A stretch of 64,000 bases of DNA. Origin: Desulfocarbo indianensis. GTDB lineage: Bacteria; Desulfobacterota; Desulfarculia; Desulfarculales; Desulfarculaceae. The notes beneath the pieces were generated by a model, which saw nothing but the letters and a program-made list of their open reading frames with translations, did not search any database and was not told the DNA's origin. Position numbers and translations under genes: made by a program. Position 1 is the first letter of the stretch. Every line of letters starts with the position of its first letter. Of the stretch, positions 1 through 64,000 are shown in pieces. Where the stretch lies: positions 62,001-126,000 of the forward strand of contig LBMP01000006.1 in the NCBI GenBank assembly GCA_001184205.1, read 5' to 3'.

Positions 1-137
1 TCCAGATCCTCCAAAGACATCAGAGCCGCGCCCCTGTGGCCCTTGCGGGTGATGCGTATACGTTCTTTGCCATAAGTGACGCGATTCATAAGGTCGGCGA
101 TTTCCTTTTTTACCTGAGAGACGCCTACTTCAGCCAT
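1..137 (-). CDS. Phd/YefM-type antitoxin, N-terminal part (runs off the left edge)
   Basis: Reading the minus strand from an ATG at 137 gives 45 codons open to the window edge. They start MAEVGVSQVKKEIADLMNRV and continue into an RIRITRKG...AALMSLEDL segment. This is the classic layout of a Phd/YefM (prevent-host-death) antitoxin: an N-terminal DNA-binding beta-alpha unit followed by the conserved 'ALMSLEDLE' strand. AGAGGTG lies a few bases upstream as ribosome binding site. Family members repress their own promoter and neutralise a RelE/ParE/Doc-type toxin usually encoded directly downstream, which here would be beyond the left edge. The gene diverges from the XPB/Bax1 pair. The toxin partner cannot be seen. 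Confidence 0.8.
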   Translation of the reverse strand, partial: MAEVGVSQVKKEIADLMNRVTYGKERIRITRKGHRGAALMSLEDL

Positions 138-328
138 GTGACACCTCTCTGGTACAAGTTGTCCTACTTAGCTATCTTGATCAAATAATAACAAGACGGT
201 GGCGTTGTGGCATAAGTATAATGGGAAACAATGTGGTCCCGGCTGGGAAAGAGCGATACTTCTCGACCGTCAATTCGGGCTATATTAATCAATTACTGAA
301 CATAGTTGGTGATAAAAAGGAGCCCGGC

Positions 329-1720
329 TTGAAACCGTCTCTGGCATTCGACCGTGGGACCTTGTGCCTGACAGGCATCGGGCAGACAAGGCTGCCCCAA
401 GGCCTGGGAAGTGATTTGTGGCAATGGGACAAAAGGTCATTGTTGTGGCGCTGTGATGCCCTGCACTACACCGAGGTCTTGGAGCGGATCGGAAAAGCCG
501 GTTTGGGTGTCATCGACACCGTGCCCCGTTGGCGGGATGTGCGTTGGGGCCGGATAAACCTCCCCGTGCTGCGGACTGAGCAGAATGAGGCCGTGGACGC
601 CTGGCTGGGCAGCGGAGCGGGCCTGGTGATCATGCCTACCGGCACGGGCAAGACCGAGGTGGCCCTGGCCATAATGAAACAGACTGCGGTGTCGACCCTG
701 GTGGTGGCTCCGGTGCGTGATCTCATGTATCAGTGGCACCAGCGCATCCTGCGCGGCCTCAACTACGATGCCGGCATTATCGGCGATAATATCTACGATC
801 TCAAAGCGGTCTCTGTAACCACCTACGATAGTGCCTACATCCATATGGATAAGCTGGGCGACCATTTCGGCATGATCGTGTTCGACGAGTGCCACCACCT
901 GCCTGGACGCCTGCGGCGTGACGCCGCCGTGATGTGCGCCGCTCCCATGCGTCTGGGGTTGACCGCAACTCCCGAGCGCTCGGACGGCAGGCACGTTGAC
1001 CTGGAATGGCTCATTGGGCCCAAGCTGTACGAGATGCCTCTGGCAAAGGCGAGGGGACGCACCCTGGCCGAGTATGAGGTGGTGAGAATACCTGTGCACC
1101 TCAACCCTGAGGAGCGGGCCAGGTACGATTCGCTTTCCCGGCATGTGCGCGGTTTCATGTATGAGCGGCGAAAGGATCAGGATGGCTACTCCTGGGAAGA
1201 CCTGTGCGCGGAGACGTGCAAGGACCCGGGGGCACGCAGGGCGCAGAAGGCATACTTCGCCAAACAAGCCATCGAGGACCGGGCCGAAGAAAAACTACGG
1301 GTGCTGGAAGACCTCTTTCGCCTGCATGCCGACGCCATGGTAATAGTCTTTACCGGCTCCAATGCCATGGCCCGTGACGTGAGCCTCAGGTTCCTCATCC
1401 CTTGCCTGCTCAACCACTCCAAGAAGCACGAGAGGCGGGACATCCTGGAGGGCTTTGCCCGGGGAGATTACCCGGCAATCGTGGCCAACCAGGTGCTGGA
1501 CGAGGGGGTGGACGTGCCCAAGGCCAAGGTGGCGGTGGTTTTGGGCGGCAAATCATCCAGCCGGCAAGCCATACAACGTTTGGGCCGGGTGTTGCGCAAG
1601 TCCGGTTCGGACAAGGCGGTGCTGTATGAAGTAGTGTGCGAAGAAACCAAGGAGGAGATGCGCTCCCGGCGGCGCAGGAGAAACGATGCTTACCAGGGAA
1701 CACGGCATCGCCGAATATAA
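329..1720 (+). CDS. XPB-like superfamily 2 DNA helicase
   Basis: An SF2 helicase of the archaeal/bacterial XPB (ERCC3) type. Counting from an upstream ATG at 221, the motifs are Walker A PTGTGKT (139-145), DECH box (222-225), LTATPERSDG (247-256), VLDEGVDVP (425-433) and QRLGRVLR (452-459). The ATG at 221 has no Shine-Dalgarno. A TTG at 329 in the same frame is preceded by AAGGAG at a 6-nt spacing and begins just before the XPB N-terminal strand (SLAFDRGTLCL), so I place the start there, giving 463 aa. XPB unwinds DNA with ATP, and in archaea it works with the nuclease Bax1. The next gene overlaps by 35 bp and is a Bax1 homologue, which strongly supports the call. The product is expected to be cytosolic. 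Other SF2 helicases are possible, but the partner argues against them. Confidence 0.85.
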   Translation: MKPSLAFDRGTLCLTGIGQTRLPQGLGSDLWQWDKRSLLWRCDALHYTEVLERIGKAGLGVIDTVPRWRDVRWGRINLPVLRTEQNEAVDAWLGSGAGLVIMPTGTGKTEVALAIMKQTAVSTLVVAPVRDLMYQWHQRILRGLNYDAGIIGDNIYDLKAVSVTTYDSAYIHMDKLGDHFGMIVFDECHHLPGRLRRDAAVMCAAPMRLGLTATPERSDGRHVDLEWLIGPKLYEMPLAKARGRTLAEYEVVRIPVHLNPEERARYDSLSRHVRGFMYERRKDQDGYSWEDLCAETCKDPGARRAQKAYFAKQAIEDRAEEKLRVLEDLFRLHADAMVIVFTGSNAMARDVSLRFLIPCLLNHSKKHERRDILEGFARGDYPAIVANQVLDEGVDVPKAKVAVVLGGKSSSRQAIQRLGRVLRKSGSDKAVLYEVVCEETKEEMRSRRRRRNDAYQGTRHRRI

Positions 1721-2915
1721 AGATGGCCGCATAATACCGGACAGGCTGACCACCGGGCGGCATGGTCACTACCGGGACTATGCCCAGGCCATGTTGGAGG
1801 CGTACCGGCAAGGCCGGGGCAACACCCGCAGAAATCTGCATCGTCAGGTGGCCTTAATCTTTATCGAGGAGGACGATTGCCCATCCCGCCGCATTGAGGC
1901 CTTTTGCAAGCTTTTGGACGACGCAAGCACCTTTTCCCGCGATCCCAAGGGAGAGGCGGCCAAGCTGCGGCGAAAAGTCTTCCGACTGTCAGCACCGAGT
2001 CACCCTCTGGTACAGGAGGCGGACCGGCTGTTCGAACATACCGAACAGCAAACCAAAGAGCGGATAGCCGCAGAACTGGGGACCGACTGGGGCGAAATCG
2101 AGGATGCCCTTTTCGCGGACGTGATGGAGTTTCATAGTCTGCTGAGCTTCCCTGGCTATGATGAGGATGCCGCCGCCTTGCTCTCCCGCTACAACGTGGC
2201 CCAGGTCCAGGTGGCTCTGTATTGGGCCACTGAAATGGTGATCTGGGCGGACCAGGACTTCAAGACCATTCTCCGCTACATCAAGTTGGCCGGCCTGCTG
2301 CATAGGATTCGGCGAATCAGGCCCGGAGCCTACGAAATCAAATTGGACGGCCCTGCTTCGCTGCTGCGCAAGACCCGCCGCTATGGGGCGGCCATGGCGA
2401 GGCTCATTCCCAAGCTCTTGGCCTGTCACGGCTGGCGCATGAAGGCTCGGGTGCAGACGCCGCGCCAGGGCTTTGAGGTCTCTTTGGCGCTGTCGTCAGA
2501 GGATGGGCTCAGCAGTCCCTTGTCCGCTCCGAGTGAGTTCGATTCCGGCGTGGAGGAGGCCTTCGCCCGCAAGTGGGGCGAGCAGCCGAGAGAAGGCTGG
2601 CGGCTTATCCGGGAAGGCGAGGTGCTGCACAAGGGCCAGAAGGTCTTTGTACCCGACTTTGTGTTCGAGCATGAAGACGGCCGCCGAGTGATCATGGAGA
2701 TCGTGGGGTTTTGGACCGAAGGGTACCTGAAGGAGAAGGTGCAGACCCTCAGGGAATTCAGAGAGCACCACAACATCCTGCTGGCCGTGGGGGAGGCTGG
2801 GGCCGAGCGCATCAGTGGTCTACCGGAAGGGACCATTTTTTATAAAAGCGCCCTGCTCATCAAGGATGTGCTGGCGAGGTTGACGCAGGAGGAAACGGTA
2901 AAAGGCATGAATTGA
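1686..2915 (+). CDS. Bax1-like (DUF790) nuclease partner of XPB
   Basis: A 409-aa protein of the DUF790/Bax1 family ('binds archaeal XPB'). The N-terminal region (1-230) is the XPB-binding part of the family. The C-terminal third carries a PD-(D/E)XK-like nuclease core: VPDFVF with D324, IMEIVGFW with E338, and lysines K349/K351 after it. In archaea Bax1 is a structure-specific endonuclease that XPB stimulates, proposed to act in nucleotide excision repair. The ATG at 1686 has CAGGAG about 5 nt upstream and overlaps the helicase end, so the two are translationally coupled. Whether the pair repairs DNA here or attacks foreign DNA cannot be told from sequence; its position next to toxin-antitoxin cassettes and an integration scar is suggestive. 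Confidence 0.85.
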   Translation: MLTREHGIAEYKDGRIIPDRLTTGRHGHYRDYAQAMLEAYRQGRGNTRRNLHRQVALIFIEEDDCPSRRIEAFCKLLDDASTFSRDPKGEAAKLRRKVFRLSAPSHPLVQEADRLFEHTEQQTKERIAAELGTDWGEIEDALFADVMEFHSLLSFPGYDEDAAALLSRYNVAQVQVALYWATEMVIWADQDFKTILRYIKLAGLLHRIRRIRPGAYEIKLDGPASLLRKTRRYGAAMARLIPKLLACHGWRMKARVQTPRQGFEVSLALSSEDGLSSPLSAPSEFDSGVEEAFARKWGEQPREGWRLIREGEVLHKGQKVFVPDFVFEHEDGRRVIMEIVGFWTEGYLKEKVQTLREFREHHNILLAVGEAGAERISGLPEGTIFYKSALLIKDVLARLTQEETVKGMN

Positions 2916-2972
2916 GGCTTGAACCACTCCTGGCAGTTCCTCATATTACCCACATCCTTAATGAGGCGAGAG

Positions 2973-3137
2973 GGTTGGCCGCGATTTCAGGGAGTAGATA
3001 TGGAGTAGATGGAATTCTCCGGCACGTATTTTCAGGTACTTACAGGTATCCTCCGGGACGCGGCCCGTTTTTGCCAACCATTTGATATTTTAGAAAAAAG
3101 ATGTGATATCCCGCTGTTAGCGATAGTGTTTTTTGGG
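2973..3137 (+). repeat. 165-bp direct repeat, left copy
   Basis: This non-coding stretch recurs at 5370-5534 with the same length. The first 79 bp and the last roughly 33 bp are identical and the middle is diverged. It contains tandem GGAGTAGAT units like arm-type sites. The copies lie in direct orientation about 2.4 kb apart and bracket the hypothetical/DUF3024/HEPN-MNT genes, as the ends of a small integrated cassette would. Unlike the right copy, this one is followed by only a faint resemblance to the tRNA-Asp sequence. Confidence 0.9.
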
Positions 3138-3198
3138 ACTGAAACTCTGAAGGCCAGACTGGACGTGCCGGATAGGGCTGGTTAGGAAAGGAGCAGCT

Positions 3199-3783
3199 GT
3201 GTCGTATCATAATGAAGATATGGGTGAGCTTTTTTGGGAGGGCAAGGAGGAGCTTACAGAACTAACGTTGGCCGAAATCGAAAGGGCGCTTCTCGATGAC
3301 AGCCTGGCTGATCTGGCCACGGAGTTCAAGCAGGAGACATTCGGGGACATCCAGGATCGGATGCTGGAGGAGTTGGCCGGTCCTGAAACGGCCCCTCAAT
3401 ACATGGGCAGACCGCCGGAGCTTGACGAAATCGACCAAGCCATCCACGAGGCCGGGGCCGAGAGCATCACGGGAGAGCCGGCGGCGCATTCAAGGGAACA
3501 GCTGCGGCTCAGTGACGAGATGCCCATCATCAAGCCCGGCCAGCGGGAATCCATCCCCGACCCTCTGGTGTTTGGCGGGCAGCCTGAAACCGCCCTGATC
3601 GAAGAAGGCATAAATGACGGTGACCCGGAATTGCTTGAAACCCTATTGGGAGGAAATGAGCACGAAGGGTTCAGGGAATCGCTTCAAGAAAGAGGGCATG
3701 AGTGGCCGCCCAAGCCGTTGGGCATGGATGACATTGGCGGAGAACCGACAATGACCGCGCCGAGGAACCGCCCAGCCGGATGA
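3199..3783 (+). CDS. Acidic hypothetical protein
   Basis: 194 aa, starting at GTG with AAAGGAG 5 nt upstream, a strong start. The protein is rich in Glu, Asp and Pro (for example DELLETLLGG-like and EEGINDGDPELLE stretches). It has no signal peptide, no predicted membrane segment and no motif I recognise. It begins about 60 bp after the left 165-bp repeat, so it is cargo of the repeat-flanked cassette. Its acidic, low-complexity character could suit a DNA mimic or an anti-restriction-type protein, but that is speculation; the function is unknown. Confidence 0.65.
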   Translation: MSYHNEDMGELFWEGKEELTELTLAEIERALLDDSLADLATEFKQETFGDIQDRMLEELAGPETAPQYMGRPPELDEIDQAIHEAGAESITGEPAAHSREQLRLSDEMPIIKPGQRESIPDPLVFGGQPETALIEEGINDGDPELLETLLGGNEHEGFRESLQERGHEWPPKPLGMDDIGGEPTMTAPRNRPAG

Positions 3784-3829
3784 AGTATAGGGCTCCTTAC
3801 ACAAACAGGAGGTAGGCAGTTGCGGCGGG

Positions 3830-4180
3830 CTATCCCCAGAAAATGCCGGTGCGGTCTTCTTCGACCTTTGCAATGAGCGTCTCGATATTCTTCACCGGAT
3901 TGGCCAGGTCATACTTGTGCCAGCGGCCATTGCGGTCGGCGCAGTACAAGGTCCATTTATTAGTGCCCGGATCATAGCGGAACTGGGCAATGGGCAGGCT
4001 GGTCCACTCTTCGCTGTCGGGCTTGTCCCAGCGGGGCCGCTCCTCGAACACGGTGACAGAGTTGCCGCGAATCCTGTAGGCGATCCTAAGCTTGTCCCTC
4101 ACATGGGGCGGGACCTTGCCCTCGCAGTACGCGCCAAGCTTGGTGTCCACCTGCTTGCGGATGAATTCGGGAAGCGGCAT
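3830..4180 (-). CDS. DUF3024 family protein
   Basis: 116 aa matching the DUF3024 pattern from end to end: an N-terminal helix (PEFIRKQVDTKLGAYCE), the VPPHVRDKLRIAYRIRGNSV core, VFEERPRW, AQFRYDPGTNKWTLYCADR, and the family's typical C-terminus DRTGIFWG. The function of DUF3024 is unknown. A weak AAAGG lies about 10 nt before the ATG. It sits 62 bp downstream of the HEPN gene on the same strand and may be the last gene of that operon. Like its neighbours it lies inside the 165-bp repeat-flanked cassette. Confidence 0.85.
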   Translation of the reverse strand: MPLPEFIRKQVDTKLGAYCEGKVPPHVRDKLRIAYRIRGNSVTVFEERPRWDKPDSEEWTSLPIAQFRYDPGTNKWTLYCADRNGRWHKYDLANPVKNIETLIAKVEEDRTGIFWG

Positions 4181-4241
4181 TTATTCTATACCTTTAAACC
4201 AAAATGAATGCTGCCCTGAAAGAACCCGGGCATGATGACTA

Positions 4242-4679
4242 TTACAGCAGTTCCGGATAGCCGTTCTTCAGCCATGTTTCAACGCGCGAACGAATATCCT
4301 TGGCAAGGGAGTACATCTCATCCGCTTCCTGTTCGGAGACAGTGCCTGCCCGTTCATAGTCGCTGATGTTTCTCTTTTTACGGAAGTGGTCAAAGACCAG
4401 GATCAAGTCGTCTTCCATGCCGATGGTATGGACCAGCGATTGGATCACCCGGTAGTGTTTGTTGGCGCGTGACGACCTGTACCCAGCCGCCGCCAGGGCA
4501 GCCACTGCCGCTTGCAGTGCGGCGTTATAGGCAATATTCAGCCGCCAGTCCGGGCTCAGCCCAGGAGTAAGGGCTTGGTCAAGGTCCCGGTCGGCAATGG
4601 CCAGAAGATCTCCGATCTCACCGGGACTGGTATTATGCTCGGTGAGCCAGCCGTTACCCAGCCAGTTTGGCAAGCTCAT
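4242..4679 (-). CDS. HEPN-domain protein, toxin-like partner of the MNT gene
   Basis: 145 aa, all-helical in appearance, with the C-terminal RKKRNISDYE stretch typical of HEPN proteins paired with minimal nucleotidyltransferases. The classic RX4-6H RNase motif is altered (RNxxxY instead of RNxxxH). HEPN toxins are RNases that their MNT partner silences by adding AMP to a Tyr near this motif. I start at the second ATG (4679), because GGAG lies 6 nt before it; the ATG at 4685 would touch the GGAG. It overlaps the upstream MNT gene by 26 bp, so the two are coupled. The toxin role is inferred from pairing; loss of the His may mean a non-nucleolytic variant. Confidence 0.75.
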   Translation of the reverse strand: MSLPNWLGNGWLTEHNTSPGEIGDLLAIADRDLDQALTPGLSPDWRLNIAYNAALQAAVAALAAAGYRSSRANKHYRVIQSLVHTIGMEDDLILVFDHFRKKRNISDYERAGTVSEQEADEMYSLAKDIRSRVETWLKNGYPELL

Positions 4680-5358
4680 CTTCATCTCCGATCAGGAACC
4701 ACTTGGGCTCTGGCATTATGGATTTAATAAAGTGCTGCCCATCAGCCGCTTTGCTGATGAACTCTTCTTCCGGATAGACGGTGGGATTTATCTCCCGGCC
4801 AATGGTCTCCTGCAAGGGAGACAGAACCCTGACCAAATCCCGCAAGCTGACCGCACCCACGACCAACAAATCGACGTCGCTGTCTGAGGTTGCCTCTCCC
4901 TTGGGCAACGAACCGAAAACAAAGGCCACTGAAATGCGTTCGGTCAGGGGCGAAAGAGCCTCCTTGAGCAAGCCGGCCATACCGCTTGTTTTGAGCATCA
5001 AGGACTTCAACTCTGAGAAAACTGGGCAATCAGGGTTGGCTTGAAAGTGGACCTGGTTTCCTCGCCGCTCACGAGTGATAATGCCGGAATCGGCAAGCTG
5101 TTTCAGTTCCCTCTGGACGGCCCCCTGGCCGGCACCGCTCTCCCGCACCACCTGACGCAGGAAAAATGACTCATCAGGCCTGCCCAGAAGCAGGCCCAAT
5201 ATCGTCCTGCGGGTCTTGTTGAACAGGGCGGCGGCCAATTCATCTTGTTGGGTTATAGATACCATAACGGGTACGATTGTATCCAATTTGGGTTCATCGG
5301 TCAAGGGAATCGGTTTTTCACTCCTAGCAATTTTCCTCTTGCGCGACGCCATGTCCAA
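4654..5358 (-). CDS. MNT-type nucleotidyltransferase with N-terminal winged helix (antitoxin-like)
   Basis: 234 aa. Residues about 38-105 form a winged-helix DNA-binding domain (ALFNKTRRTILGLLL ... AVQRELKQLADSGIITRE), and residues about 140-225 a minimal nucleotidyltransferase with the signature FGSLPKGEATSDSDVDLLV (GS plus DxD). Such proteins AMPylate the HEPN toxin, and the wHTH domain can autoregulate the operon. An internal Met (VMVSITQQDEL) is an alternative start. Stop and start of the pair overlap. The upstream region lies directly against the right 165-bp repeat, so the promoter is within about 15 bp of the repeat or inside it. Confidence 0.8.
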   Translation of the reverse strand: MDMASRKRKIARSEKPIPLTDEPKLDTIVPVMVSITQQDELAAALFNKTRRTILGLLLGRPDESFFLRQVVRESGAGQGAVQRELKQLADSGIITRERRGNQVHFQANPDCPVFSELKSLMLKTSGMAGLLKEALSPLTERISVAFVFGSLPKGEATSDSDVDLLVVGAVSLRDLVRVLSPLQETIGREINPTVYPEEEFISKAADGQHFIKSIMPEPKWFLIGDEDELAKLAG

Positions 5359-5369
5359 CTAAACTCCAT

Positions 5370-5534
5370 GGTTGGCCGCGATTTCAGGGAGTAGATATGG
5401 AGTAGATGGAATTCTCCGGCACGTATTTTCAGGTACTTACAGGTATCCGTCGGTACGAGGGCCCATTTTCACAAATATTTGTATTTGTTGAAAAAAGGTG
5501 CGATATCCCGCTGTTAGCGATAGTGTTTTTTGGG
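5370..5534 (+). repeat. 165-bp direct repeat, right copy
   Basis: Partner of the repeat at 2973-3137. The first 79 bp and the last roughly 33 bp are identical, while about 50 bp in the middle are diverged. It runs straight into the tRNA-Asp 3' fragment at 5533, the arrangement expected for a tyrosine-recombinase attachment end (arm sites next to core). No integrase gene is visible in the window. Confidence 0.9.
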
Positions 5535-5580
5535 CCTGTCACACCGGAGGCCGCCGGTTCGAGCCCGGTCGTCCCCACCA
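5533..5580 (+). other. 3' half of a tRNA-Asp(GTC) gene (attachment-site remnant)
   Basis: The sequence starts in an anticodon loop (GGCCTGTCACACCGG, anticodon GTC) and continues through a variable loop, a T-arm (GCCGG TTCGAGC CCGGT folds as a 5-bp stem with a 7-nt loop), a 3' acceptor strand CGTCCCC, the discriminator A and an encoded CCA. The 5' half of a tRNA is not upstream; the 165-bp repeat is. This is therefore the duplicated 3' segment left by integration into tRNA-Asp, not a functional tRNA. Confidence 0.8.
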
Positions 5581-5581
5581 C

Positions 5582-5618
5582 TAGATAGCAAGAGGCCAGT
5601 CGATTTCGGCTGGCCTCT
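5582..5618 (+). repeat. 37-bp repeat identical to 19165-19201
   Basis: These 37 bp recur exactly at 19165-19201, and weaker similarity extends for roughly 45 bp further at both places. Both copies follow a CGTCCCC acceptor-like heptamer. They flank the whole B12-related block, so they look like duplicated flanks of a tRNA-Asp integration site. Confidence 0.9.
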
Positions 5619-5625
5619 TTTTTTT
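5591..5625 (+). terminator. Intrinsic terminator behind the tRNA-Asp 3' end
   Basis: AGAGGCCAG pairs perfectly with CTGGCCTCT around a 10-nt loop and is followed by a run of T. It would end the original tRNA-Asp transcript. A near copy with a weaker tail (GTTTTT) is at 19174-19206. Confidence 0.85.
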
Positions 5626-5803
5626 ATCAAAAATCGGGCTGGACATGGGATTGACGTAGGGCGGTTCTCAGTCGGCCCTGCCTCCACCATTTCGAGCCCT
5701 CCCTTGAGGATCTCCAAAGTAGGCTTCAGCCTCCGCGACTTGTTGATGTAGCGTTCGGCGGTCATCACGTCTAGGCTGGTGGTGGCCTCCCTTTGGGGGA
5801 AAG

Positions 5804-6139
5804 CTAGACGGCGGGTTGAAGGTTGCTTTGGCCGGTCATGTTCATGCTGCTTTTAAAGCCACCGGAGTATGCCTGATCGGGAGGCTTTCCGTCCCGCGCG
5901 GAAAGGGGGCTTTCGGAACTGTAGAAGTCGATGCAAGCCTTCAGGCCATGTCGGAGGATGGTCCCACCCTCGAATTCATTGATGTACGCTCATTCGTACT
6001 GCAACGGCCGCCACAGGCGCTCGATGAAGATGTTGTCCCGCCAGGCCCCCTTGCCGTCCATGGATAGCTTGATCTCGTGGCCTTTGCGCACCTTGGTGAG
6101 GGCCAGGGAGGTGAACTGGTTCCCCTGGTCTGTATTGAA
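5804..6139 (-). pseudogene. IS3-family transposase (OrfB) C-terminal remnant
   Basis: The minus strand from 6139 reads FNTDQGNQFTS, then LSMDGKGAWRDNIFIERLW, RPLQYE, a TGA stop, AYINEFEG, CIDFYSSESP and a terminal TAG at 5804. This is the end of the DDE domain of an IS3 OrfB transposase (DQG..FTS, catalytic Glu in NIFIERLW). The in-frame TGA at the YE/AY boundary and the absent N-terminus show it is dead. The approximately 180 bp to its left (5626-5803) hold nothing I recognise. Confidence 0.85.
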
Positions 6140-6284
6140 CGATGCGCTGTGCGTCTCGCGTTGGACCGTGTCTTATCTACATTTCTGTATGGCCAAACCA
6201 AATGAAGACGCCTGCCCAATTTTCGGGGACCACCGCGCCCACGATGGAGCCATTTTATTTGACATATCTTTTTTATATGATTGT

Positions 6285-6485
6285 CCTGCCCCGAGGATGG
6301 GTCCCTAACGGGGTTAAAAGGGAAGACGGTGCGAATCCGTCACGGTCCCGCCGCTGTAACCGGGGACGAAAGCCGCAGGCAACTCGCCGGGTCTCATGGA
6401 GCCGGTAATTGTCAAGCCACTGCCGAAAGGCGGGAAGGCGCGGCAAGTAGATTGATCTGGAAGTCAGAAGACCTGCCTGTCCTGA
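6285..6485 (+). promoter_or_regulatory. Cobalamin (B12) riboswitch
   Basis: The leader shows the typical elements in order: GGTGCGAATCCGTC, CCCGCCGCTGTAACCGG, AGCCACTGCC, GGGAAGGCGCGGC and the terminal GAAGTCAGAAGACCTGCC B12-box region. B12 riboswitches shut off downstream genes when adenosylcobalamin is abundant. The first gene downstream is a TonB-dependent receptor, followed by cobN and btuFCD genes, which fits. The roughly 100 nt after it contain complementary segments and the hairpin at 6592-6624, the likely expression platform. Confidence 0.95.
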
Positions 6486-6591
6486 AATAGACCCGCCACG
6501 GCTTGCGCGGAACGGCTATCGGGCAACTCCCCTTGAGTTGTACCCGTAAACGGGTCTCTTCAGGGGTGATCAAGTAAGACGGGTGCAATCC

Positions 6592-6624
6592 CCCCTGGTC
6601 CTTTTAGGACCAGGGGTTTTTTTT
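6592..6624 (+). terminator. Terminator of the B12 riboswitch leader
   Basis: CCCCTGGTCC and GGACCAGGGG form a perfect 10-bp stem with a short TTTTA-type loop, followed by eight T residues. It stands between the riboswitch and the receptor gene, so it is the expected OFF-state terminator. Confidence 0.9.
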
Positions 6625-6750
6625 ATTGGTAGCCCCGGAGCCTGCGCGAAATCTAAGAAGCTGCGGCCTGTTGGTAACGGAAGGAAGCTGGTTATTTTCG
6701 GATTCACAAAGGAGAACAGCACGAGAACGCGGGCCATCAGATTTTTCTGC

Positions 6751-8688
6751 ATGAGTATGCTCATCGGGGTATTTATTTTCGGCGCGCAGGGCTGGGCGGC
6801 TGAAAACGCCCAAAACAAAAATGGAGAGGCGCAGCTTCCGGATGTTTCCGTTACGGCCAACCGAATAGAAAAGGAGCAATTGGATACCGCGGCCTTTGTG
6901 GATGTCATAGACAAAGCGGACATGGAAAGGTTGGGCGGTTTTAGCGCTTACGAAATATTAAAAAGAAACGGCGGCCTCAACTTCACTTCACACATGCCGT
7001 TTGGACTGCACATGGGCGACATGAGCAGCTCCATCGGTTTCCGCGGACTCAAGAACGGTGAGTTGGTCCTATTGAACGGGCTTTCCGTCATGGACCCCAG
7101 CTATGGCTATTATGACATAGACATGATCCCAGCCACCTTTTTGGAGCGCATCGAGGTTGTGGACGGCGCAGCCTCCACCCTCTACGGCTCCCAAGCCATG
7201 ACCGGCGTAATCAACATGCAGCTCGTCTCTCCGGGGCCGCAAATGATTGCGGGCGAGGCGCTTGGCGGCAGCCACTCCTCGTTCAGGGGGTCAGGAGTGT
7301 ACCGTAATGAATATTTCGTGGCGGGAGTCGCTTATAACCGCGCGGACAAGCTGACCGACCTGCGCAAATACTACTCGGCCAATGCCCCTTACAACACTAG
7401 CGTGCTGGCCCACGACAAGGCGGCGGCCATGTTCGGCGTGCAGCCTTGGAAGCCATTGACCATAAACTATATGTTCAATTACCTGAAAAGCGGCTGGAAC
7501 AGGAACTATTACATGTCGCCCACCAGCAGCTACGAGGTCGATGAGAAAAGCTATAGGCACTACATCCTGGCCACCTACAAAAAAGGCAATTTCAAGGCGT
7601 CGCCGTATTTCTTCTATAATAATTTCAAAAAGGACTACACCTACGCCGCCACGGGCAAACCTAACCAGTTCAGCGAAAAGAAAAACTTCACCACCGGATT
7701 CGATGTGCAGAACCACAATCAGTTCGGTAATTTCCGGCTGCTTTACGGCGCGACCTATATGTATGAAAAGCAAGATGAGGACAACGAATCGGTGAGCGGC
7801 TCATCCTCCAAGGGATACAGCATAAGCCACACCATCTTGGATAACCACCGATCGCAAGGCTCTCTTTTTGCCCAGGGAGAATATAACGTAACTCAGAAAC
7901 TGTCATTTACCGCCGGCGCCCGGCTGGCCGCGGTTTGGCCCGACCAGGCGGAAAATGATGATATGTACGAAGTCGTTCCCCAGATCCAAGAGCTTTACCG
8001 CGTAAACCAAAACAACTCCATATATGCCAACGTGGGCCGGGGGTTCAAGGCGCCGACTTTTGGCCATCTCTATATTGATCGCGACAGGTACGCGCCGAAT
8101 CCGGATTTGGAGCCGGAACACGGCTGGACCTATGAGGTGGGCTGGAAAACGGAACAAAACCGCGTCTCAGCCACCGTCGCCGCTTTTTACATGGACTTTG
8201 ACGACAAGCTTTCGTCGAAGTGGCAACCTGATTTGCAGGCCTATCAATATGTGAACATGGATAAATTTTCCAGCGTCGGCGTGCAGGTCAAAACAAGACT
8301 TAACTTCACCGACAGCCTTTCCCTGCACCTGAATGGCTATGCCGCCGATCCCAAGGAAGAGAGCGGCGGGGTGGAATCCCAGGCCGGGGCGAAATACCAG
8401 ATATCCCCTGGGCTGTTTTATGATGGCGGCCTTTTCAGCGCCGGAGTCTACGCCGAGTTCGCGGTGGACCGGGAGCGCGGCCTGCCGGACTACACCAACG
8501 TGCATCTCAATGCGGGCTATATGATCACCAAATGGATGAAGATCAAGCTGCAGGTAGACAATCTCCTGGATGATAAGGACCAAGTCATTTATGGAAATAT
8601 GACACCCGGCAATCCAACCATATACGCAACCTATGACCCCGGTCTTTGGATAATGGGCGGCGTGGAAATCTACTTTGATCTCATATGA
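6751..8688 (+). CDS. TonB-dependent outer-membrane receptor, BtuB-like, B12-riboswitch controlled
   Basis: About 645 aa. A signal sequence ends GAQGWA before AENAQN. The TonB box region/plug domain follows (LPDVSVTANRI ... IGFRGLKNGELVLLNGL ... LERIEVVDGAASTLYGSQAMTGVIN) and then a 22-strand-type barrel. It would import corrinoids or related chelates into the periplasm, as inferred from the upstream B12 riboswitch and the cobN-btuFCD genes downstream. The start is uncertain. The ATG at 6751 lacks a Shine-Dalgarno and a basic n-region, whereas AAGGAG at about 6710 sits 6 nt before an in-frame ACG at 6721 that would give a better signal peptide (MRTRAIRFF...). A GTG at 6583 overlaps the terminator and is rejected. 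The last residue is Ile, not the usual Phe/Trp of outer-membrane proteins. Confidence 0.85.
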   Translation: MSMLIGVFIFGAQGWAAENAQNKNGEAQLPDVSVTANRIEKEQLDTAAFVDVIDKADMERLGGFSAYEILKRNGGLNFTSHMPFGLHMGDMSSSIGFRGLKNGELVLLNGLSVMDPSYGYYDIDMIPATFLERIEVVDGAASTLYGSQAMTGVINMQLVSPGPQMIAGEALGGSHSSFRGSGVYRNEYFVAGVAYNRADKLTDLRKYYSANAPYNTSVLAHDKAAAMFGVQPWKPLTINYMFNYLKSGWNRNYYMSPTSSYEVDEKSYRHYILATYKKGNFKASPYFFYNNFKKDYTYAATGKPNQFSEKKNFTTGFDVQNHNQFGNFRLLYGATYMYEKQDEDNESVSGSSSKGYSISHTILDNHRSQGSLFAQGEYNVTQKLSFTAGARLAAVWPDQAENDDMYEVVPQIQELYRVNQNNSIYANVGRGFKAPTFGHLYIDRDRYAPNPDLEPEHGWTYEVGWKTEQNRVSATVAAFYMDFDDKLSSKWQPDLQAYQYVNMDKFSSVGVQVKTRLNFTDSLSLHLNGYAADPKEESGGVESQAGAKYQISPGLFYDGGLFSAGVYAEFAVDRERGLPDYTNVHLNAGYMITKWMKIKLQVDNLLDDKDQVIYGNMTPGNPTIYATYDPGLWIMGGVEIYFDLI

Positions 8689-8811
8689 TCGATAGATAAA
8701 AAGTAAGTTACTTCCCGGTTTGACCAAGCAACATTGAGGAAGGCGGTCATTGGCGGATAAGGTGGCCGTCTTCCTCTTTGCGCCAGTTCCCATTAACGGA
8801 AAGAACGGAAC

Positions 8812-11800
8812 ATGACCCAGTTAAAGGTGTTTGTGTTTAGTGCCAATGGTTCTGGCTTGGCCAACCTGGGAAACGCCTATCAAAGGTTGCTAAAAACCCG
8901 TCCGGATTTATTGAGCGTTATCGCGTTCAGCGAGTTGGATTTGTCGAATGAAAAAAAGGCTGAAAACATATTGCAGCAGGTCGCCCGCGCGGAAAACGCC
9001 GTCTTGATATTCAGGCTCCACGGGGGAAAGACTTCTTGTTCACGCTTTGATGAGTTAATGGACGCTAACCAGGGCGGCAGGGTTTTCATAGACCCGCAAT
9101 TTGGGGATGAATCCGATCTGATCAAAAAACACTGCCCAGAATGCGATACTCCGGAATTTCTGCAAATCCTGCAATACCTTCAGTGCGACGGCGAAGATAA
9201 TTGGTTCAATTTGCTCAAGCTCCTTGCCGAATTGCCCGCGGACCCGCCCAGGGAGCGGCCCGAGGAAGCCCTTTACCATCCGCGCCTGGGAGCCGTGGAC
9301 AGCTTGCAGCAATATGTCGATGGACTAGGTCTCACGATGCGGGAGCTTGTAGAGGGCGACAAACCGGTCTTGGGCGGCTGGTTCCATCCGGTGCGGTGGC
9401 TTGATGGAGATCTGGAACATATTGACGGCCTAATCGAAGAAATTGAGCAGCAAGGTTGCATACCCTTGTTTTGTTTTTACCGGCGGGTCTCTTTGGCGGG
9501 CGGCAAATCCAAGAGCACTCAATGGGTTCTTGACAATTATTTCAAAAAAGACGGGAAGACCATCATAGATGTTTTTCTGAACCTGATGCACTTTTCCTTG
9601 AGTTTGCTGCGATCGCAGGAAACGCACCTTCCGGGCTATTTGCAAGTGCCCAGGCTGCAGGCGGTGGAATTGTTCGCGGACCATGAGCATTGGTCCCAGA
9701 CCTTTCAAGCCGTGAGCCCTTTGGATGTTTGCGCGTCTTATGCCTTGCCCGAGTTTGACGGCAATCTGCTCACCGTGCCCATTGCAACCCGCGAGTCCAA
9801 TCAGCGCGACCCGTACACTGGCGCGGTTCTGCAACGGCATTCGCCCTTGCCCGAGCGCATCGCCAAGGTCGTGCGCATGGCCAGGAATTGGGCCGCCCTG
9901 GGCCGCAAGCCCAACCGCCAGAAAAAGGTGGCCGTCGTTTTTCACAATTATCCGCCCAGCAACCAAAACATAGGCAATGCCATCGGCCTTGATTCCTTCG
10001 CCAGCGTGGCGCAAATCATCCGCCGCCTGAAACAAGAAGGCTATGTTGTTGACCGAACCTACGATGACCCCCAGGAGTTGGCCGATGAAATAGTGGGCGG
10101 CTTGACTTCTGACCGGCAATGGCTCACGCCGGAAGCGATGGCGGCGCGCGCAACCGATAATGCAGGCAGGGAACGCACGGAAGCCTGGACCGAAGAATTG
10201 CCCGCCCGCAACCAGGAGCACATGCGCAAGGATTGGGGGCCGGCGCCTGGCGAGCTTTTCGTGCATGACGCCAAGGTGATGATCAACGGGCTGGTCAACG
10301 GCAACGTTTATGTCGGCATGCAGCCTCCTAGGGGATATATCGAGCAGCCCGAGAAGAGCCACGACCCATTCATGTCCCCCAGCCATCACTACCTTTATTA
10401 CTATCGCTGGCTGCGGGATGTATTCATGGCCGACGCGGTGATGCACATCGGTTGCCATGGCTCTCTGGAGTGGCTGCCGGGAAACAGCGTGGCCCTGAGC
10501 CAATACTGTTACCCGGACCTGGCCATCATGGAGCTGCCCAACATATATCCATACATCATCAACAATCCCAGCGAAGGCACCCAGACCAAACGGCGATCCT
10601 TTTCCTGCCTTATCGACCATCTCATTCCGGTGATGACCAATGCCGGGATTCACGAGGCCCTGCAGGACATCGATTTAAAAATCCAGGAATACTTCCAGGT
10701 TGAGGCCATGAATCCCAAGGCGCTGCCAGTGGCCCGCCAGCAGCTTTGGGACCTGGTCCACAAGGCCAATCTGGACCAAGACCTGCAAATAAGCAGGGAT
10801 CAGGCCATGGCGGATTTTGATGGATTTCTGGAAAAGCTGCATGGCTACCTTTCCGAAATGGCCGACACCTACATCGCCCACGGGCTTCACACGCTGGGGC
10901 AGGCTCCCCAAGGCGAGGGCTTGGTTGAATTGGCCACCCAACTTCTGAGATTGAGGGTCAACGACATTCCATCCTTGCGGGAGGCGGTGTCTTGCCATTG
11001 GGGGTTGGACTACGATGGAATGCTGGCAAAGCGCGGAGCCAAATGCAGCCATCCAAAATTCGCGACCAACGCCCAGGCCATTGAGGCGGTCCATGAGCAA
11101 TGCCTGGACTTGGTGCGTAGACGCATAAATAGCCAGGCAATACCCAGCGAAGATGTCAGCCCCCAAATAGAGCGGGCGCTGGATTACCTGGCGGTGGAGG
11201 TGTTGCCGCGCCTGGAAAAAACCAGCGATGAAATGGAATCCATCGTGCGCGCCCTGTCCGGTCGATACATCCCGCCCGGCGGCAGCGGCAACCCCACCCG
11301 GGGGCAATTGGAGATACTGCCCACCGGTCGCAATTTCTACACCGTGGACCCGGAAAAAGTGCCGACGCGGGCGGCTTGGGAAACCGGCGTGGCCATGGCT
11401 GAAAAACTCCAGGAGCGCTATCAGGATGAAACCGGCGGGCCCGTGGACACCATGGGCATGGTTATCTGGTGCGTCAACACCATGCGCAATCAGGGGGAGG
11501 ACATAGCCCAAGCCTTTTACCTCATGGGCATCGAGCCGGTTTGGGACCCCAACAACGGCAAGGTGGTCGGTGTGCGGGCGGTGCCCCTGGAAAAGATGAA
11601 AAAACCCCGGGTGGATATCACCTTTAGGGTTTCGGGATGCTTTCGGGACACCTTTCCCAACGTAGCCGAGATGATGGACCGGGCGGTGATGATGATCGCG
11701 GCCCTGCAAGAGCCTCACAATAAAAACTACCTCAGGCAAAACGTGCAGCGGGAAATGGCCGAGTTTAAAAGGGAGGGCATGTCCGAGGAAGAGGCCTTCA

Positions 11801-12242
11801 GGGAGGCCTCGTACCGGGTCTTCAGCTGTAAGCCCGGTACTTACGGGGCCGGGGTCTGCAAGGCCATCGACGCCAAGGCCTGGAAGACCCGCGATGATTT
11901 GGGAGAGGTCTTTGTCACCTTTCATCCATGCGCGCCCATGGCTTCAAAGGGGCGGGCGACCTTTCGCGCAGCGTTGATCTGGCCTTTCACTGGGATGCCA
12001 CCAGCATGGTGATCGATGACTGGATGTATGAGGAACTGGCCAACAGGTTCGCCTTTGATCGCGACATGCAACAGTGGCTGATGGAAGTGAATCCCTACGC
12101 CCTGCACAACATAGCCGAGAGGCTGTTGGAGGCCGTCAACCGGGACATGTGGCAGACGGACCCGGAGACCCGGCAAAAACTGTAGGCCCTCTTCCTGGAA
12201 ACCGAAGGCGCTATCAAGGATTCGGTGGACGAGGGGCGCTAA
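8812..12242 (+). pseudogene. cobN: CobN-type cobaltochelatase large subunit, disrupted
   Basis: Frame 1 encodes about 1040 residues of CobN/ChlH (for example the family core MHIGCHGSLEWLPGNSVALS, NIYPYIINNPSEGTQ and YIPPGGSGNPTRG). At about 11925-11935, after GEVFVT, the frame breaks. Homology resumes in another frame at 11928 with MRAHGFKGAGDLSRSVDLAF and runs to DPETRQKL, an in-frame TAG (12183-12185), then ALFLETEGAIKDSVDEGR and TAA at 12240. In intact CobN roughly 100 residues lie between the two joined segments, so a deletion plus frameshift has removed part of the C-terminal domain. CobN inserts Co into the corrin ring with ChlI/ChlD-type partners, which are present on the opposite strand. 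As read, the product would lack its C-terminus. Confidence 0.85.
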
Positions 12243-12275
12243 CCACACCGGGCAGGCACTGAGCGGGGCAAGCGG

Positions 12276-13300
12276 ATGAGAAACCTTTCGCCGACTTTCG
12301 CGGGATGCGCGCTACTGAGCATATTGCTCGGTCTGATTCTCATGGGAGCCAGTCCGGCCCGGCCAAAAGCGAGCCAGGACGGCGTCCCCAAACCTCAAAC
12401 CATGAAATCCTGGACCGACGATCTGGGACGCACCCGCCAGGTGCGCTGGCCGCCCCGTAAAATCGTGGTCATCGGCGGGTCGCGCTCGTGCGTGGAAATG
12501 GTCTGCGCTTTGGGCAAGGTGGACATGATCATGGCCAGGGCGGAATAGAGCATCTGGCCGCCGGCTTTGATGAAAGTCCCCCATATAGGAAGGCATCCCC
12601 ATATCAACTTGGAACTTTTCAGTTTCAGCAGCACATCGATCGAATGGAGGCCATGGGATTGCCGGTGTTGGTATCGGAACCAAGGGAGCTGGCGGACATT
12701 CCCAAGTCGATCCGTGAAATGGGTTCGCTGCTGGATTGCCCCGGCAGGGCGGAGGCGCTTACCGCCTATGTAGACCGATTCCTGAACCTGCTGGATAGGC
12801 GACTCAAAGGCTTGCAGCAGGATGAGCGGCCCAGGGTGTTCATGGGGCGGGGCCACCAGATATATTATCCCTCCTTTTCCAAGGGGCAGCGCTGCGTGGT
12901 GGAATGGGCCGGCGGGCGCAACATCGCCAACCAGCTTCATTCAAGGATTCATCCCCTGACGCCCGAATGGCTGGTGGAGCAAAAACCGGACTTTTTGGTG
13001 CTCACGCCCAACCGGCGGATGTGGGGCTTCCGGGTCCCCAGCAAAAAGGAGATGCAATACTGTTGGGACGAGGTGTTTCACCGGCCGGGGGTGAGCATCT
13101 TGCACCCATCCCAACAAGACAGGGTGCAACTCATGGATGCCCGGCTCGGTTGGGGCCTGAGATCCTTTATCGGGGCGCTGTATCTGGCCAAAAAATTCCA
13201 CCCAAATCTCTTCAGCGATATCGATCCCGCCGAGGTTCACCGGGACTTTCTCCAGCGGTTTTTCAAACTGGAACTGCAAGGGGCTTACGTATACCCATGA
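12276..13300 (+). pseudogene. BtuF-like periplasmic corrinoid/metal-chelate binding protein, disrupted
   Basis: The gene starts with a signal peptide (MRNLSPTFAGCALLSILLG...) and the SBP_bac_8/BtuF motif KIVVIGGSRSCVEMVCALG. The frame then hits TAG at 12546-12548 inside MIMARAE-(stop)-SIWPPAL. Homology continues in the same frame to NLELF (about 12620) and then in another frame from QQHIDRMEAMGLPVL to the TGA at 13298-13300 (ends AYVYP). A nonsense change plus a small frameshifting deletion thus inactivate it. It would have delivered the ligand to BtuC, whose ATG overlaps this gene's stop (ATGA). Sequencing error could explain one lesion but hardly both. Confidence 0.8.
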
Positions 13301-14358
13301 TCGTTCCAGAGGAGAATCACAACAGCCTCGGCGCTCCGGCGGCCGCCAAACTCTTGACCTTGTTGGGGCTGGGACTAGCCCTGGTGCTGCTGGCGCTTAT
13401 CGCCTCATCCATGGGCATGGCCGACGTGGGGCCCAAAACCGTGGCCATGTGCCTGGCCGGCCTTGCCTGGCCTGACTGCATGCCGCCCGCCGATATCGCC
13501 AGGCTGGTGTTTGATCTGCGCCTGCCCCGCGTTTGGCTGGCCGTGGCGGCCGGCATGGGGCTGGCAATGAGCGGCGTGGCGGTGCAGGGGGTTCTGATGA
13601 ATCCCCTGGTCAGCCCGTTTATCCTGGGGGTTGCCCCGGGCGCCGCTTTTGGCGCGGCCTTGGCCATGGTGTTGGGCATCGATCTGGCCGGCTTCGGCCA
13701 TTATCTGGTGGTGGGCAACGCCTTTGTCACCGCCACCCTGGCTATGTTGTTGGCCTACGGCATTGCCCATGTAAAACGATCCTCCCGCGAAACCATAATC
13801 CTGGCGGGCATAGCGATCGGCTATATTTTTTCGGCCCTGGTTTCCGTCCTGAAATACATCTCGAACGAGGACGCGCTGCACAACCTGGTCTTTTGGCTGA
13901 TGGGCAGTCTGTGGGGGGCCTCCATCGGCAGCGTGGCCTTTATCCTGCCCCTCTTGCTGGTTTGCCTCACGGCCCTGCTTTACCTCTCCTGGGACCTCAA
14001 CATCATGAGCGCGGGGGACGAGGTGGCCACCAGCCTGGGAGTAAGGGTGAAAGCCGTGCGCCTTGCCGTGCTGCTGCTGAGCACCCTTACCACCGCGGCG
14101 GTGATTTCCTTCACGGGCACCATCGGTTTCGTGGGCCTGGTGGCCCCGCACATGGCCAGGATGATGGTGGGGGCGGACCATCGCTGGCTATTCCCGGCGG
14201 CCACCCTGCTCGGAGGCCTGTTGCTGCTCGGGGCCGACACCTTGGGGCGGGTGGCGCTCTGGCCGGTGGAGGTGCCGGTGGGCATCACCACCGCCCTTTT
14301 GGGCGGCCCGTTTTTTGTTCGCTTGCTGTGGCGCAGAAATCGGGATTGGTGGCAATGA
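13297..14358 (+). CDS. btuC: BtuC-type ABC transporter permease (FecCD family)
   Basis: 353 aa with about 9-10 hydrophobic membrane segments and the FecCD/BtuC family motifs: RLPRVWLAVAAGMGLAMSGVAVQG, NPLVSPFILGVAPGAAFGA, and GTIGFVGLVAPHMARMMVG near the ATPase-coupling region. It forms the inner-membrane channel for corrinoid or siderophore import. Its ATG overlaps the stop of the binding-protein gene, and its own TGA overlaps the ATG of btuD, so the three form one coupled operon. It is intact, but both partners are broken in this window, so the transporter is unlikely to work as read. Confidence 0.9.
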   Translation: MIVPEENHNSLGAPAAAKLLTLLGLGLALVLLALIASSMGMADVGPKTVAMCLAGLAWPDCMPPADIARLVFDLRLPRVWLAVAAGMGLAMSGVAVQGVLMNPLVSPFILGVAPGAAFGAALAMVLGIDLAGFGHYLVVGNAFVTATLAMLLAYGIAHVKRSSRETIILAGIAIGYIFSALVSVLKYISNEDALHNLVFWLMGSLWGASIGSVAFILPLLLVCLTALLYLSWDLNIMSAGDEVATSLGVRVKAVRLAVLLLSTLTTAAVISFTGTIGFVGLVAPHMARMMVGADHRWLFPAATLLGGLLLLGADTLGRVALWPVEVPVGITTALLGGPFFVRLLWRRNRDWWQ

Positions 14359-15019
14359 CCCTGACAGTTCGCGAATTGAGTTTTTCCTACAAGGACCGCG
14401 TGGTGTTGCATGACCTGGGCCTGCAGGTGATGCCGGGCTCCCTGGTCTGCCTGGTGGGGCCCAACGGTTCGGGAAAAAGCACCTTGTTGCGTTGTTTGGA
14501 CCGCATCCTGTGGCCCAGCCGCGGCGATATCCTGGTGGGGGGCGCCAGCATAAAAAGTTTGCGTCCCCGTGAGCTTGCCCGCCGCATTTGCTATATGCCC
14601 CAAAACCACCCCCTGAATTTTCCCCTGACCGTGGTCGAGGTGGTAACGATGGGCCGGAGACCTCATTTGCATTTCAGGCCAAGCGACTCTGACCGCCAGG
14701 CGGTGCTGTGGGCCTTGTCCATGCTCGGACTCAGCGGTTTGGCAAGGCGTTATTTTGACGAGTTGAGCGGGGGGGGGGGGGACAAAAAGCGCTTTTAGCC
14801 AGAGTCCTGGCCCAGGAAGCGCCCATCATGCTTCTGGACGAACCCACCAGCAATTTGGACATGCATTATCGGCTGGAAGTGCTGGAATTGCTGCACCGCC
14901 TGAAGCAGGTGAATCGGTTGGCCATCGTCATCGCCATCCACGACCTGAACATGGCCGCCCGCTTTGCCGACGAATTGATAATGCTGGATCAAGGGCGCAT
15001 AATTGCCCAGGGGCCGCCC
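14355..15019 (+). pseudogene. btuD: BtuD-type ABC ATPase, frameshifted and truncated
   Basis: From ATG 14355 the frame has Walker A GPNGSGKST and Q-loop YMPQNH, and reaches ELSGG, where a run of 13 G (14769-14781) throws it into a stop (GGGGDKKRF). The next frame continues perfectly: GQKALLARVLAQEAPIMLLDEPTSNLD with Walker B, then the H-loop VIAIHDLNMAA, up to LDQGRIIAQGPP at about 15019. Eleven or fourteen G would restore the frame. After 15019 the normal C-terminus is missing, and the DNA becomes the antisense of a radical SAM gene. A homopolymer sequencing error could cause the first defect but not the second. Confidence 0.85.
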
Positions 15020-15567
15020 GGCCCTGCGCTGCCAGGCAATACGGCCGATATTCCTTTGGGTCGCGGCCCAGGGTCTGCTCCACTTCGCGCACTTTAAGCG
15101 GAGGGAAGCGACGCTGGTTGACAAAGGCCAAGGCGGTAAGCATGTCGGGGAGCATGTCCGCAATTTGCCCGGCGGTGGGTTGCAGTTGGGCCTCGCCCGC
15201 GCGATAGATCGTTGACGCGCGGCGGGCCGTCCAGGGAGAGTCCCAACCCCACGCCATGCTCCGCCAAAAAATTCAGCTTGGGCGCATCAAGCAGCAGCCC
15301 GTTGGTTTGCAGGGCAAAACGATAACGCCCGCCATATTTTTTCAGCAAAAACCGAATCAGGTCGAAATTCAGCAGGGGCTCGCCACCGGCCAGCTCCACC
15401 AGAGTCCTGCCCGGAGCCCGGTCCAGCAACTCCAGGGCCTCGCTGGCGACTTCCTCTGTCATATGGACGCCGCGGCCATGGGCCGCGGCATAGCAATATA
15501 AACAGGCCAGGTTGCAGCGGTTGGTGACCATCAACACCAGAAACCGTATGTCTGGCGAGGATGGCAA
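15020..15567 (-). pseudogene. Radical SAM protein, frameshifted and cut at its 3' end
   Basis: A TTG at 15567, directly after the chlI stop, opens a frame with RFLVLMVTNRCNLACLYCYA (CxxxCxxC cluster motif), LVELAGGEPLLNF and LSLDGPPRVND. At about 15190-15215 the frame shifts, and homology continues as LQPTAGQIADMLPDMLTALA ... PLKVREVEQTL ... YRPYCLAAQGRA, where it ends against the btuD remnant. The C-terminal cluster region is lost. It lay downstream of chlI in the B12-riboswitch operon, so a role with corrinoid or cobalt metabolism is possible, but the subfamily is not recognisable. Confidence 0.75.
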
Positions 15568-16602
15568 TCAAGCCAATCCAAGGGGAGCAGCCTTTTGCAC
15601 TATTTGCTCAAATGGCTGGCGGCGCATGCGGTGGGGCAGGGCCAGGGTGGCGGCCCGTTCCACGTCCTTACGATTGACCGCGTCCCGCTGCTGCCAGGCG
15701 GCCAGGGTCTTGGCCGTCTTCAGGCATATTATGTCGGCGCGATGGCCGTCCACTCCTGCCTGCAGGCACATTTCGGCGATGCGCAGTTTGAGTTCATGCT
15801 CGATCCGCACCTTGGGCAACAACTCCCTGGCCTGGCTGATCTGCTCGGTTATGTCCTTTGAATCATCCATCCATAACGATCCAAAAGTTTGCGGGTCTTC
15901 ATCAAAGGAAGCGCGCCGATCCATGACCAGCACCCGATCCTCGGCCTCGCGGACTCCCTCGACCTGCACGCACAGTCCAAAACGGTCCAAAAGTTGGGGG
16001 CGCAGCTCCCCTTCCTCGGGGTTCATGGTGCCCACCAGGGTGAAACGGGCCGGGTGGCTGAAGGAAACGCCCTCGCGTTCCACGGTGTTGATCCCCATGG
16101 CCGCGGAATCCAGCAATACGTCCACCACGTGGTCATCCAGGAGATTGACCTCGTCCACATATAAAATGCCGCGGTGAGCCGAGGCCAAGATGCCCGGCTC
16201 AAAGTACTTCTCACCCTCTTTCAACGCCCGCTCCAGATCCATGGAGCCCACCACGCGGTCTTCGGTGGCCCCCACGGGCAGCTCCACCACCCGCACCTTG
16301 CGCTCTTCCATGGGCGGCGGCTCTCCGGCCATGACCATTGCGCGGCAGGAGGCGCGGGGACAGTCGCGGCAGGTATGGCCGCCGGTTTCCGCCGGATCGA
16401 GCTGAAAAGGACACTTGGCTGCGACCTGAATCATGGGCAGTATCGCGGCCAGGGCCCGGGCGGCGGTTGATTTTCCGGTGCCTTTTTCGCCGCGAATGAG
16501 CACCCCGGAAAGGCCGGGACTGACTACGTTGAGGATCAGGGCCAGCTTCATATCGTCTTGGCCCACAATGGCGGTAAAGGGATAAACGGTTTGAGGGGAC
16601 AC
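15568..16602 (-). CDS. ChlI/BchI-type chelatase AAA+ ATPase
   Basis: 344 aa. The GTG start at 16602 has AAAAGGAG 7-8 nt upstream and overlaps the stop of the preceding chlID-type gene (TAGTG). Motifs are Walker [10 protein letters not shown] (38-46), a four-cysteine insert (C64, C78, C81, C86), Walker B ILYVDEVN (146-153), [17 protein letters not shown] and the sensor regions. This is the I subunit of Mg/Co chelatases, which powers metal insertion by CobN/ChlH. Under a B12 riboswitch and opposite cobN, a cobaltochelatase role is most likely. It appears intact. The hydrolytic partner cobN in the window is broken, so it may serve another CobN copy. Confidence 0.9.
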
Positions 16603-18608
16603 TAGCTGCTCCTTTTGACCATAGTCACCAAATCCTTGGCCTTGAGTTTTTCTATCTGGAAATATTGCCCATCCAGAGCCTGGCACAGCCGCCGCGACAG
16701 GCCGAGCCTTGCGGTGTGGGCGGGTTCGGTATCCACCACCACGTATTTCACCCTGCTTTCAACCGCAAGCAGTCTGGCCATGGCCATGGCCTCCTCGTGG
16801 GGAGGCATCTGCTGGCCCAGGCCCGCGTTGGCCTTGCCGTCGGTGAGGATAAACACGATGGGCCTGGCGGTGGGTTCTTTGCGCAGATGCGCACCAAGCA
16901 CGCGATGGGCTTGGGCCAGGGCCGCGCTCAAGGGCGTCCTGCCGCCCACGGGCAGCTCTTTCAACTGACGGGCGGCCATTTCAATGGACGAGGTGGGCGC
17001 CAGGCAGAGCTCGGCCTCGCGGCCCCGGAAGCTGATCATGGCCACCTTGTCGCGTTTTTGATAGGCGTCCATCAGCAGGGAAAGGATGGCCCCCTTGGTG
17101 GCCACCATGCGGGCCTGGGCCCCCATGGAGCCGCTGCCGTCCACCACAAACAGCAGGAAGTCTCCTACCCGCTTTTCGCGCACCTTGCAGCGGATGTCGG
17201 ATTTATTGATGCAAACGGCCAGGCCGGCTCGCGCCCGCCGGCGAAGCTGGTATGGCGCGGCGGCCCTGAGGGTGGCGTCCAGGGCAAGGTCGTCGCCTGG
17301 GGCCATGGTGCTTTTTATGTAGCGGCCCTGTTTCTGGGCCGTGCGCGTGGCCGAACGGCGGCCGGAGCCGCGCCGCAGCGCGCGATCCTTGCCCTGCTCC
17401 AGACTGCGAACCTTAAAGGTCTCGCCGACCCGGAAAACCTGTTCGCCGCCCTCGCCCCCTTGTTCCGGCGGCCCCTGGGAGGGAGGCAGGGGCAGATCGT
17501 AAGGCTCGTCCATGTCTCCGGCCGATTCCTCCCGGGGCGGTGGATCGGCGCTGGGCCGGTCATGCTGTTGTCCTTCTTCCCGCGGCTGGTCTGCTTGGTC
17601 ATCCTCCCCTGGCTGGTCGTTGTCCGGCGGGGGCGGGGGAGGAGGAGGCGAAGCGTCGCGGCTGCGGTGGGTCAGGGCCATCCCCGCCACCCGTTGGATG
17701 TGCTCCACGGTCACTTGGGCGCCGGCCTCGTAGGCGCACAACGCCTTGGCCGCGCGCTGGATCGCCAAATCGGCACGATGTCCGGCCACATGGTTTTCCA
17801 GGCACAGTTGGCTGATAAAGCTTTTCAGGGGAGTAGGCAGGTAGACCTCGCGCAGACGTTGCCTGGCTCGGGTCACGGCCCGGGCCACCTCGGCGTCGGC
17901 ATCGGCATAGAGCTTGGCAAAGCCTGCTGGATCATGGTCAAAGGCTTCGCGCCGATCCATGAGAAGCACCCGGTCAGCGGGTTGAGGTTCGCCGCTCACT
18001 TGCACGCAGAGTCCGAAGCGATCCAGGAGTTGGGGCCGCAACTCGCCCTCTTCCGGGTTCATGGTGCCCACCAGCACGAACTCGGACGGGTGAGACAGAG
18101 AAACGCCCTCACGCTCGACGGTGCTGTATCCCGCCGCCGCCGCGTCCAGGATCACGTCGACCAGATGGTCATCAAGCAGGTTGACTTCATCAATATATAA
18201 AAATCCACGGTTGGCCCTGGCCAGCAGGCCCAGGGACAGAACGCGCCCACCCTGTTTCACGGCTTTGCTGAAATCCAGTCCCCCCAGCACCATGTCCTCG
18301 GTGGCGTTCAGCGGTAAATCCACCACGGGTGTGACTCGGGTGTGTGGCGAGGGCTTATGCCCCCGGCCGGCTGCTTGGGCGCAATCCGAACACAAACGGG
18401 AAACATCGTCGGGATCGCAGCCAAAAGGACAACCCGGCCAGATTGCCTGCATGGGCAACAAGGCGGCCAAGGACCTTACCGTCGTGGATTTTGCCGTGCC
18501 TTTTTCACCGCGAATGAGCACCCCGCCCACCCCGGGGTCTATGGCATTGAGCAGCAAGGCCAGCTTCATTTGCTCCTGGCCCACAATGGCGGAAAAAGGG
18601 TAGACCAT
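16602..18608 (-). CDS. ChlI-ChlD fusion chelatase subunit with VWA domain
   Basis: 668 aa. Residues 1-310 form a second AAA+ ChlI-like module (Walker [10 protein letters not shown], 34-42; [13 protein letters not shown]). A proline-rich and acidic linker follows (about 315-385, runs of P and D/E/Q). The C-terminus is a von Willebrand A domain with the MIDAS motif [10 protein letters not shown] and [10 protein letters not shown]. Fused ChlID proteins of this kind replace CobS/CobT or BchI/BchD beside CobN in many anaerobes. The ATG at 18608 follows a B12 riboswitch and terminator, so expression is B12-repressed. It is followed without a gap by the second ChlI gene and the radical SAM gene. Confidence 0.9.
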
Positions 18609-18632
18609 GGTTACGGGGCGCTCCGCTGCGAG

Positions 18633-18667
18633 AAAATAAAAAACCGGGCTCGTAAAACGAGTCCGGT
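18633..18667 (-). terminator. Terminator of the minus-strand B12 riboswitch leader
   Basis: On the minus strand ACCGGACTCG pairs with CGAGCCCGGT (one mismatch) around TTTTA and is followed by TTTTTATTTT. It lies between the riboswitch and the chlID start, as an OFF-state terminator should. Confidence 0.85.
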
Positions 18668-18737
18668 GACGTCCCTACGCATCAGCCATGACTTTTGGCG
18701 GCAGCCTCCCGGTCCACGGGGAAGACGCGCACGATTT

Positions 18738-18896
18738 GACAGACAGCAGGTATTCTGGCTTACGGATCAACCCGTGGGCCGCGCCTTCCCGGCTCATGGC
18801 CAGTGGCATTGGCGGACACGGTCCCCGATCACAGCGGCGGGCCCGCTCCCGTTTTGCACGGGATTCCCTGCGCAACAATCGTTTTGAACCCCTTAT
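18738..18896 (-). promoter_or_regulatory. Cobalamin (B12) riboswitch, minus strand
   Basis: The minus strand shows AGGGAATCCCGTGCAAAACG, CCCGCCGCTGTGATCGG, ATGCCACTGGCC, GGGAAGGCGCGGCCC and GTAAGCCAGAATACCTGC, the ordered conserved blocks of a B12 riboswitch. It controls the chlID-chlI-radical SAM unit. Together with the riboswitch at 6285 it places the whole convergent block under B12 repression. Confidence 0.93.
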
Positions 18897-18960
18897 TTAC
18901 TAACAGCAATGATGGTCATCGTCAATTCTATTTATGAAACCCTCGCGCGGTGATCGGTTC

Positions 18961-19134
18961 AAGACCGAGCGAGGCGGCTTGGCCGACCTGGCGGCAACCA
19001 ACCGTAAGCGGCGCAAGTAGTTCATGGATGATGTGGATGGCGTCATCGACTGGAAGCCCGTCGAGCGTTTTTCGAACATAAAGCTCCGGCGTAACAAGCA
19101 CGCGGCGGACAACCCGGCCTATGTCGGCGACACC
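18961..19134 (+). pseudogene. IS5-family transposase N-terminal remnant
   Basis: The plus strand reads GLADLAATNRKRRK, a TAG stop, then FMDDVDGVIDWKPVERF and NKHAADNPAY, matching the N-terminal domain of IS5-type transposases (FxDxVDxxIDWxPxE). Only about 55 residues remain and an internal stop interrupts them. It lies just upstream of the second copy of the tRNA-flank repeat. Confidence 0.7.
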
Positions 19135-19164
19135 CTGGTCCCTTCGGCCCGCCGTCCCCGCTAA

Positions 19165-19201
19165 TAGATAGCAAGAGGCCAGTCGATTTCGGCTGGCCTC
19201 T
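19165..19201 (+). repeat. 37-bp repeat identical to 5582-5618 (with terminator hairpin)
   Basis: An exact copy of the sequence behind the tRNA-Asp fragment. Upstream, CGTCCCCGC replaces the tRNA acceptor end (CGTCCCCACCA) and the T-arm region is degenerate. Its hairpin (AGAGGCCAG/CTGGCCTCT) followed by GTTTTT could still end transcription. It marks the right edge of the B12 block. The 19202-19411 stretch after it holds nothing recognisable. Confidence 0.88.
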
Positions 19202-19411
19202 GTTTTTGAAATGGGTTGAGCATGGGAGGGATTGATATAGGGCTAAGAATCTTAATTTTTGGCAAATAGTCCCAACCCATAACCCAGTATGTCTAGAAAA
19301 TAAGGCAATGGGTTCAATTAAATAGAGGAATATCAGAAGGCAAGCAGTTGATAAATACACTATTTTGATTTTTTACCGACTCCGTTAATTGACGTAATGA
19401 CGGTTCATACG

Positions 19412-19900
19412 TTAATCAACTTCATGTTGGGTAAAATGTGCACAAAGTTTGGCCATTCCGTCATTCTCACTATTATTATAAGGGAATGAATATAAGTCTA
19501 GAAGCAATTGCTCATAATACTTTGCTTGGCGATTTATCATAGGTAAATAGCTAAAGTAAACAATCATTTCTTCTGAAAAATTTTTTAACGCCCAATGATT
19601 GATTAAACGTTTTTGTACGATGCCTTTCCCAACATACAATGCTTTCATGTGGAAGAGATTATGTTTGTCACAATAGTCAGCTTTATGCCACAGAAGATAA
19701 ACACCAATTGTACCTTTTCCTTTCCAATCATTGAAAAAGTGCTCACCACCAAATGAACGATCTGTATAGAATCCAATATTTGAATGGCATAAATCGTTAA
19801 GGGTCTCCTTGAAGAAAGTATCTTTCTTTCTAATAATATCGAACTCCGTTGACTGCTTGTCACATAAACAATCGCATCCGTTATAAGATTTTAAATCCAT
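19412..19900 (-). CDS. GIY-YIG-like nuclease domain protein
   Basis: 162 aa from ATG 19900; an upstream Met (19966) would add a hydrophobic segment and is less likely. The core matches GIY-YIG nucleases: GVYLL (66-70, for GIY), ALYVGKG (88-93, for YIG), a KRL segment with R98, the catalytic-type Glu in KYYEQLLLDLY (E130), and a C-terminal PYNNS asparagine pair. The N-terminal 50 residues contain two close cysteines (CDCLC). The DNA is much poorer in GC than its surroundings, indicating transfer. It lies downstream of, and on the same strand as, a TIR gene 180 bp away, so it is a plausible effector partner. There is no strong ribosome binding site. Confidence 0.65.
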   Translation of the reverse strand: MDLKSYNGCDCLCDKQSTEFDIIRKKDTFFKETLNDLCHSNIGFYTDRSFGGEHFFNDWKGKGTIGVYLLWHKADYCDKHNLFHMKALYVGKGIVQKRLINHWALKNFSEEMIVYFSYLPMINRQAKYYEQLLLDLYSFPYNNSENDGMAKLCAHFTQHEVD

Positions 19901-20081
19901 AATGATAGCTAGTAAAATTATTAGAATATTTATCTGTATTTCGAATGCTTGTCTTCTGCATACCAACTGCCTTATCGATATGCTCGGATATTAAAAATAG
20001 TTTTACATCAACTATACTTGCATTCACTTTTATATCTCCAATTTACTTCGTTGTGCCTTGTGAAATATTGACTTAGCAATG

Positions 20082-20957
20082 CTACATTCCATAATATTTT
20101 GAACTAAATCCAACAGAAAGTGGTCCGCCATCAAATGAACAAGATACACCGATTTTGAGCCTTCTTTTGTGATCAGAATAATGGTGATAGTGAGTCTGTT
20201 TATTTACAATATCTAATTCTGATGGATTTATACTAAGGCAGCCGAGAATTGGCTCTGAATCAAATTCTTGATTTTGCATACAAGGCGATGTTTTATTGAG
20301 CTTTACTTCAACGTAGTTGATAAAATTACCTTCTGCCTCTAAGAGCATGCTACAATCGTCGGAATCAATAATTATATTGCCCGCTTCGTTTGGTGTGCCA
20401 TTAACCGCTTTCGCTGCACCGGACAACGTCATGCCAATGTACTGAAAAGGTCGGTGAAAAGGTTTTGATAATATAAAGAATAATTGATCTGTTGCTTTAT
20501 CAAGTGCATGACCTAGGGTGGTCGCTTTTGGTTTTCCGTTCAAGGCAGATTTATTAAAAACAATACCCATGGCATTGATCAATGACTCAAATGAAGTAGA
20601 ATACTTAGAATCATCTGTAAAGTCAGCATACTTCTTACCTAATAAGAAACCTGGCAGGTCACACTTTTCGAGCATCAATGGTAGTACCTTTATTTTCTTA
20701 CCACTAATTTCTAAGGTCATTGCAACATCTATCTCTTTTTGTACCCACTTAGAATGGACAGAGTTGGGAGATAAGATTACGGCCAGATAATCGACGCTAT
20801 CAATGCCTTCCCTTATTTTTTCAATGAGACTATCTCCGATTTTTAATTCAGCCTCATCAATCCACACCGTTATTCCATGACAATCTAGGTCATGTGCTAG
20901 TTTGTGTGCAAAATCCTTATCATTGATGTTATGACTTAAAAATATAGTTGGGCTCAT
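20082..20957 (-). CDS. TIR-domain protein, candidate NAD-consuming defence effector
   Basis: 291 aa. Residues 1-135 form a TIR domain: TIFLSHNINDKDFAHKLA, GITVWIDEAELKIGDSL, VILSPNSVHSKWVQKEIDVAM and VLPLML. The Glu in WVQKE (E75) sits where TIR NADases carry their catalytic glutamate. Residues 140-291 are a separate beta-rich domain I do not recognise, ending LKIGVSCSFDGGPLSVGFSS. Bacterial TIR proteins of this size often deplete NAD or make a signal during phage infection, with the C-terminal domain as sensor. The low GC and the GIY-YIG neighbour on the same strand suggest a laterally acquired defence module. The function is not proven. Confidence 0.85.
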   Translation of the reverse strand: MSPTIFLSHNINDKDFAHKLAHDLDCHGITVWIDEAELKIGDSLIEKIREGIDSVDYLAVILSPNSVHSKWVQKEIDVAMTLEISGKKIKVLPLMLEKCDLPGFLLGKKYADFTDDSKYSTSFESLINAMGIVFNKSALNGKPKATTLGHALDKATDQLFFILSKPFHRPFQYIGMTLSGAAKAVNGTPNEAGNIIIDSDDCSMLLEAEGNFINYVEVKLNKTSPCMQNQEFDSEPILGCLSINPSELDIVNKQTHYHHYSDHKRRLKIGVSCSFDGGPLSVGFSSKYYGM

Positions 20958-21506
20958 TTTTTACCCGCTTGTTCCATATCTATCAATGATACTTGCATTA
21001 CCCATTCATTCAAGCTATTTCAATATCTCGAATCCAATCTACTACTCGTCTGCGTATCTTGCAGGTATTAGCACAGATGGCTGCCGCTGCGTGGCTATAG
21101 TAGGACCTAGCTCTCAAAATAGTATTCGAGTTGATTGACTTCGAAGCCGGTAGGTTAAGGAGCTTGTCAAGGTACCCCCCAGTGAACATTAACCCCTAGC
21201 GTTAATAGCTTAATTCATCGTTAACCCTATGGTCAACTGAGGAGTTGCGTGCGCGGCCTGCTCCCATTAACGGTCCAGCACACAAAATTGGCCCTAGGAA
21301 GGCCTATTTTGGACAAAATTATTATTATAGCATCCTGAATATAAACGGTGAGTTAGGCATAACCTAACTCCCCTGGTCTCTTATGGCAATTCCCTTTTAT
21401 TTCCACCCGTGAATTAGGCAATAGGCCGGCCCGTCAAGGCCGTGCGGCCAAGCCGGCGCTCGGCTTGGCCGCACGGTTTGTCGTCATAAAAGACGCCCGC
21501 CGGGGT
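20958..21506. other. Intergenic region (about 550 bp) at the edge of the TIR island
   Basis: No credible coding frame. It contains a perfect inverted repeat (arms GAGTTAGG and CCTAACTC, 21350-21370, 5-nt loop), several TTAAC-rich segments and the long hairpin at 21440-21476. Composition changes from AT-rich to GC-rich around 21400, which probably marks the border of the acquired DNA. Confidence 0.5.
21440..21476. terminator. Strong 16-bp hairpin, terminator-like
   Basis: CCGTGCGGCCAAGCCG pairs perfectly with its complement across a 5-nt loop. It lies just past the stop of the methylase gene, so it may end that minus-strand operon. No T-tract follows on the minus strand, and only TTTG on the plus strand, so an RNA-stabilising role is also possible. 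Confidence 0.55.
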
Positions 21507-22382
21507 TCACTTGAGGAAATCCCCCACGTAGATCAAATGCTCAAAGGGGAGCTTCTCGCCCTTGGTCTTCTCCAGAATGGTGTCCAAGGAGGCGACAAGC
21601 ACTTTCTCGCGGTCCTGATAGCCAGCGTAGGACACAATGGCTATGGGGGTGTCGCCGGGGTAGCTCTCTTTAAGCTGGGCCACCACCTCGGGCAGATTCA
21701 TGCGCATGGTGAAAAAGACCATGGTGGACTGGGTTTCGCCCAGCTTGGCCAGGGTGTCCTTGCCCTTATAGCCCTTGCTGGTGGTCATGGCCGCGGTGAG
21801 TATCACCGAGTGGCTGACAAAGCCCTTGTTGGGTCCCCGCTGCAGGGCCGCGTTGGCGGCGTTAAAGCAGGAAAGGCCCGGCACCACCTCGGGCTTAAGG
21901 TCGGCGAACTCCTGCAGATAGCCGGTGTGCGGCCCATACAGCATGGGATCGCCGCCAGAGACCACGGCCACGGTTTTGCCCGCGGCCACGGCTTCGCGGA
22001 TGATGCGGCGGGTCTCTTCCTGCATGGCCTGGTGCTTATCCGGGGGCATCCGCTTTGGGGGCATCTTATCGCGGCCCCGCTTTTGCAGGCTTTTTTCCAT
22101 GAACAAAAGGTGCCCGGCCTCGTGGAGCTCCTTGCCCTTGAACAGCTCGGCATACTGTTTGAAATCGTGCTTCATGCCGAAAATGATGTCGGCCTGGGTT
22201 AGGACCCTGTGGGCTCGTATGGTCATGTTGTCCAGATCGCCCACGCCGAGCCCAACCAGATATAGCTTGCCCTGGGCGGCTTGCACGTCTTGGGCGCCCC
22301 CGGGCGCGGCGACCATGGCCGCGGCCGCGAGCAGAATCATTAACGCCAGGTAAAAGTGCTTGGTTAGTCTATATTTGCGCAT
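21507..22382 (-). CDS. Exported tetrapyrrole (corrin/porphyrin) methylase-family protein
   Basis: 291 aa. Residues 1-36 are a signal peptide (KHFYLALMILLAAAAMVAAP ... VQA). Residues 38-291 form a tetrapyrrole methylase domain like precorrin methylases: GKLYLVGLGVGDLDNMTIRA, the GGDPMLYG loop (VVSGGDPMLYGPH), VPGLSCFNAA, and VSYAGYQDRE. These enzymes normally use S-adenosylmethionine in the cytosol, so an exported member is odd. It may instead bind or carry a tetrapyrrole. GGGAGG precedes the ATG. It is the last gene of the set beginning at 29580, 36 bp after the STN-type receptor, which suggests it handles the same imported ligand. Confidence 0.85.
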   Translation of the reverse strand: MRKYRLTKHFYLALMILLAAAAMVAAPGGAQDVQAAQGKLYLVGLGVGDLDNMTIRAHRVLTQADIIFGMKHDFKQYAELFKGKELHEAGHLLFMEKSLQKRGRDKMPPKRMPPDKHQAMQEETRRIIREAVAAGKTVAVVSGGDPMLYGPHTGYLQEFADLKPEVVPGLSCFNAANAALQRGPNKGFVSHSVILTAAMTTSKGYKGKDTLAKLGETQSTMVFFTMRMNLPEVVAQLKESYPGDTPIAIVSYAGYQDREKVLVASLDTILEKTKGEKLPFEHLIYVGDFLK

Positions 22383-22417
22383 GTCTATCCTCCCATGCTG
22401 CCAAAGGGAAACTTTCC

Positions 22418-24667
22418 TCAGAATTTGTAGGTGAAGCCCAGGCGCACGTCCAGGCCGGGCTCTTCAACGATGCCGGTGCTGCTGTAAATAGTGGTGTGCT
22501 CGCTGTAGCGCAGGTCAAACAGGTTGTTCACCACCAAATTCAGCGACAAATTGGGAATCTGGCTGGGCTGATAAACTGCCTGGATGTTGTGCACCACGTA
22601 ACCGGGCCGCTCGGGTTCGTCATCGGGCACGTCGGTGAGGCGGAAGACCACGTTCATGGTGTAGCCCAGGGTAACCTGGTCAATGGGCTGCCAACGGTTG
22701 TCCCAAACCAGATGGTCGCCCGAGGCGCCGGCCACCCGGCGGATCACGCCGACCGGGTTGCCGTCTTTGTCCTCCAGACTCACGTGGGTGTAGCTCAGGC
22801 GGCTTTCAAAGTTGGGCAGGCCCCAGGCGACGCGCAGCTCAAAGCCCTCGGATATGAGATCGTCGCCGTTTTTCAGCTCGGTTATGACGCCCCTGCGTCC
22901 CTCGGCCTCGATCCTGTTTTCAATGCGGGTGTTGAAGTAGGTGCCTTCCAGGCGCAGGTGGTCATCTCCCAGAAGCAGGCCTTGCCCCATATAGCGCAGA
23001 CCGCCCTGCACCTGGTTGGAGGTCTCGGGTTCGGTGATGTTGAAAGGAGTGCTGCTGTCGATGCTGGTCATCCACGAACCGGGAATGACGCCGCTGGCCC
23101 GCACGGCCTCGCCATAGCTGGCAAAGGCGGTCAGGCCTTTGAGCAGCTCGTAGGTGGCGCCGATGTTGGGAGAGAACTCGTTTCCGGAGAAGTTGTTGGG
23201 CCCGTAATTGATATCATAGCTGTCCAGGCGGGCTCCAAAGGATATCCCCAGGGCCCCCAGGCTCATACGGTTTTGGAGGTAGAAGCCCAGGTTGCTGGTG
23301 TCGTTTTCCTTTTCCGAGCCGTCGCTCAACTGGCCGGTGCTGGTCTCATCACGGATGTCGGCGCCCAGGGTAAGGCGGTGGGAGGTGGGGCCGAGCTTGA
23401 AAGCGAAGGTGTTGCGCACATCGCCGCCGTATTTGTCGCTGTGGTACTCGGTGGCCCGGGTGTCGTTGGTCACCTTGTTTTCGTTGTAAAAGATGTTGAG
23501 CCTGGCGTCCACCAGGGAGTTCTTGGGCTTGAAGCGGTAGTCGGCGGTGTAGGTATGGCGCTGGATCTCGATGTGATCCGGGTCAAACGAGGTGTCGGCG
23601 GGGTAGCCCATGTCGCTGCCCGTGCTGCCCCAGATGTAGAGTCCCTCGTTCTTGATGCCCTCGGCGCTGAAACGCAGGCTGTGGCCGTTCAGGTCCAGGA
23701 TGCTCACCTTGCCCAGATAAGCCTGGCCTTCCCCATTGGAGTTGGGCACCTCGGGACCGTCGTCGCCCACCTTGTAGTTTTGGCGGTCGTTGCCAGAGTA
23801 GTGAGCCAGGATGCCCACATGTTTGCCCACCACGGCGTAGGCCGAAGCGCCGCCCTTCCAGGATTCATCCACCGAACCGTAGCCGCCGGTGACGGTGGCC
23901 CCCACTTGGCGGTCCTTTAAAAGAAGGTCCTGGGCGTCAGCGGTTTCAAAGACGATGCTGCCGCCCAGGGCTCCAGGGCCGGCGTCCGCTCTGAGCCCGG
24001 TTTGCACCTCCACCCGTTTGAGCAACTCAGTGTCCATGAGGCCTATGTCGCCCATGTGCTGGTGCAGGCTGCGGCCCTGGCTGGCGCCATCAATGCTGAT
24101 ATTAAGGTTGTTGGCCTCCACGCCGCGCAGATAGAGGCGCTGGGTGAAACGGCCGCCGCCGCCAATCACCACCGAGGAGTCGGTGGAGAAGATGTCGGCC
24201 ATGTCCCAGGCCAGGGTGCGGCGCAGGGTTTCGGTGTTGATGCTATGGGTCTCCGGATCTGCTTGCAGGTCCTTTACCGTCATCCCGGGCAGGGCCACCG
24301 CTTTCTGCTGCCCGTCTCCCGCCAGGATTATATGACCTTGACCTTTGTCCTCGGCCTTCAGGCCGGTGCCGGCCAACATTTCGGCCAGGGCCTGGCGTAT
24401 GGTATAGGAACCTGAAATAGCGTTGCTTTTTTTGCCTTGGCTCAACTGGGGGTCATAAGAAAAATGTGTGCCGGACTGGCGGGAAAAGGCGTGCAGGGCC
24501 TCATCCAGGGGGCCGGCGGGTATATCGTAACTGCGGACCGCATCGGCCGGGGATTGGGCCCCGGCCTCCATGGCCCAGCCTCCCGCGCCGACCAGCAACA
24601 AAGCCATCAGCGCGACTCTTGCCCAAAGGCCGGCAAACACTCTCGTTGCATTGATTCTTGATGTCAT
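22418..24667 (-). CDS. TonB-dependent receptor with N-terminal STN (signalling) domain
   Basis: 749 aa. The ATG at 24667 is preceded by GGAGG 7 nt upstream; the adjacent TTG is not needed. After a signal peptide ending EAGAQ, residues about 47-115 are an STN/secretin domain (YDIPAGPLDEALHAFSRQSG ... ALAEMLAGTGL). A plug follows (MADIFSTDSSVVIGGGG, LYLRGVEANNLNISIDGA) and then the barrel ending FTYKF. STN domains of FecA-type transducers signal to an anti-sigma factor, but no FecI/FecR pair is visible here. Plug features resemble heme/hemoglobin or TbpA-like receptors; the ligand is unknown. It is the fifth gene of the minus-strand set, upstream of the exported methylase. Confidence 0.9.
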   Translation of the reverse strand: MTSRINATRVFAGLWARVALMALLLVGAGGWAMEAGAQSPADAVRSYDIPAGPLDEALHAFSRQSGTHFSYDPQLSQGKKSNAISGSYTIRQALAEMLAGTGLKAEDKGQGHIILAGDGQQKAVALPGMTVKDLQADPETHSINTETLRRTLAWDMADIFSTDSSVVIGGGGRFTQRLYLRGVEANNLNISIDGASQGRSLHQHMGDIGLMDTELLKRVEVQTGLRADAGPGALGGSIVFETADAQDLLLKDRQVGATVTGGYGSVDESWKGGASAYAVVGKHVGILAHYSGNDRQNYKVGDDGPEVPNSNGEGQAYLGKVSILDLNGHSLRFSAEGIKNEGLYIWGSTGSDMGYPADTSFDPDHIEIQRHTYTADYRFKPKNSLVDARLNIFYNENKVTNDTRATEYHSDKYGGDVRNTFAFKLGPTSHRLTLGADIRDETSTGQLSDGSEKENDTSNLGFYLQNRMSLGALGISFGARLDSYDINYGPNNFSGNEFSPNIGATYELLKGLTAFASYGEAVRASGVIPGSWMTSIDSSTPFNITEPETSNQVQGGLRYMGQGLLLGDDHLRLEGTYFNTRIENRIEAEGRRGVITELKNGDDLISEGFELRVAWGLPNFESRLSYTHVSLEDKDGNPVGVIRRVAGASGDHLVWDNRWQPIDQVTLGYTMNVVFRLTDVPDDEPERPGYVVHNIQAVYQPSQIPNLSLNLVVNNLFDLRYSEHTTIYSSTGIVEEPGLDVRLGFTYKF

Positions 24668-24848
24668 CAAGCCACCTCCTCTTCTCCTCCTCGGAGCAGA
24701 CGGTAGGTTCTGTTCGTCTGATTGTGATCAACTCTTCCGATTTAGGCGGGCATTGGCAGGCGGTTGAAAAACAGCCTGCCCAGCGGCCCAGGGTCGGCCC
24801 GCCTTAAGCCAATGCTCAAGCCCAAGCGCGGCCGGCCCTGCCGAGACC

Positions 24849-25736
24849 TCAGGGTTTGACGTTGAAGCTGACGCTGGCGGCGTGCATAACCGCGGCGCAT
24901 TTGGCGGCCAGGTGTTTCAAGTCGTTGTTTTTGGACACGTCCTGGCGGTGATAAACGTTGACCACCCACTGTCCCGCCGTGGGGAAGCGGAAGCCGCCCT
25001 TGCCGTTGAAAATTATGGCCGACAACATGAAATGGTCCGGACCGCCGAAAGTGTTGCTGGAGGCCGTGATGTATTCAATGCTCCGGTCCGGCCTGGTGTT
25101 CAATGGCTTGCCCATGAAGAGAACCTTGAAGTCAACCTTGTCGCCCACCCGGACGTTGCAGAGATCGCCGGCAGGCATTATTTCAAGGTCGTGACCCAGC
25201 GCCTTGGGCGCTTGCCAATCCCCCACCTTGAAATAGGCTTTGGCAAAGGACTTGTAAAACATGGACCCCAAAATCTGTTTGGCGTCCTGTACCTGATCCT
25301 TGGATTTGGCGACCCAGCGCTTTTTGCCTTCTTTGTCGAGGAAGATGGTGAAGTAATTGTCCTTGCTGACCACGGCCACCTGATAGGTGCCCGGCTTGCT
25401 TTTGTCGGAGAGGGTTATTTTATTCACCCCCACGTCGCCCTGCTGTAGCGACATGCCGCTGGGCGTGGTCGTGGGGGGCGTTTTTTCGGGGCTGGCCGGC
25501 AGCGCCATGGCGGTCGCCTTGGCGTCGGGATCCACCAGCGAATACGATTCCAGCGTGACGCCTTGTATTATGTCGTCCATGGGCAGGTTGTGACCCCATC
25601 CTATGGATACGAGGGCGTGTCCTGGGGGATGGCTATAGGATTCGTAAAGGTTCAGCCAAAGGGTGTGGGCCGCCGCCGGAGAGGCGGCGACCAGCCAAAA
25701 CAGGGCGGATAGAACCGACAGGGTAAATCTGGACAT
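24849..25736 (-). CDS. DUF4198 periplasmic protein with mature N-terminal histidine
   Basis: 295 aa. The signal peptide is predicted to be cleaved after SPAAA, leaving HTLWLNLYES as the mature start, with further His in SYSHPPGH and WGHN. DUF4198 proteins (NikK-like) are periplasmic nickel/cobalt-related binding proteins in which the new N-terminal His can ligate metal. Later parts hold the beta-sandwich repeats of the family (KPGTYQVAVVSKDNYFTIFL, TAGQWVVNVYHRQD). It sits between the cysteine-rich binding protein and the STN-type receptor, so it may pass metal or a metal chelate across the periplasm. AAAGGAG lies upstream of the ATG. A hairpin (CCCCGAAGC/GCTTCGGGG) separates it from the binding-protein gene. 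Confidence 0.85.
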   Translation of the reverse strand: MSRFTLSVLSALFWLVAASPAAAHTLWLNLYESYSHPPGHALVSIGWGHNLPMDDIIQGVTLESYSLVDPDAKATAMALPASPEKTPPTTTPSGMSLQQGDVGVNKITLSDKSKPGTYQVAVVSKDNYFTIFLDKEGKKRWVAKSKDQVQDAKQILGSMFYKSFAKAYFKVGDWQAPKALGHDLEIMPAGDLCNVRVGDKVDFKVLFMGKPLNTRPDRSIEYITASSNTFGGPDHFMLSAIIFNGKGGFRFPTAGQWVVNVYHRQDVSKNNDLKHLAAKCAAVMHAASVSFNVKP

Positions 25737-25889
25737 AGGACAATACTCTCCTTTTATTGCTTTTGTCGCGGGTCTAATACCCCGAAGCTTGCTTCGGGGA
25801 GGTTCATTTCAGCAGCCAAGCAATGGCGTAAGACCGCCTGACGCGGCAGGCGGGCAATTGAAGCGGTAAGCCCGGGCCACGCGCAGCCG

Positions 25890-26846
25890 CTACTTGAGCG
25901 CCCAAAGCCATTTGCCGACTATCTCGGGCCGCTCGATGACGCTGGAGTCGATATAGCGGGGGAGGCTGAACACCGGCACCTTGCCCAATTCCGGCTGGGC
26001 CACGATGGCTTCGGCAAGGGCCTTTTGCACCGCCACCGAATCGCCGGTGATCACTATGGCGTCGGGCTTGGCCTTGGCCAGCCCCGCGAGCTTGCGAATG
26101 GTCCAATGCCCCTTGGCGGGCTCTTTGCCCGCGGGCACCAGGGCCTGGCCCACGTTGGCGCAGCCCAGGGGCTCCAGGATGAATTTGTCCGCGTAGCCTC
26201 CGGGCGCTTCCACCTGGATAAAGGCCTTGCCGGTCTGGGCCTGGTATATCCCCTGCAGGACCACCACCTTTTTGCCCAGTTTTTTCCCGGCGATGGCCTT
26301 ATCCAGCTTTTTCACGGCCTTTTCATACTTGGCCGCCAAGGCCTGGCCCGCTTCCTGTTTGCCCAGGATGGCCGCGGTCTGGGCGATGGCCGGGGCCACC
26401 CCCTGGCTGAAATCCACTATCTTTGCCTCCACCCCCAGCTTCTCAAGCAGGGGCAGGGCCTTCACGGGGTCGGAGTCCGCTTTAAGGATGCAGAAGGGTT
26501 GGGACTTTTCCACGATGGCCAGCTTGATGCCCTTGGCCTTGATGAACTTGGTCAGCGTTTCGGTTTGCCCCGAGGTCAGGCATCCGGGGCAGCGCAGGGG
26601 CTGGGAGACCACCTTGAGCTTGTCGCACATAGGCCACAGGGAGCAGCGAACGTTCATGCCGGTGGGCAGCACCCCCAGGTGAAAGGCGATATCCACCGCC
26701 CGATCGCCGATGATGATCATGTTGCGGGGTTCGATTTTTTGATATTTTTCAGCGGCTAACGCCGGAACGGCCGACAGGGCCAGGGCGGCCAGCATGATGA
26801 CGGCCGAACCCAGGGCCGCTCTAAGGGGATTCATGGTGCGAGACAT
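25890..26846 (-). CDS. BtuF/FecB-like periplasmic binding protein with cysteine cluster
   Basis: 318 aa from ATG 26846 (AAGGAG about 10 nt upstream). After a signal peptide ending PALAAE, the binding-protein fold (NMIIIGDRAVDIAFHLGV ... KLAIVEKS ... KPDAIVITG) is that of vitamin B12/siderophore/metal-binding SBPs. Four cysteines near the N-terminus are unusual: C68, C74 and a CPGC pair at 86-89, plus one in QPFCILK. They could bind metal or a thiol-ligated cofactor. No BtuC/BtuD permease gene accompanies it; its neighbours are receptors, DUF4198 and a small membrane protein. It would capture the ligand brought in by the two receptors. Confidence 0.8.
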   Translation of the reverse strand: MSRTMNPLRAALGSAVIMLAALALSAVPALAAEKYQKIEPRNMIIIGDRAVDIAFHLGVLPTGMNVRCSLWPMCDKLKVVSQPLRCPGCLTSGQTETLTKFIKAKGIKLAIVEKSQPFCILKADSDPVKALPLLEKLGVEAKIVDFSQGVAPAIAQTAAILGKQEAGQALAAKYEKAVKKLDKAIAGKKLGKKVVVLQGIYQAQTGKAFIQVEAPGGYADKFILEPLGCANVGQALVPAGKEPAKGHWTIRKLAGLAKAKPDAIVITGDSVAVQKALAEAIVAQPELGKVPVFSLPRYIDSSVIERPEIVGKWLWALK

Positions 26847-26942
26847 TTGGCAGATACTCCTTGTGATGAACGAACAAACATGTGAAGCGAAACAAACCGG
26901 CGCCGCCTGCCGCCAACCGGCGCGGAGCCAGGGCGGCATTGA

Positions 26943-27491
26943 TCAGCTATCATTCGGGATCAGCTTGGACTCCCTGGCCAGAAGGGTGGCGCCGATGCCG
27001 TAGACAAAGGAAAGGCAGGACAAGAGCAGCAACACCCCGCCCACCACCACCAGGGGCTTGACGCTATCCGCGGCGGCCCGGAACTCCGGACTGCCCGCGG
27101 GATGGCCGGTGGGTATGGCCAACAAGCCGATCAGGTGGAAGCCGATGGCCAGCGCCAGGATTCCCGCCACCTGCAAGGCCAGGTTGCCGCCGCACAGCCA
27201 GGGCCGGTAACGGTGGCCGCCCCTGATTTCTTCGGCCAAAAAGTAGAACACTCCCATGAGAGCGGTGGTCACCCAGCCCACCAGGGAGACATGGGTGTGT
27301 ATTTTGCTGACGAAATAGGCGAAGAATGGCTTGATGTGCTGCGGCTCCAGACCCAGGATCAGGCTGTAGAAATCCTGCAGGGCGAACTTGGTGGGATGCA
27401 TGAGGCCCTCCAGCACGCCCAGCACCAAAAACACCAGCGAGACCAACATGAAGCGCCTGGCGGTCGCCCGGCCCAAAGACATGGGTTTCAT
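26943..27491 (-). CDS. Small multi-span membrane protein resembling heme-copper oxidase subunit I
   Basis: 182 aa from ATG 27491 (AAGGA upstream). About 5 hydrophobic segments are visible. KIHTHVSLVGWVTTALMGVFYFLAEE resembles the His-containing helix of NorB/cbb3-type subunit I, and a second His lies in LAIGFHLIGLL. It is far too short for a full oxidase, so it may be a heme-binding membrane protein. It lies between a receptor and the cysteine-rich binding protein in the same operon, consistent with heme or tetrapyrrole traffic. Family assignment is tentative. Confidence 0.6.
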   Translation of the reverse strand: MKPMSLGRATARRFMLVSLVFLVLGVLEGLMHPTKFALQDFYSLILGLEPQHIKPFFAYFVSKIHTHVSLVGWVTTALMGVFYFLAEEIRGGHRYRPWLCGGNLALQVAGILALAIGFHLIGLLAIPTGHPAGSPEFRAAADSVKPLVVVGGVLLLLSCLSFVYGIGATLLARESKLIPNDS

Positions 27492-27666
27492 TTCTGTTTC
27501 AATCCTTGGTTGTAATGCCGGCGGGTCCTGGTCCGTTTGTTTCAAGGGGCCGCGCCGCGCCGAACTGCGGTTAAGCATTCCTGGGAATCGCGGAAAAGAC
27601 TTCTCCGCCTAGCCGGGAAGCGGGCATAAACCCGCTCCCCGGCAAGTTCCTGGTCAAATACGCGGC

Positions 27667-29580
27667 CTAGTAGGTCCCCTTCAGGCCGCAATAGACAAAG
27701 GCCGGCTGGGTGTATGAATCATCGGGGTTGTCGTCCAGGATGTTCTTCATGCCCGCGTACAATTGCAGGTTGCGGGTAAGGTCCTTGCCCACCCAGAAAT
27801 CCAACAGGGAGTAATCATCCAGGGAATTGCCCGAACCGTCCTCGATGCCGGAATACATGGTGTAGGAGGCCCGCATCCTTAGGCCGAACCGCTGGATGAA
27901 CCATTCCGCGTTGAGGTTGCCTTTGAAATTGGGCTGATTGGCCAACTGGTCGCTGGTTTCCTGGTTCTCGGTGTCCAATAAGCTGGCGCCGGCGCCCAGC
28001 CGCCAGCCGTGGGGCAGACGAAGATTGCCGGTGAATTCCAGGCCCTGGGATTTGGCCTCGGCTATGTTTTCATACTTGTAGGTGGCGCCCTTTTGGGTGG
28101 ATTTTTGCAGCACCGCCTCGATCATTTCATCGATGGTGATGTAAAAATAGGTCAGTTCCAGATCAAGGCCCTTGGCCACGTCCAGGTTCGACTGCAAGCC
28201 GATCTCGTAGGACTCGGAAGTCTCCGGCTTCAACTGGCTGTTGGCCAGGTAGACGTCCTTGCCCCGCCTTTTGTAGGAAGTCACGTAAAGCTCATAAGGC
28301 AATGGAGCCCGGAAGCCGTGTCCATAGGCGCCTTTCAGGCGCAGATACTGGTTGATGGCGAAGCTGGCCGCCAGGCGCGGGCTCCATTCGGAGCCGAACT
28401 CGCTGTGATCATCCACGCGCAGGCCGGCCACCAGGTTCAGGCGCTCGAAGAACAGCATATCCAACTGGCCGAAGCCGGCTTTGTTGCTGGTGTCGAACTC
28501 GGGCGTGAGATTGTCCGAGCCCCTTACGTCGTCGCGGTACTCGGCTCCCAGGGTGGCGGTGGCGAAGTCGCCCAGCTTGGCGCTGAAGCGCCCCTCGTAT
28601 TGGGTGATCTTGTATTTTTCATCGGTCTGGAAATAGGGATCGGTGGTTTCGGGGTCCAGGTCGATGTCGGTTTTATATTCCCCGTGATAGGCCTGGAGCA
28701 TGACCTTGAATCTGTCGGCGAAAGCGCCGTCGTAGCGCAGGAACACCTCGCCGCTGTCGTCCTGGGCGTCGCGCTGGGTGAGCGCGTTCTGGATGTCGCG
28801 CTGTCCCTCGCGTTCGAAGTTGTTGTAATAGCCGCCGAAGCTGATGCTGTTCGTGGGATTGATATCGATGGTCCCCTGGCCCGACACGTATTGCTGCTTG
28901 AGATCGTCGCCGTCGTCCGGGGCCAGGTTGTCATAATCCCAGCCGTCGCGGCTGCGGTAGCTGCCGCCCAAGACAAAGCGGAAGGGGCCGGCGTGGCTGC
29001 CGGCATAGAACTGGGGCAGCACCAGGTTCCCCCCGGATTTCAGATTGGTGCCCACCCTGATATCCGCGTTGGCCAGGGTTTTGTCCTTGGGCGGCTTTAT
29101 GGTGATGATGTTGACGACGCCTCCCACCGCGTCGCTGCCGTACAGGGCCGAGGTCGGCCCCCGCACCACCTCGATGCGCTCGATCATGGTGGTGGGGATC
29201 TGATTGATGTCGCTCACCCCGCGATAGCCCGGGGCCAGGCGTCTGCCGTCGATCAGCACCAGGGTGCGCAGGGAGCCGGTGCCCCGGATGGAGGGTTGCT
29301 GCACCCTGCCGGACTCGGTGCCCACGATCAAGCCAACCGCCTCCTGCAGGGCCTGGGTCACGGAGTCGGCGCCCATCTCCTCTATTTGCGCACGGTCTAT
29401 CACCTGCACGCTGGACGGCACCTGGGTGATGTCCCGCTCCTCCAGGGTGGCGGTAACCACGGTGGGCTGAATTATGGCGGGTTCGATTTCCTCTTTGGTC
29501 TGGAGGGCGGCGCATATGCCCGTGGGCAGAGCGAGCGACAACACCAAGGCCACGATAGGTGTTTTGAACAGGGGGGACAT
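27667..29580 (-). CDS. TonB-dependent receptor (CirA/BtuB-like)
   Basis: 637 aa from ATG 29580. Signal peptide MSPLFKTPIVALVLSLALPTG, TonB-box region VVTATLEERDI, plug PSIRGTGSLRTLVLIDGRRL ... MIERIEVVRGPTSALYGSDAVGGVVNII, then the barrel with LRLKGAYGHGFRAPLPYELY. It is the first gene of the six-gene minus-strand set. A hairpin (GCCGGGGAGCGGG/CCCGCTTCCCGGC type, 27613-27647) follows it and may set expression relative to the downstream genes. The ligand is unknown. Its neighbours suggest a corrinoid-, heme- or metal-chelate-like compound. Confidence 0.9.
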   Translation of the reverse strand: MSPLFKTPIVALVLSLALPTGICAALQTKEEIEPAIIQPTVVTATLEERDITQVPSSVQVIDRAQIEEMGADSVTQALQEAVGLIVGTESGRVQQPSIRGTGSLRTLVLIDGRRLAPGYRGVSDINQIPTTMIERIEVVRGPTSALYGSDAVGGVVNIITIKPPKDKTLANADIRVGTNLKSGGNLVLPQFYAGSHAGPFRFVLGGSYRSRDGWDYDNLAPDDGDDLKQQYVSGQGTIDINPTNSISFGGYYNNFEREGQRDIQNALTQRDAQDDSGEVFLRYDGAFADRFKVMLQAYHGEYKTDIDLDPETTDPYFQTDEKYKITQYEGRFSAKLGDFATATLGAEYRDDVRGSDNLTPEFDTSNKAGFGQLDMLFFERLNLVAGLRVDDHSEFGSEWSPRLAASFAINQYLRLKGAYGHGFRAPLPYELYVTSYKRRGKDVYLANSQLKPETSESYEIGLQSNLDVAKGLDLELTYFYITIDEMIEAVLQKSTQKGATYKYENIAEAKSQGLEFTGNLRLPHGWRLGAGASLLDTENQETSDQLANQPNFKGNLNAEWFIQRFGLRMRASYTMYSGIEDGSGNSLDDYSLLDFWVGKDLTRNLQLYAGMKNILDDNPDDSYTQPAFVYCGLKGTY

Positions 29581-29910
29581 GGTTGATACTCCAATGGATT
29601 TAGTTATGAAGACCAGTAAGGGGCCTCTTGGCTTCGATTCGTAGGTTTTGGTTCGGATGTAGCGAATCTGCATGCGGCGATGGCGAGGATCAGACCATGT
29701 AGGAACTCATTCAAGCGGCAAAGCCGGCCATTTGGGGGCAACCTGGGCCGTAACATTGCTTCCTGACAGGCTTTATACACAGCCATTCTCGAAGTTAGCC
29801 GCACATCAAATAGTTCTATATGACAAATTAAATTTGAAGTCAAATATTTTTGACCAGCGCTCGTGGGTAGCTCGGCCAGCGAAGGCTCTGCCGGGTCTTA
29901 GCGGTATATG

Positions 29911-29924
29911 ATTGTAATTACAAT
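29911..29924. promoter_or_regulatory. 14-bp perfect palindrome, putative operator
   Basis: ATTGTAATTACAAT is a perfect palindrome in an AT-rich stretch 330 bp upstream of the receptor at 29580. It resembles metal-repressor or dimeric-repressor sites in shape, but matches no box I can name with confidence. Confidence 0.4.
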
Positions 29925-30070
29925 ACTACTAATATGATATGTGTGCTGGGTTAACCGCCGAACGTCGCGGGCTTGGCCTTGAATTAGGCCATAAAATCAA
30001 TCAATAGAGGGCTCATAAGTTTGATGCCTATAATTATTTGCGCGCGGAGCGGCCGTTTTGGGTTTTACGC

Positions 30071-30118
30071 GGCCTGTCACACCGGCGGCCGCTAGTCCAA
30101 GTCTTGTCGAACGCGCCA
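30071..30118 (+). other. Degenerate tRNA-Asp 3' fragment / attachment-like core
   Basis: GGCCTGTCACACCGG followed by CGGCCGC matches the anticodon-loop core at 5533 in all but one of the first 22 bases. The following T-arm and acceptor are decayed, but the segment ends GCGCCA like a tRNA 3' end. It may be an old third attachment scar; the 5.5-30.1 kb segment lies between two such cores. Confidence 0.6.
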
Positions 30119-30186
30119 AATAAAGATCAAGGGGTTGGCCGGATCGGGTTGAGCCTACTTATAACCACTGCCCCTCCCCCTGGCCA

Positions 30187-30215
30187 TTGACATAACCCTT
30201 TGCTCAATCTATAGT
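30187..30215 (+). promoter_or_regulatory. Consensus sigma70 promoter
   Basis: TTGACA (30187-30192), exactly 17 bp, then TATAGT (30210-30215). Transcription would start near 30222. The first product ends at the terminator at 30362-30398 unless there is read-through into the AraC gene at 30460. Confidence 0.75.
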
Positions 30216-30250
30216 TTTTAAACGCCCCAATGAAGGGGGAGGTTATCTAG

Positions 30251-30331
30251 TTGAAAATAAGAACGACGCTTGGTGTGCCAGCCCTATCGCTTGGGGTTCT
30301 CGTTCGCAGGTTATCGGCCGGGTCCCCATAA
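30251..30331 (+). CDS. Possible 26-aa leader peptide
   Basis: A TTG start 8 nt after GGGGGAGG opens 26 codons (MKIRTTLGVPALSLGVLVRR then LSAGSP) ending TAA inside the inverted repeat that precedes the terminator. The peptide looks like a truncated signal peptide. It could be a leader peptide coupling translation to attenuation, or a remnant of a lost exported gene. The ribosome binding site is good but coding evidence is weak. Confidence 0.25.
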   Translation: MKIRTTLGVPALSLGVLVRRLSAGSP

Positions 30332-30361
30332 GATAACCTGGCCATAAACAGGCCGGTCATG

Positions 30362-30398
30362 AAGACCACTTTCCCTTAGGGAAAGGTGGTCTTTTTTA
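30362..30398 (+). terminator. Intrinsic terminator before the AraC gene
   Basis: A GACCAC-TTTCCC stem pairs with GGGAAA-GTGGTC (one bulged G) around a 3-nt loop and is followed by TTTTTT. Confidence 0.85.
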
Positions 30399-30459
30399 TT
30401 GGGGGACGCGGGCAAGACGCCTGGCTGGCGCAAGCAGCCCGCCGCTTGGGGGAGCATAA

Positions 30460-31467
30460 GTGAACAGATGCATAAACATCATCCAGCCGAACGGGGTTTC
30501 TCCGCATGGCTCGCCGCGCGGTTGCGGTGACGCCGCCGGCGAGCCCGGAGAAGTGCGCTTCCACGAGGAGATTCGCTTCAAGTCCGGCTATTGGATGGTC
30601 GTGAGCAAGCATACGCGCGCCCAAGGCATGCGGATGCCTTTTGACCAGGACCGGGCTCCGGTGAGTTTGTGCTACAACCTCGCGCAAAAAGCCCGCTGCA
30701 CCGTGCTGAACGGCGGCCAGGCCGAAATGACCTTTGAACGCAGGGCAGGGGACGGGGTGCTGTCCTATCTGCCCCAAACCCGCGGCATTCTGGAAGCGCC
30801 CCAGGGCGAAAACGTCTTGGGCATATCCATCTATTTCCCGTTCGGCATCTTCATGGATATGTTCAGCCTGAGCCATAGGCTGCTCGGCCCGCTCCAGGTC
30901 AAGCCCTACGCAAGCGCCGCCCGCCCGGCCTTTTATCACCAGGCCCAATTCGAACCAGAAACCCGCTTGGCCCTTTGGCAGGTCTTGCAGTGCCCCTATA
31001 CAGGCAGGGTGCGCGAGCTGTTCATGGAAGCCAAGGCCCTCGAGCTGGCGGCCCTCAAGCTGGTCCAACTGGACCCGGACAGCCTCGCTGAAGCCGATAA
31101 GTTGAGCAACCGCGCCATGGATCAGGTGCGCGAGGCGCACCGCATCCTGGTCGACCGCATGGCCGATCCCCCGGACTTGAGCCAACTCAGCCGCATGGTG
31201 GGGCTGAATCGCAACAAACTCAACCGCGGTTTCAAAAAGCTGTATGGAGACACCGTCTTCAATGTCCTGCGCAAGGCCAGATTGGCCAAAGCCCGCTCCC
31301 TTTTGCAGCACACCGAGCTGAGCCTGGTGGAGATCGCTTTTTCCATCGGCTATAACAGCCAGGCGAACTTCACCACCGCCTTTCGCCGCCAGTTTGGCCG
31401 ACCGCCCAACGTGGTGCGCAAACATGGTTTGGCCCGGCGGGGGAACAAGGCAAGTTACCTAAGCTGA
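30460..31467 (+). CDS. AraC-family regulator, YbtA-like
   Basis: 335 aa from a GTG with GGGGGAG upstream. The N-terminal part (1-215) is a ligand-sensing domain of the YbtA/PchR kind. The C-terminus is a double helix-turn-helix AraC domain: DLSQLSRMVGLNRNKLNRGFKKLYGDTVFN and LVEIAFSIGYNSQANFTTAFRRQFG. YbtA/PchR-type proteins activate siderophore receptor and transporter genes when the ferric siderophore enters the cell. It stands directly upstream of an MFS siderophore transporter and a FyuA-like receptor on the same strand, so these are its likely targets. A second homologue is at 54893. Confidence 0.9.
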   Translation: MNRCINIIQPNGVSPHGSPRGCGDAAGEPGEVRFHEEIRFKSGYWMVVSKHTRAQGMRMPFDQDRAPVSLCYNLAQKARCTVLNGGQAEMTFERRAGDGVLSYLPQTRGILEAPQGENVLGISIYFPFGIFMDMFSLSHRLLGPLQVKPYASAARPAFYHQAQFEPETRLALWQVLQCPYTGRVRELFMEAKALELAALKLVQLDPDSLAEADKLSNRAMDQVREAHRILVDRMADPPDLSQLSRMVGLNRNKLNRGFKKLYGDTVFNVLRKARLAKARSLLQHTELSLVEIAFSIGYNSQANFTTAFRRQFGRPPNVVRKHGLARRGNKASYLS

Positions 31468-31489
31468 GCCCAACCCGCCCTGCAAAATA

Positions 31490-31518
31490 GTGCGTTTCCC
31501 AAAAACAACCGTGCGTTG
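31490..31518 (+). promoter_or_regulatory. Direct repeat GTGCGTT spaced 21 bp, putative AraC-type operator
   Basis: GTGCGTTT (31490) and GTGCGTTG (31511) are two helical turns apart, the usual arrangement of AraC-family binding half-sites, between the AraC gene and its presumed MFS target. ATAATAC about 12 bp after could serve as -10. Confidence 0.45.
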
Positions 31519-31637
31519 CGCATAATACAGCTCCGCGTTTTTAGCCTATCAATCTTAGCAATTCCCCTGGGTCCCTTTTGGCTGCCATGGAGGACCGGTC
31601 TTGGCCGTGGCCCCAACCAGCCGTGCAAGGTTGCATC

Positions 31638-32912
31638 ATGAAGGCTTTTCCCTTAGCGCCCACCCCCCGCGGACTGGTCTCCACCACCTCGCGCAAGCTG
31701 TTTCTTCTGCTGGTGATGTACTTGTCGCAAAGGGTCTTTCTGTGTTTTTCCTGGACCCTCTTGCCCATTCTCCTGCGCCAGCAAGGCGCCAGTCTCGGCG
31801 CCATCGGCTTCTCCGCCCTGGTCTATTGCCCCTGGGCCCTGAAATTCACCTATGCCTCTTGGCTGGACCGCGCCAAGGGAGGCCGGCTGGGGCGCCGCAA
31901 GAGCTGGATAGTGCCCCTGTTGATCCTCTCCGGAGCCGCCATGCCCCTGCTGGCGCTCTTTTCCCCTGAAGATGATTTGGCCGCCGTCCTGGCCGTGGTG
32001 GCCCTGCTCAATCTGGCCTTCGCCACCATTGATATAGCGGTGGATGGATATGCCACCGATATCCTGGAACCGGAGGAGCGCCCCTGGGGCAACACCACCC
32101 AGACCATAGGCTATGTGCTGGGCTACATGCTGGGCGCGGGCGTGTTTCTGATAATCCACCAGCGCCTGGGGTGGTCCGCTACCTTGCTGCTGCTTACGGC
32201 GATGCAGGTCATCCTGATGGTGCCGATCTTCCTGCACAAGGAACTGCCCGCCATTGCCGCGGCCGGCTGCGCTGGCCGCCATCAGGTTGCACCAGCCGTT
32301 AAGCCCAGGGTTTGGCCCTTTATCAAGCAGCCCAGCATAGCCTGGTTCTTTTTGTTCGCCGGGTTGCTGATGGTGCTGGAGCAGGGCGGCCTGCAACTGC
32401 GGCTGCCCATGCTGGTTGATATAGGGATGAATCCCGCCGACCTGGGCCGCCTCAACATATGGGTCGGCTCGCCCTTGTGCATCCTGGGGGCCACCGTGGG
32501 AGGGGCCCTCCTGGCCAAACTGGGCCAGCGGCCGGTGTGCGCCCTGTGTTGTTTGGGAGCCGCCGGCCTCAGCCTTTTCTCCGCCTTCATCTCCCAAGGC
32601 GCGTCTCAGGGCTTAGCTATCGCGGTGATGATCGGGACGGAAAAGCTGTTGGCCGGCATCGTGACCACCTTCCTTTTCAGCCTAATCATGACTCTCAGCG
32701 TGGGCCGCCAATCAGCGACCAATTACGCCGTTCTGGGCAGCCTGGTCCATCTCGTGCAGTTCGCGGTCATTCCCGCCGCCGGGATGATCTGCGACCTGAT
32801 CGGCTACTTTGATTTATACCTAACTCTGACTTTATTCGGTATGTTAACTCTATTAACCGGAGATTATATATTGCGAAACCGCCTGATATTCAGTCGCAAC
32901 ATTAATAATTAG
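31638..32912 (+). CDS. RhtX/FptX/YbtX-like MFS siderophore transporter
   Basis: 424 aa from ATG 31638, with about 12 membrane segments. The family signature parts are YLSQRVFLCFSWTLLPILLRQQGASLGAIGF and FATIDIAVDGYATDILEPEERPWGNTTQTIGYVLG, close to AmpG/RhtX-type permeases. RhtX and FptX import ferri-siderophores (rhizobactin, pyochelin) through the inner membrane, and YbtX is encoded with yersiniabactin genes. The gene follows the AraC regulator and precedes a FyuA-like receptor. Codon use becomes AT-richer in the last 40 residues. Confidence 0.85.
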   Translation: MKAFPLAPTPRGLVSTTSRKLFLLLVMYLSQRVFLCFSWTLLPILLRQQGASLGAIGFSALVYCPWALKFTYASWLDRAKGGRLGRRKSWIVPLLILSGAAMPLLALFSPEDDLAAVLAVVALLNLAFATIDIAVDGYATDILEPEERPWGNTTQTIGYVLGYMLGAGVFLIIHQRLGWSATLLLLTAMQVILMVPIFLHKELPAIAAAGCAGRHQVAPAVKPRVWPFIKQPSIAWFFLFAGLLMVLEQGGLQLRLPMLVDIGMNPADLGRLNIWVGSPLCILGATVGGALLAKLGQRPVCALCCLGAAGLSLFSAFISQGASQGLAIAVMIGTEKLLAGIVTTFLFSLIMTLSVGRQSATNYAVLGSLVHLVQFAVIPAAGMICDLIGYFDLYLTLTLFGMLTLLTGDYILRNRLIFSRNINN

Positions 32913-33024
32913 TGACGTTATTACGTGGTGTTTACTGGATGGATAACATAATGACTCGCTGCCTATAAGGCGGCTCAGCAACGCGAGAATATGTAGCTTT
33001 TCACCCGCTAATATGGAGAGTGCC

Positions 33025-35094
33025 ATGGGTACAAAAAACTGGCTGTTGGCCTTTTTCATGGTGTTTATAATCTGCGCACAAGCCGGCATGGTTCAGGCGG
33101 GCGCCCATAGTTTGCAAGACATCACCGTCACGGCGCAAAAGAACGAGGAAGACCCGCAAAACGTGCCCATAAGCCTGGATTATTTTTCGGACATTCAATT
33201 GGAAGACGCGAGAATAAATAACGTGTTCGATCTAACCACCTTTAGCCCCAACACCCACATGATGGAAAGATCTTGCGAGCATATCGTGGTGATCAGGGGC
33301 ATATCGCCTTTCCGCGGGTGCACCTACTCGCCGGCCGCTTTTTACGTGGACGAGGTCAGCTATCCGCTGCATTACATGCAGAACATAGATTTGTTCGATT
33401 TGCAGCGGGCCGAAATACTCAAAGGCCCCCAGGGAACCCTGTACGGGCGGAACGCCGAATCAGGGGTGATAAACCTGATCACCAAGCAGCCGGGCAACAA
33501 GCTCACCGGCAAGATATCGGCCGAGTACGGCAACTATGACAGCCTGCGCACCGTGGCCGGGGTCGGCGGGCCCATCGTCGACGACAAGCTGTTCCTGGGC
33601 CTGTCCGGGTTGTTCTATTCCTCCGACGGCTACATGGAGAACCTGGCCAATGGGGATGATAAGGTCGCCGACAAGCAGCACGCGGCCGGCCGGGCGACCC
33701 TGCGCTGGACGCCTTCCGAGCATTGGGACATATCCCTCATCGCCGATTTGATAAACGCCGACGATCACGGAGCCGAGGCGCGCTTGTTGTCCGGACCCAG
33801 GGCGACCGATCCCCATAAAGTTCGCCGAGACACCGACGCCTATCTGAGACAGGATTGGAACAGCCAGACCCTGCGCGCCAGCTATAGCAATGACACGGTA
33901 AAGGTGGTGTCGATTTCCAGCACGCTTTATCAAACCCTGGACAAGGTCAACGACTCTGACATATGGGACGACCCTAAGAACAAGACCATTAATCCCATCG
34001 AAATGGAGGAGCGGCAATACAGTCAGGAGCTGCGGGTTTCCTCCACCTATGACAGCCCTCTGCAATGGCTTTTGGGAGTGTATGGATTTACTGAGGACTC
34101 GAAATTTGATTATCGCTACGAGATGCTTTCCGCCGGCAGGACCTACATGCACCCGGTCACGGATGTGGACACCAGCGGGTATGCTGTTTTCGGTCAGGCC
34201 ACCTACACCATGTTCGACAAACTGCATTTCACCGCTGGCGTGCGCTTTGACCAGCAAAGCATGGAAGGCTCTCTGCGCGATGAAGTGCAGAAGGTCGCCT
34301 ATAACAAAGACCTGGATTTCGACGAGGTGCTGCCCAAGGTCTCTTTATCCTACGATCTAAGCAAGGAGGTCATGGCCTATGCTTCCGCGGCCAAGGGCTA
34401 TTTGGTTGGCGGCTACAATTGGGGGCTGACCGGCACGCCCGAAACTTTCTGCTTTGACCCTGAATACACCTGGAACTATGAGGTGGGTCTGAAATCGACC
34501 TGGCTTGATAATACGCTCATGGTCAACTTGTCTGTTTTCTATATTTCCATCGATGACAAGCAGGTCTCGGAGCTGCATCCCACCATTGCGGCCACCACCA
34601 TCACCAACGCCGCCGAAGCCGCCTCCCAGGGCTTTGAGCTGCAATTGCAGGCCAAGCCTCTTTCCGGCCTGGATGTATTCGGCGGTTTCGGCTACACCGA
34701 AGCCAAGTTCGATAAGTTCAACGCCAACGTGTGGAACGACGCGGGCGACGCCCTCATCACCAAAAACTATGAAGGCAACTACCTCCAGTACGCGCCCAAG
34801 TACACCTATAACTTCGGTGCCCAGTACCGGGGCAAGTGCGGAATTTTTGCCAGGGCCGATCTCTTGGGCACCGGGGCTTTTTATGGCGATGCCGCCAACA
34901 AGGCCGAACAAAGCTCATACATGACCGTGAATCTGCAACTCGGCTATGAAGCCAAGTCTCTTGACTTCAGATTGTGGATGAAGAACGCCTTTGACGAAGA
35001 GTATCTCACTTTTCTGAGCCCGTTTCAGCAGACCACGGTCGGTATCGACGGACCTCCCCAGACCTTTGGCGCCACCCTGACTTACAGGTTCTAA
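33025..35094 (+). CDS. TonB-dependent receptor, FyuA-like
   Basis: 689 aa from ATG 33025 (GGAG 6 nt upstream; an ATG 12 bp earlier overlaps that site). Signal peptide NWLLAFFMVFIICAQAGMVQAG, TonB box/plug (LQDITVTAQKNEEDPQNVP, VVIRGISPFRGCTYSPAAFYVDEV, LQRAEILKGPQGTLYGRNAESGVINLITK) and a barrel ending TLTYRF. The plug is like FyuA, the ferric-yersiniabactin/pesticin receptor, including an unusual cysteine pair (ERSCEH and FRGCTY). It would bring a metallophore to the periplasm, with the MFS upstream as inner-membrane route. Confidence 0.9.
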   Translation: MGTKNWLLAFFMVFIICAQAGMVQAGAHSLQDITVTAQKNEEDPQNVPISLDYFSDIQLEDARINNVFDLTTFSPNTHMMERSCEHIVVIRGISPFRGCTYSPAAFYVDEVSYPLHYMQNIDLFDLQRAEILKGPQGTLYGRNAESGVINLITKQPGNKLTGKISAEYGNYDSLRTVAGVGGPIVDDKLFLGLSGLFYSSDGYMENLANGDDKVADKQHAAGRATLRWTPSEHWDISLIADLINADDHGAEARLLSGPRATDPHKVRRDTDAYLRQDWNSQTLRASYSNDTVKVVSISSTLYQTLDKVNDSDIWDDPKNKTINPIEMEERQYSQELRVSSTYDSPLQWLLGVYGFTEDSKFDYRYEMLSAGRTYMHPVTDVDTSGYAVFGQATYTMFDKLHFTAGVRFDQQSMEGSLRDEVQKVAYNKDLDFDEVLPKVSLSYDLSKEVMAYASAAKGYLVGGYNWGLTGTPETFCFDPEYTWNYEVGLKSTWLDNTLMVNLSVFYISIDDKQVSELHPTIAATTITNAAEAASQGFELQLQAKPLSGLDVFGGFGYTEAKFDKFNANVWNDAGDALITKNYEGNYLQYAPKYTYNFGAQYRGKCGIFARADLLGTGAFYGDAANKAEQSSYMTVNLQLGYEAKSLDFRLWMKNAFDEEYLTFLSPFQQTTVGIDGPPQTFGATLTYRF

Positions 35095-35152
35095 CACCCG
35101 CCGTCCTGGGGAGGAATTTATCCATAACCTTTGCACAATAGAGGATGCCACC

Positions 35153-35899
35153 ATGGAAACGCCAAGCGTATTGATTGATAGCGCCCGCAGGGCTGAGCTG
35201 AAGAATAATCCGCGCGCCGAGTTCACTCGGGCCATTCAGCAAAAGGATCTGGCCGCCTGCCTTTTGAAAACCGCGGAGATCCATGGGCACTTCTGCCCCG
35301 GCAGCGCCCTGGGAGTCATGGCGTCGGTGTGGGGCCTTTCGCGGCTCTGCCTGGATTCCTCCCTGTCCGACGGGCTGGAGGAGCTGATGGCCATTGTGGA
35401 GATAAACGCCTGCTTCGCAGACGGAGTCCAGGCGGTGTCAGGCTGCACTCTGGGCAACAACGCCTTGGTCTATAGAGACCTTGGCAAGCACGCCGTCACC
35501 TTCACGGTACGCGGCAGCGATACCGGGGTGCGCGTGCGGGTGAGGCCGGACTTTCAGAGCCAAATCAGCCGGGCCGTGCCTGAATTTTATCCTCTCCTGG
35601 AGAAAGTGATTATCAAGCGCGGCGGCGGACCCGAGGCGGCTGCGGCCTTCAAGGCAACCGCGCGCAAGGCGGCCTTTGCCTTGATCGAACTGCCGTTTGA
35701 GCATCTGCTGATAAGCCAGCTCACCACACCTCAGCTTCCGGATTACGCCCCCATCGCCGCCAGCCTTATCTGTCCGGTTTGCGGTGAGCAGGTCATGGCC
35801 AGCAAGGTGGTGAGCGAGGGAGAGGCCAAGGGGCTTTGCTACGCCTGCGCCAAGCAACAGACCTGGCAAGTTGAAGGGCGGGGGATCGTGATCCAATGA
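35153..35899 (+). CDS. FmdE-family protein with C-terminal zinc ribbon
   Basis: 248 aa. The FmdE core is seen as EIHGHFCPGSALGV (44-54), EINACFADGVQAVSGCTLGN (84-102), and the C-terminal zinc ribbon CPVCGE ... LCYACA (203-231). FmdE-like proteins bind metal at the conserved His/Cys; they were named after a gene beside formylmethanofuran dehydrogenase but occur widely in anaerobes near metal and molybdenum genes. Following the FyuA-like receptor by 58 bp, it may receive metal from the imported metallophore. There is no signal peptide, so it acts in the cytosol. GAGGA lies 7 nt before ATG. Confidence 0.88.
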   Translation: METPSVLIDSARRAELKNNPRAEFTRAIQQKDLAACLLKTAEIHGHFCPGSALGVMASVWGLSRLCLDSSLSDGLEELMAIVEINACFADGVQAVSGCTLGNNALVYRDLGKHAVTFTVRGSDTGVRVRVRPDFQSQISRAVPEFYPLLEKVIIKRGGGPEAAAAFKATARKAAFALIELPFEHLLISQLTTPQLPDYAPIAASLICPVCGEQVMASKVVSEGEAKGLCYACAKQQTWQVEGRGIVIQ

Positions 35900-36118
35900 G
35901 GCGTAGAAGTGCCGGCGCTGACCACGGCATGGAAAAGGGCTGAGTACGGCCCCGCCATAATTACAGCCGTTGGGCTTCAGAGTCTTTCCTGCCACCTCAG
36001 TGGGTGGCTGAGTTGATTCCGTACTTGTTTAAATCTGCGTTCGCCGAACTCCGGCCTCCGCCTCCTGCCGAAGCGACACGATGCGAGGCTCGTTTGAAAA
36101 GGCGTGTGCTTTTATTGG

Positions 36119-37411
36119 CTAGAAACAATAACGAATGGCTGCATAGACATTGGTATTGTTTTCAAACTGGCCGAAAAAAGTATGCGATTCCTCGCCCCAA
36201 AAAATATTGGCTCCAAGTTCCAGGATGGTTTTATCCGTGTATTTGTAATGGGCGATGGGCCTGAGATAGGCGTCACCGTCGCTGGGAGAAAAATATGAGG
36301 CCAGGGAAAGCTCCAGGTTTTGGTTCAGCAGAAGCTTGGTCAACATAAGGGTGACGACATGCCGGGCGCGATCCTTGGCCCGGCCGCCGGAAAGACCATC
36401 CAAATAGGCATCATAGTCCAACATATGTTCAATGTAGTATTGCAGGCTGGCATTGAAATCTTTGGCCAGGTCCTGCGCGTAACCCGCCAGGTATCTAATT
36501 TCGGAGTTGTGGATTCGCGGGTTGTAACCGTCTTCATCGTCGACGGATTGATAATAGGCAACCTCGATATTTCCGATGCCATGGCCGAGCTGGCCTCTGG
36601 CGCTGGCCCCATAAACGTTCAGCCTGGGAAAGATGGCCACTCCCCCTGGCGTCTCGCCGCCGGGCCTTTTCCAGAAACCGTGGTAGCCATACAAGGCGAG
36701 TTCGTAGTTGTTGATATTTTTATATATGCGCAGGGCAAATTCGTCGTCGCCAAACCATTCATCAGGGGTATTGGCGACGACTTGGTGATCCTGGCCTACA
36801 ATATTCTTTTGCCGCCCATCCCAATAAGAAATATATGCTCCGGTTATATAGCGGTCCGGGTCGAATTTGGGGGTGTAAACAAGATCAAGGTTGCCAATCT
36901 CCGTAAAGAAGCTGACCTTGGCGGCATCGGACGGCGCCTTGAGATATTCTTTATCGCGTCCTATGAAGTATGATTGCCAATCCTTGGGAAACATATCATT
37001 CAAGAAAACCAAGTCCCCGGTTCCCCAAGTAAGGATTTGCCGGCCGATTTTGATATCCATGAAGGATGTGGGCCTGGTGAAAACCCAAGCCTCCCGCGTA
37101 TCGTACTCCACCCCTTCTTTTATGCCGTCAAGCCAGGCGTCTCCCTTGTATTTGAATTCCGCCCAATCCGTATAGGTAAAAAGCTCCACTTGGAGACGCG
37201 ATTCCATTACGGATCTGTCTTTTTCATGGGGGTCGTTTTGGGTGCGATATCCAGCCCGCATTTCGAAAAAACCATGTACTTCGATTGGGCTGAATTGGTC
37301 AAAGAAAGAAGCCTCCTCTTTTTCCGCCGCGACTGCTTGGGATGCCGCCAGCAGGGTAATGATAAATAATATAGGGATTAGACGGCCGCCAAGGATTCTT
37401 AGCATTATCAT
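36119..37411 (-). CDS. Outer-membrane beta-barrel protein (DUF1302/porin-like)
   Basis: 430 aa. The signal peptide ends SQAVAAE. The protein has alternating beta-barrel strands throughout and a C-terminal aromatic residue (AAIRYCF), typical of outer-membrane proteins. EVHGFFEMRAGYRTQ and IKIGRQILTWGTGD resemble the DUF1302/alginate-porin-like group that occurs with MMPL permeases and LolA-like proteins. Its ATG overlaps the stop of the LolA-like gene (ATGATA), so the unit is coupled. It is the likely outer-membrane part of a lipid or hydrophobic-compound exporter. The region 35900-36118 to its right end holds nothing clear. Confidence 0.8.
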   Translation of the reverse strand: MIMLRILGGRLIPILFIITLLAASQAVAAEKEEASFFDQFSPIEVHGFFEMRAGYRTQNDPHEKDRSVMESRLQVELFTYTDWAEFKYKGDAWLDGIKEGVEYDTREAWVFTRPTSFMDIKIGRQILTWGTGDLVFLNDMFPKDWQSYFIGRDKEYLKAPSDAAKVSFFTEIGNLDLVYTPKFDPDRYITGAYISYWDGRQKNIVGQDHQVVANTPDEWFGDDEFALRIYKNINNYELALYGYHGFWKRPGGETPGGVAIFPRLNVYGASARGQLGHGIGNIEVAYYQSVDDEDGYNPRIHNSEIRYLAGYAQDLAKDFNASLQYYIEHMLDYDAYLDGLSGGRAKDRARHVVTLMLTKLLLNQNLELSLASYFSPSDGDAYLRPIAHYKYTDKTILELGANIFWGEESHTFFGQFENNTNVYAAIRYCF

Positions 37412-38241
37412 CGCATCACATCTCGCGGCGGCCTTCTCAGATAGCGTTCCGTAAATAGATCATCGCTGAGACCAACGTTATATTTGATATTGGAATAGAT
37501 CATTGCCGTGCTGCTGCCATTTTCCAAGTCGCGCGCGACAGAAGATGTGACCGTGGGGTAGACTACATCCTTGCCGTTTTTCTTTGCCGATATGTTTTCA
37601 GTTTTCAGAACTTCGATGAGACGATATAGCCGGTTGTCTTTCTTAAAAAACTCCATTTTAAACGGTATGAAAGTGGCCTTGTCTATGTAGGCGACGTAGT
37701 ATTCGAACTCCACCGATTCAGGCCGTTTGGGGATATTTTTCACCACATAAAATTTGTCCGTCGTCTTGATCAATTCATGCTGGTCATCAACCGGACTGCG
37801 GCCCGATATGTCTTCATATAAAAAATCCGATCCCACGAAACTGGTGCGCTTGTCGCCGGCGGCAATTCGCTTCACCAAATCGAGGCTTGGCAGGTAAAGC
37901 CAGCGGTCATCATCCTTTTCAAGGGCGGCATGCTTGTGCACCATGAAAACCATCTTGCGCACGTCGGCCGGCGCTTTGAAATAGGCGAAATACTTTTGAT
38001 CCTGGTCCACGTTGTCTTGGTTTTTACGGAGCATGTTGAATTCTCTGTTGCGTATTCTTCCTTCCTTGTCGGTTATCACCAGGCTGACCTTGCCCTTGCC
38101 GTCAGCGCCCTGATATAGGGCCATGTGATTGGCCTTGTGAATTATCTCGTCTACACTTGGCTCTTGGGCCTGCCCCGGCATCACCCACAGTCCTGCAAGT
38201 ATCCCAAGGCTGATTCCTGCGATCAGACTTCTAAGATTCAT
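37408..38241 (-). CDS. Periplasmic LolA-like outer-membrane lipoprotein-sorting family protein
   Basis: 277 aa from ATG 38241 (AGGAGG 6 nt upstream). Signal peptide LRSLIAGISLGILAGLW ... QAQ. The rest matches the LolA-like family found beside MMPL transporters: DEIIHKANHMALYQGADGKG, MVFMVHKHAALEKDDDRWLYLPSLDLVKRI, SFVGSDFLYEDISGR, and FIPFKMEFFKKDNRLYRLIEV. Such proteins bind lipid in the periplasm between an RND permease and the outer membrane. It is coupled to the outer-membrane barrel downstream and lies 45 bp after the permease. Confidence 0.85.
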   Translation of the reverse strand: MNLRSLIAGISLGILAGLWVMPGQAQEPSVDEIIHKANHMALYQGADGKGKVSLVITDKEGRIRNREFNMLRKNQDNVDQDQKYFAYFKAPADVRKMVFMVHKHAALEKDDDRWLYLPSLDLVKRIAAGDKRTSFVGSDFLYEDISGRSPVDDQHELIKTTDKFYVVKNIPKRPESVEFEYYVAYIDKATFIPFKMEFFKKDNRLYRLIEVLKTENISAKKNGKDVVYPTVTSSVARDLENGSSTAMIYSNIKYNVGLSDDLFTERYLRRPPRDVMR

Positions 38242-38286
38242 TTGATTCCTCCTGGCTATCAAACCGCATTTTGTCCCAAAAGCAGG

Positions 38287-40914
38287 CTACTTTATCTTGT
38301 TGAAAAACCATTTTTGGGTAACCGTGAGTATCGCCGGCAAGGCAAATAGGGTGACGATGCCGGACAGGGTCATTATGGCGAACAACATGATGCCCATTGT
38401 CTTGTAGGGCACCAAAGGCCCCACCAAAAGAGGCAGGAAACCGATGGCGATCACCAGTACGTTTTTACTGATTGCCCGGGCCGGTTCACCGAACATCTTG
38501 TGAACCACCTCGTCCCAGGTGCCCAGTTCGCGATATTTAACGCGGGCGCGCTGTAAAAAGTGGATGGCGAAATCCACCGCCATGCCCAGGGCTAGAACAC
38601 CTAACACCGCAATGGGCAAATCATAATCCTTGCCGAACCATCCGATCAGCCCGTAGATAATCAGTATGGTTATGGTGAGGGGAACCATGCATAAGATTCC
38701 CCACTTTATGGACCGGAAGAGGAAGGACATCATTAGAAAAACCACCAGGAAGCTTCCCAAGAACGAGCGCAACATGGTGGGTATCAGCTTATCCTGCAAT
38801 ACGAGATTGATATAATGCAGGCCGGCCCATTTGTGCGTCAGCATGGCAGGGGGAGGGTTGCTTTTGAAGTAGTCATCAACGGTTTCCACCGCGGCTTTCA
38901 TGGCGCTGCTGTCGCCGCTTTTCAACTGAACCCACACGTTGGCGTTCATGAAGTCGGGGGTAACCATGTGCCAAAGGTCCTTGGGCCGGTGCCCTTGTTG
39001 GAATTGAAGAAGGCATTCGGCGACCCCTGGCATTTTGTCTGGAATGCGGTAATTCTGGAGTTTTCCGTCAATCATCTCCTGATTTACTTTGCGCACCGCG
39101 TCCACCAGGGAGGTGGTTTTCCCGATCAGTCCATAGCTTTCCATGTGGCGCTGCAACGCCGCGATATAGCTCAAAACCTTGGGCTGCTTGAATACTTTCT
39201 GCTTTTCCTTTTCCACGCCCAGGAATGCGCGCAGCTCGTCATAAGCGTAATAGTCATCGTCCGAAGCCTTTTCGCTTTTTTGGTCTATTCGCTTTATTAG
39301 GGTGTCGAAAAAGCCGTTGTATGATTGGCTTTTCACATTCAGCGCTTTGATCTCCTGGCTGATTTCCTGCGCCAATCTGGTCACGCTCGGGAACTTATTC
39401 TTTATGCCATCGGCGAATTCCCTTAACTTGGTCAACATCTCCTGCTTCTCGTTCTCGGTCAAATGCAAGGGATTGAAACCCCGCAATATAAGGTAAGCGG
39501 TGTAGGTTCCATCCAGATGCCTGTTCATGGCGATGTCGGCTTTGCGTATGGGATGGCTCTCCACAAAACGCTTGGCGTAATTGTCATTGACCAGGATTTG
39601 CAAGGTGCCCCATAGCGCCAAGCCGCTTGCCATTGCCATGAAAAAAATCACCAGCTTGGCATGATTGCTGGTCAACCTTCCCATGGCCCACAATATCTTC
39701 GCCAATACGCTTTGGGTTTCGGTCTGACGCGCCGACATGCCGAAATTAGCCAGCTTACGCTCCGGAATCATCATGATATATGCCGGCGCGAAGATAACGG
39801 TGTATAGCCAGGCAATCATCACTCCCACGCTGAGAAAAGCGCCGAAAACCTGGGCGGGGGGGATGGGGGTAAAGGTCAGCGAGGCAAAACCAGCCGCCGT
39901 GGTGAGGGAGGTATAAAAGATCGGCGTAAACAGCGTGTGCATGACTTCTTTGATGGATTCCTCGCGTCCCTTTTCTTGGGTGTAGGTGTCAAAAAATTCC
40001 GAAAGAATGTGGATGGAACTCACCGTCCCTATGCACATAAGGAAAATCGGGATCATGGAGCTGAGGATATGCACTTGAAAGCCCAAGGCTATCATCAGGC
40101 CCATGGTGGCCATGACGGAAAAGGTGGCTATTATCATGGGCAGGATGATGATCCGCATTTTGCGGAAGAAGAGAAACATCAATCCGAAGATCACCAGCAT
40201 GGCCAGGGGCGAGCCCACCGACATCTGGGAGAACATCTCCACGCCGATGGCCACCTCGGCCACCGGGACGCCTGCGATGTGATATTCCTCATCGCCTTTC
40301 ATCTGGGCTATTTTTTTGTTCAACTCGGAATTTATGCGATAGCTCAGGTGTTTGTCGGTCAAGGGCAGATAAAGGCAGATGACCTTGCCGTCTTCGGAAA
40401 ACATCCTTCCCTTGAGCATGGGGTTGGAGTAGGCCTTGTCGCGAATCGCCAGTGCTTCCTCGCGGGTGGCGGGTGGCTTGTTCATTAGCCATGCAAACTT
40501 GATCTCCCCAGGTCCGCCTTGGCTCATGTGGTCCACCAGGGACGGCCCGAACATGTCCACCTCAATAACCCCGGAGAAGCCTTGGGGCTGGCTCTCATCT
40601 TGCCAGCGCAGGCCCTTGGCGAACTCGGTCAGTTCAAAGATACGTTGCAGCGTAGCTGGGTTGAACACGCCATCCGGATCATGCTCATTGACCACCCCCA
40701 CCACCACGGTTTCGCTAAGGGCGAAATTTTTCTTGGTTTCGTTGTGGAAAATCCGTTTGGGATCATCCCGGGGCAGCATGTTCTCGGGGTCGGTATCCAC
40801 TTCAACCATCGGAAAAAAGGCGCACATGGCGGCGGTGAAGACAACCATCATCCAGGTGGCGACTTTATAGTGCTTGATGGAAAAATTGATCAGGGCGTTC
40901 TTTAGCGCTTTCAC
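38287..40914 (-). CDS. RND/MMPL-family transporter permease
   Basis: 875 aa starting at GTG 40914 with GGAG 7 nt upstream. It has two halves, each with one segment followed by a large periplasmic loop and a cluster of five segments (for example SPLAMLVIFGLMFLFF ... and VLGVLALGMAVDFAIHFLQRARVKYRE), with the RND/sterol-sensing-like motif IGTVSSIHILSEFFDTY. HpnN/MMPL relatives move hydrophobic lipids from the inner membrane outward with the proton gradient. The gene is controlled by the adjacent MarR regulator and followed by LolA-like and barrel genes, together a candidate envelope lipid or toxic-compound exporter. Confidence 0.9.
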   Translation of the reverse strand: MKALKNALINFSIKHYKVATWMMVVFTAAMCAFFPMVEVDTDPENMLPRDDPKRIFHNETKKNFALSETVVVGVVNEHDPDGVFNPATLQRIFELTEFAKGLRWQDESQPQGFSGVIEVDMFGPSLVDHMSQGGPGEIKFAWLMNKPPATREEALAIRDKAYSNPMLKGRMFSEDGKVICLYLPLTDKHLSYRINSELNKKIAQMKGDEEYHIAGVPVAEVAIGVEMFSQMSVGSPLAMLVIFGLMFLFFRKMRIIILPMIIATFSVMATMGLMIALGFQVHILSSMIPIFLMCIGTVSSIHILSEFFDTYTQEKGREESIKEVMHTLFTPIFYTSLTTAAGFASLTFTPIPPAQVFGAFLSVGVMIAWLYTVIFAPAYIMMIPERKLANFGMSARQTETQSVLAKILWAMGRLTSNHAKLVIFFMAMASGLALWGTLQILVNDNYAKRFVESHPIRKADIAMNRHLDGTYTAYLILRGFNPLHLTENEKQEMLTKLREFADGIKNKFPSVTRLAQEISQEIKALNVKSQSYNGFFDTLIKRIDQKSEKASDDDYYAYDELRAFLGVEKEKQKVFKQPKVLSYIAALQRHMESYGLIGKTTSLVDAVRKVNQEMIDGKLQNYRIPDKMPGVAECLLQFQQGHRPKDLWHMVTPDFMNANVWVQLKSGDSSAMKAAVETVDDYFKSNPPPAMLTHKWAGLHYINLVLQDKLIPTMLRSFLGSFLVVFLMMSFLFRSIKWGILCMVPLTITILIIYGLIGWFGKDYDLPIAVLGVLALGMAVDFAIHFLQRARVKYRELGTWDEVVHKMFGEPARAISKNVLVIAIGFLPLLVGPLVPYKTMGIMLFAIMTLSGIVTLFALPAILTVTQKWFFNKIK

Positions 40915-40936
40915 GGTCTTGCTCCAAAATATAAAA

Positions 40937-40953
40937 AGTTAAGCAACTTAACT
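40937..40953. promoter_or_regulatory. 17-bp perfect inverted repeat, putative MarR operator
   Basis: AGTTAAG-CAA-CTTAACT lies between the MarR gene's stop (inside the repeat) and the RND start. A GTTAAG half-site recurs in the MarR promoter (about 41463-41468, minus strand), so both could be bound by the MarR protein. Confidence 0.65.
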
Positions 40954-41445
40954 GAAGTCCCAAAAAAATTTACTGCCTGGCGGGTTGGCAAGGCGCCGAT
41001 CCATGAGGCTGCCAACCGCTTCCAGCATGACCGATATGGTGGCGATTTGGGAAAGAGAGAAACCGCTCAGGCGCTCGACCAGGTCCGCCATATCTCTCCC
41101 GTGAAACTGTTCATGGGCGCGAAAAGCCAGCCAGCCCACGGCGGTGAGGGAAAGCTCGTTTTCTTTTGCGCTTTGGACAGACTGTTTTTTCAGCAAGAAA
41201 CCCTTTTTAGCCAGCTTGGACACCATCTGCGACGCCGCGCTTTTGCTTATGCCGAAGTATCCCGCCAACCCCGTAACCGTCATGGGCTCATTCTCGCCGA
41301 CGGCTTGGATGGTATGGGCTTCCCGGGTGGTAACCGCCCTGTCATCGCTTAGGAGAATCGGCATCTCCTCGATGCGGGCGTACATCTTGGCAACTCGCAA
41401 CAGCACGTGGATGGTTTCTTTTATCAGGTCGTCCTTGGTTTCCAT
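40948..41445 (-). CDS. MarR-family transcriptional regulator
   Basis: 165 aa from ATG 41445. The winged helix-turn-helix is clear: TREAHTIQAVGENEPMTVTGLAGYF, then GISKSAASQMVSKLAKKGFL and the wing KENELSLTAVGW. MarR proteins repress efflux genes and release DNA when they bind a small phenolic or lipid-like compound. The RND gene starts 33 bp after its stop, with an inverted repeat in between. The -10 hexamer TACTAT ends only about 7 bp before the ATG, so the mRNA is probably leaderless or nearly so, consistent with the missing ribosome binding site. Confidence 0.88.
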   Translation of the reverse strand: METKDDLIKETIHVLLRVAKMYARIEEMPILLSDDRAVTTREAHTIQAVGENEPMTVTGLAGYFGISKSAASQMVSKLAKKGFLLKKQSVQSAKENELSLTAVGWLAFRAHEQFHGRDMADLVERLSGFSLSQIATISVMLEAVGSLMDRRLANPPGSKFFWDFS

Positions 41446-41452
41446 GAGCCAA

Positions 41453-41481
41453 ATAGTACATAACCTTAACCAACGCGTCAA
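41453..41481 (-). promoter_or_regulatory. Promoter of the MarR gene, overlapping an operator half-site
   Basis: Minus strand: TTGACG (41481-41476), 17 bp, TACTAT (41458-41453). The spacer contains GTTAAG, the half-site seen in the inverted repeat at 40937, which suggests autoregulation. Confidence 0.7.
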
Positions 41482-41627
41482 GTTTTTTTATTGCTCTATC
41501 TATAAAAGAGGCGGTCGCGAGCTGGCCGGACTGCCGGTTCGGCCTGACGGTGCGCGGGATTTCAGGCGTGACGACGGCCAAGTTGCGATGACCCTGTGGG
41601 CCTCGGCGCGGCCTGACAACAGCGTGC

Positions 41628-42848
41628 TCAGCTCTGGGGTGCGTCGTCCTTTGGCTGGAGATAGCTTTTGATGGAATCGAGGGCCCTCGTGGCCTCGCGG
41701 AGAGTGCGTGCGTCTTTTTGCGCTGCTTTGACGGCACTGGTCAGTTCCTCTACGGCCTGCTGAAAGGCGTCCATCTGCAGGGCGCAGTAGCCGGCCATGA
41801 GGCGCAGGCGCGCGTCCTTGGGCGCCAGCTCGGCCGCGTTGCGAAAAGCCGCCAGCGCCTTAGGGTAATCCTTTTGGGCCATGTATAGCTGGGCCGCGAA
41901 GCGCCAGCGCTTGGCGCTGGGCTCGCTGGCGATGGCTTTAAGCACGGCCTGCAACGCCTGGTCGTGATAGTTGCCCTCCAGGTAGACCCCGGCCAAAATA
42001 TCCAGTTCTCGCGGGCTGGGGCGCTCGCCGAAGGAGCGCCGGTATAGCTCGGCCGCCTTCTTGGGCGCTCCGGCCAGGCGGTAAAGGCCGGCCAGGTTGC
42101 GCCAACCCGACGGGGCCGGGGAGGCGATGCGGTGGGCTACCTCCAGGTCGGCGGCGGCGGCGGCGTTGTCCTCCAGCTCCATGGCCAGGCGCGCGGACAG
42201 CTTCCACAGGGAGGCGTCGGCGGGCCTGGCGCGCAAAAGGCGGTTAAGAACGCCGCGGGCCTTGCCGAACTGCTTCAGCTCCAGGTGGGTGTGCACCAGG
42301 GCTTTTAGCCAATCGTCCCTGGCCTGGGGCGAGGCGGCCAGTTCCTCCAAGATGGGCAAGGCCCTTTGGGGCTTGGCCGCGGCCAAGAAAAAGGCCGCCG
42401 CCTGGAACAGGTAGTCGGGCCGGGGCTGGGGTTCCAGGGCATGGGCCTTCAGCATCAGCTCAGCCGCCTGGAGCGGCTGCTCGCGCTCGTACTTCACCGC
42501 GGCCAGGTTGGCCAGGGCCGCTGCCTGGCAGGGCCAGAGTTCCGCCGATTTGGCGAAGTGCCGTTCGGCCGCGGCCAGGTCCCTTCTCTGGTAGGCCAGC
42601 ACTCCCCGCAGAAAAGACAAGCCGAAATGCTCCTGGCCGGGATGCTCCCTGATGAAGCCCTCCAGCAGCTTGGCGGCGGCGGCGGCGTCCTTGGCCATTA
42701 GATTCTGCGCCTCCTCCACCGCCTGGTACATGGCGTTCGGCATGGGCGGGCGCTGGCCGCAGTCCTCCCCGCCGCGTCCGCCCGCCCAGGCCTCCGCGCC
42801 GGCCAACAGCGCGGCCAGGGCCAGGATATAGGCTGCCAGCTTTTTCAT
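41628..42848 (-). CDS. Exported TPR-repeat protein of the TtpC-type Ton system
   Basis: 406 aa. The signal peptide ends GAEAWAG and a long series of tetratricopeptide repeats follows (roughly residues 50-390; for example AAAKLLEGFIREHPGQEHFG, DYPKALAAFRNAAELAPKDA). A periplasmic TPR protein is a standard last gene of the DUF3450-TtpC-ExbB2-ExbD2-TonB2 operons known from Vibrio. It probably supports the assembly or coupling of TonB in the periplasm. Its ATG overlaps the tonB stop by 4 bp. The 41482-41627 gap to the MarR promoter holds no gene. Confidence 0.85.
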   Translation of the reverse strand: MKKLAAYILALAALLAGAEAWAGGRGGEDCGQRPPMPNAMYQAVEEAQNLMAKDAAAAAKLLEGFIREHPGQEHFGLSFLRGVLAYQRRDLAAAERHFAKSAELWPCQAAALANLAAVKYEREQPLQAAELMLKAHALEPQPRPDYLFQAAAFFLAAAKPQRALPILEELAASPQARDDWLKALVHTHLELKQFGKARGVLNRLLRARPADASLWKLSARLAMELEDNAAAAADLEVAHRIASPAPSGWRNLAGLYRLAGAPKKAAELYRRSFGERPSPRELDILAGVYLEGNYHDQALQAVLKAIASEPSAKRWRFAAQLYMAQKDYPKALAAFRNAAELAPKDARLRLMAGYCALQMDAFQQAVEELTSAVKAAQKDARTLREATRALDSIKSYLQPKDDAPQS

Positions 42849-43501
42849 TTTTGGTTCAGCTCGAACACGATGCTGGTCTCCACCCAGGTGTCCACCGGCC
42901 GCCCTTCCTTCTGGCCAGGTTTGAAGCGCCAGCGGACCAGGCTGCGCCGCACCGCCTCCTCGAACACGTTGGCGGGATCGGCTTTTATTATGGAGATGTG
43001 GGAGACCCGCCCCTGTTTATCCACCAGAAAACGGACGTTCACCGAGCCCTCCAGGCCCCGCCGCTTGGCGTGGTAGGGATACATGGGCGGCACCCGGCTG
43101 GTCACCATGGGTATCTGGTCCACGTCGGACAGGCCGTAGCCGCTGAGCGGCCGGGGACCCAGCGCCAGGCCGGTGGCGAGCTTGGGATTCACCGCGAAGT
43201 CCAGGGCCGGGGCCTCCAGGCGGGGCCGCTCCTTGGGCTGGGCCGCAATCTTCAACGGCTTGATCTCCAACTCGGGCGGCTTTTTCTTTTCGGGCGGCTT
43301 GGGCCGCTCCGGCGGCGGCGGCGGCTCGTCGGGCAGGAAGGCTTGTATCTCATAAGCCGCCATGGTCCCGTTGACCGGCACGTTCTTTTGCAGCATGGCC
43401 GCGGAACCGAAAACCAGCAGGTTGAAAACGGCGGCCCCGATCACGATCAGGCCCAGGTCGGCCGGCCGGAAGCGGCTCTGTATGGGGTTGGGGGAGCTCA
43501 A
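42845..43501 (-). CDS. tonB: TonB energy transducer
   Basis: 218 aa. One membrane anchor (about 17-37), a proline/lysine-rich periplasmic spacer (PPPPPERPKPPEKKKPP, about 60-80) and a C-terminal TonB domain with MYPYHAKRRGLEGSVNVRFL, DKQGRVSHISI and FEEAVRRSLVRWRFKPG. It transmits proton-motive energy from ExbB/ExbD to receptors, here presumably first of all the one at 49190. The short spacer resembles TonB2-type proteins. It overlaps both neighbours by 4 bp. Confidence 0.92.
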   Translation of the reverse strand: MSSPNPIQSRFRPADLGLIVIGAAVFNLLVFGSAAMLQKNVPVNGTMAAYEIQAFLPDEPPPPPERPKPPEKKKPPELEIKPLKIAAQPKERPRLEAPALDFAVNPKLATGLALGPRPLSGYGLSDVDQIPMVTSRVPPMYPYHAKRRGLEGSVNVRFLVDKQGRVSHISIIKADPANVFEEAVRRSLVRWRFKPGQKEGRPVDTWVETSIVFELNQK

Positions 43502-43929
43502 TGGGCCGGCCTCTTGGCCGCCACGGCCACGTCGCGGGCCCCGGCCAGGCGGGCCTGGTCCACCACCTGGATCACCAGGCCGGTCTTGCTTTCCTTGTCG
43601 GCCACGATCACCACCGAGCCGCTCGGATTGGTGGCCAGGAACTGCTCCACCAGGCCGCGCACCGAGCGCAGGTCCGCCTGGCGGCGGTCGATGTAAAGGT
43701 CCCCGTTGTCCGTCACCCCCACCATCATGGCCTCCTTCTTCTGGGAACTGGCCGTGGCGGCCGTGGGCCGCTCCACCCGCACCCCGGCCTCGCGCACGAA
43801 GCTGGTGGTGACCAAAAAGAAGATCAGCAGGATGAACACCATGTCGATCAGCGGCGCCATGTTGATTTCCGGCTCGCCGTTTTCGGACGGGTCGGAGCCG
43901 CAGGACAAGGAACCTCTCAAACGCAGCAT
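43498..43929 (-). CDS. exbD: ExbD-type biopolymer transport protein
   Basis: 143 aa. One N-terminal membrane segment with the proton-path aspartate (PLIDMVFILLIFFLVTT, D29) preceded by EINMA, then the periplasmic domain (VRVERPTAATASSQKKEA ... VVIVADKESKTGLVIQVVDQ). The start ATG at 43929 overlaps the end of exbB by 13 bp. Together with ExbB it forms the proton-driven stator that powers TonB. Confidence 0.92.
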   Translation of the reverse strand: MLRLRGSLSCGSDPSENGEPEINMAPLIDMVFILLIFFLVTTSFVREAGVRVERPTAATASSQKKEAMMVGVTDNGDLYIDRRQADLRSVRGLVEQFLATNPSGSVVIVADKESKTGLVIQVVDQARLAGARDVAVAAKRPAH

Positions 43930-44540
43930 GGCGACGCCTCCCCGTTGCGTATCCAGCGTTCCACCGCCTCCTTGAGCCCCAGCAGCTTCTGTTGCTCCCG
44001 GCGGACGCGCCGGCGGATCATATAGCCCGCGAACAGGCCGGGCACCGCGATGAGAAGGCCGGTCTCGGTGGTGATCAGCGCCTCGGAGATGCCCACGGCC
44101 AGGGCCTGGGCGTTGCCGGTGCCGAACTGCCAGATGACCTCGAAGGTGGAGATCATGCCGCTGACCGTGCCCAGGAGCCCCAGCAGGGGGGCCACGCCGG
44201 CCAGCATCAGGATGGTGCTGACCTGGCTCCACATGGCGGCTATCTGGCGCCTGACCGATACTTCCCAGTGCAGCACGTCCGCCTGGGGATCGCCGGTGCG
44301 CACCGTGCAGTAATGGGCCATGGCCCAACCCACCGGCGACCAGCGCCAGGGGGCGGGGGAGCCGTCGGCCAGAAGGGCCATGACCCGGGGCAGGTCGGCG
44401 TCCTCCCTGGCCAGCCTGGCCAGCCAGACCACCTTGCAGAGGACCACCACCCACAGCCACAGCGACACCGCCATCAAGGGGAACATCACCGGTCCCCCGT
44501 TCATGATGAAGCGCCAGAGTGAGTCGAGAGCGTCCATCAC
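43917..44540 (-). CDS. exbB: ExbB/TolQ-type motor protein (short, ExbB2-like)
   Basis: 207 aa with the MotA/TolQ/ExbB channel domain: an N-terminal segment (PVMFPLMAVSLWLWVVVLCK) and the two long C-terminal segments with VAPLLGLLGTVSGMISTFEV and ISEALITTETGLLIAVPGLFAGY. It is the second ExbB-type protein in the operon. The 464-aa one upstream corresponds to TtpC and this one to ExbB2. Overlaps of 4 and 13 bp with its neighbours indicate translational coupling and fixed stoichiometry. Confidence 0.92.
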   Translation of the reverse strand: MMDALDSLWRFIMNGGPVMFPLMAVSLWLWVVVLCKVVWLARLAREDADLPRVMALLADGSPAPWRWSPVGWAMAHYCTVRTGDPQADVLHWEVSVRRQIAAMWSQVSTILMLAGVAPLLGLLGTVSGMISTFEVIWQFGTGNAQALAVGISEALITTETGLLIAVPGLFAGYMIRRRVRREQQKLLGLKEAVERWIRNGEASPCCV

Positions 44541-45931
44541 GGCCTCTCCGACTTGACCAGGGCCGCGGTCAGGGCCACCGCCTTCTCTTCCATGTCCGAC
44601 ACCACGTGCTGGGCCCGCCGTCCCAGCATGGAAGAGAACATCAGGATGGGGATGGCCACCGCCAGGCCCAGCTCGGTGGTGATCAGCGCCTCGGAGATGC
44701 CGCTGGCCATGAGCCGGGGGTCGCCGGTGCCGTGGGCGGTGATCACGTGGAAGGTGTTGATCATGCCGCTGACCGTGCCCAAAAGCCCCAGCAGGGGAGC
44801 CACCGCGGCCAGGACCTTGAGGGTGGAGAGGAAGCGTTCCAGACGCGGCATCTCCTTGAGCATGGCCTCGGTCAGCCCGCTCTTGAGCGCCTCGGGCGGG
44901 AAGCCCTTGAGGGAGAGCCCCGCCTTGAGCACGTTGGCGGTGGGCCTTCCCTCCTGGCTTTTGATGGCCGTCCAGGCCCCCTCAATGTCGCCGTCGGCCA
45001 CCTGGCGGTTCACCGCGTCCATCAATCGGTCGGTGTTGGCGTGCACCCGGCCAAGGTAGAACAGGCGCTCCACGATGAGGATCAGGGCCGCCAGCCCCAC
45101 CGCCATGATGGGCCAGATCAGGGGGCCGCCGGCCATTATCTGTTCCCACCAGCTGGGCTGCCGGGAGAGCCGGCTCAAGGCGCCGCCGTTGCTGATGTCC
45201 ATGTACACCGCCGGGCTCTCGTCGCTCAGGTAGGCCTCCAGGCTGGATTCCACCTGCCAGGGCAGAGCGCCGCCCACCGCCAGCAGACGGCCGGTGCCCG
45301 GCCCGATCTGGGCGTAGCCCGTCACGTCACCGTTGCGATATATGGTGTTGAAGCCGCCCAGACGCAACAGCTCGCCGCTGGTCTTCACGCCGGCCTGGTC
45401 CACGAACTCGCCCTGCCGGAGCGAGACGCCGGCGGTGGCCGTCATTTCCTGGAAGTAGATACGCACCAGTTGCTTTATGTCGTCCAGGCCCGGAAAGCGT
45501 TCCTGATCCTGGTAGGAGCGCAACGCCTCCAGCCGGCCGGGATGCTCCCCGGTCACCGGCGAGCGCTCGGCCAGGGCCAGCATGTCCCTGGCCCCGGCCC
45601 GGACCAGGCCGGCCAACTCATCCATCTCGGCCTGACGGCCCTCCAGGTTGCTCTCCAGCCGGGTCTGCTCCTGGCTGAGGTCGGCAAGCTGATTCTGGCC
45701 GGCCACCAGCCGGGATTGTTCGCGCCCCAGCTCGGCCTTGGCGGCGGCCAGCTCGCGTTCCAGCGCAGCCAGTTCCGCCATCAGCTCCTCCTGGGTGGCC
45801 TGGCGCTCCTGCCGGGCCTGGGCCAGATCGGCGTTCACCTCCCGGGCCACTTGCTGGAAATCGGCGGCCTGGCCGGCCAAGGGAAGGACCAGGCAGAGGA
45901 GAGCGGTCCATAGCAGCATATGGCGTTTCAT
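44537..45931 (-). CDS. TtpC-type long ExbB/TolQ protein with periplasmic coiled coil
   Basis: 464 aa. The signal peptide/anchor ends LPLAGQA. Residues about 25-110 form a coiled coil (NADLAQARQERQATQEELMA ...), followed by a periplasmic domain to about residue 260. The C-terminus is an ExbB domain (PLIWPIMAVGLAALILIVERLF ... VAAVAPLLGLLGTVSGMINT ... ISEALITTELGLAVAIPILM). In Vibrio, TtpC is an extra component needed by the TonB2 system. It starts at an ATG overlapping the DUF3450 stop by 4 bp. Confidence 0.9.
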   Translation of the reverse strand: MKRHMLLWTALLCLVLPLAGQAADFQQVAREVNADLAQARQERQATQEELMAELAALERELAAAKAELGREQSRLVAGQNQLADLSQEQTRLESNLEGRQAEMDELAGLVRAGARDMLALAERSPVTGEHPGRLEALRSYQDQERFPGLDDIKQLVRIYFQEMTATAGVSLRQGEFVDQAGVKTSGELLRLGGFNTIYRNGDVTGYAQIGPGTGRLLAVGGALPWQVESSLEAYLSDESPAVYMDISNGGALSRLSRQPSWWEQIMAGGPLIWPIMAVGLAALILIVERLFYLGRVHANTDRLMDAVNRQVADGDIEGAWTAIKSQEGRPTANVLKAGLSLKGFPPEALKSGLTEAMLKEMPRLERFLSTLKVLAAVAPLLGLLGTVSGMINTFHVITAHGTGDPRLMASGISEALITTELGLAVAIPILMFSSMLGRRAQHVVSDMEEKAVALTAALVKSERP

Positions 45932-46740
45932 GGCTTGGGCTCCCCGGAGCCGCCGTCGGCGACGGGCCGGCCCACCGGCAGCTCCACCAGCTCCACCACC
46001 CGCTTGCGCTCGGCGATATCCGCCGCCCGGCCCAGGTCGGCCAGGTATTGCTCCATGGGCAGGAACCGGCCGCTCTGGCGGTCGAAGCGCCAGGCCTGAC
46101 TCTCATCGGGGCTCAGCGCGAACAGGGCCAGGCGGCCCAGCCGGAACACGCGCATCAGTTTTTGCGAACCGGCGAGGTCGACCTCGACCTCCCGGCTGCC
46201 CACCGTGGAGCCGTAGCGGGCCTCGATCTCCAGGGCCGTCAGCAGAGTGCGCAGCTTGGTTGTGACCGGAGCCCCGTAGCGGTTCAGGGTCTGGTCAAGA
46301 GCGTCCAGGCGCTTTTGCCTCTCCGCGGAGAGGAACGGCAGATCCTGGTCAACGAATCCGCGCAGCTCGCGGCTGGTGGCGTCCAGGAAGGGTTCCATCT
46401 CCTGGCTCAGCCGCTCCAGTTCCTTTACCCGCCGCTGCAATTCCGCGACCCGTGCCCGCATGTCGAGCACGTAGGAATCGGTTTTTTCGCGCTGACGGCG
46501 CACGGCCTTCAGCTCCGTGCGCAGGCGCTCCAGCCGGTCGGAGAGAAGGTGTTTCTTTTCCGCGGACTGGTCCACCAGCTTTTGGGTGCCTTGCCGCACC
46601 TCCACCTGTTGGCGGGCCGTGGCGCGCACACCCTCGGCGTCAGCCGCCGTCTGGGCCGCCGTGGCGGGGGCTCCGGCCAGGCAGGCCAAAAGGACGCCCG
46701 CGGCGGGAAAAAAGAGAAGAACTTTTCCGTATGACATCAT
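45928..46740 (-). CDS. DUF3450 periplasmic coiled-coil protein
   Basis: 270 aa from ATG 46740 (GAGGAG upstream, just after the ABC ATPase stop). After the signal peptide it has a long coiled coil (about 40-135: LVDQSAEKKHLLSDRLERLR ... VAELQRRVKELERLSQEMEPF) and a globular end (RLGRLALFALSPDESQAWRF). DUF3450 genes are the usual partners of ttpC-exbB2-exbD2-tonB2. It probably acts in the periplasm with TtpC. Its gene links the ABC importer genes to the Ton-motor genes. Confidence 0.88.
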   Translation of the reverse strand: MMSYGKVLLFFPAAGVLLACLAGAPATAAQTAADAEGVRATARQQVEVRQGTQKLVDQSAEKKHLLSDRLERLRTELKAVRRQREKTDSYVLDMRARVAELQRRVKELERLSQEMEPFLDATSRELRGFVDQDLPFLSAERQKRLDALDQTLNRYGAPVTTKLRTLLTALEIEARYGSTVGSREVEVDLAGSQKLMRVFRLGRLALFALSPDESQAWRFDRQSGRFLPMEQYLADLGRAADIAERKRVVELVELPVGRPVADGGSGEPKP

Positions 46741-46748
46741 TGGGCTCC

Positions 46749-47447
46749 TCAGCGGGAGTGAAGCTGGTTCAGGGTTGATAAGCAATTCCGGCTGGCCAGG
46801 GCCGGCTCCGTCTGGCGCGACCGTCCCCTGACCGGCTCCTGAGGGGCCGGCTCCTGGCGCGGACCAGGGATCAGCATGGTCTCTATGCCGAGTCCCGCCA
46901 GGGGCTCCATCTGGTGGCTGGCCATGAGCACGGCGGCGCCGTTGGCCACGGCTTCGCCAAGGTAAGAGGCAATGCGCTGCAGCCAGAGCTGATCCAGAAA
47001 GGCGAAGGGCTCGTCCAGGATCAGCAGATCAGGCTCCAGGCTGAAGGCCCGGGCCAGATTCAGCCGCCGTCTCATGCCGCCGCTGATCTGTAGAGGGTAT
47101 TGTTCCCGGGCGTCCTGCAGGCCGAAGCGGGCCAGCCACTTGTCCCGGCGTCGCCGGGCCCCGGACCTGTCCTCCGCCGCATCCTGCACGAACTCTATGT
47201 TCTGGCCGACCGTGCGCCAAGGGATCAGCACGTCGGCCTGGAAGGTGAAGCCCAGCCGGCCGGTCTTGCAGAGCCGCCTGCCGCCGTCCGGGGACAGCAG
47301 GCCGGCCGCGATCTCCAGGACCGTACTCTTGCCGGCCCCCGAAGGGCCGGTGAGGCAAAGAATGTTGCCGGCGGAAATGGACAAGGTGAGCTCCCTGATG
47401 ACGGCCCTTCCGTCCCAGAGCTTGCTTACGTTTACCAACTCAAGCAT
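46749..47447 (-). CDS. ABC importer ATPase (SsuB/TauB-like)
   Basis: 232 aa. Walker A GPSGAGKST, Q-loop FTFQADVLIPWRT (with the Gln), signature ISGGMRRRLNLARA, Walker B LLILDEPFAFLD and H-loop MASHQME. It is the SsuB/TauB/NrtD subtype that pairs with NMT1-type binding proteins. The C-terminal 35 residues (PGPRQEPAPQEPVRGRSRQTE...) are an extra, disordered tail. It follows the permease by 5 bp. Confidence 0.92.
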   Translation of the reverse strand: MLELVNVSKLWDGRAVIRELTLSISAGNILCLTGPSGAGKSTVLEIAAGLLSPDGGRRLCKTGRLGFTFQADVLIPWRTVGQNIEFVQDAAEDRSGARRRRDKWLARFGLQDAREQYPLQISGGMRRRLNLARAFSLEPDLLILDEPFAFLDQLWLQRIASYLGEAVANGAAVLMASHQMEPLAGLGIETMLIPGPRQEPAPQEPVRGRSRQTEPALASRNCLSTLNQLHSR

Positions 47448-47452
47448 GGGAC

Positions 47453-48193
47453 CTAACCCTTCTGCAGGCCGCGCAGGGGCCGCACCACCAACAGCTCCAG
47501 GAGCATGCCCATGATGACCAGGATCAGGGCCCAGGCGAAAAGGCGGGGCAGATCCAGCATGCGGTAGGACCAGTACAGCCGCGAGCCCATGCCGTCCGAG
47601 GAGCCCAGGAACTCGGCCACCGCCGTGATCTTCCAGCAGGCCCCCAGGGCGTAGGACAGGCCGGCCAGCAAATAGGGGTATACGCCGGGCCAGATGATGT
47701 GGCGGATGGTCTTCAGGCGGCCCACGCCATGCACCCTGGCCATGTCCAGCAGGCGCTTATCCAGCGAGGCCGCGCCCTGGGCGATGTTGGCGAACAGGGG
47801 CGGGAAGATGGAGGCGAAGACCACGCCCAGGGGCACCCCGTTGCCCTGGCCGGCCCACACCAGCAAGAGGGATATCCATAGAATGGGCGGACAGGCCTGC
47901 AAGGCGGCCACCACCGGCGACAACAAAGACATGATCCTGACGCTACGGCCGGCGGGCAGGGCGGTGACCACCGCGGCCGCCGTGGCCAGGGCCAGACCGG
48001 AACCCCCCCTGAACATGGTTATGGCCATGTCGCGCCAGGAGGGCCACTCGCCAGCGATCTGGCCCAAAGCGCCCAGGGTCTGCCAGGGCGTGGGAACCAG
48101 GCGCGGTCCAACCAGCCAGGACAGACCGTTCCAGGCCGCCAGCGCCAGACAGCCGGAAAAGGCGAAGGGGACCAGGTAGGCTTTCACGGCCAT
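47453..48193 (-). CDS. ABC importer permease (SsuC/TauC-like)
   Basis: 246 aa, about six membrane segments. The BPD_transp_1 coupling motif is visible as DKRLLDMARVHGVGRLKTIRHIIWPGVYPYLLAGL. SsuC/TauC/ThiX relatives import sulfonates, taurine, nitrate, pyrimidine precursors or metal chelates; the substrate cannot be told. It overlaps the binding-protein gene by 10 bp and is followed by the ATPase, so the three form one importer. Confidence 0.92.
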   Translation of the reverse strand: MAVKAYLVPFAFSGCLALAAWNGLSWLVGPRLVPTPWQTLGALGQIAGEWPSWRDMAITMFRGGSGLALATAAAVVTALPAGRSVRIMSLLSPVVAALQACPPILWISLLLVWAGQGNGVPLGVVFASIFPPLFANIAQGAASLDKRLLDMARVHGVGRLKTIRHIIWPGVYPYLLAGLSYALGACWKITAVAEFLGSSDGMGSRLYWSYRMLDLPRLFAWALILVIMGMLLELLVVRPLRGLQKG

Positions 48194-49179
48194 AGAAAAT
48201 CCTTGGGCAGGGCGGCGAAGTCCTTCTCGCCGCCGGGCAGGAGCAGGGCCAGGTATTGCTTGAGCTCGCCCTCGGCCTCCCGGCCGGGCACGGCCAGCAC
48301 CACGTCGCGCTCCAGGGAGCGCCGGACCTCCTGCTTGGATATGAACTTCTCGAACTGGGCGGGCAGGAAGCTGAGTCCCTTGTCCGGCGCCTGGGCCGCC
48401 TGGCGCGCCGTGCGGCGCATGATCTCCACCAGCCGCGCGATCAGGCGCGGATGCCGCTGCAAGGTCTCGCGGTTCACCGCCAGGCCCGCGATGGGCATGC
48501 GGGCCGGCAGCCCGGTCAGGCGGCCGTATTCATCCTCCACGCTGGCCACGATGCGCAGGTCCGGATTCTTGCTCAGCAGGCGGCTGACCATGGGCTCCGG
48601 GGCCAGGGCCCGGTCGACTACCCCGCCGGAAAGGGCCAGGGCCAGCCGGCGGGGTTCGAAAGGCAGGTAGCGCATGGCGGGCAGACCCATGGTCTCCAGC
48701 TTGCGCATCACCGGCACCGCCGGCGAGCCGGGGGGCGTGAAAGGCATCTCCACCCCGGCCAGGGAAACCAGGCCCTCGTCGGCCGGGTTTCGGCTCAGGA
48801 AAAAGAACTTGCGCCAACCGCTCACCATGAGAAGGGTCACCGGCGCTCCCTGCAGGGCGGCCTGGGCGAAACCCTCGCTGTGGCCCAGCCAAAGATCGCC
48901 CTGGCCCGCCATGAGCAGGGCCCGCAGGGAATCGAGGTCCTTCCACAGACTCACCTCGATGTTGCACAGGGAGGTGATCTCACCGGAGGCCACCCCGGCC
49001 CAAAAGGGTATCTGGGGCGTGGTGGCCAAACCGGTGGTGTGGAAGCTCAAGGTGGGCAGGGCGGGATCGGAGCCGAAGACCAGCTGCCGCTCGTCTGCTC
49101 CCCGCAGGGCGAAATAACCGCCCGCCAGCCCCACGGCCAGCACCGCGCCCACCATGAGCCAAGGGATGAGTCTGCGCAT
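48184..49179 (-). CDS. ABC importer substrate-binding protein (NMT1/SsuA-like)
   Basis: 331 aa. A hydrophobic N-terminal segment (PWLMVGAVLAVGLAGGYFAL) serves as anchor or signal. The fold is that of NMT1/SsuA proteins: LGHSEGFAQAALQGAPVTLLMV, and VVDRALAPEPMVSRLL where these proteins close the ligand cleft. It would collect, in the periplasm, the compound delivered by the TonB receptor whose gene ends 10 bp upstream. Direct coupling of an SsuA-type protein with a TonB receptor points to a chelate or large organic ligand rather than a simple sulfonate. Confidence 0.88.
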   Translation of the reverse strand: MRRLIPWLMVGAVLAVGLAGGYFALRGADERQLVFGSDPALPTLSFHTTGLATTPQIPFWAGVASGEITSLCNIEVSLWKDLDSLRALLMAGQGDLWLGHSEGFAQAALQGAPVTLLMVSGWRKFFFLSRNPADEGLVSLAGVEMPFTPPGSPAVPVMRKLETMGLPAMRYLPFEPRRLALALSGGVVDRALAPEPMVSRLLSKNPDLRIVASVEDEYGRLTGLPARMPIAGLAVNRETLQRHPRLIARLVEIMRRTARQAAQAPDKGLSFLPAQFEKFISKQEVRRSLERDVVLAVPGREAEGELKQYLALLLPGGEKDFAALPKDFLWP

Positions 49180-49189
49180 GAGCCTCTTC

Positions 49190-51280
49190 TCAGAACCACA
49201 GCCGGTATACGGCCATGAAGTTCAGCCCCGGGTCTTTGAGCTCGATGCCGCGGCTGGTGGAGAGGTAGTCCCGGTAATCCTCGTCGAACACGTTCTCCAC
49301 CCCCAGCACCACCTCCTGGCGGGTCTTGGCCAGGTCGAAGCGGTAGCCCAGGCGCAGCCCCACGGTCTGCCAGCCGTCGGTGGTCTCCACGCTGGCGGGC
49401 GTCTGGTCCTGCTCGGCGGCCCAGGAAACCTCCGCCCTGGCCCACAGCCCCGAGGAGTGGTCGTAGCGCAGGCCGGCCAGGCCGTTGAGGGGCGGAATGA
49501 AGGGCAGGTATTGATCGGTGTCGGTGTCCTCGCCCCGGCAATAGGCCAGGGTGGCGTAGAGGCGCGCGCCGGGCAGGAAGATGTAGTGGGCCTCCAGCTC
49601 GCCGCCGTAGATCACGGCCTCGGCGACGTTTTGATATTGGACCAGACTGGCGGACACGATCTGTTCGCTGATCATGTCGCGCAGGAAGTTGGCATAGGCC
49701 GAGGCCGACAGGCCCAGGTTCTTCTTGTCGTAGTGCAGCCCGTATTCCAGGAACAGGCTGCGTTCGGGCTCCAGGTCCGGATTGCCCTGCTTCACCGCGC
49801 CGCTGGCCAGATCGATGTAGGAGAAGCGCTCCTCCATGGAGGCCGCCCGATAGGCGCTGGCCGCCAGCAGGGACATGGACCAGTGCGAGGCGAAGTTCCA
49901 GGTCAGGCCGGCGTGCAGGTTCCAGGAAACGTCGTCCTTGGTCTGGCTGGGGGTGATCAGCGGATTGGCCGCCGCGGGGCTGGGCGGCTTGGTGTAAAGA
50001 TAGTTGTCGTCGTTGCTCACCGAGATGTAGTCCAGGCGTCCCCCGAGGTTGAGGGTCCAGTTTTTGGCCAGGACCAAATTGCCCTCCGCGAACCCTCCAC
50101 CGGAAAAGTAATCGGCGTCGGGCAGGGGCTTGTCGCCGATGGTGGCGCCGGTGGCCAGGTATCTGGTACGGGCGGATTCGATGTGCCAGTTCCAAAAGTC
50201 CAAGCCGGCCACCACCTGGTGCTCGCCGAAGGCCAACACGTTCTGCCACTTGGCCCCCCAGGTCTCGTGATCAGCGTTGGGCGTGAGCATTTTGACCTTG
50301 CTGGCCGCCGGGAAATTATCCACCCGCACCCGGCGGTCCAGGGACTGGTAATAGACCTTGATGGCCGATTCCTTGAAATATTGGTTTATGTTTTCGAACT
50401 TGTGATCAAAGGAGACCAGGGACCGGCTGGTCCTGGGGTAGGTGACGTCGGCCGCCGTGGGCAGCGGAGCCACGCCGGTGCCGGGGATGCCGATATCTTT
50501 GCCCTCGTGGTACTGCACCTGAAAGTCGCTCTCGCCACCCAGCCATTTCACGCCCAGGCGAAGCTTGCCCTGATAGTCGCGGAACTGGCTGTTGGCGATC
50601 TCCTCGCCGTCGCCGGCCTCATAACTGTCGTGGTCGCGATAGGAGGCGCTGCCGTACACCCAGCAATCGGGGCTGTTGTAGGAGGCGTTGGCGTAGGTGT
50701 TGAATCCCTCGGGGTTCGAGGCGTAGGAGCCGGAGAGATAGGAGCGCGCCACCGGCTGGGGGGTGTATTCGCCCTTGCGGGTGATGACGTTGACCACGCC
50801 GCCGATGGAGCCCGAACCGTACAGGGCGCTGATGGGTCCTTTAAGCACCTCCACCCGCTCGATCTCGTTGGGGTCCAGGGTGCCGAACTGGGCGTTGATC
50901 TGGGTGGCGGTGTTTACCCTGGCGCCGTCGATGTTGTAAACCAGGGACCCGCGTCCCAGGCCCCGGATGTTGACCTCCGAGCCCCAGGCCGAATCCGAGG
51001 TAGCGCGCACACCCGGTATGCGGCCGAGTTCGTCCGACAGGCTGATGGGCTGGTCGATGGCTATCTCTTCGGCCTCCAATACGCCCACGCCGCCCGGAGT
51101 CTGGCTCACCGTGCTTTCCACCCCCCGGGCGGTGACCACGGTCTTGTCCAGAACGGCGGCGGTCTTTACGCTTTCGCCCTTTTGGCCCGCTGCCGTTTCC
51201 GCCCAGGCGGGGCCCGCCGCCAAGACCGCGGCCAAAGTCATTGCCACCGTTAAAGCCAGCCATTTTCTCAGGTGCGTCAT
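49190..51280 (-). CDS. TonB-dependent receptor of the 13-gene uptake operon
   Basis: 696 aa. Signal peptide ending GPAWAE, TonB-box region KTVVTARGVESTVSQ, plug VNIRGLGRGSLVYNIDGARVN ... EIERVEVLKGPISALYGSGSIGGVVNVITRKG, and a barrel ending AVYRLWF. GGAGG precedes the ATG. It sits in the middle of the operon between the cytosolic metal-handling-like genes and the ABC importer, so its ligand should be the substrate of the whole system. The plug is of the CirA/BtuB group; the ligand cannot be inferred. Confidence 0.92.
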   Translation of the reverse strand: MTHLRKWLALTVAMTLAAVLAAGPAWAETAAGQKGESVKTAAVLDKTVVTARGVESTVSQTPGGVGVLEAEEIAIDQPISLSDELGRIPGVRATSDSAWGSEVNIRGLGRGSLVYNIDGARVNTATQINAQFGTLDPNEIERVEVLKGPISALYGSGSIGGVVNVITRKGEYTPQPVARSYLSGSYASNPEGFNTYANASYNSPDCWVYGSASYRDHDSYEAGDGEEIANSQFRDYQGKLRLGVKWLGGESDFQVQYHEGKDIGIPGTGVAPLPTAADVTYPRTSRSLVSFDHKFENINQYFKESAIKVYYQSLDRRVRVDNFPAASKVKMLTPNADHETWGAKWQNVLAFGEHQVVAGLDFWNWHIESARTRYLATGATIGDKPLPDADYFSGGGFAEGNLVLAKNWTLNLGGRLDYISVSNDDNYLYTKPPSPAAANPLITPSQTKDDVSWNLHAGLTWNFASHWSMSLLAASAYRAASMEERFSYIDLASGAVKQGNPDLEPERSLFLEYGLHYDKKNLGLSASAYANFLRDMISEQIVSASLVQYQNVAEAVIYGGELEAHYIFLPGARLYATLAYCRGEDTDTDQYLPFIPPLNGLAGLRYDHSSGLWARAEVSWAAEQDQTPASVETTDGWQTVGLRLGYRFDLAKTRQEVVLGVENVFDEDYRDYLSTSRGIELKDPGLNFMAVYRLWF

Positions 51281-51281
51281 C

Positions 51282-52187
51282 TTAGCCTCCTACCAGCACT
51301 TGTTTGGCAGCTCGAAGGTTTTTGCTGGCCAGACCGCCGCCCACGGCGGCGGCGGCCTGCCACCCCGCCCACAGAAAGCGGAATTGGTTTTCAAGCAGCT
51401 CGGGAAACGCCTGGGCCTCCGGCGTTACCGGGCATATGAGCCCATCCACGGACAGGAAGTTCTGAAAATCCACGGACAACAGGTGTTCCAGCAACCCGCG
51501 GGCCTCCGGGGAGGCGTCCTTGCGCAGGAAGGCCATGATGGGCACCGCCACGGCCCCTTCCCGGGGCCAGACCATGCTCCCCTGCCCCTGGCGGAAGGTG
51601 CGGCCAAAGGCGGGGATGACCAGACCGGCCTGATGGCGGCCCTCGTCCACCGCCTTGTTTATGTCCAGGGGATAAAGCTCCGGCACCAGGGCGTCGGCGG
51701 CCGCCGAACCGGCCTGGCCGAAATGCTTTTCCATGTAATGTCTGAAAAGGGCGGGCAAGGGGGTGTCGTGGGGAGGGGCGACCACCTTGCCCCACCAGCG
51801 CTCCTTGCTCAGCTCCTCCCAGGAACCGGGGGGATCGGAAAGCCCGGCGTTGTGGATGATCACCACCGGCACCACCCCGATCACCTTCATCTGGGCCGGA
51901 CCCTGATCCAAGCCCAGCGCGGCCAGTTCGGGCCGCAGCGGCGGCAGTTCGGGAGGCATCTCGGCAAACAGGCTCGAAGCGGATTCCAGGGCCCACAGGG
52001 CCTGGGGATAGGCGGTCAGGGTCAGGTCAGCGGTTTGCTCCGGGTCTCCGAAGTATTGCGAGAAATACTCATCCATCTCGCTATGGGTGTGATGGGGCTT
52101 CAGCTCGATTTCCGGAAACCGCGCCGCGATCTCGCTTTCGGCCCGCCGCATCACGTTGGGTGGAAATATCAGGAAGGCGTCTTTCAT
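51282..52187 (-). CDS. Extracellular-type solute-binding protein homologue lacking a signal peptide
   Basis: 301 aa from ATG 52187, which overlaps the ATPase stop (ATGA). The body resembles family-1 (Fe3+/AfuA-like) binding proteins: VVPVVIIHNAGLSDPPGSWEE, YPLDINKAVDEGRHQAGLV and EGAVAVPIMAFLRKDASPEARGLLEHLLS. But it starts MKDAFLIFPPNVMRR directly on the fold, with no signal peptide or anchor. It must therefore work in the cytosol, probably with the adjoining ATPase and GTPase, for example as a receiver of an imported metal or metal chelate. That role is inference. Confidence 0.8.
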   Translation of the reverse strand: MKDAFLIFPPNVMRRAESEIAARFPEIELKPHHTHSEMDEYFSQYFGDPEQTADLTLTAYPQALWALESASSLFAEMPPELPPLRPELAALGLDQGPAQMKVIGVVPVVIIHNAGLSDPPGSWEELSKERWWGKVVAPPHDTPLPALFRHYMEKHFGQAGSAAADALVPELYPLDINKAVDEGRHQAGLVIPAFGRTFRQGQGSMVWPREGAVAVPIMAFLRKDASPEARGLLEHLLSVDFQNFLSVDGLICPVTPEAQAFPELLENQFRFLWAGWQAAAAVGGGLASKNLRAAKQVLVGG

Positions 52188-52987
52188 AAGGCAGGTTCCC
52201 TTTCTTGCAGGGTGTCGCCGGCCCGGATGAGATCGCGGGCCCTGCACAGGTGGGCATCCATCCGGCGCAGCTCCGCCAGGCGTTCTCTTTCCTCGGGACT
52301 GGTCTCGATGACGCGCTGCATGCCCCCCTCCCTCATCACCAGGCGGCGGGGGGCCATCAGCATGAGGATGGGATCGTGGGTGGCCACCAGGATGGGCTTG
52401 TCGCTGGCCGACAGGATGCTCAAGGCCTTGAGCTTGTCGATGCCCGCGTTTTCGATCTCGTCGATGAGCACCACCGGCGCGTCGGAGATAAAGGCGATGT
52501 CGGCGATCATCAGGGCCCGGGACTGGCCCCCGCTCAATACCTGCAGGGAGGTGCCGAGCCGTATGGGCTCGCCGCAAAGCTGATTGGCCGCGTCCAGGGT
52601 CTGCTCCACGATGGTCTCCTGGCCCCGGTTGCGGCACTCGGCGTGGATGTGCAGAAAGTGCTCCACGCTGGAATCCATGACGAAGCTGGTCTTCTGGGAG
52701 AGCCTGGCCACGATGCCGCCGCCGTCATGGGGCCGGCCGGTGGGGCCGTCCGAGACCACCAGACGCCTTCCGGTGACGGTGTCGCGGTCGGCCCACTGTT
52801 CGATGTCTGACAAAAGCTCGCTTTTGCCGGAGCCGGTGGGGCCCACCACCGCCAGGGACTGGCCCGCCTCCACCGACAGTTGGGGCAAGGGCTCGCCGCG
52901 GCCGGATTTGTCACGGCCCGCCAGGAGGGTTATCGAGGCCATGCGCGGGACCTCGGGCGCCAGGTCCTCAGTTTTGATTTGCAACAT
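52184..52987 (-). CDS. Lone ABC-like ATPase without a membrane partner
   Basis: 267 aa. Walker A VGPTGSGKSELL, signature LSGGQSRALMIADIAF, Walker B-like VVLIDEIENAGI and switch VATHDPIL. The D-loop/Walker B spacing and the DEIEN sequence differ from transporter ATPases (LDEPTSALD), and there is no permease gene beside it; the SsuBC-like ATPase and permease lie farther down. It overlaps the GTPase gene by 20 bp and the binding-protein homologue by 4 bp. The trio looks like a cytosolic metal- or cofactor-processing machine rather than a transporter. Confidence 0.8.
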   Translation of the reverse strand: MLQIKTEDLAPEVPRMASITLLAGRDKSGRGEPLPQLSVEAGQSLAVVGPTGSGKSELLSDIEQWADRDTVTGRRLVVSDGPTGRPHDGGGIVARLSQKTSFVMDSSVEHFLHIHAECRNRGQETIVEQTLDAANQLCGEPIRLGTSLQVLSGGQSRALMIADIAFISDAPVVLIDEIENAGIDKLKALSILSASDKPILVATHDPILMLMAPRRLVMREGGMQRVIETSPEERERLAELRRMDAHLCRARDLIRAGDTLQEREPAL

Positions 52988-53666
52988 GAATCTTCACCAC
53001 GTTTCCGGTTTGGAAATTCCGGCCCACCCGTATTTCACCAGTACAGTAGGAGCAAACCGAGGCCGGCATGGAATAACGGAGCTTAAGGCCGGTGAGGCTC
53101 GGGACCTCGGGCCATTGATCGATCATGCGTTTTAAAGCCAGGACGCCGTTGCCGGTGAGCCCGTTGCAGTGGAAGGCCCTGGCCGTCTGGTTCACTTGCC
53201 GCACCCTGTGGAGAAAGACCTCTTTTTCAGCCTGGGAGACCAGATCGCCCTTGGTTATGGCCACCACGTCGGCCAGCTTGAGCGCCGGCCCCATCTTTTC
53301 GGGCGCGCCCAGGCCGCTTAGGTTGTCGATCACGGTCACGGCCGGGACTCCGTTGATATGAGGCGCGCAGCGAAAGCACAGGCCCGCGGTCTCGATGACC
53401 AGCAAGGCGGCGCCCTGCTCGTGGCCCCAGGCCAGCACCTCCTCCAGGTTGGAGACGTAGTAATGGTCCGGGCAGACGTAATCGCTCAGGCCCCGGATGG
53501 CCGGTATGCCCAGTCTGCGCTGGTAGAGATCGTGGTCCTGCGTGGCCAGCGCGTCGAATTTCACGGCCGCGGTCTTGATTCCCTCGGCCTTGAAGAGGTT
53601 CAGGGTGTGCAACAGCACGCTGGTCTTGCCGCTGCTGGGCGTACCCGCAATGGTTATTACTTTCAC
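52968..53666 (-). CDS. G3E-type GTPase (HypB/UreG/CobW-like), first gene of the operon
   Basis: 232 aa starting at GTG 53666. P-loop AGTPSSGKTS (7-16), switch region VIETAGLCFRCAPHIN with a CxxC, and the guanine-specificity motif TKGD (VVAITKGDLVS). A second CxxC is near the C-terminus (CSYCTGEIRVGRNF). G3E GTPases insert or deliver nickel, zinc or cobalt into enzymes; the two CxxC motifs are plausible metal sites. As first gene of the run it suggests that the imported substrate is a metal or metal-containing cofactor. There is no signal peptide; it acts in the cytosol. Confidence 0.85.
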   Translation of the reverse strand: MKVITIAGTPSSGKTSVLLHTLNLFKAEGIKTAAVKFDALATQDHDLYQRRLGIPAIRGLSDYVCPDHYYVSNLEEVLAWGHEQGAALLVIETAGLCFRCAPHINGVPAVTVIDNLSGLGAPEKMGPALKLADVVAITKGDLVSQAEKEVFLHRVRQVNQTARAFHCNGLTGNGVLALKRMIDQWPEVPSLTGLKLRYSMPASVCSYCTGEIRVGRNFQTGNVVKIHVANQN

Positions 53667-54892
53667 CGGTTGCCATCCCCTTGTTTGGGCCGGGCCCTGC
53701 CGGCCGGCGGAAAATCCGCTGGGTTTGTTGAATCCGATCCCGCGAGCGCCCTTGTCTCCCCCCGGGCGCTACGCCCTGCCCGGATATTTGCCATGGGTCG
53801 GGGCGGTAAGCAGGCGCGCAAAAACATTACTAACTTACTAACAATATTTGTTCGATCAAACTAGCTGGTCCTAAAAAAACCCGAAACAATACGGGTTTTT
53901 GGGATAGCTCGGCCTCCTTCTTTTATGGTGGACCAGGACCGACTTTTAGGCCGGTCGGCCTCCTTGCCATGCCGCCTCCGCCGCTGTCCCCGCCAAGCAA
54001 GACCAGGCATATTCAGGACAGAATCAAGCACCGCGCATCGCTGGCGGCCCTAGCGGCGCTGCTAGTGGTCCGTCCCTACAGGCGACCATCTCCTGGCGCC
54101 ACTATCCCCAGAGCAGAGCCTGGGCCGGTCGGCGCCAAGTGTCTTGCTTTTTAAGCCGTGGGACAATCTCGATAAAGTTAGATATATGAAATTAATAGAT
54201 GTGTCAAGTCAGAAAACGCGACACCCTCTGCCGGCTGGCCATTATACAGTTTAAACAGCTAATATTAATGCTATAAACACCAAGAGGCACGCAGTGGTTA
54301 GGTTTTATTAATCCTTGCCCAGACCTGGAGCGATGCCCCAAGGTTCACGTCACAGGCCTTCAGCCTCAAGGTTGCCGGGTAGGCTCTTTGCGCCGGCAAA
54401 GCCGGGCACGGCAATGGCAATTTAAGGTCAATATATATAACAGGCTGTAATAAAAAGATATATAGTAATAATTATGCCGGTCATCAAAATGATTGACACC
54501 GAAATAAATTAGAAATATAAAACAATATGTGCATTGAACTCCCTTCGAAACTAAAACCCCTATCCATAAAGGCCGGTCCGGGCCATGACCCTTCCCAGGG
54601 CCATGACCCGGGCCGGTCGAGCCTCTGGCGGGCGGTGGTGACCGCCAACCAAATAAGCCTGGCCGGCATTGATCCGGCGGTTTTCCAACGGCGTGCCAGG
54701 CCCGAATCCGCCGCCGGTCTGGCCGAGGAAAAGGGCTGGCGCGCGGACAAAGTCAGGTCCCATACGGTCGCCTGGACATGGGGACTCGGTGCTGCGGTGG
54801 GGCGGCGGTCAAAGGTGGCTTATCGCCGCCATGCCGCCGCAGCAGGCGCTTAAAAAGATTCCGAGCATCGCATATGGCTGATCAAACGAAAT
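53667..54892. other. Divergent intergenic region (about 1.2 kb)
   Basis: No convincing gene: the frames here have biased composition and no family features. The left part holds a hairpin at 53873-53900 and two copies of AAGGAGGCCGA (minus strand, 53965-53955 and 53919-53909). The middle (54150-54540) is AT-rich with TATA-like stretches, where promoters of the GTPase operon and of the AraC gene could lie. GC-rich inverted segments at about 54370-54415 may form an RNA hairpin. Confidence 0.5.
53873..53900 (-). terminator. Hairpin terminator in the leader of the 13-gene operon
   Basis: Minus strand: AAAAACCCG and CGGGTTTTT form the stem and a TTTTTTTA tail is completed on that side. It lies about 205 bp upstream of the GTPase start, so it could be an attenuator of the operon or the end of an upstream transcript. 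It is A/T-flanked on both sides and may work bidirectionally. Confidence 0.65.
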
Positions 54893-55900
54893 ATGCAGCA
54901 TAAGACAGATCATACGTTGCCGGACATGGGTGCCGACTATCCGCCGAAAGCAACCCCGGCGTTGCAGCCGCGCGGCCCCTTGTGGTGCGCGCGGACTCGG
55001 GGAGTGGCTCTTCCCCTGGCGCGCTTTGCGGTGCGGGATGGTTTGGAACTTATCATCCAAAATTACCGCCCCCCAAAAGACATGACCTTTCAGTATGCCC
55101 GCGAGGCGGCGCCCATTCATTTCGGCTATATTCTTCAGGGTGCCATCCACACCGTCATTGAAAACAGTGCCAACCGCTTTTTCAATGCCAACAACTCCGC
55201 CGGCTGCGGAGGGGTCATGTTTTTGCCCTACACCATTGCCCAAGGCCACTACCGGGCCAATCGCCAAGTATTGGCGGTGGCGGTTGACGTATCCACCGAG
55301 CTTTTCGGCGAGCTGGCCGGAGAGGTCACGCCAGCTCTTCCCGCCCGGCTGCGGAACTTGGCGCAGGGCAGGGCAACGTCCAGCAGTTTTATTCTGCCCT
55401 CCAAAATAACCGCCCGCTTGGGCGGGGTGTTGCGCGACATATTGTCCATCCGCCCTGGGGCTCCTTGCGCGACCCTGTTCGCCGAGGCCAAGGCCTTGGA
55501 GCTTTTGAGCCTGCAAATAGAGCAATTCATCCAGTCGCCATCGGCCGCCGACCCCGCAACGGAGATGGACCGCGTGGACCGGGCGGGGGTTCGGCGGGTC
55601 CGTGAAATATTGAGCGAGAACTTGCAGGCCCCGCCTTCCTTGCTGGACATGTCCCGCGAAGCGGGCATGAGCCACAGCAAGCTCAACCGGTGCTTCAAAC
55701 AGCTTTACGGGCTTACCGTGTTCGAATGGCTGCGCCAGCGCCGCCTGGACAAGGCGCGGGAGCTGTTGAGCGGCGGCGGATGCTCCATCGCCGAGGTGGC
55801 CTTGTGCTCGGGCTTCAGCGATCAGAGCCACCTCAACCGCTGCTTCAAAAGGCATTTCGGAGTCACTCCCGGCCAGTTCCGCCGCGCCCGTCGCCTTTGA
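54893..55900 (+). CDS. AraC-family regulator, YbtA-like (second copy)
   Basis: 335 aa. N-terminal sensing domain (IHFGYILQGAIHTVIENSAN...) and a C-terminal AraC DNA-binding domain: SLLDMSREAGMSHSKLNRCFKQLYGLTVFEWL and SIAEVALCSGFSDQSHLNRCFKRHFGVTPGQFRR. It resembles the regulator at 30460, also 335 aa. It converges on the YbtP/YbtQ-MFS-receptor cluster, ending 16 bp from it, the arrangement of ybtA-type control of a metallophore uptake set. The start could also be the Met at residue 12. Confidence 0.9.
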   Translation: MQHKTDHTLPDMGADYPPKATPALQPRGPLWCARTRGVALPLARFAVRDGLELIIQNYRPPKDMTFQYAREAAPIHFGYILQGAIHTVIENSANRFFNANNSAGCGGVMFLPYTIAQGHYRANRQVLAVAVDVSTELFGELAGEVTPALPARLRNLAQGRATSSSFILPSKITARLGGVLRDILSIRPGAPCATLFAEAKALELLSLQIEQFIQSPSAADPATEMDRVDRAGVRRVREILSENLQAPPSLLDMSREAGMSHSKLNRCFKQLYGLTVFEWLRQRRLDKARELLSGGGCSIAEVALCSGFSDQSHLNRCFKRHFGVTPGQFRRARRL

Positions 55901-55915
55901 TCGGGACCATGCGGC

Positions 55916-57685
55916 TCAGGCCTGCGCGTCGCTCCCGCCCGCGCGCCCCAGGCCCAGCCTCCAGCCGCCGGCCCGCAACCTGGCCCGCCAAAGCTCCTGA
56001 TACAGCGTGCAGCCCTGCAACAGAGACTCGTGATTGCCCACCGCCGACACCTCGCCGTCCTGGCCCATGACCACGATGCTGTCAGCCTCGGTGATGGTCT
56101 CCAGGCGGTGGGCGATGACCACCGCCGTGCGTCCGCGCAGCAAGGAGGCCAGGGCTTGTTGAATCATGCGCTGGCTTTCAGGGTCCAGCGAGGCGGTGGC
56201 TTCGTCCAGGAGCACTATGGGCGAGCCCTTGAGCAAGGCCCTGGCGATGGCGATGCGCTGCCTCTGGCCGCGGGACAGGCGGCCGCCCCCCTCGCCGATG
56301 ACGGTTTCATACCGGCGGGGCAGGGCCATGATGAACTCGTGGGCCCAGGCCTCTTGGGCGGCGTTCCGCACCTCCTGCGGGCTGGCTCCCTCCCTGCCCA
56401 GGGCGATGTTGTTGAATACCGTATCGTTGAACAGGCGCACGTCCTGGAACACCATGCTTACGGCCTGATTCAGCTCGGCCGGCTCCATGTGGCGAAGGTC
56501 CACCCCGCCGATGAGGACCGCTCCTGCCTGCACGTCCCACATGCGGGCCATCAGATTGACCAGGGTGCTCTTGCCCGCGCCGGAGGGCCCCACCAAGGCG
56601 GTGATCTCGCCCGCCCGGGCCGTGAAGGAGACATGGTTCAGCACCCGGCGGGACTCGTAGGCGAAGCATACGTCCTGGAGGATGATGTCATAGGATCGGG
56701 GCGAGCGGGGCCGGGGCGGCGTCGGCAACCTAGGCGTGTCCAGCACCTTTTTCAGCTCGGTCAGGCCCGGCTCGCACAGTTTGTATATTTCCACCGCCAG
56801 GCCCAAGCCCTTTAGGGGCTCATATGCGTAAAGGCCGATCACCAGGCAGGACACCAAGGCCGGGGCCGGGATCAGCCCCTCGGACAGCAGTTGGCAGCCC
56901 AGGATCAAGATCGCCGCCGGGGCCAAGGCTAGAACCGTGTTGCCGCCGTTGAGATAGGCGGGTCCGCTGCGGGCCAGCTTGATGTTGCGGTCCCTCATGA
57001 CTATAAACAGCTTGCCCAGCTTATCCAGAAAGGAGCCGGTTCCGTTGTAGGCCTGCAAGGCTTCCATGCCTTGAATGTACTCCACCATCTCCTGGTTCAG
57101 TTGGCGCGCCAAAGCGGACCGCCGGTCCAGTTGGGCGGTCAGCGAGCTTTGACCCCGGCGGAATATCAGCAGGGATAAAGGCAGCAGCGCCAGAGCGCAC
57201 AGGAACAGCCGCCAGTCCAGCCAGCAGAGCAAGCCCAGCGTAAAGATCGGAACAGCCGCCGCGGTTATGAGCTGGGGCAGCACCAGGGTGGGCAGGTGCT
57301 CAGTCATCATCAACTCGTCGGAGACCACGGAGTTGAGGCGGCCCACGGAGGTGGAGTTGAAAAAGCCCAGGGAGAGTTTGGGCAGATGCTCACCCAGCTT
57401 GAGGCGCAGGACCTGGGCCAGATCGACCCCGGCCGGGTAGGACAGGCGGCAGAACAAATAGAACAATAGCAACTGCGCCAGCAGGCAGGCTGCCAAAAGC
57501 CCTGAGTAGGCCGCCAGGGCCCCGCCGGTGAAACCGGCGCGCGCCAGATCGTCCATGGCCAGAAGCAAAACGCCCAGCGCGGCCGTGGCGGCCAGGGCCT
57601 CCAACAGCTTGAACAGGGAGGCCAGCATAAAAGGCCGGCGGCATTGCGGCGCCAATCGCCACAGATAATACAGGGCGCTAAACAT
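55916..57685 (-). CDS. YbtQ-like ABC transporter (permease-ATPase fusion)
   Basis: 589 aa from ATG 57685. N-terminal six-segment ABC exporter-type membrane domain (1-330), then the nucleotide-binding domain: Walker A GPSGAGKST, signature LSRGQRQRIAIARAL (LSRGQ instead of LSGGQ), Walker B IVLLDEATASLDPES and H-loop IAHRLETI. YbtP and YbtQ are exporter-fold proteins that import iron-yersiniabactin as a heterodimer. It overlaps its YbtP-like partner by 8 bp, and the pair lies in a cluster with MFS and FyuA-like genes, so an importer role is favoured over lipid or drug export. Confidence 0.88.
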   Translation of the reverse strand: MFSALYYLWRLAPQCRRPFMLASLFKLLEALAATAALGVLLLAMDDLARAGFTGGALAAYSGLLAACLLAQLLLFYLFCRLSYPAGVDLAQVLRLKLGEHLPKLSLGFFNSTSVGRLNSVVSDELMMTEHLPTLVLPQLITAAAVPIFTLGLLCWLDWRLFLCALALLPLSLLIFRRGQSSLTAQLDRRSALARQLNQEMVEYIQGMEALQAYNGTGSFLDKLGKLFIVMRDRNIKLARSGPAYLNGGNTVLALAPAAILILGCQLLSEGLIPAPALVSCLVIGLYAYEPLKGLGLAVEIYKLCEPGLTELKKVLDTPRLPTPPRPRSPRSYDIILQDVCFAYESRRVLNHVSFTARAGEITALVGPSGAGKSTLVNLMARMWDVQAGAVLIGGVDLRHMEPAELNQAVSMVFQDVRLFNDTVFNNIALGREGASPQEVRNAAQEAWAHEFIMALPRRYETVIGEGGGRLSRGQRQRIAIARALLKGSPIVLLDEATASLDPESQRMIQQALASLLRGRTAVVIAHRLETITEADSIVVMGQDGEVSAVGNHESLLQGCTLYQELWRARLRAGGWRLGLGRAGGSDAQA

Positions 57686-59507
57686 ATCCCCTTTCTCTTT
57701 TCTGCAAAATCCTCCCCCCGCGATCCGCCGGGCCAACCCCTTGGCCGATCTTCCAAACAGCGGCGCCTTGTTGGGCGGCCCAAAGCTCGGCATACAGACG
57801 GCTGTGAGCCAGCAATTCTTCATGGCCGCCGCGGGCCACGGCCAGGCCCTGGTCCATGAGGATGATCTCATCAACCGCGACCACGGTTTCCATGCGATGG
57901 GCTATCACCACCACGGTCTTGCCTTGGCAGAGGCGCGAGATGGCGTCTTGCACCTGGGCTTCGCAGAGCGGGTCCAGAAACGAGGTGGCCTCGTCAAAAA
58001 TCACCACCGGCGCATCCTTGAGCAGAGCCCGGGCAATGCATAAACGCTGGCGCTCGCCTCCGGAGAGCTGCACGCCCCGGTCGCCGATCCTGGTGTCATA
58101 GCCCTGGGGCAGGCCGGCTATGAACTCATGGCATTGCGCCTGGCGGGCGCAGGCCTCTATCGCCTCGCGGCTGGCTTCGGGCCGGCCCAAGGCGATGTTC
58201 TCACCGATCGTGCCGCTGAAGAGATGGGCATCCTGAAACACGAACGCCACCTGCTTCATGAGCCGTGGCCAGCAGATTTGCCTGGCATCCGCCTCGCCGA
58301 AAAGCACCCGTCCCTGGTCCGGGTCCCAGAAGCGCGCCATGAGGCGGGCCAAGGTGGTCTTGCCCGAGCCGGAGGGCCCCACCAGGGCCAGGACGCGGCC
58401 AGGCGGCGCGGAAAAATCAACGCCGCGAAGGGCCTCGGGGCCCTGGGGATAGGAGAAAGCCAGGTCCCGGCCCGAGAGGCCCGTTCCCGGCTCGCTCCCC
58501 TCACCCTCGGCAGGCCAAGGCATGACCGGGCCGGCCAGCAGGCTATTGATGCGGGTGATGCCGGCGCTGTTTTGTTCCAGGCTGGCCCCAAAGGAAAGCA
58601 AGGACAAAAACCCCGAGCCGAAATGGAACCCCAAGAGCAGGAGCATGACCAAGGCTCCGGTGGTCAGTTCCCCCTGCAAGTGCAGCCAGCCTCCCAAGGG
58701 CAGGATCGCCGCCAGGCCCGCCCGGGAGCCCACCGTGAACACCGCCATGGGCCAATACCATTTGGCCACCAGTTCCTTTTCCAGCCGGGCGCAGTCATCA
58801 ATGGCCTTGCCCAGGGCGGCGAAGAACCGGGAGGGCCGGTTAAAGGCCTTGATAGCGGGCATGCCTTGAATGTATTCGATCATGGCCGCGTTGAGATTTT
58901 CATTGGCCTCGCACCACTGCTCGTATAAATTGCGGTGCCTGCCCGTCGCCAGGCCGTAGACGGCACCGCAGCCCAGGGCCACCCCCACGGCGGCCAGGCC
59001 CACCCGCCAATCCAAGGCCAGAAGCAGCCCGGCGGCCAGGATCAGATTGACCGCCGAGGCCAGAACGTCGGGAATGTTGTGGGCGATAAAGGCCTCCAGG
59101 CGCTCCACGTCCTCCCACAGAATCTTTTTGATCTGGCCGGTGTTGCGTTGGTTAAAAAATCCCAGAGGCATATCAGCCAGGCGTTCGACCAGGCGACTGC
59201 GGGTTTGTCTGAGGAACTCGAAAGCCACCTTGTGGGCCGAGGCGGTGGACAGATAGGCTCCCAGCCCCTTGGCCAGAATCGCCGCCAGGAGCCAGGCGGC
59301 CAGCCACAGGGGCCTGCTCATGCCTTGGGCCAACAGGGAGCCGTCAATGGCCCACACCACCGCCAGGCACACGGCGGCCAGGGCCAGCAACCCCGCGGCT
59401 TCCGCTCCCACCGCCCACAGCAAAGCCATGGCCAAGGCGCCCCGGTTTTGCCGAAATATCCAGCCCAGGGATAATTGCGGCGCGGCTTGATCTCCTTTGG
59501 TCCTCAT
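57678..59507 (-). CDS. YbtP-like ABC transporter (permease-ATPase fusion)
   Basis: 609 aa from ATG 59507, which overlaps the MFS stop (ATGA). Membrane domain with MPLGFFNQRNTGQIKKILWEDVERLEAFIAH, and an ATPase with Walker A GPSGSGKTT, signature QLSGGERQRLCIARAL, Walker B VVIFDEATSFLDP and H-loop IAHRMETV. It is the half-transporter partner of the YbtQ-like gene. Residues before Met1 in the same frame are not part of the protein, because they run back into the MFS gene. Expected at the inner membrane, moving a metallophore complex. Confidence 0.9.
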   Translation of the reverse strand: MRTKGDQAAPQLSLGWIFRQNRGALAMALLWAVGAEAAGLLALAAVCLAVVWAIDGSLLAQGMSRPLWLAAWLLAAILAKGLGAYLSTASAHKVAFEFLRQTRSRLVERLADMPLGFFNQRNTGQIKKILWEDVERLEAFIAHNIPDVLASAVNLILAAGLLLALDWRVGLAAVGVALGCGAVYGLATGRHRNLYEQWCEANENLNAAMIEYIQGMPAIKAFNRPSRFFAALGKAIDDCARLEKELVAKWYWPMAVFTVGSRAGLAAILPLGGWLHLQGELTTGALVMLLLLGFHFGSGFLSLLSFGASLEQNSAGITRINSLLAGPVMPWPAEGEGSEPGTGLSGRDLAFSYPQGPEALRGVDFSAPPGRVLALVGPSGSGKTTLARLMARFWDPDQGRVLFGEADARQICWPRLMKQVAFVFQDAHLFSGTIGENIALGRPEASREAIEACARQAQCHEFIAGLPQGYDTRIGDRGVQLSGGERQRLCIARALLKDAPVVIFDEATSFLDPLCEAQVQDAISRLCQGKTVVVIAHRMETVVAVDEIILMDQGLAVARGGHEELLAHSRLYAELWAAQQGAAVWKIGQGVGPADRGGRILQKRERGYV

Positions 59508-60724
59508 GGAATTGGCACCTCTCCCAGGATCGCCTCCAGCGGCCGGCGATAGAGCAGCGGGACCAGGGCGGCCGCAACCAGGCAAAGCAGGGCGCACAAT
59601 AAAAAGATGTTGCGGTAGCCTATTTCCTGGGCCAGCCAACCGCTGAGGCCCATGAATACGCCGCCGCCCGCCATGGATATGGCCACCTGCAGGCTGTAAT
59701 CAGCGCCCTCATGGCCGGCGCGGGTGAAGTCCATGGCAATGGTGTTGATGGCGGTCATGGTGACGGCAAAGCCCAGGCTGGCCAGGGCGATGGCCGATAG
59801 CAGATAAAAGGTTTCGGTGACGCCCAGGGCCAGGGGCAGCATGCCCAAAGCGGCCAGGGTGTTGAGCAGGCATCCGCCGCGCAGGATGACCCGGCGGCCC
59901 AGCCTGGGAATCAGCCAGCCGGCGGCCAAGGCTCCCAGCAAGCCCACGCTCACGCCGTGGATGCCGGTGAGCAGTCCGATGCGCGCAGGCGAAAAGCCCA
60001 AATCCACCAACAGGGGCTTGGTCATCATGATGGCGGCCATGCTTCCCCCATAGGAGGCCAGCATGAGCAGAGACCAGCGCACCGCGCCGCTCTGCCGGAA
60101 AAATCCCGGCAAGCCCCGGTGAGAGAAGGCGTCGCCGGGTTCATCCTGCCGCGCCGGGATCGATCGCTCCAGCCAGGCCAGAGGCGCCAGCGGCAGCAAC
60201 AGAAAGCCGGCCATGGCAAGCATCACCCCGGCCCAACCCAGGTATTGATAAAGCATCAAGGCCACCCCGGAGCCCATCAGGGCCCCCAGCATGTTGCCGC
60301 CGGTCTGGGCGGCGTTGCCGGGCCCTCTTTCTTCATGGGATAAAAGCCGGACAGCCAAGGCGTCGGTGGCGATGTCCTGGGTGGCGGCAAAGGTGTAGGA
60401 AAGGGCCATCAGGCCCACCACCAGGGGGAAATGCCGGCTCAGGTTGAAAAGGGCCAGGCTGGCGCTGCACAGGCAGAACAGGATTTGCAGGGTCACGATG
60501 GTCCGGGCGTAACGCCCCTGCGGAGCGGTGACGCGGTCAACCAGGGGAGCCCACAGAAACTTGATCAGCCAGGGCAGGGCGATTATCTGCAGAAAGCCGA
60601 TGCTGGCCAGGCTGGCCCCCTCGCTGCGCATGATTACGGGAAACACGTTGCCGAAAAAATGCCCGGGCAGGGTTTGGGATATATAGAGCCCCGCGAGCAA
60701 AATATATTTCCGATGCGGGTGCAT
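59504..60724 (-). CDS. RhtX/YbtX-like MFS transporter
   Basis: 406 aa, about 12 membrane segments, with the same family features as the MFS at 31638: LYISQTLPGHFFGNVFPVIMRSEGASLASIGF and FAATQDIATDALAVRLLSHEERGPGNAAQTGGNMLG. RhtX/FptX members are single-protein ferri-siderophore importers, and YbtX goes with yersiniabactin. It follows the methyltransferase by 18 bp and overlaps the YbtP-like gene by 4 bp, so it belongs to the same operon. Confidence 0.88.
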   Translation of the reverse strand: MHPHRKYILLAGLYISQTLPGHFFGNVFPVIMRSEGASLASIGFLQIIALPWLIKFLWAPLVDRVTAPQGRYARTIVTLQILFCLCSASLALFNLSRHFPLVVGLMALSYTFAATQDIATDALAVRLLSHEERGPGNAAQTGGNMLGALMGSGVALMLYQYLGWAGVMLAMAGFLLLPLAPLAWLERSIPARQDEPGDAFSHRGLPGFFRQSGAVRWSLLMLASYGGSMAAIMMTKPLLVDLGFSPARIGLLTGIHGVSVGLLGALAAGWLIPRLGRRVILRGGCLLNTLAALGMLPLALGVTETFYLLSAIALASLGFAVTMTAINTIAMDFTRAGHEGADYSLQVAISMAGGGVFMGLSGWLAQEIGYRNIFLLCALLCLVAAALVPLLYRRPLEAILGEVPIP

Positions 60725-60742
60725 CTGGGGTCGCGGCCCGGC

Positions 60743-61366
60743 TCAGGCCTGGCCGGATGGTTTGCGCGCCATGGCGATCTGGCCCATGAAGCCGGGTGCG
60801 GACACGCGAATTTCACGGAAGCCGCATTGGCTCAACATCTCCTCCATCTGTTGGTTTGTGTAGAGGCGCAGGCCGTAAGGGGCCCAGACGATTCGGTTGA
60901 GCCAGGAGCGGCGGATGGTGGCGATGACCAGGCGCCCGCCGGGCTTGAGCACCCGGTACAGCTCGGCCAGCACGTTGCCCGGACGCGGCAAGAAGAACCA
61001 CATGGCGGTGTTGGCCGTGCAGGTGAAGCTGTTGTCCGGCCAGGGCAGTCGCTCGGCGTCGCCCTGGAGGATCTCCGCCCGGCCCGCCGCCACGGCCTCC
61101 TGATTGGACTGGCGGGCCAGCTCCACCATCTCCGGGCTGTGGTCGATGGCCGCCGCCTTGGCCACCATAGGCTGGATCATGCGCAGGAAATATCCCCCCC
61201 CGCAGCCGATCTCCAAAAAGAGATCATCGGGCTGGGGCGCGAGCCTTTGCAATGCCACGGCAAAGGCCTTCATGTGGGACTTGGGCTCACGGTAGAAGCG
61301 GCGCGCCCATTGTCCCTCGGGCCGCCTGGCGGTTGAGTTTGCAAACCTGGTCCAGAAACTAGCCAT
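60743..61366 (-). CDS. Class I SAM-dependent methyltransferase (UbiE-like)
   Basis: 207 aa. Motif I FLEIGCGGGYFLRMIQPM, motif II IDHSPEMVELARQ and the region EILQGDAERLPWPDNSF, followed by LAELYRVLKPGGRLVI: a Rossmann-type methyltransferase of Methyltransf_11 type. It lies between the FyuA-like receptor and the MFS gene on the same strand. A methyltransferase inside a metallophore uptake cluster could modify the imported ligand or release metal, or belong to corrinoid or arsenic/metal methylation. No substrate can be inferred. Confidence 0.85.
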   Translation of the reverse strand: MASFWTRFANSTARRPEGQWARRFYREPKSHMKAFAVALQRLAPQPDDLFLEIGCGGGYFLRMIQPMVAKAAAIDHSPEMVELARQSNQEAVAAGRAEILQGDAERLPWPDNSFTCTANTAMWFFLPRPGNVLAELYRVLKPGGRLVIATIRRSWLNRIVWAPYGLRLYTNQQMEEMLSQCGFREIRVSAPGFMGQIAMARKPSGQA

Positions 61367-61422
61367 GGCGGAAATATTTCACCTCGCAGTGGAAGGTCGT
61401 TGCCGAGCAGGCGGCTTTCATC

Positions 61423-63528
61423 TCAGAAACGGAACTCCAGCTCAACGCCAACCGCCAGGGGTTGGCCGGTGCGGCCGTAGTAGCCCAGGCCATAAAAGTC
61501 CAGCGCGCGCACCACGTACAGCTCGTCGGTCAGATTTTCGCCCCAGAGATAAAACGCCCAATTATGCTCCTCGTAACCGATCTTGGCGTCCACCAGCAGA
61601 TAGGCGTCCTGCTCGTAGCCGTTGGTTTCCTCCAGATACTTCTTGCCGATCCAGGAGGCGCTGGCCTGGCCGAACAACCCGCTGGCGTGGCGGTAGACGC
61701 CGCCCAGGGTGAATTTGTATTCGGGGGTGTTGGGTATGAAGTTGCCCCCAAGGTCCTTGCCGCTGGAGTGGCCCTCGTATTCATCGAATTCGGCCGAGAT
61801 CAGCCCCAGCGAGGCCAGGATGTTCAGGCCGGGCAGGGGGCGCCAGTTCACTTCGGTTTCCAGGCCGTAGCTGTGGGCCTTGCCGGCGTTTTGCAGGGTC
61901 ACCAGGCCGTCCTTTACCGCCGACAACTGCATGTCGCGCCAGTCCACGTAGAATAAGGCCGCGCGCAGGTTGAGCCGGTTGCCAGCCAGGGCGGCCTTGT
62001 AGCCGACCTCATAGGTGGTGGTGTATTCAGGGTCCACGTCATGCTTGATCACGTCCCGGCTGGTGCTGAGCACGTTGTAGGCCCCGGAGCGGTAGCCCTG
62101 GTAGATGGTGGCGTAGAGTCTTTGGCCAGGGATGAACTCATAGGCGGCGCTTACCCTGGGCAGGAGGGCCAGCCAGTCTTGATCATCCTCGAACTTTTCC
62201 GCGCCGTAACCGATCCCGTTCATGCCGTATGAGGTCTTCCAGTCCACCTCGATCCGTTCCCAGTCCATCCTCAGGGCGGCGGTGAATTCCACCTTGGGCC
62301 AGGGGCGGTATTGGACCTGGCCGAACAGGGCCGCGTTGTCGGTGGTCAGCTCCGAATAGGATTTTTGGAACATGCCCGGATAACTTCCCCAAGCCGCGGC
62401 CTGGGAGCCGAAGCTGAAGTCCAAATCGTAGGTGCCCTTTTGGCGCATCAGGTACAGTCCGGCCATCCATTGCCAAACCGCGTCCTGGTCGGTGGTGGAG
62501 AGGCGCAGTTCCTGGGATATAGTCTGGTAGTCTTCCTGATAGTCCAGGATAATGCCGTCCAGCTGGCTCATGTCCTGGTCCATCAGCATGTCAGCGGCGG
62601 TGGTGTCCACATAGGCGGTCAGGGAGGTCAGCTCCAGGGAGCCGAAACGCTTCCGCACCCGCAGGCCAGGGGAGAACATGGAGCCGTCATCATGACCCAC
62701 CAGGTTGTTTAGGGTGTGAATGCTCCCGCCCTTGTCCACGTTGGTGAAACTGTCGTTGCCCGAGTCGAAGCGGTCCACATTCAGGGAAAGGGTCATGTCG
62801 CAGGTGTCGCTGGGGGTGAAGACTATCTTGCCCCTGCCGGAGGCCTGGCTGCCGTCATTGGTGTCATCGCGGTGGTGATAGTCGTTTTCTATCCAGCCGT
62901 CCGTGCTGGTGAAGCGGGCGGCAAACCTGACACCCACCTGGTCGGTCACCGGGCCGCCTGCCGCGCCGGTCACCTCATAGGTGTTGAAACTGCCGTAGCG
63001 GGCCCTTACCTGGGCGTTCAGGGTGTCGCCCGGGTCCTTGGTTATGATGTTCAGGTGGCCGGCGTGGGTGTTGCGGCCGAAAAGCGAACCCACGCCGCCG
63101 CGCACCACCTCGATCCGCTCCACGTCGAAAAATGCGTCACTGCCCACATAGGGCATGGAAACGCCGTCCAAGCTGGAGTAGCTGGTGAAGACCATGTTGC
63201 TCATGGCCCCCATGCCCCGGAAGCTGATCTCCGTCCAGTGGTTGCCGGGTTTCAGGTAATTGACATTGGGCAGGAAATTCGTCAGTTGGTCGGCCTGGCT
63301 GATCTGGTAGTCATCCAGATCATCTCCGCTCAGGACCGATATGCTCATGGGAAGCTGGTTAACGTCCTTGCTGGTGGTTTTGTCGGCCGTGACCATCACC
63401 GCGTCCAGCTTGACCGCTTCCTTATCCTCCGCGGACGGCGAGGTCTCCCCCGCCATGGTGTCGCGCCCTCCGGCGATGGCGAGTAACAGCGTCAGAAGCA
63501 CTATGAGGCCATATTTTTTCAGCGGCAT
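61423..63528 (-). CDS. TonB-dependent receptor, FyuA-like (second)
   Basis: 701 aa. Signal peptide LIVLLTLLLAIAGGRDTMAG, TonB-box region LDAVMVTADKTTSKDVNQLP, plug (EISFRGMGAMSNMVFTSYSSL, VERIEVVRGGVGSLFGRNTHAGHLNIITKDPG) and a barrel ending ELEFRF. The plug follows the FyuA/pesticin-receptor pattern seen at 33025. It is the first gene of the minus-strand cluster receptor - methyltransferase - MFS - YbtP - YbtQ and should deliver the metallophore that these transport. No receptor operator or riboswitch is recognised in the 280 bp upstream. Confidence 0.92.
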   Translation of the reverse strand: MPLKKYGLIVLLTLLLAIAGGRDTMAGETSPSAEDKEAVKLDAVMVTADKTTSKDVNQLPMSISVLSGDDLDDYQISQADQLTNFLPNVNYLKPGNHWTEISFRGMGAMSNMVFTSYSSLDGVSMPYVGSDAFFDVERIEVVRGGVGSLFGRNTHAGHLNIITKDPGDTLNAQVRARYGSFNTYEVTGAAGGPVTDQVGVRFAARFTSTDGWIENDYHHRDDTNDGSQASGRGKIVFTPSDTCDMTLSLNVDRFDSGNDSFTNVDKGGSIHTLNNLVGHDDGSMFSPGLRVRKRFGSLELTSLTAYVDTTAADMLMDQDMSQLDGIILDYQEDYQTISQELRLSTTDQDAVWQWMAGLYLMRQKGTYDLDFSFGSQAAAWGSYPGMFQKSYSELTTDNAALFGQVQYRPWPKVEFTAALRMDWERIEVDWKTSYGMNGIGYGAEKFEDDQDWLALLPRVSAAYEFIPGQRLYATIYQGYRSGAYNVLSTSRDVIKHDVDPEYTTTYEVGYKAALAGNRLNLRAALFYVDWRDMQLSAVKDGLVTLQNAGKAHSYGLETEVNWRPLPGLNILASLGLISAEFDEYEGHSSGKDLGGNFIPNTPEYKFTLGGVYRHASGLFGQASASWIGKKYLEETNGYEQDAYLLVDAKIGYEEHNWAFYLWGENLTDELYVVRALDFYGLGYYGRTGQPLAVGVELEFRF

Positions 63529-63813
63529 TTAGTCGTCCCCTTGCGATGGCGTAAAAGGCCTGGCCAAAACGGGCGGCACTGCCGCTCCCTTTCGGGCCAC
63601 CAACTGACTGGCGGGATATTTTCCCCCTGCGGGTCCCCGCGCGGGCGCGGTCCAAAACCGTGGCCGCATTGCGGAGCCTGCCCGACGGCGCCAGGCATGC
63701 ACGCCATGATCCCGCCCGCATACTCACCTTCCCGCTTGAGCCCTTAACCCGACCCCAAGCGATGGTATGCGCGAAAACTAGCAGCGGGCATCACCAGGGT
63801 CTTGAACGCGGCG

Positions 63814-64000
63814 ATGAATTTTTTGAATATCCTGAAGAATAAAGAGGAGCCCGCTTGGCTGGCGCCAGGCCCGCCAGCGGTGGAACCCGAATCGCGCATA
63901 TACATGGGCAGGACGGTAGCGTGGAATCGAAAAGTGCCTGAGGCTGGTTGTTTAGGAGTGGTCGAGACCAGTGGACAGACGATCGCGCCGCCGGCGCGAG
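63814..64000 (+). CDS. Possible start of a gene running off the right edge
   Basis: From ATG 63814 the plus strand stays open for 62 codons to the window end (MNFLNILKNKEEPAWLAPGP, then a segment with ESRIYMGRTVAWNRK). There is no good ribosome binding site and no family resemblance. It may be a true 5' end of a gene or chance. The 63529-63813 stretch before it shows nothing else. Confidence 0.25.
   Translation, partial: MNFLNILKNKEEPAWLAPGPPAVEPESRIYMGRTVAWNRKVPEAGCLGVVETSGQTIAPPAR

Follow-up and report, generated by a model that had tools for sequence, protein, structure and literature searches.

We have found that a 64,000-nucleotide stretch of Desulfocarbo indianensis DNA (the window) encodes a putatively exported protein with the tetrapyrrole-methylase fold, which very likely belongs to a TonB-dependent uptake module for nickel or cobalt chelates. 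The module is widespread and apparently undescribed, and both export of the protein and its membership in the module are well supported. As a whole, our data are best explained if the protein is a ligand-handling, and most likely methylating, component of this module, a reading to which we assign a probability of roughly 0.42.

The gene (positions 21507-22382, minus strand) encodes 291 amino acids. Residues 39-269 match the Pfam family TP_methylase (PF00590, E=1.4e-45) over the full length of the domain, at 156 bits against a curated cut-off of 27.8. An AlphaFold2 model computed from an alignment with 58 relatives has a pLDDT of 90.1, and its best Foldseek matches are CobM (3ndc) and CbiF (1cbf). 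The SGGDPMLYGP loop (residues 142-151; 21930-21959, minus strand), which is the SAM-binding loop of the fold, is conserved in relatives, and a second segment of the SAM pocket, PGLSCFNAANAA (residues 168-179; 21846-21881, minus strand), contains the family signature FNAANAA. The first-pass annotation was correct in describing a full methylase domain with its GGDPMLYG loop. The protein falls under every NCBIfam equivalog cut-off, and these cut-offs rule out a function as CbiF or SUMT; with 102 bits against the CbiF/CobM cut-off of 260, it is therefore not a precorrin-4 methyltransferase. No terminator-like site with a T-run was found directly after the gene.

By inspection, the N-terminus of the protein, MRKYRLTKHFYLALMILLAAAAMVAAPGGAQDVQA, resembles a classic Sec signal without a twin-arginine motif (residues 1-35; 22278-22382, minus strand), with cleavage predicted after VQA35 or GGA30. 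The start is credible because a Shine-Dalgarno sequence, GGAGG (22389-22393, minus strand), lies 6 nt before the ATG, and because a hydrophobic leader is kept in homologues, whose leaders are unrelated in sequence. The leader is not a chance feature. A rule for leaders (a hydrophobic core, upstream K/R and a start codon) was applied to 93 family genes (foreign loci) and was passed by 68; of the 25 that failed, most either have a leader that can be recognized by eye or are incomplete or wrongly parsed. Of the family genes, 11 clearly have no leader (nine are single-domain relatives, and the other two are FmdE-linked), and the leader is also absent from all six cytosolic PF00590 proteins of the D. 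indianensis genome. Several tandem forms have lipobox-like leaders (e.g. VIGCATH in L096 and SIAGCAGP in L089), a single protein (L125) joins the secreted nickel-binding DUF4198 to a methylase domain, and methylase domains are also fused to exported proteins bearing CxxCH c-haem motifs. These lipoprotein signals and fusions are independent pointers to export. Judging from sequence, the window protein almost certainly resides in the periplasm; the export proposed in the first-pass annotation is thus borne out, and the true start very probably does not lie past the signal peptide, since GGAGG precedes the ATG of the leader.

The methylase gene is part of an operon on the minus strand. Directly upstream of it is a TonB-dependent receptor with an N-terminal STN domain (22418-24670, start possibly at 24640; Pfam STN, Plug and barrel), and the same receptor-methylase pair occurs at two other loci (L157 and L049). 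A DUF4198 protein (24849-25736; Pfam E=8e-31), a FecB/BtuF-class periplasmic binding protein (25890-26939, start possibly at 26846; Pfam Peripla_BP_2), a small membrane protein weakly similar to COX1 (26943-27578; under the Pfam COX1 cut-off) and a TonB-dependent receptor nearest to a B12 receptor model (27667-29673; NCBIfam TIGR01779, 230 bits, under the cut-off of 600) are also encoded. The mature DUF4198 protein is predicted to begin at His24 (cleavage between AAA and HTLW), and this N-terminal histidine would occupy the nickel-ligand position of the family. The receptors in the window contain no in-frame TGA. Two cobalamin riboswitches lie outside the operon, one ahead of a cluster of TonB receptor, CobN, binding protein and FecCD genes (6282-6494, plus strand; Rfam RF00174, 101 bits) and one ahead of ChlD/ChlI-type chelatase genes (18728-18919, minus strand; RF00174, 97.5 bits). 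The gene cluster at 6583-18608 that is under these riboswitches also includes an ATPase gene, which seems to be split into 14328-14798 and 14828-15097, and a short radical SAM gene at 15094. The chelatase cluster is separated from the methylase operon by a gene for a TIR-domain protein (20082-20957, minus strand), possibly a defence gene. At 33013-35899 (plus strand) a TonB receptor is followed by an FmdE protein, and exported FmdE-like proteins occur near methylase loci (c16; L017, 2699-3730).

The D. indianensis genome encodes 13 PF00590 domains, six of them cytosolic and seven in five exported genes, namely the window copy, a second single-domain copy (C1:441321), two tandem two-domain copies (C2 and C111) and a divergent copy (C1:1298288). 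Further exported copies are present in relatives at the level of the order, some with the domain after molybdopterin-oxidoreductase-like sequence and a CxxCH motif. Such exported fusions of an Oxidored_molyb-like sequence, a CxxCH motif and a methylase domain (L171, L172, L173, L174 and L176) adjoin TonB receptors and often a permease as well. A scan of genome contigs gave 79 loci with relatives in Desulfobacterota, Chromatiales, Thauera, Marinobacter, Halomonas, Vibrio, Campylobacterota, Planctomycetes and other taxa, with single, tandem, lipoprotein-like, DUF4198-fused and CxxCH-protein-fused architectures. Cable bacteria carry the module (L100 and L107). A methylase match (E<=1e-22) was present in 36 of 394 genomes of the phylum, and a plasmid search for relatives found none.

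The gene order that recurs at these loci consists of a TonB receptor, the exported methylase, often DUF4198, an amino-acid permease of the APC type, and sometimes NikL and CbiMQO. The receptor adjoins the methylase at most proteobacterial loci, the permease gene often overlaps the methylase gene by 4 bp, and the partners are constant beside single, tandem and CxxCH-fused methylase forms. TonB receptors and DUF4198, whose co-occurrence with the methylase had been raised in the first-pass annotation, recur as partners across loci and architectures. Permease orthologues occur in 28 of the 36 methylase genomes and in 29 of the 358 others (Fisher p=4e-20, a value that overstates independence, as the genomes are related), and the two genes are no more than 3 kb apart in 20 of the 28 genomes having both. 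By locus, an APC permease accompanies 44 of 58 exported non-planctomycete relatives and none of the nine leaderless ones (Fisher p=2e-5, which overstates independence in the same way), a comparison that rests on few events, as the leaderless forms may go back to no more than one to three separate losses of the signal peptide. These forms nest among the exported ones in our tree, of which only the nesting was used because its root is not meaningful. None of the nine genomes with a leaderless relative has a permease orthologue anywhere, and genomes with the exported form often have one even where it is unlinked. The leaderless relative in Janthinobacterium and Duganella has an ABC importer of the nickel/oligopeptide type next to it instead. 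The window operon contains no permease; the one orthologue of the genome (C2:39096-40424) lies about 10 kb from a tandem methylase copy. The protein most closely related to the window protein comes from Dethiosulfatarculus, and there the permease follows the methylase. Planctomycete exported relatives have no permease orthologue, so that the permease is not always needed. In Oligella urethralis (L056) the receptor gene beside the methylase was predicted in two parts, and the genome yielded no orthologue of the permease. A Vibrio importer beside L085 was considered as a siderophore importer, which NCBIfam did not support; it resembles exporter-type ABC half-transporters.

The gene context is one of nickel and cobalt. 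According to PMC12537917, DUF4198 is a secreted nickel-binding protein in which the mature N-terminal histidine is a ligand. DUF4198, NikL or CbiM is present in many operons of relatives, and one locus (L094) has a CbiMQO operon with the methylase; DUF4198 is the only NikKLMQO-type partner in the window operon. NikR-type palindromes (7-N13-7), in agreement with the consensus published in PMC545781, lie directly before six to seven of 12 planctomycete operons, one of them without mismatch. Matches to this consensus over all loci equalled the shuffled background in total, and only the planctomycete positions are informative; no NikR-type box was found in the window, and the other non-planctomycete loci were at chance level. 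A cobalamin riboswitch precedes a receptor and tandem methylase both on C111 of this genome and in Dethiosulfatarculus. Together, DUF4198, NikL, CbiMQO, the NikR-type boxes and the cobalamin riboswitches point to the uptake of nickel/cobalt chelates, and nickel/cobalt acquisition is the best reading of the gene context.

Most motifs of the SAM pocket are conserved. G144 (100%) and D145 (97-100%) are kept in exported and signal-peptide-less relatives alike, and G144, D145, P168, G169, S171, A253 and G254 all reach 88-100% in the two groups. The window protein retains the GDP loop together with PGxS and AG; the proline of GPGD is replaced (V47), as it is lost across the single-domain proteobacterial group to which the protein belongs. 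We take the GPGD, GDPxxY/F, PGxS/T and AG motifs to be SAM contacts, and the GPGD proline is presumably such a contact in CysG. The substrate-facing residues are unlike those of SUMT, the arginine of GDPxxFGR being absent. The GDP loop and the motifs PGxS and AG are nearly invariant, equally so with or without a signal peptide, which suits a SAM ligand. The first-pass annotation had suggested that the protein binds or sorts an imported tetrapyrrole rather than methylating it. The loss of the GPGD proline speaks for this suggestion, but the retained SAM motifs and a context of nickel/cobalt chelates make it doubtful.

We hypothesize that the window protein is the periplasmic ligand-handling part of TonB-dependent nickel/cobalt-chelate uptake. 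The receptor would carry the metal chelate across the outer membrane, and the exported methylase-fold protein would hold it in its cleft. Most likely, the chelate would then be methylated with SAM, so that the metal could pass to a periplasmic binder such as DUF4198. The APC permease, which is of the exchanger-rich L-type class, would supply SAM and remove the spent donor, or else import the stripped ligand. The probability that the exported methylase is still catalytic is somewhat short of an even chance. That the permease is a SAM exchanger seems rather unlikely, and the complete combination of a soluble periplasmic SAM methyltransferase with a dedicated APC-type SAM exchanger, methylating an imported metallophore in order to free nickel or cobalt, is unlikely. 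A leaderless form can reach SAM and an exported form would need a supply; the absence of the permease from leaderless genomes is as expected if the permease serves the protein in the periplasm. The leaderless relatives of Janthinobacterium and Duganella, with an ABC importer and without the permease, support a methylase that works wherever the chelate arrives. Several points argue against this hypothesis. We know of no free SAM pool in the periplasm, and a protein already folded around SAM should not be able to pass through Sec, in contrast to Tat. The replaced GPGD proline, the lack of a permease in the planctomycete operons and in the window operon, and the possibly few independent losses of the signal peptide weigh on the same side.

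Alternatively, the methylase fold may have been reused as a non-catalytic periplasmic binder that holds the imported metal chelate and passes the metal to DUF4198. The chelate would possibly be a tetrapyrrole or a chelator with SAM-derived groups, and the permease would import an amino-acid-like chelator. Such a carrier is a serious contender, nearly as likely as a methylase. It would account for export to a compartment in which no source of SAM is known, for planctomycete operons that have the methylase, DUF4198 and CbiMQO yet no permease, for the lost proline, and for the tandem and fused architectures; the periplasmic CbiK of the same genome shows that periplasmic tetrapyrrole handling is possible. 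It is harder to reconcile with SAM-pocket motifs conserved as in signal-peptide-less relatives, which reach cytosolic SAM, and a cytosolic, permease-less form of a pure periplasmic carrier is hard to explain. Between the two, we lean slightly towards a periplasmic methylase that modifies the ligand and is served by the permease.

A role as periplasmic tetrapyrrole carrier, with corrinoids or haem as the imported cargo in place of nickel/cobalt chelates, is improbable. The NikR-type boxes, NikL, CbiM and nickel-binding DUF4198 of many operons argue against such a cargo, as do substrate-facing residues unlike those of SUMT, even though CobM/CbiF is the nearest fold, haem-receptor models give the best scores for the single-type receptors (though under the cut-off), and a cobalamin riboswitch is found ahead of one methylase copy as well as next to the window operon. 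More improbable still is a leader that is a signal anchor or a mis-annotated start, with the domain an ordinary cytosolic methylase of the corrin pathway. The domain and its pocket match those of the usual enzymes and a few relatives genuinely lack a leader, but we dismissed a cytosolic start or anchor on the good ribosome-binding site at the ATG of the leader, the lipoprotein signals, and the DUF4198 and CxxCH fusions among relatives. The positive N-terminus, which predicts the chain to be outside, the separate B12-type set of cytosolic methylases in the same genome and scores under all equivalog cut-offs also count against it.

To our knowledge, SAM-dependent methylation is regarded as intracellular. 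The module would represent either periplasmic methyl chemistry with its own donor supply or a methylase fold turned metal-chelate carrier. It leads to predictions on nickel/cobalt acquisition by sulfate reducers, purple sulfur bacteria and planctomycetes, and it places the recurrent APC permease and selenoprotein TonB receptors in context. In the open-access literature we found no description of signal-peptide tetrapyrrole methylases, nor of their association with TonB and nickel, and neither methylase nor methyltransferase occurs in a paper on nickel in cable bacteria.

Nickel-binding DUF4198 proteins and selenoprotein TonB receptors of the FCYXU type (PMC12013277, PMC13188914) are already known. 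Receptors beside several exported methylases match the selenoprotein TonB family or have an in-frame TGA; this family is one of receptors and not of methylases, and PMC12013277 does not discuss gene neighbours. On C1 of this genome, a TonB receptor (L017, 6092-8155, plus strand) has an in-frame TGA within a selenoprotein motif of the PCPU type, SYRLPCP*DYYWW, and is followed by an exported methylase. In-frame TGA codons also occur in L062, L066, L070, L071, L113, L114 and L125. A frameshift reading of split TonB genes was replaced by in-frame TGA, SelB and tRNA-Sec being encoded in the genome. Like the window protein, DUF4198 (PMC12537917) and NikK/NikL of NikMQO (PMC545781) are exported and occur in the same operons, with one direct methylase fusion; their fold is unrelated, and the available text of these two papers contains no methylase-fold partner.

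Known CbiF/CobM enzymes (1cbf, 3ndc, 4e16) share with the window protein the whole fold (TM-score ~0.82 on the target), the GDP loop, the PGxS segment and the C-terminal motifs. The window protein differs in its predicted export, in an identity of only ~24% and in its FNAANAA and GDPxxYGP signatures, and its family is tied to metal uptake rather than corrin synthesis. Desulfovibrio has a periplasmic cobalt chelatase, CbiK, which had been cited as a precedent in the first-pass annotation. The precedent holds, as D. indianensis itself encodes a CbiK homologue with a signal peptide near FecCD transport genes (L164). CbiK resembles the window protein in that a tetrapyrrole-enzyme family is sent to the periplasm, but it is a chelatase that needs no SAM and has a different fold.
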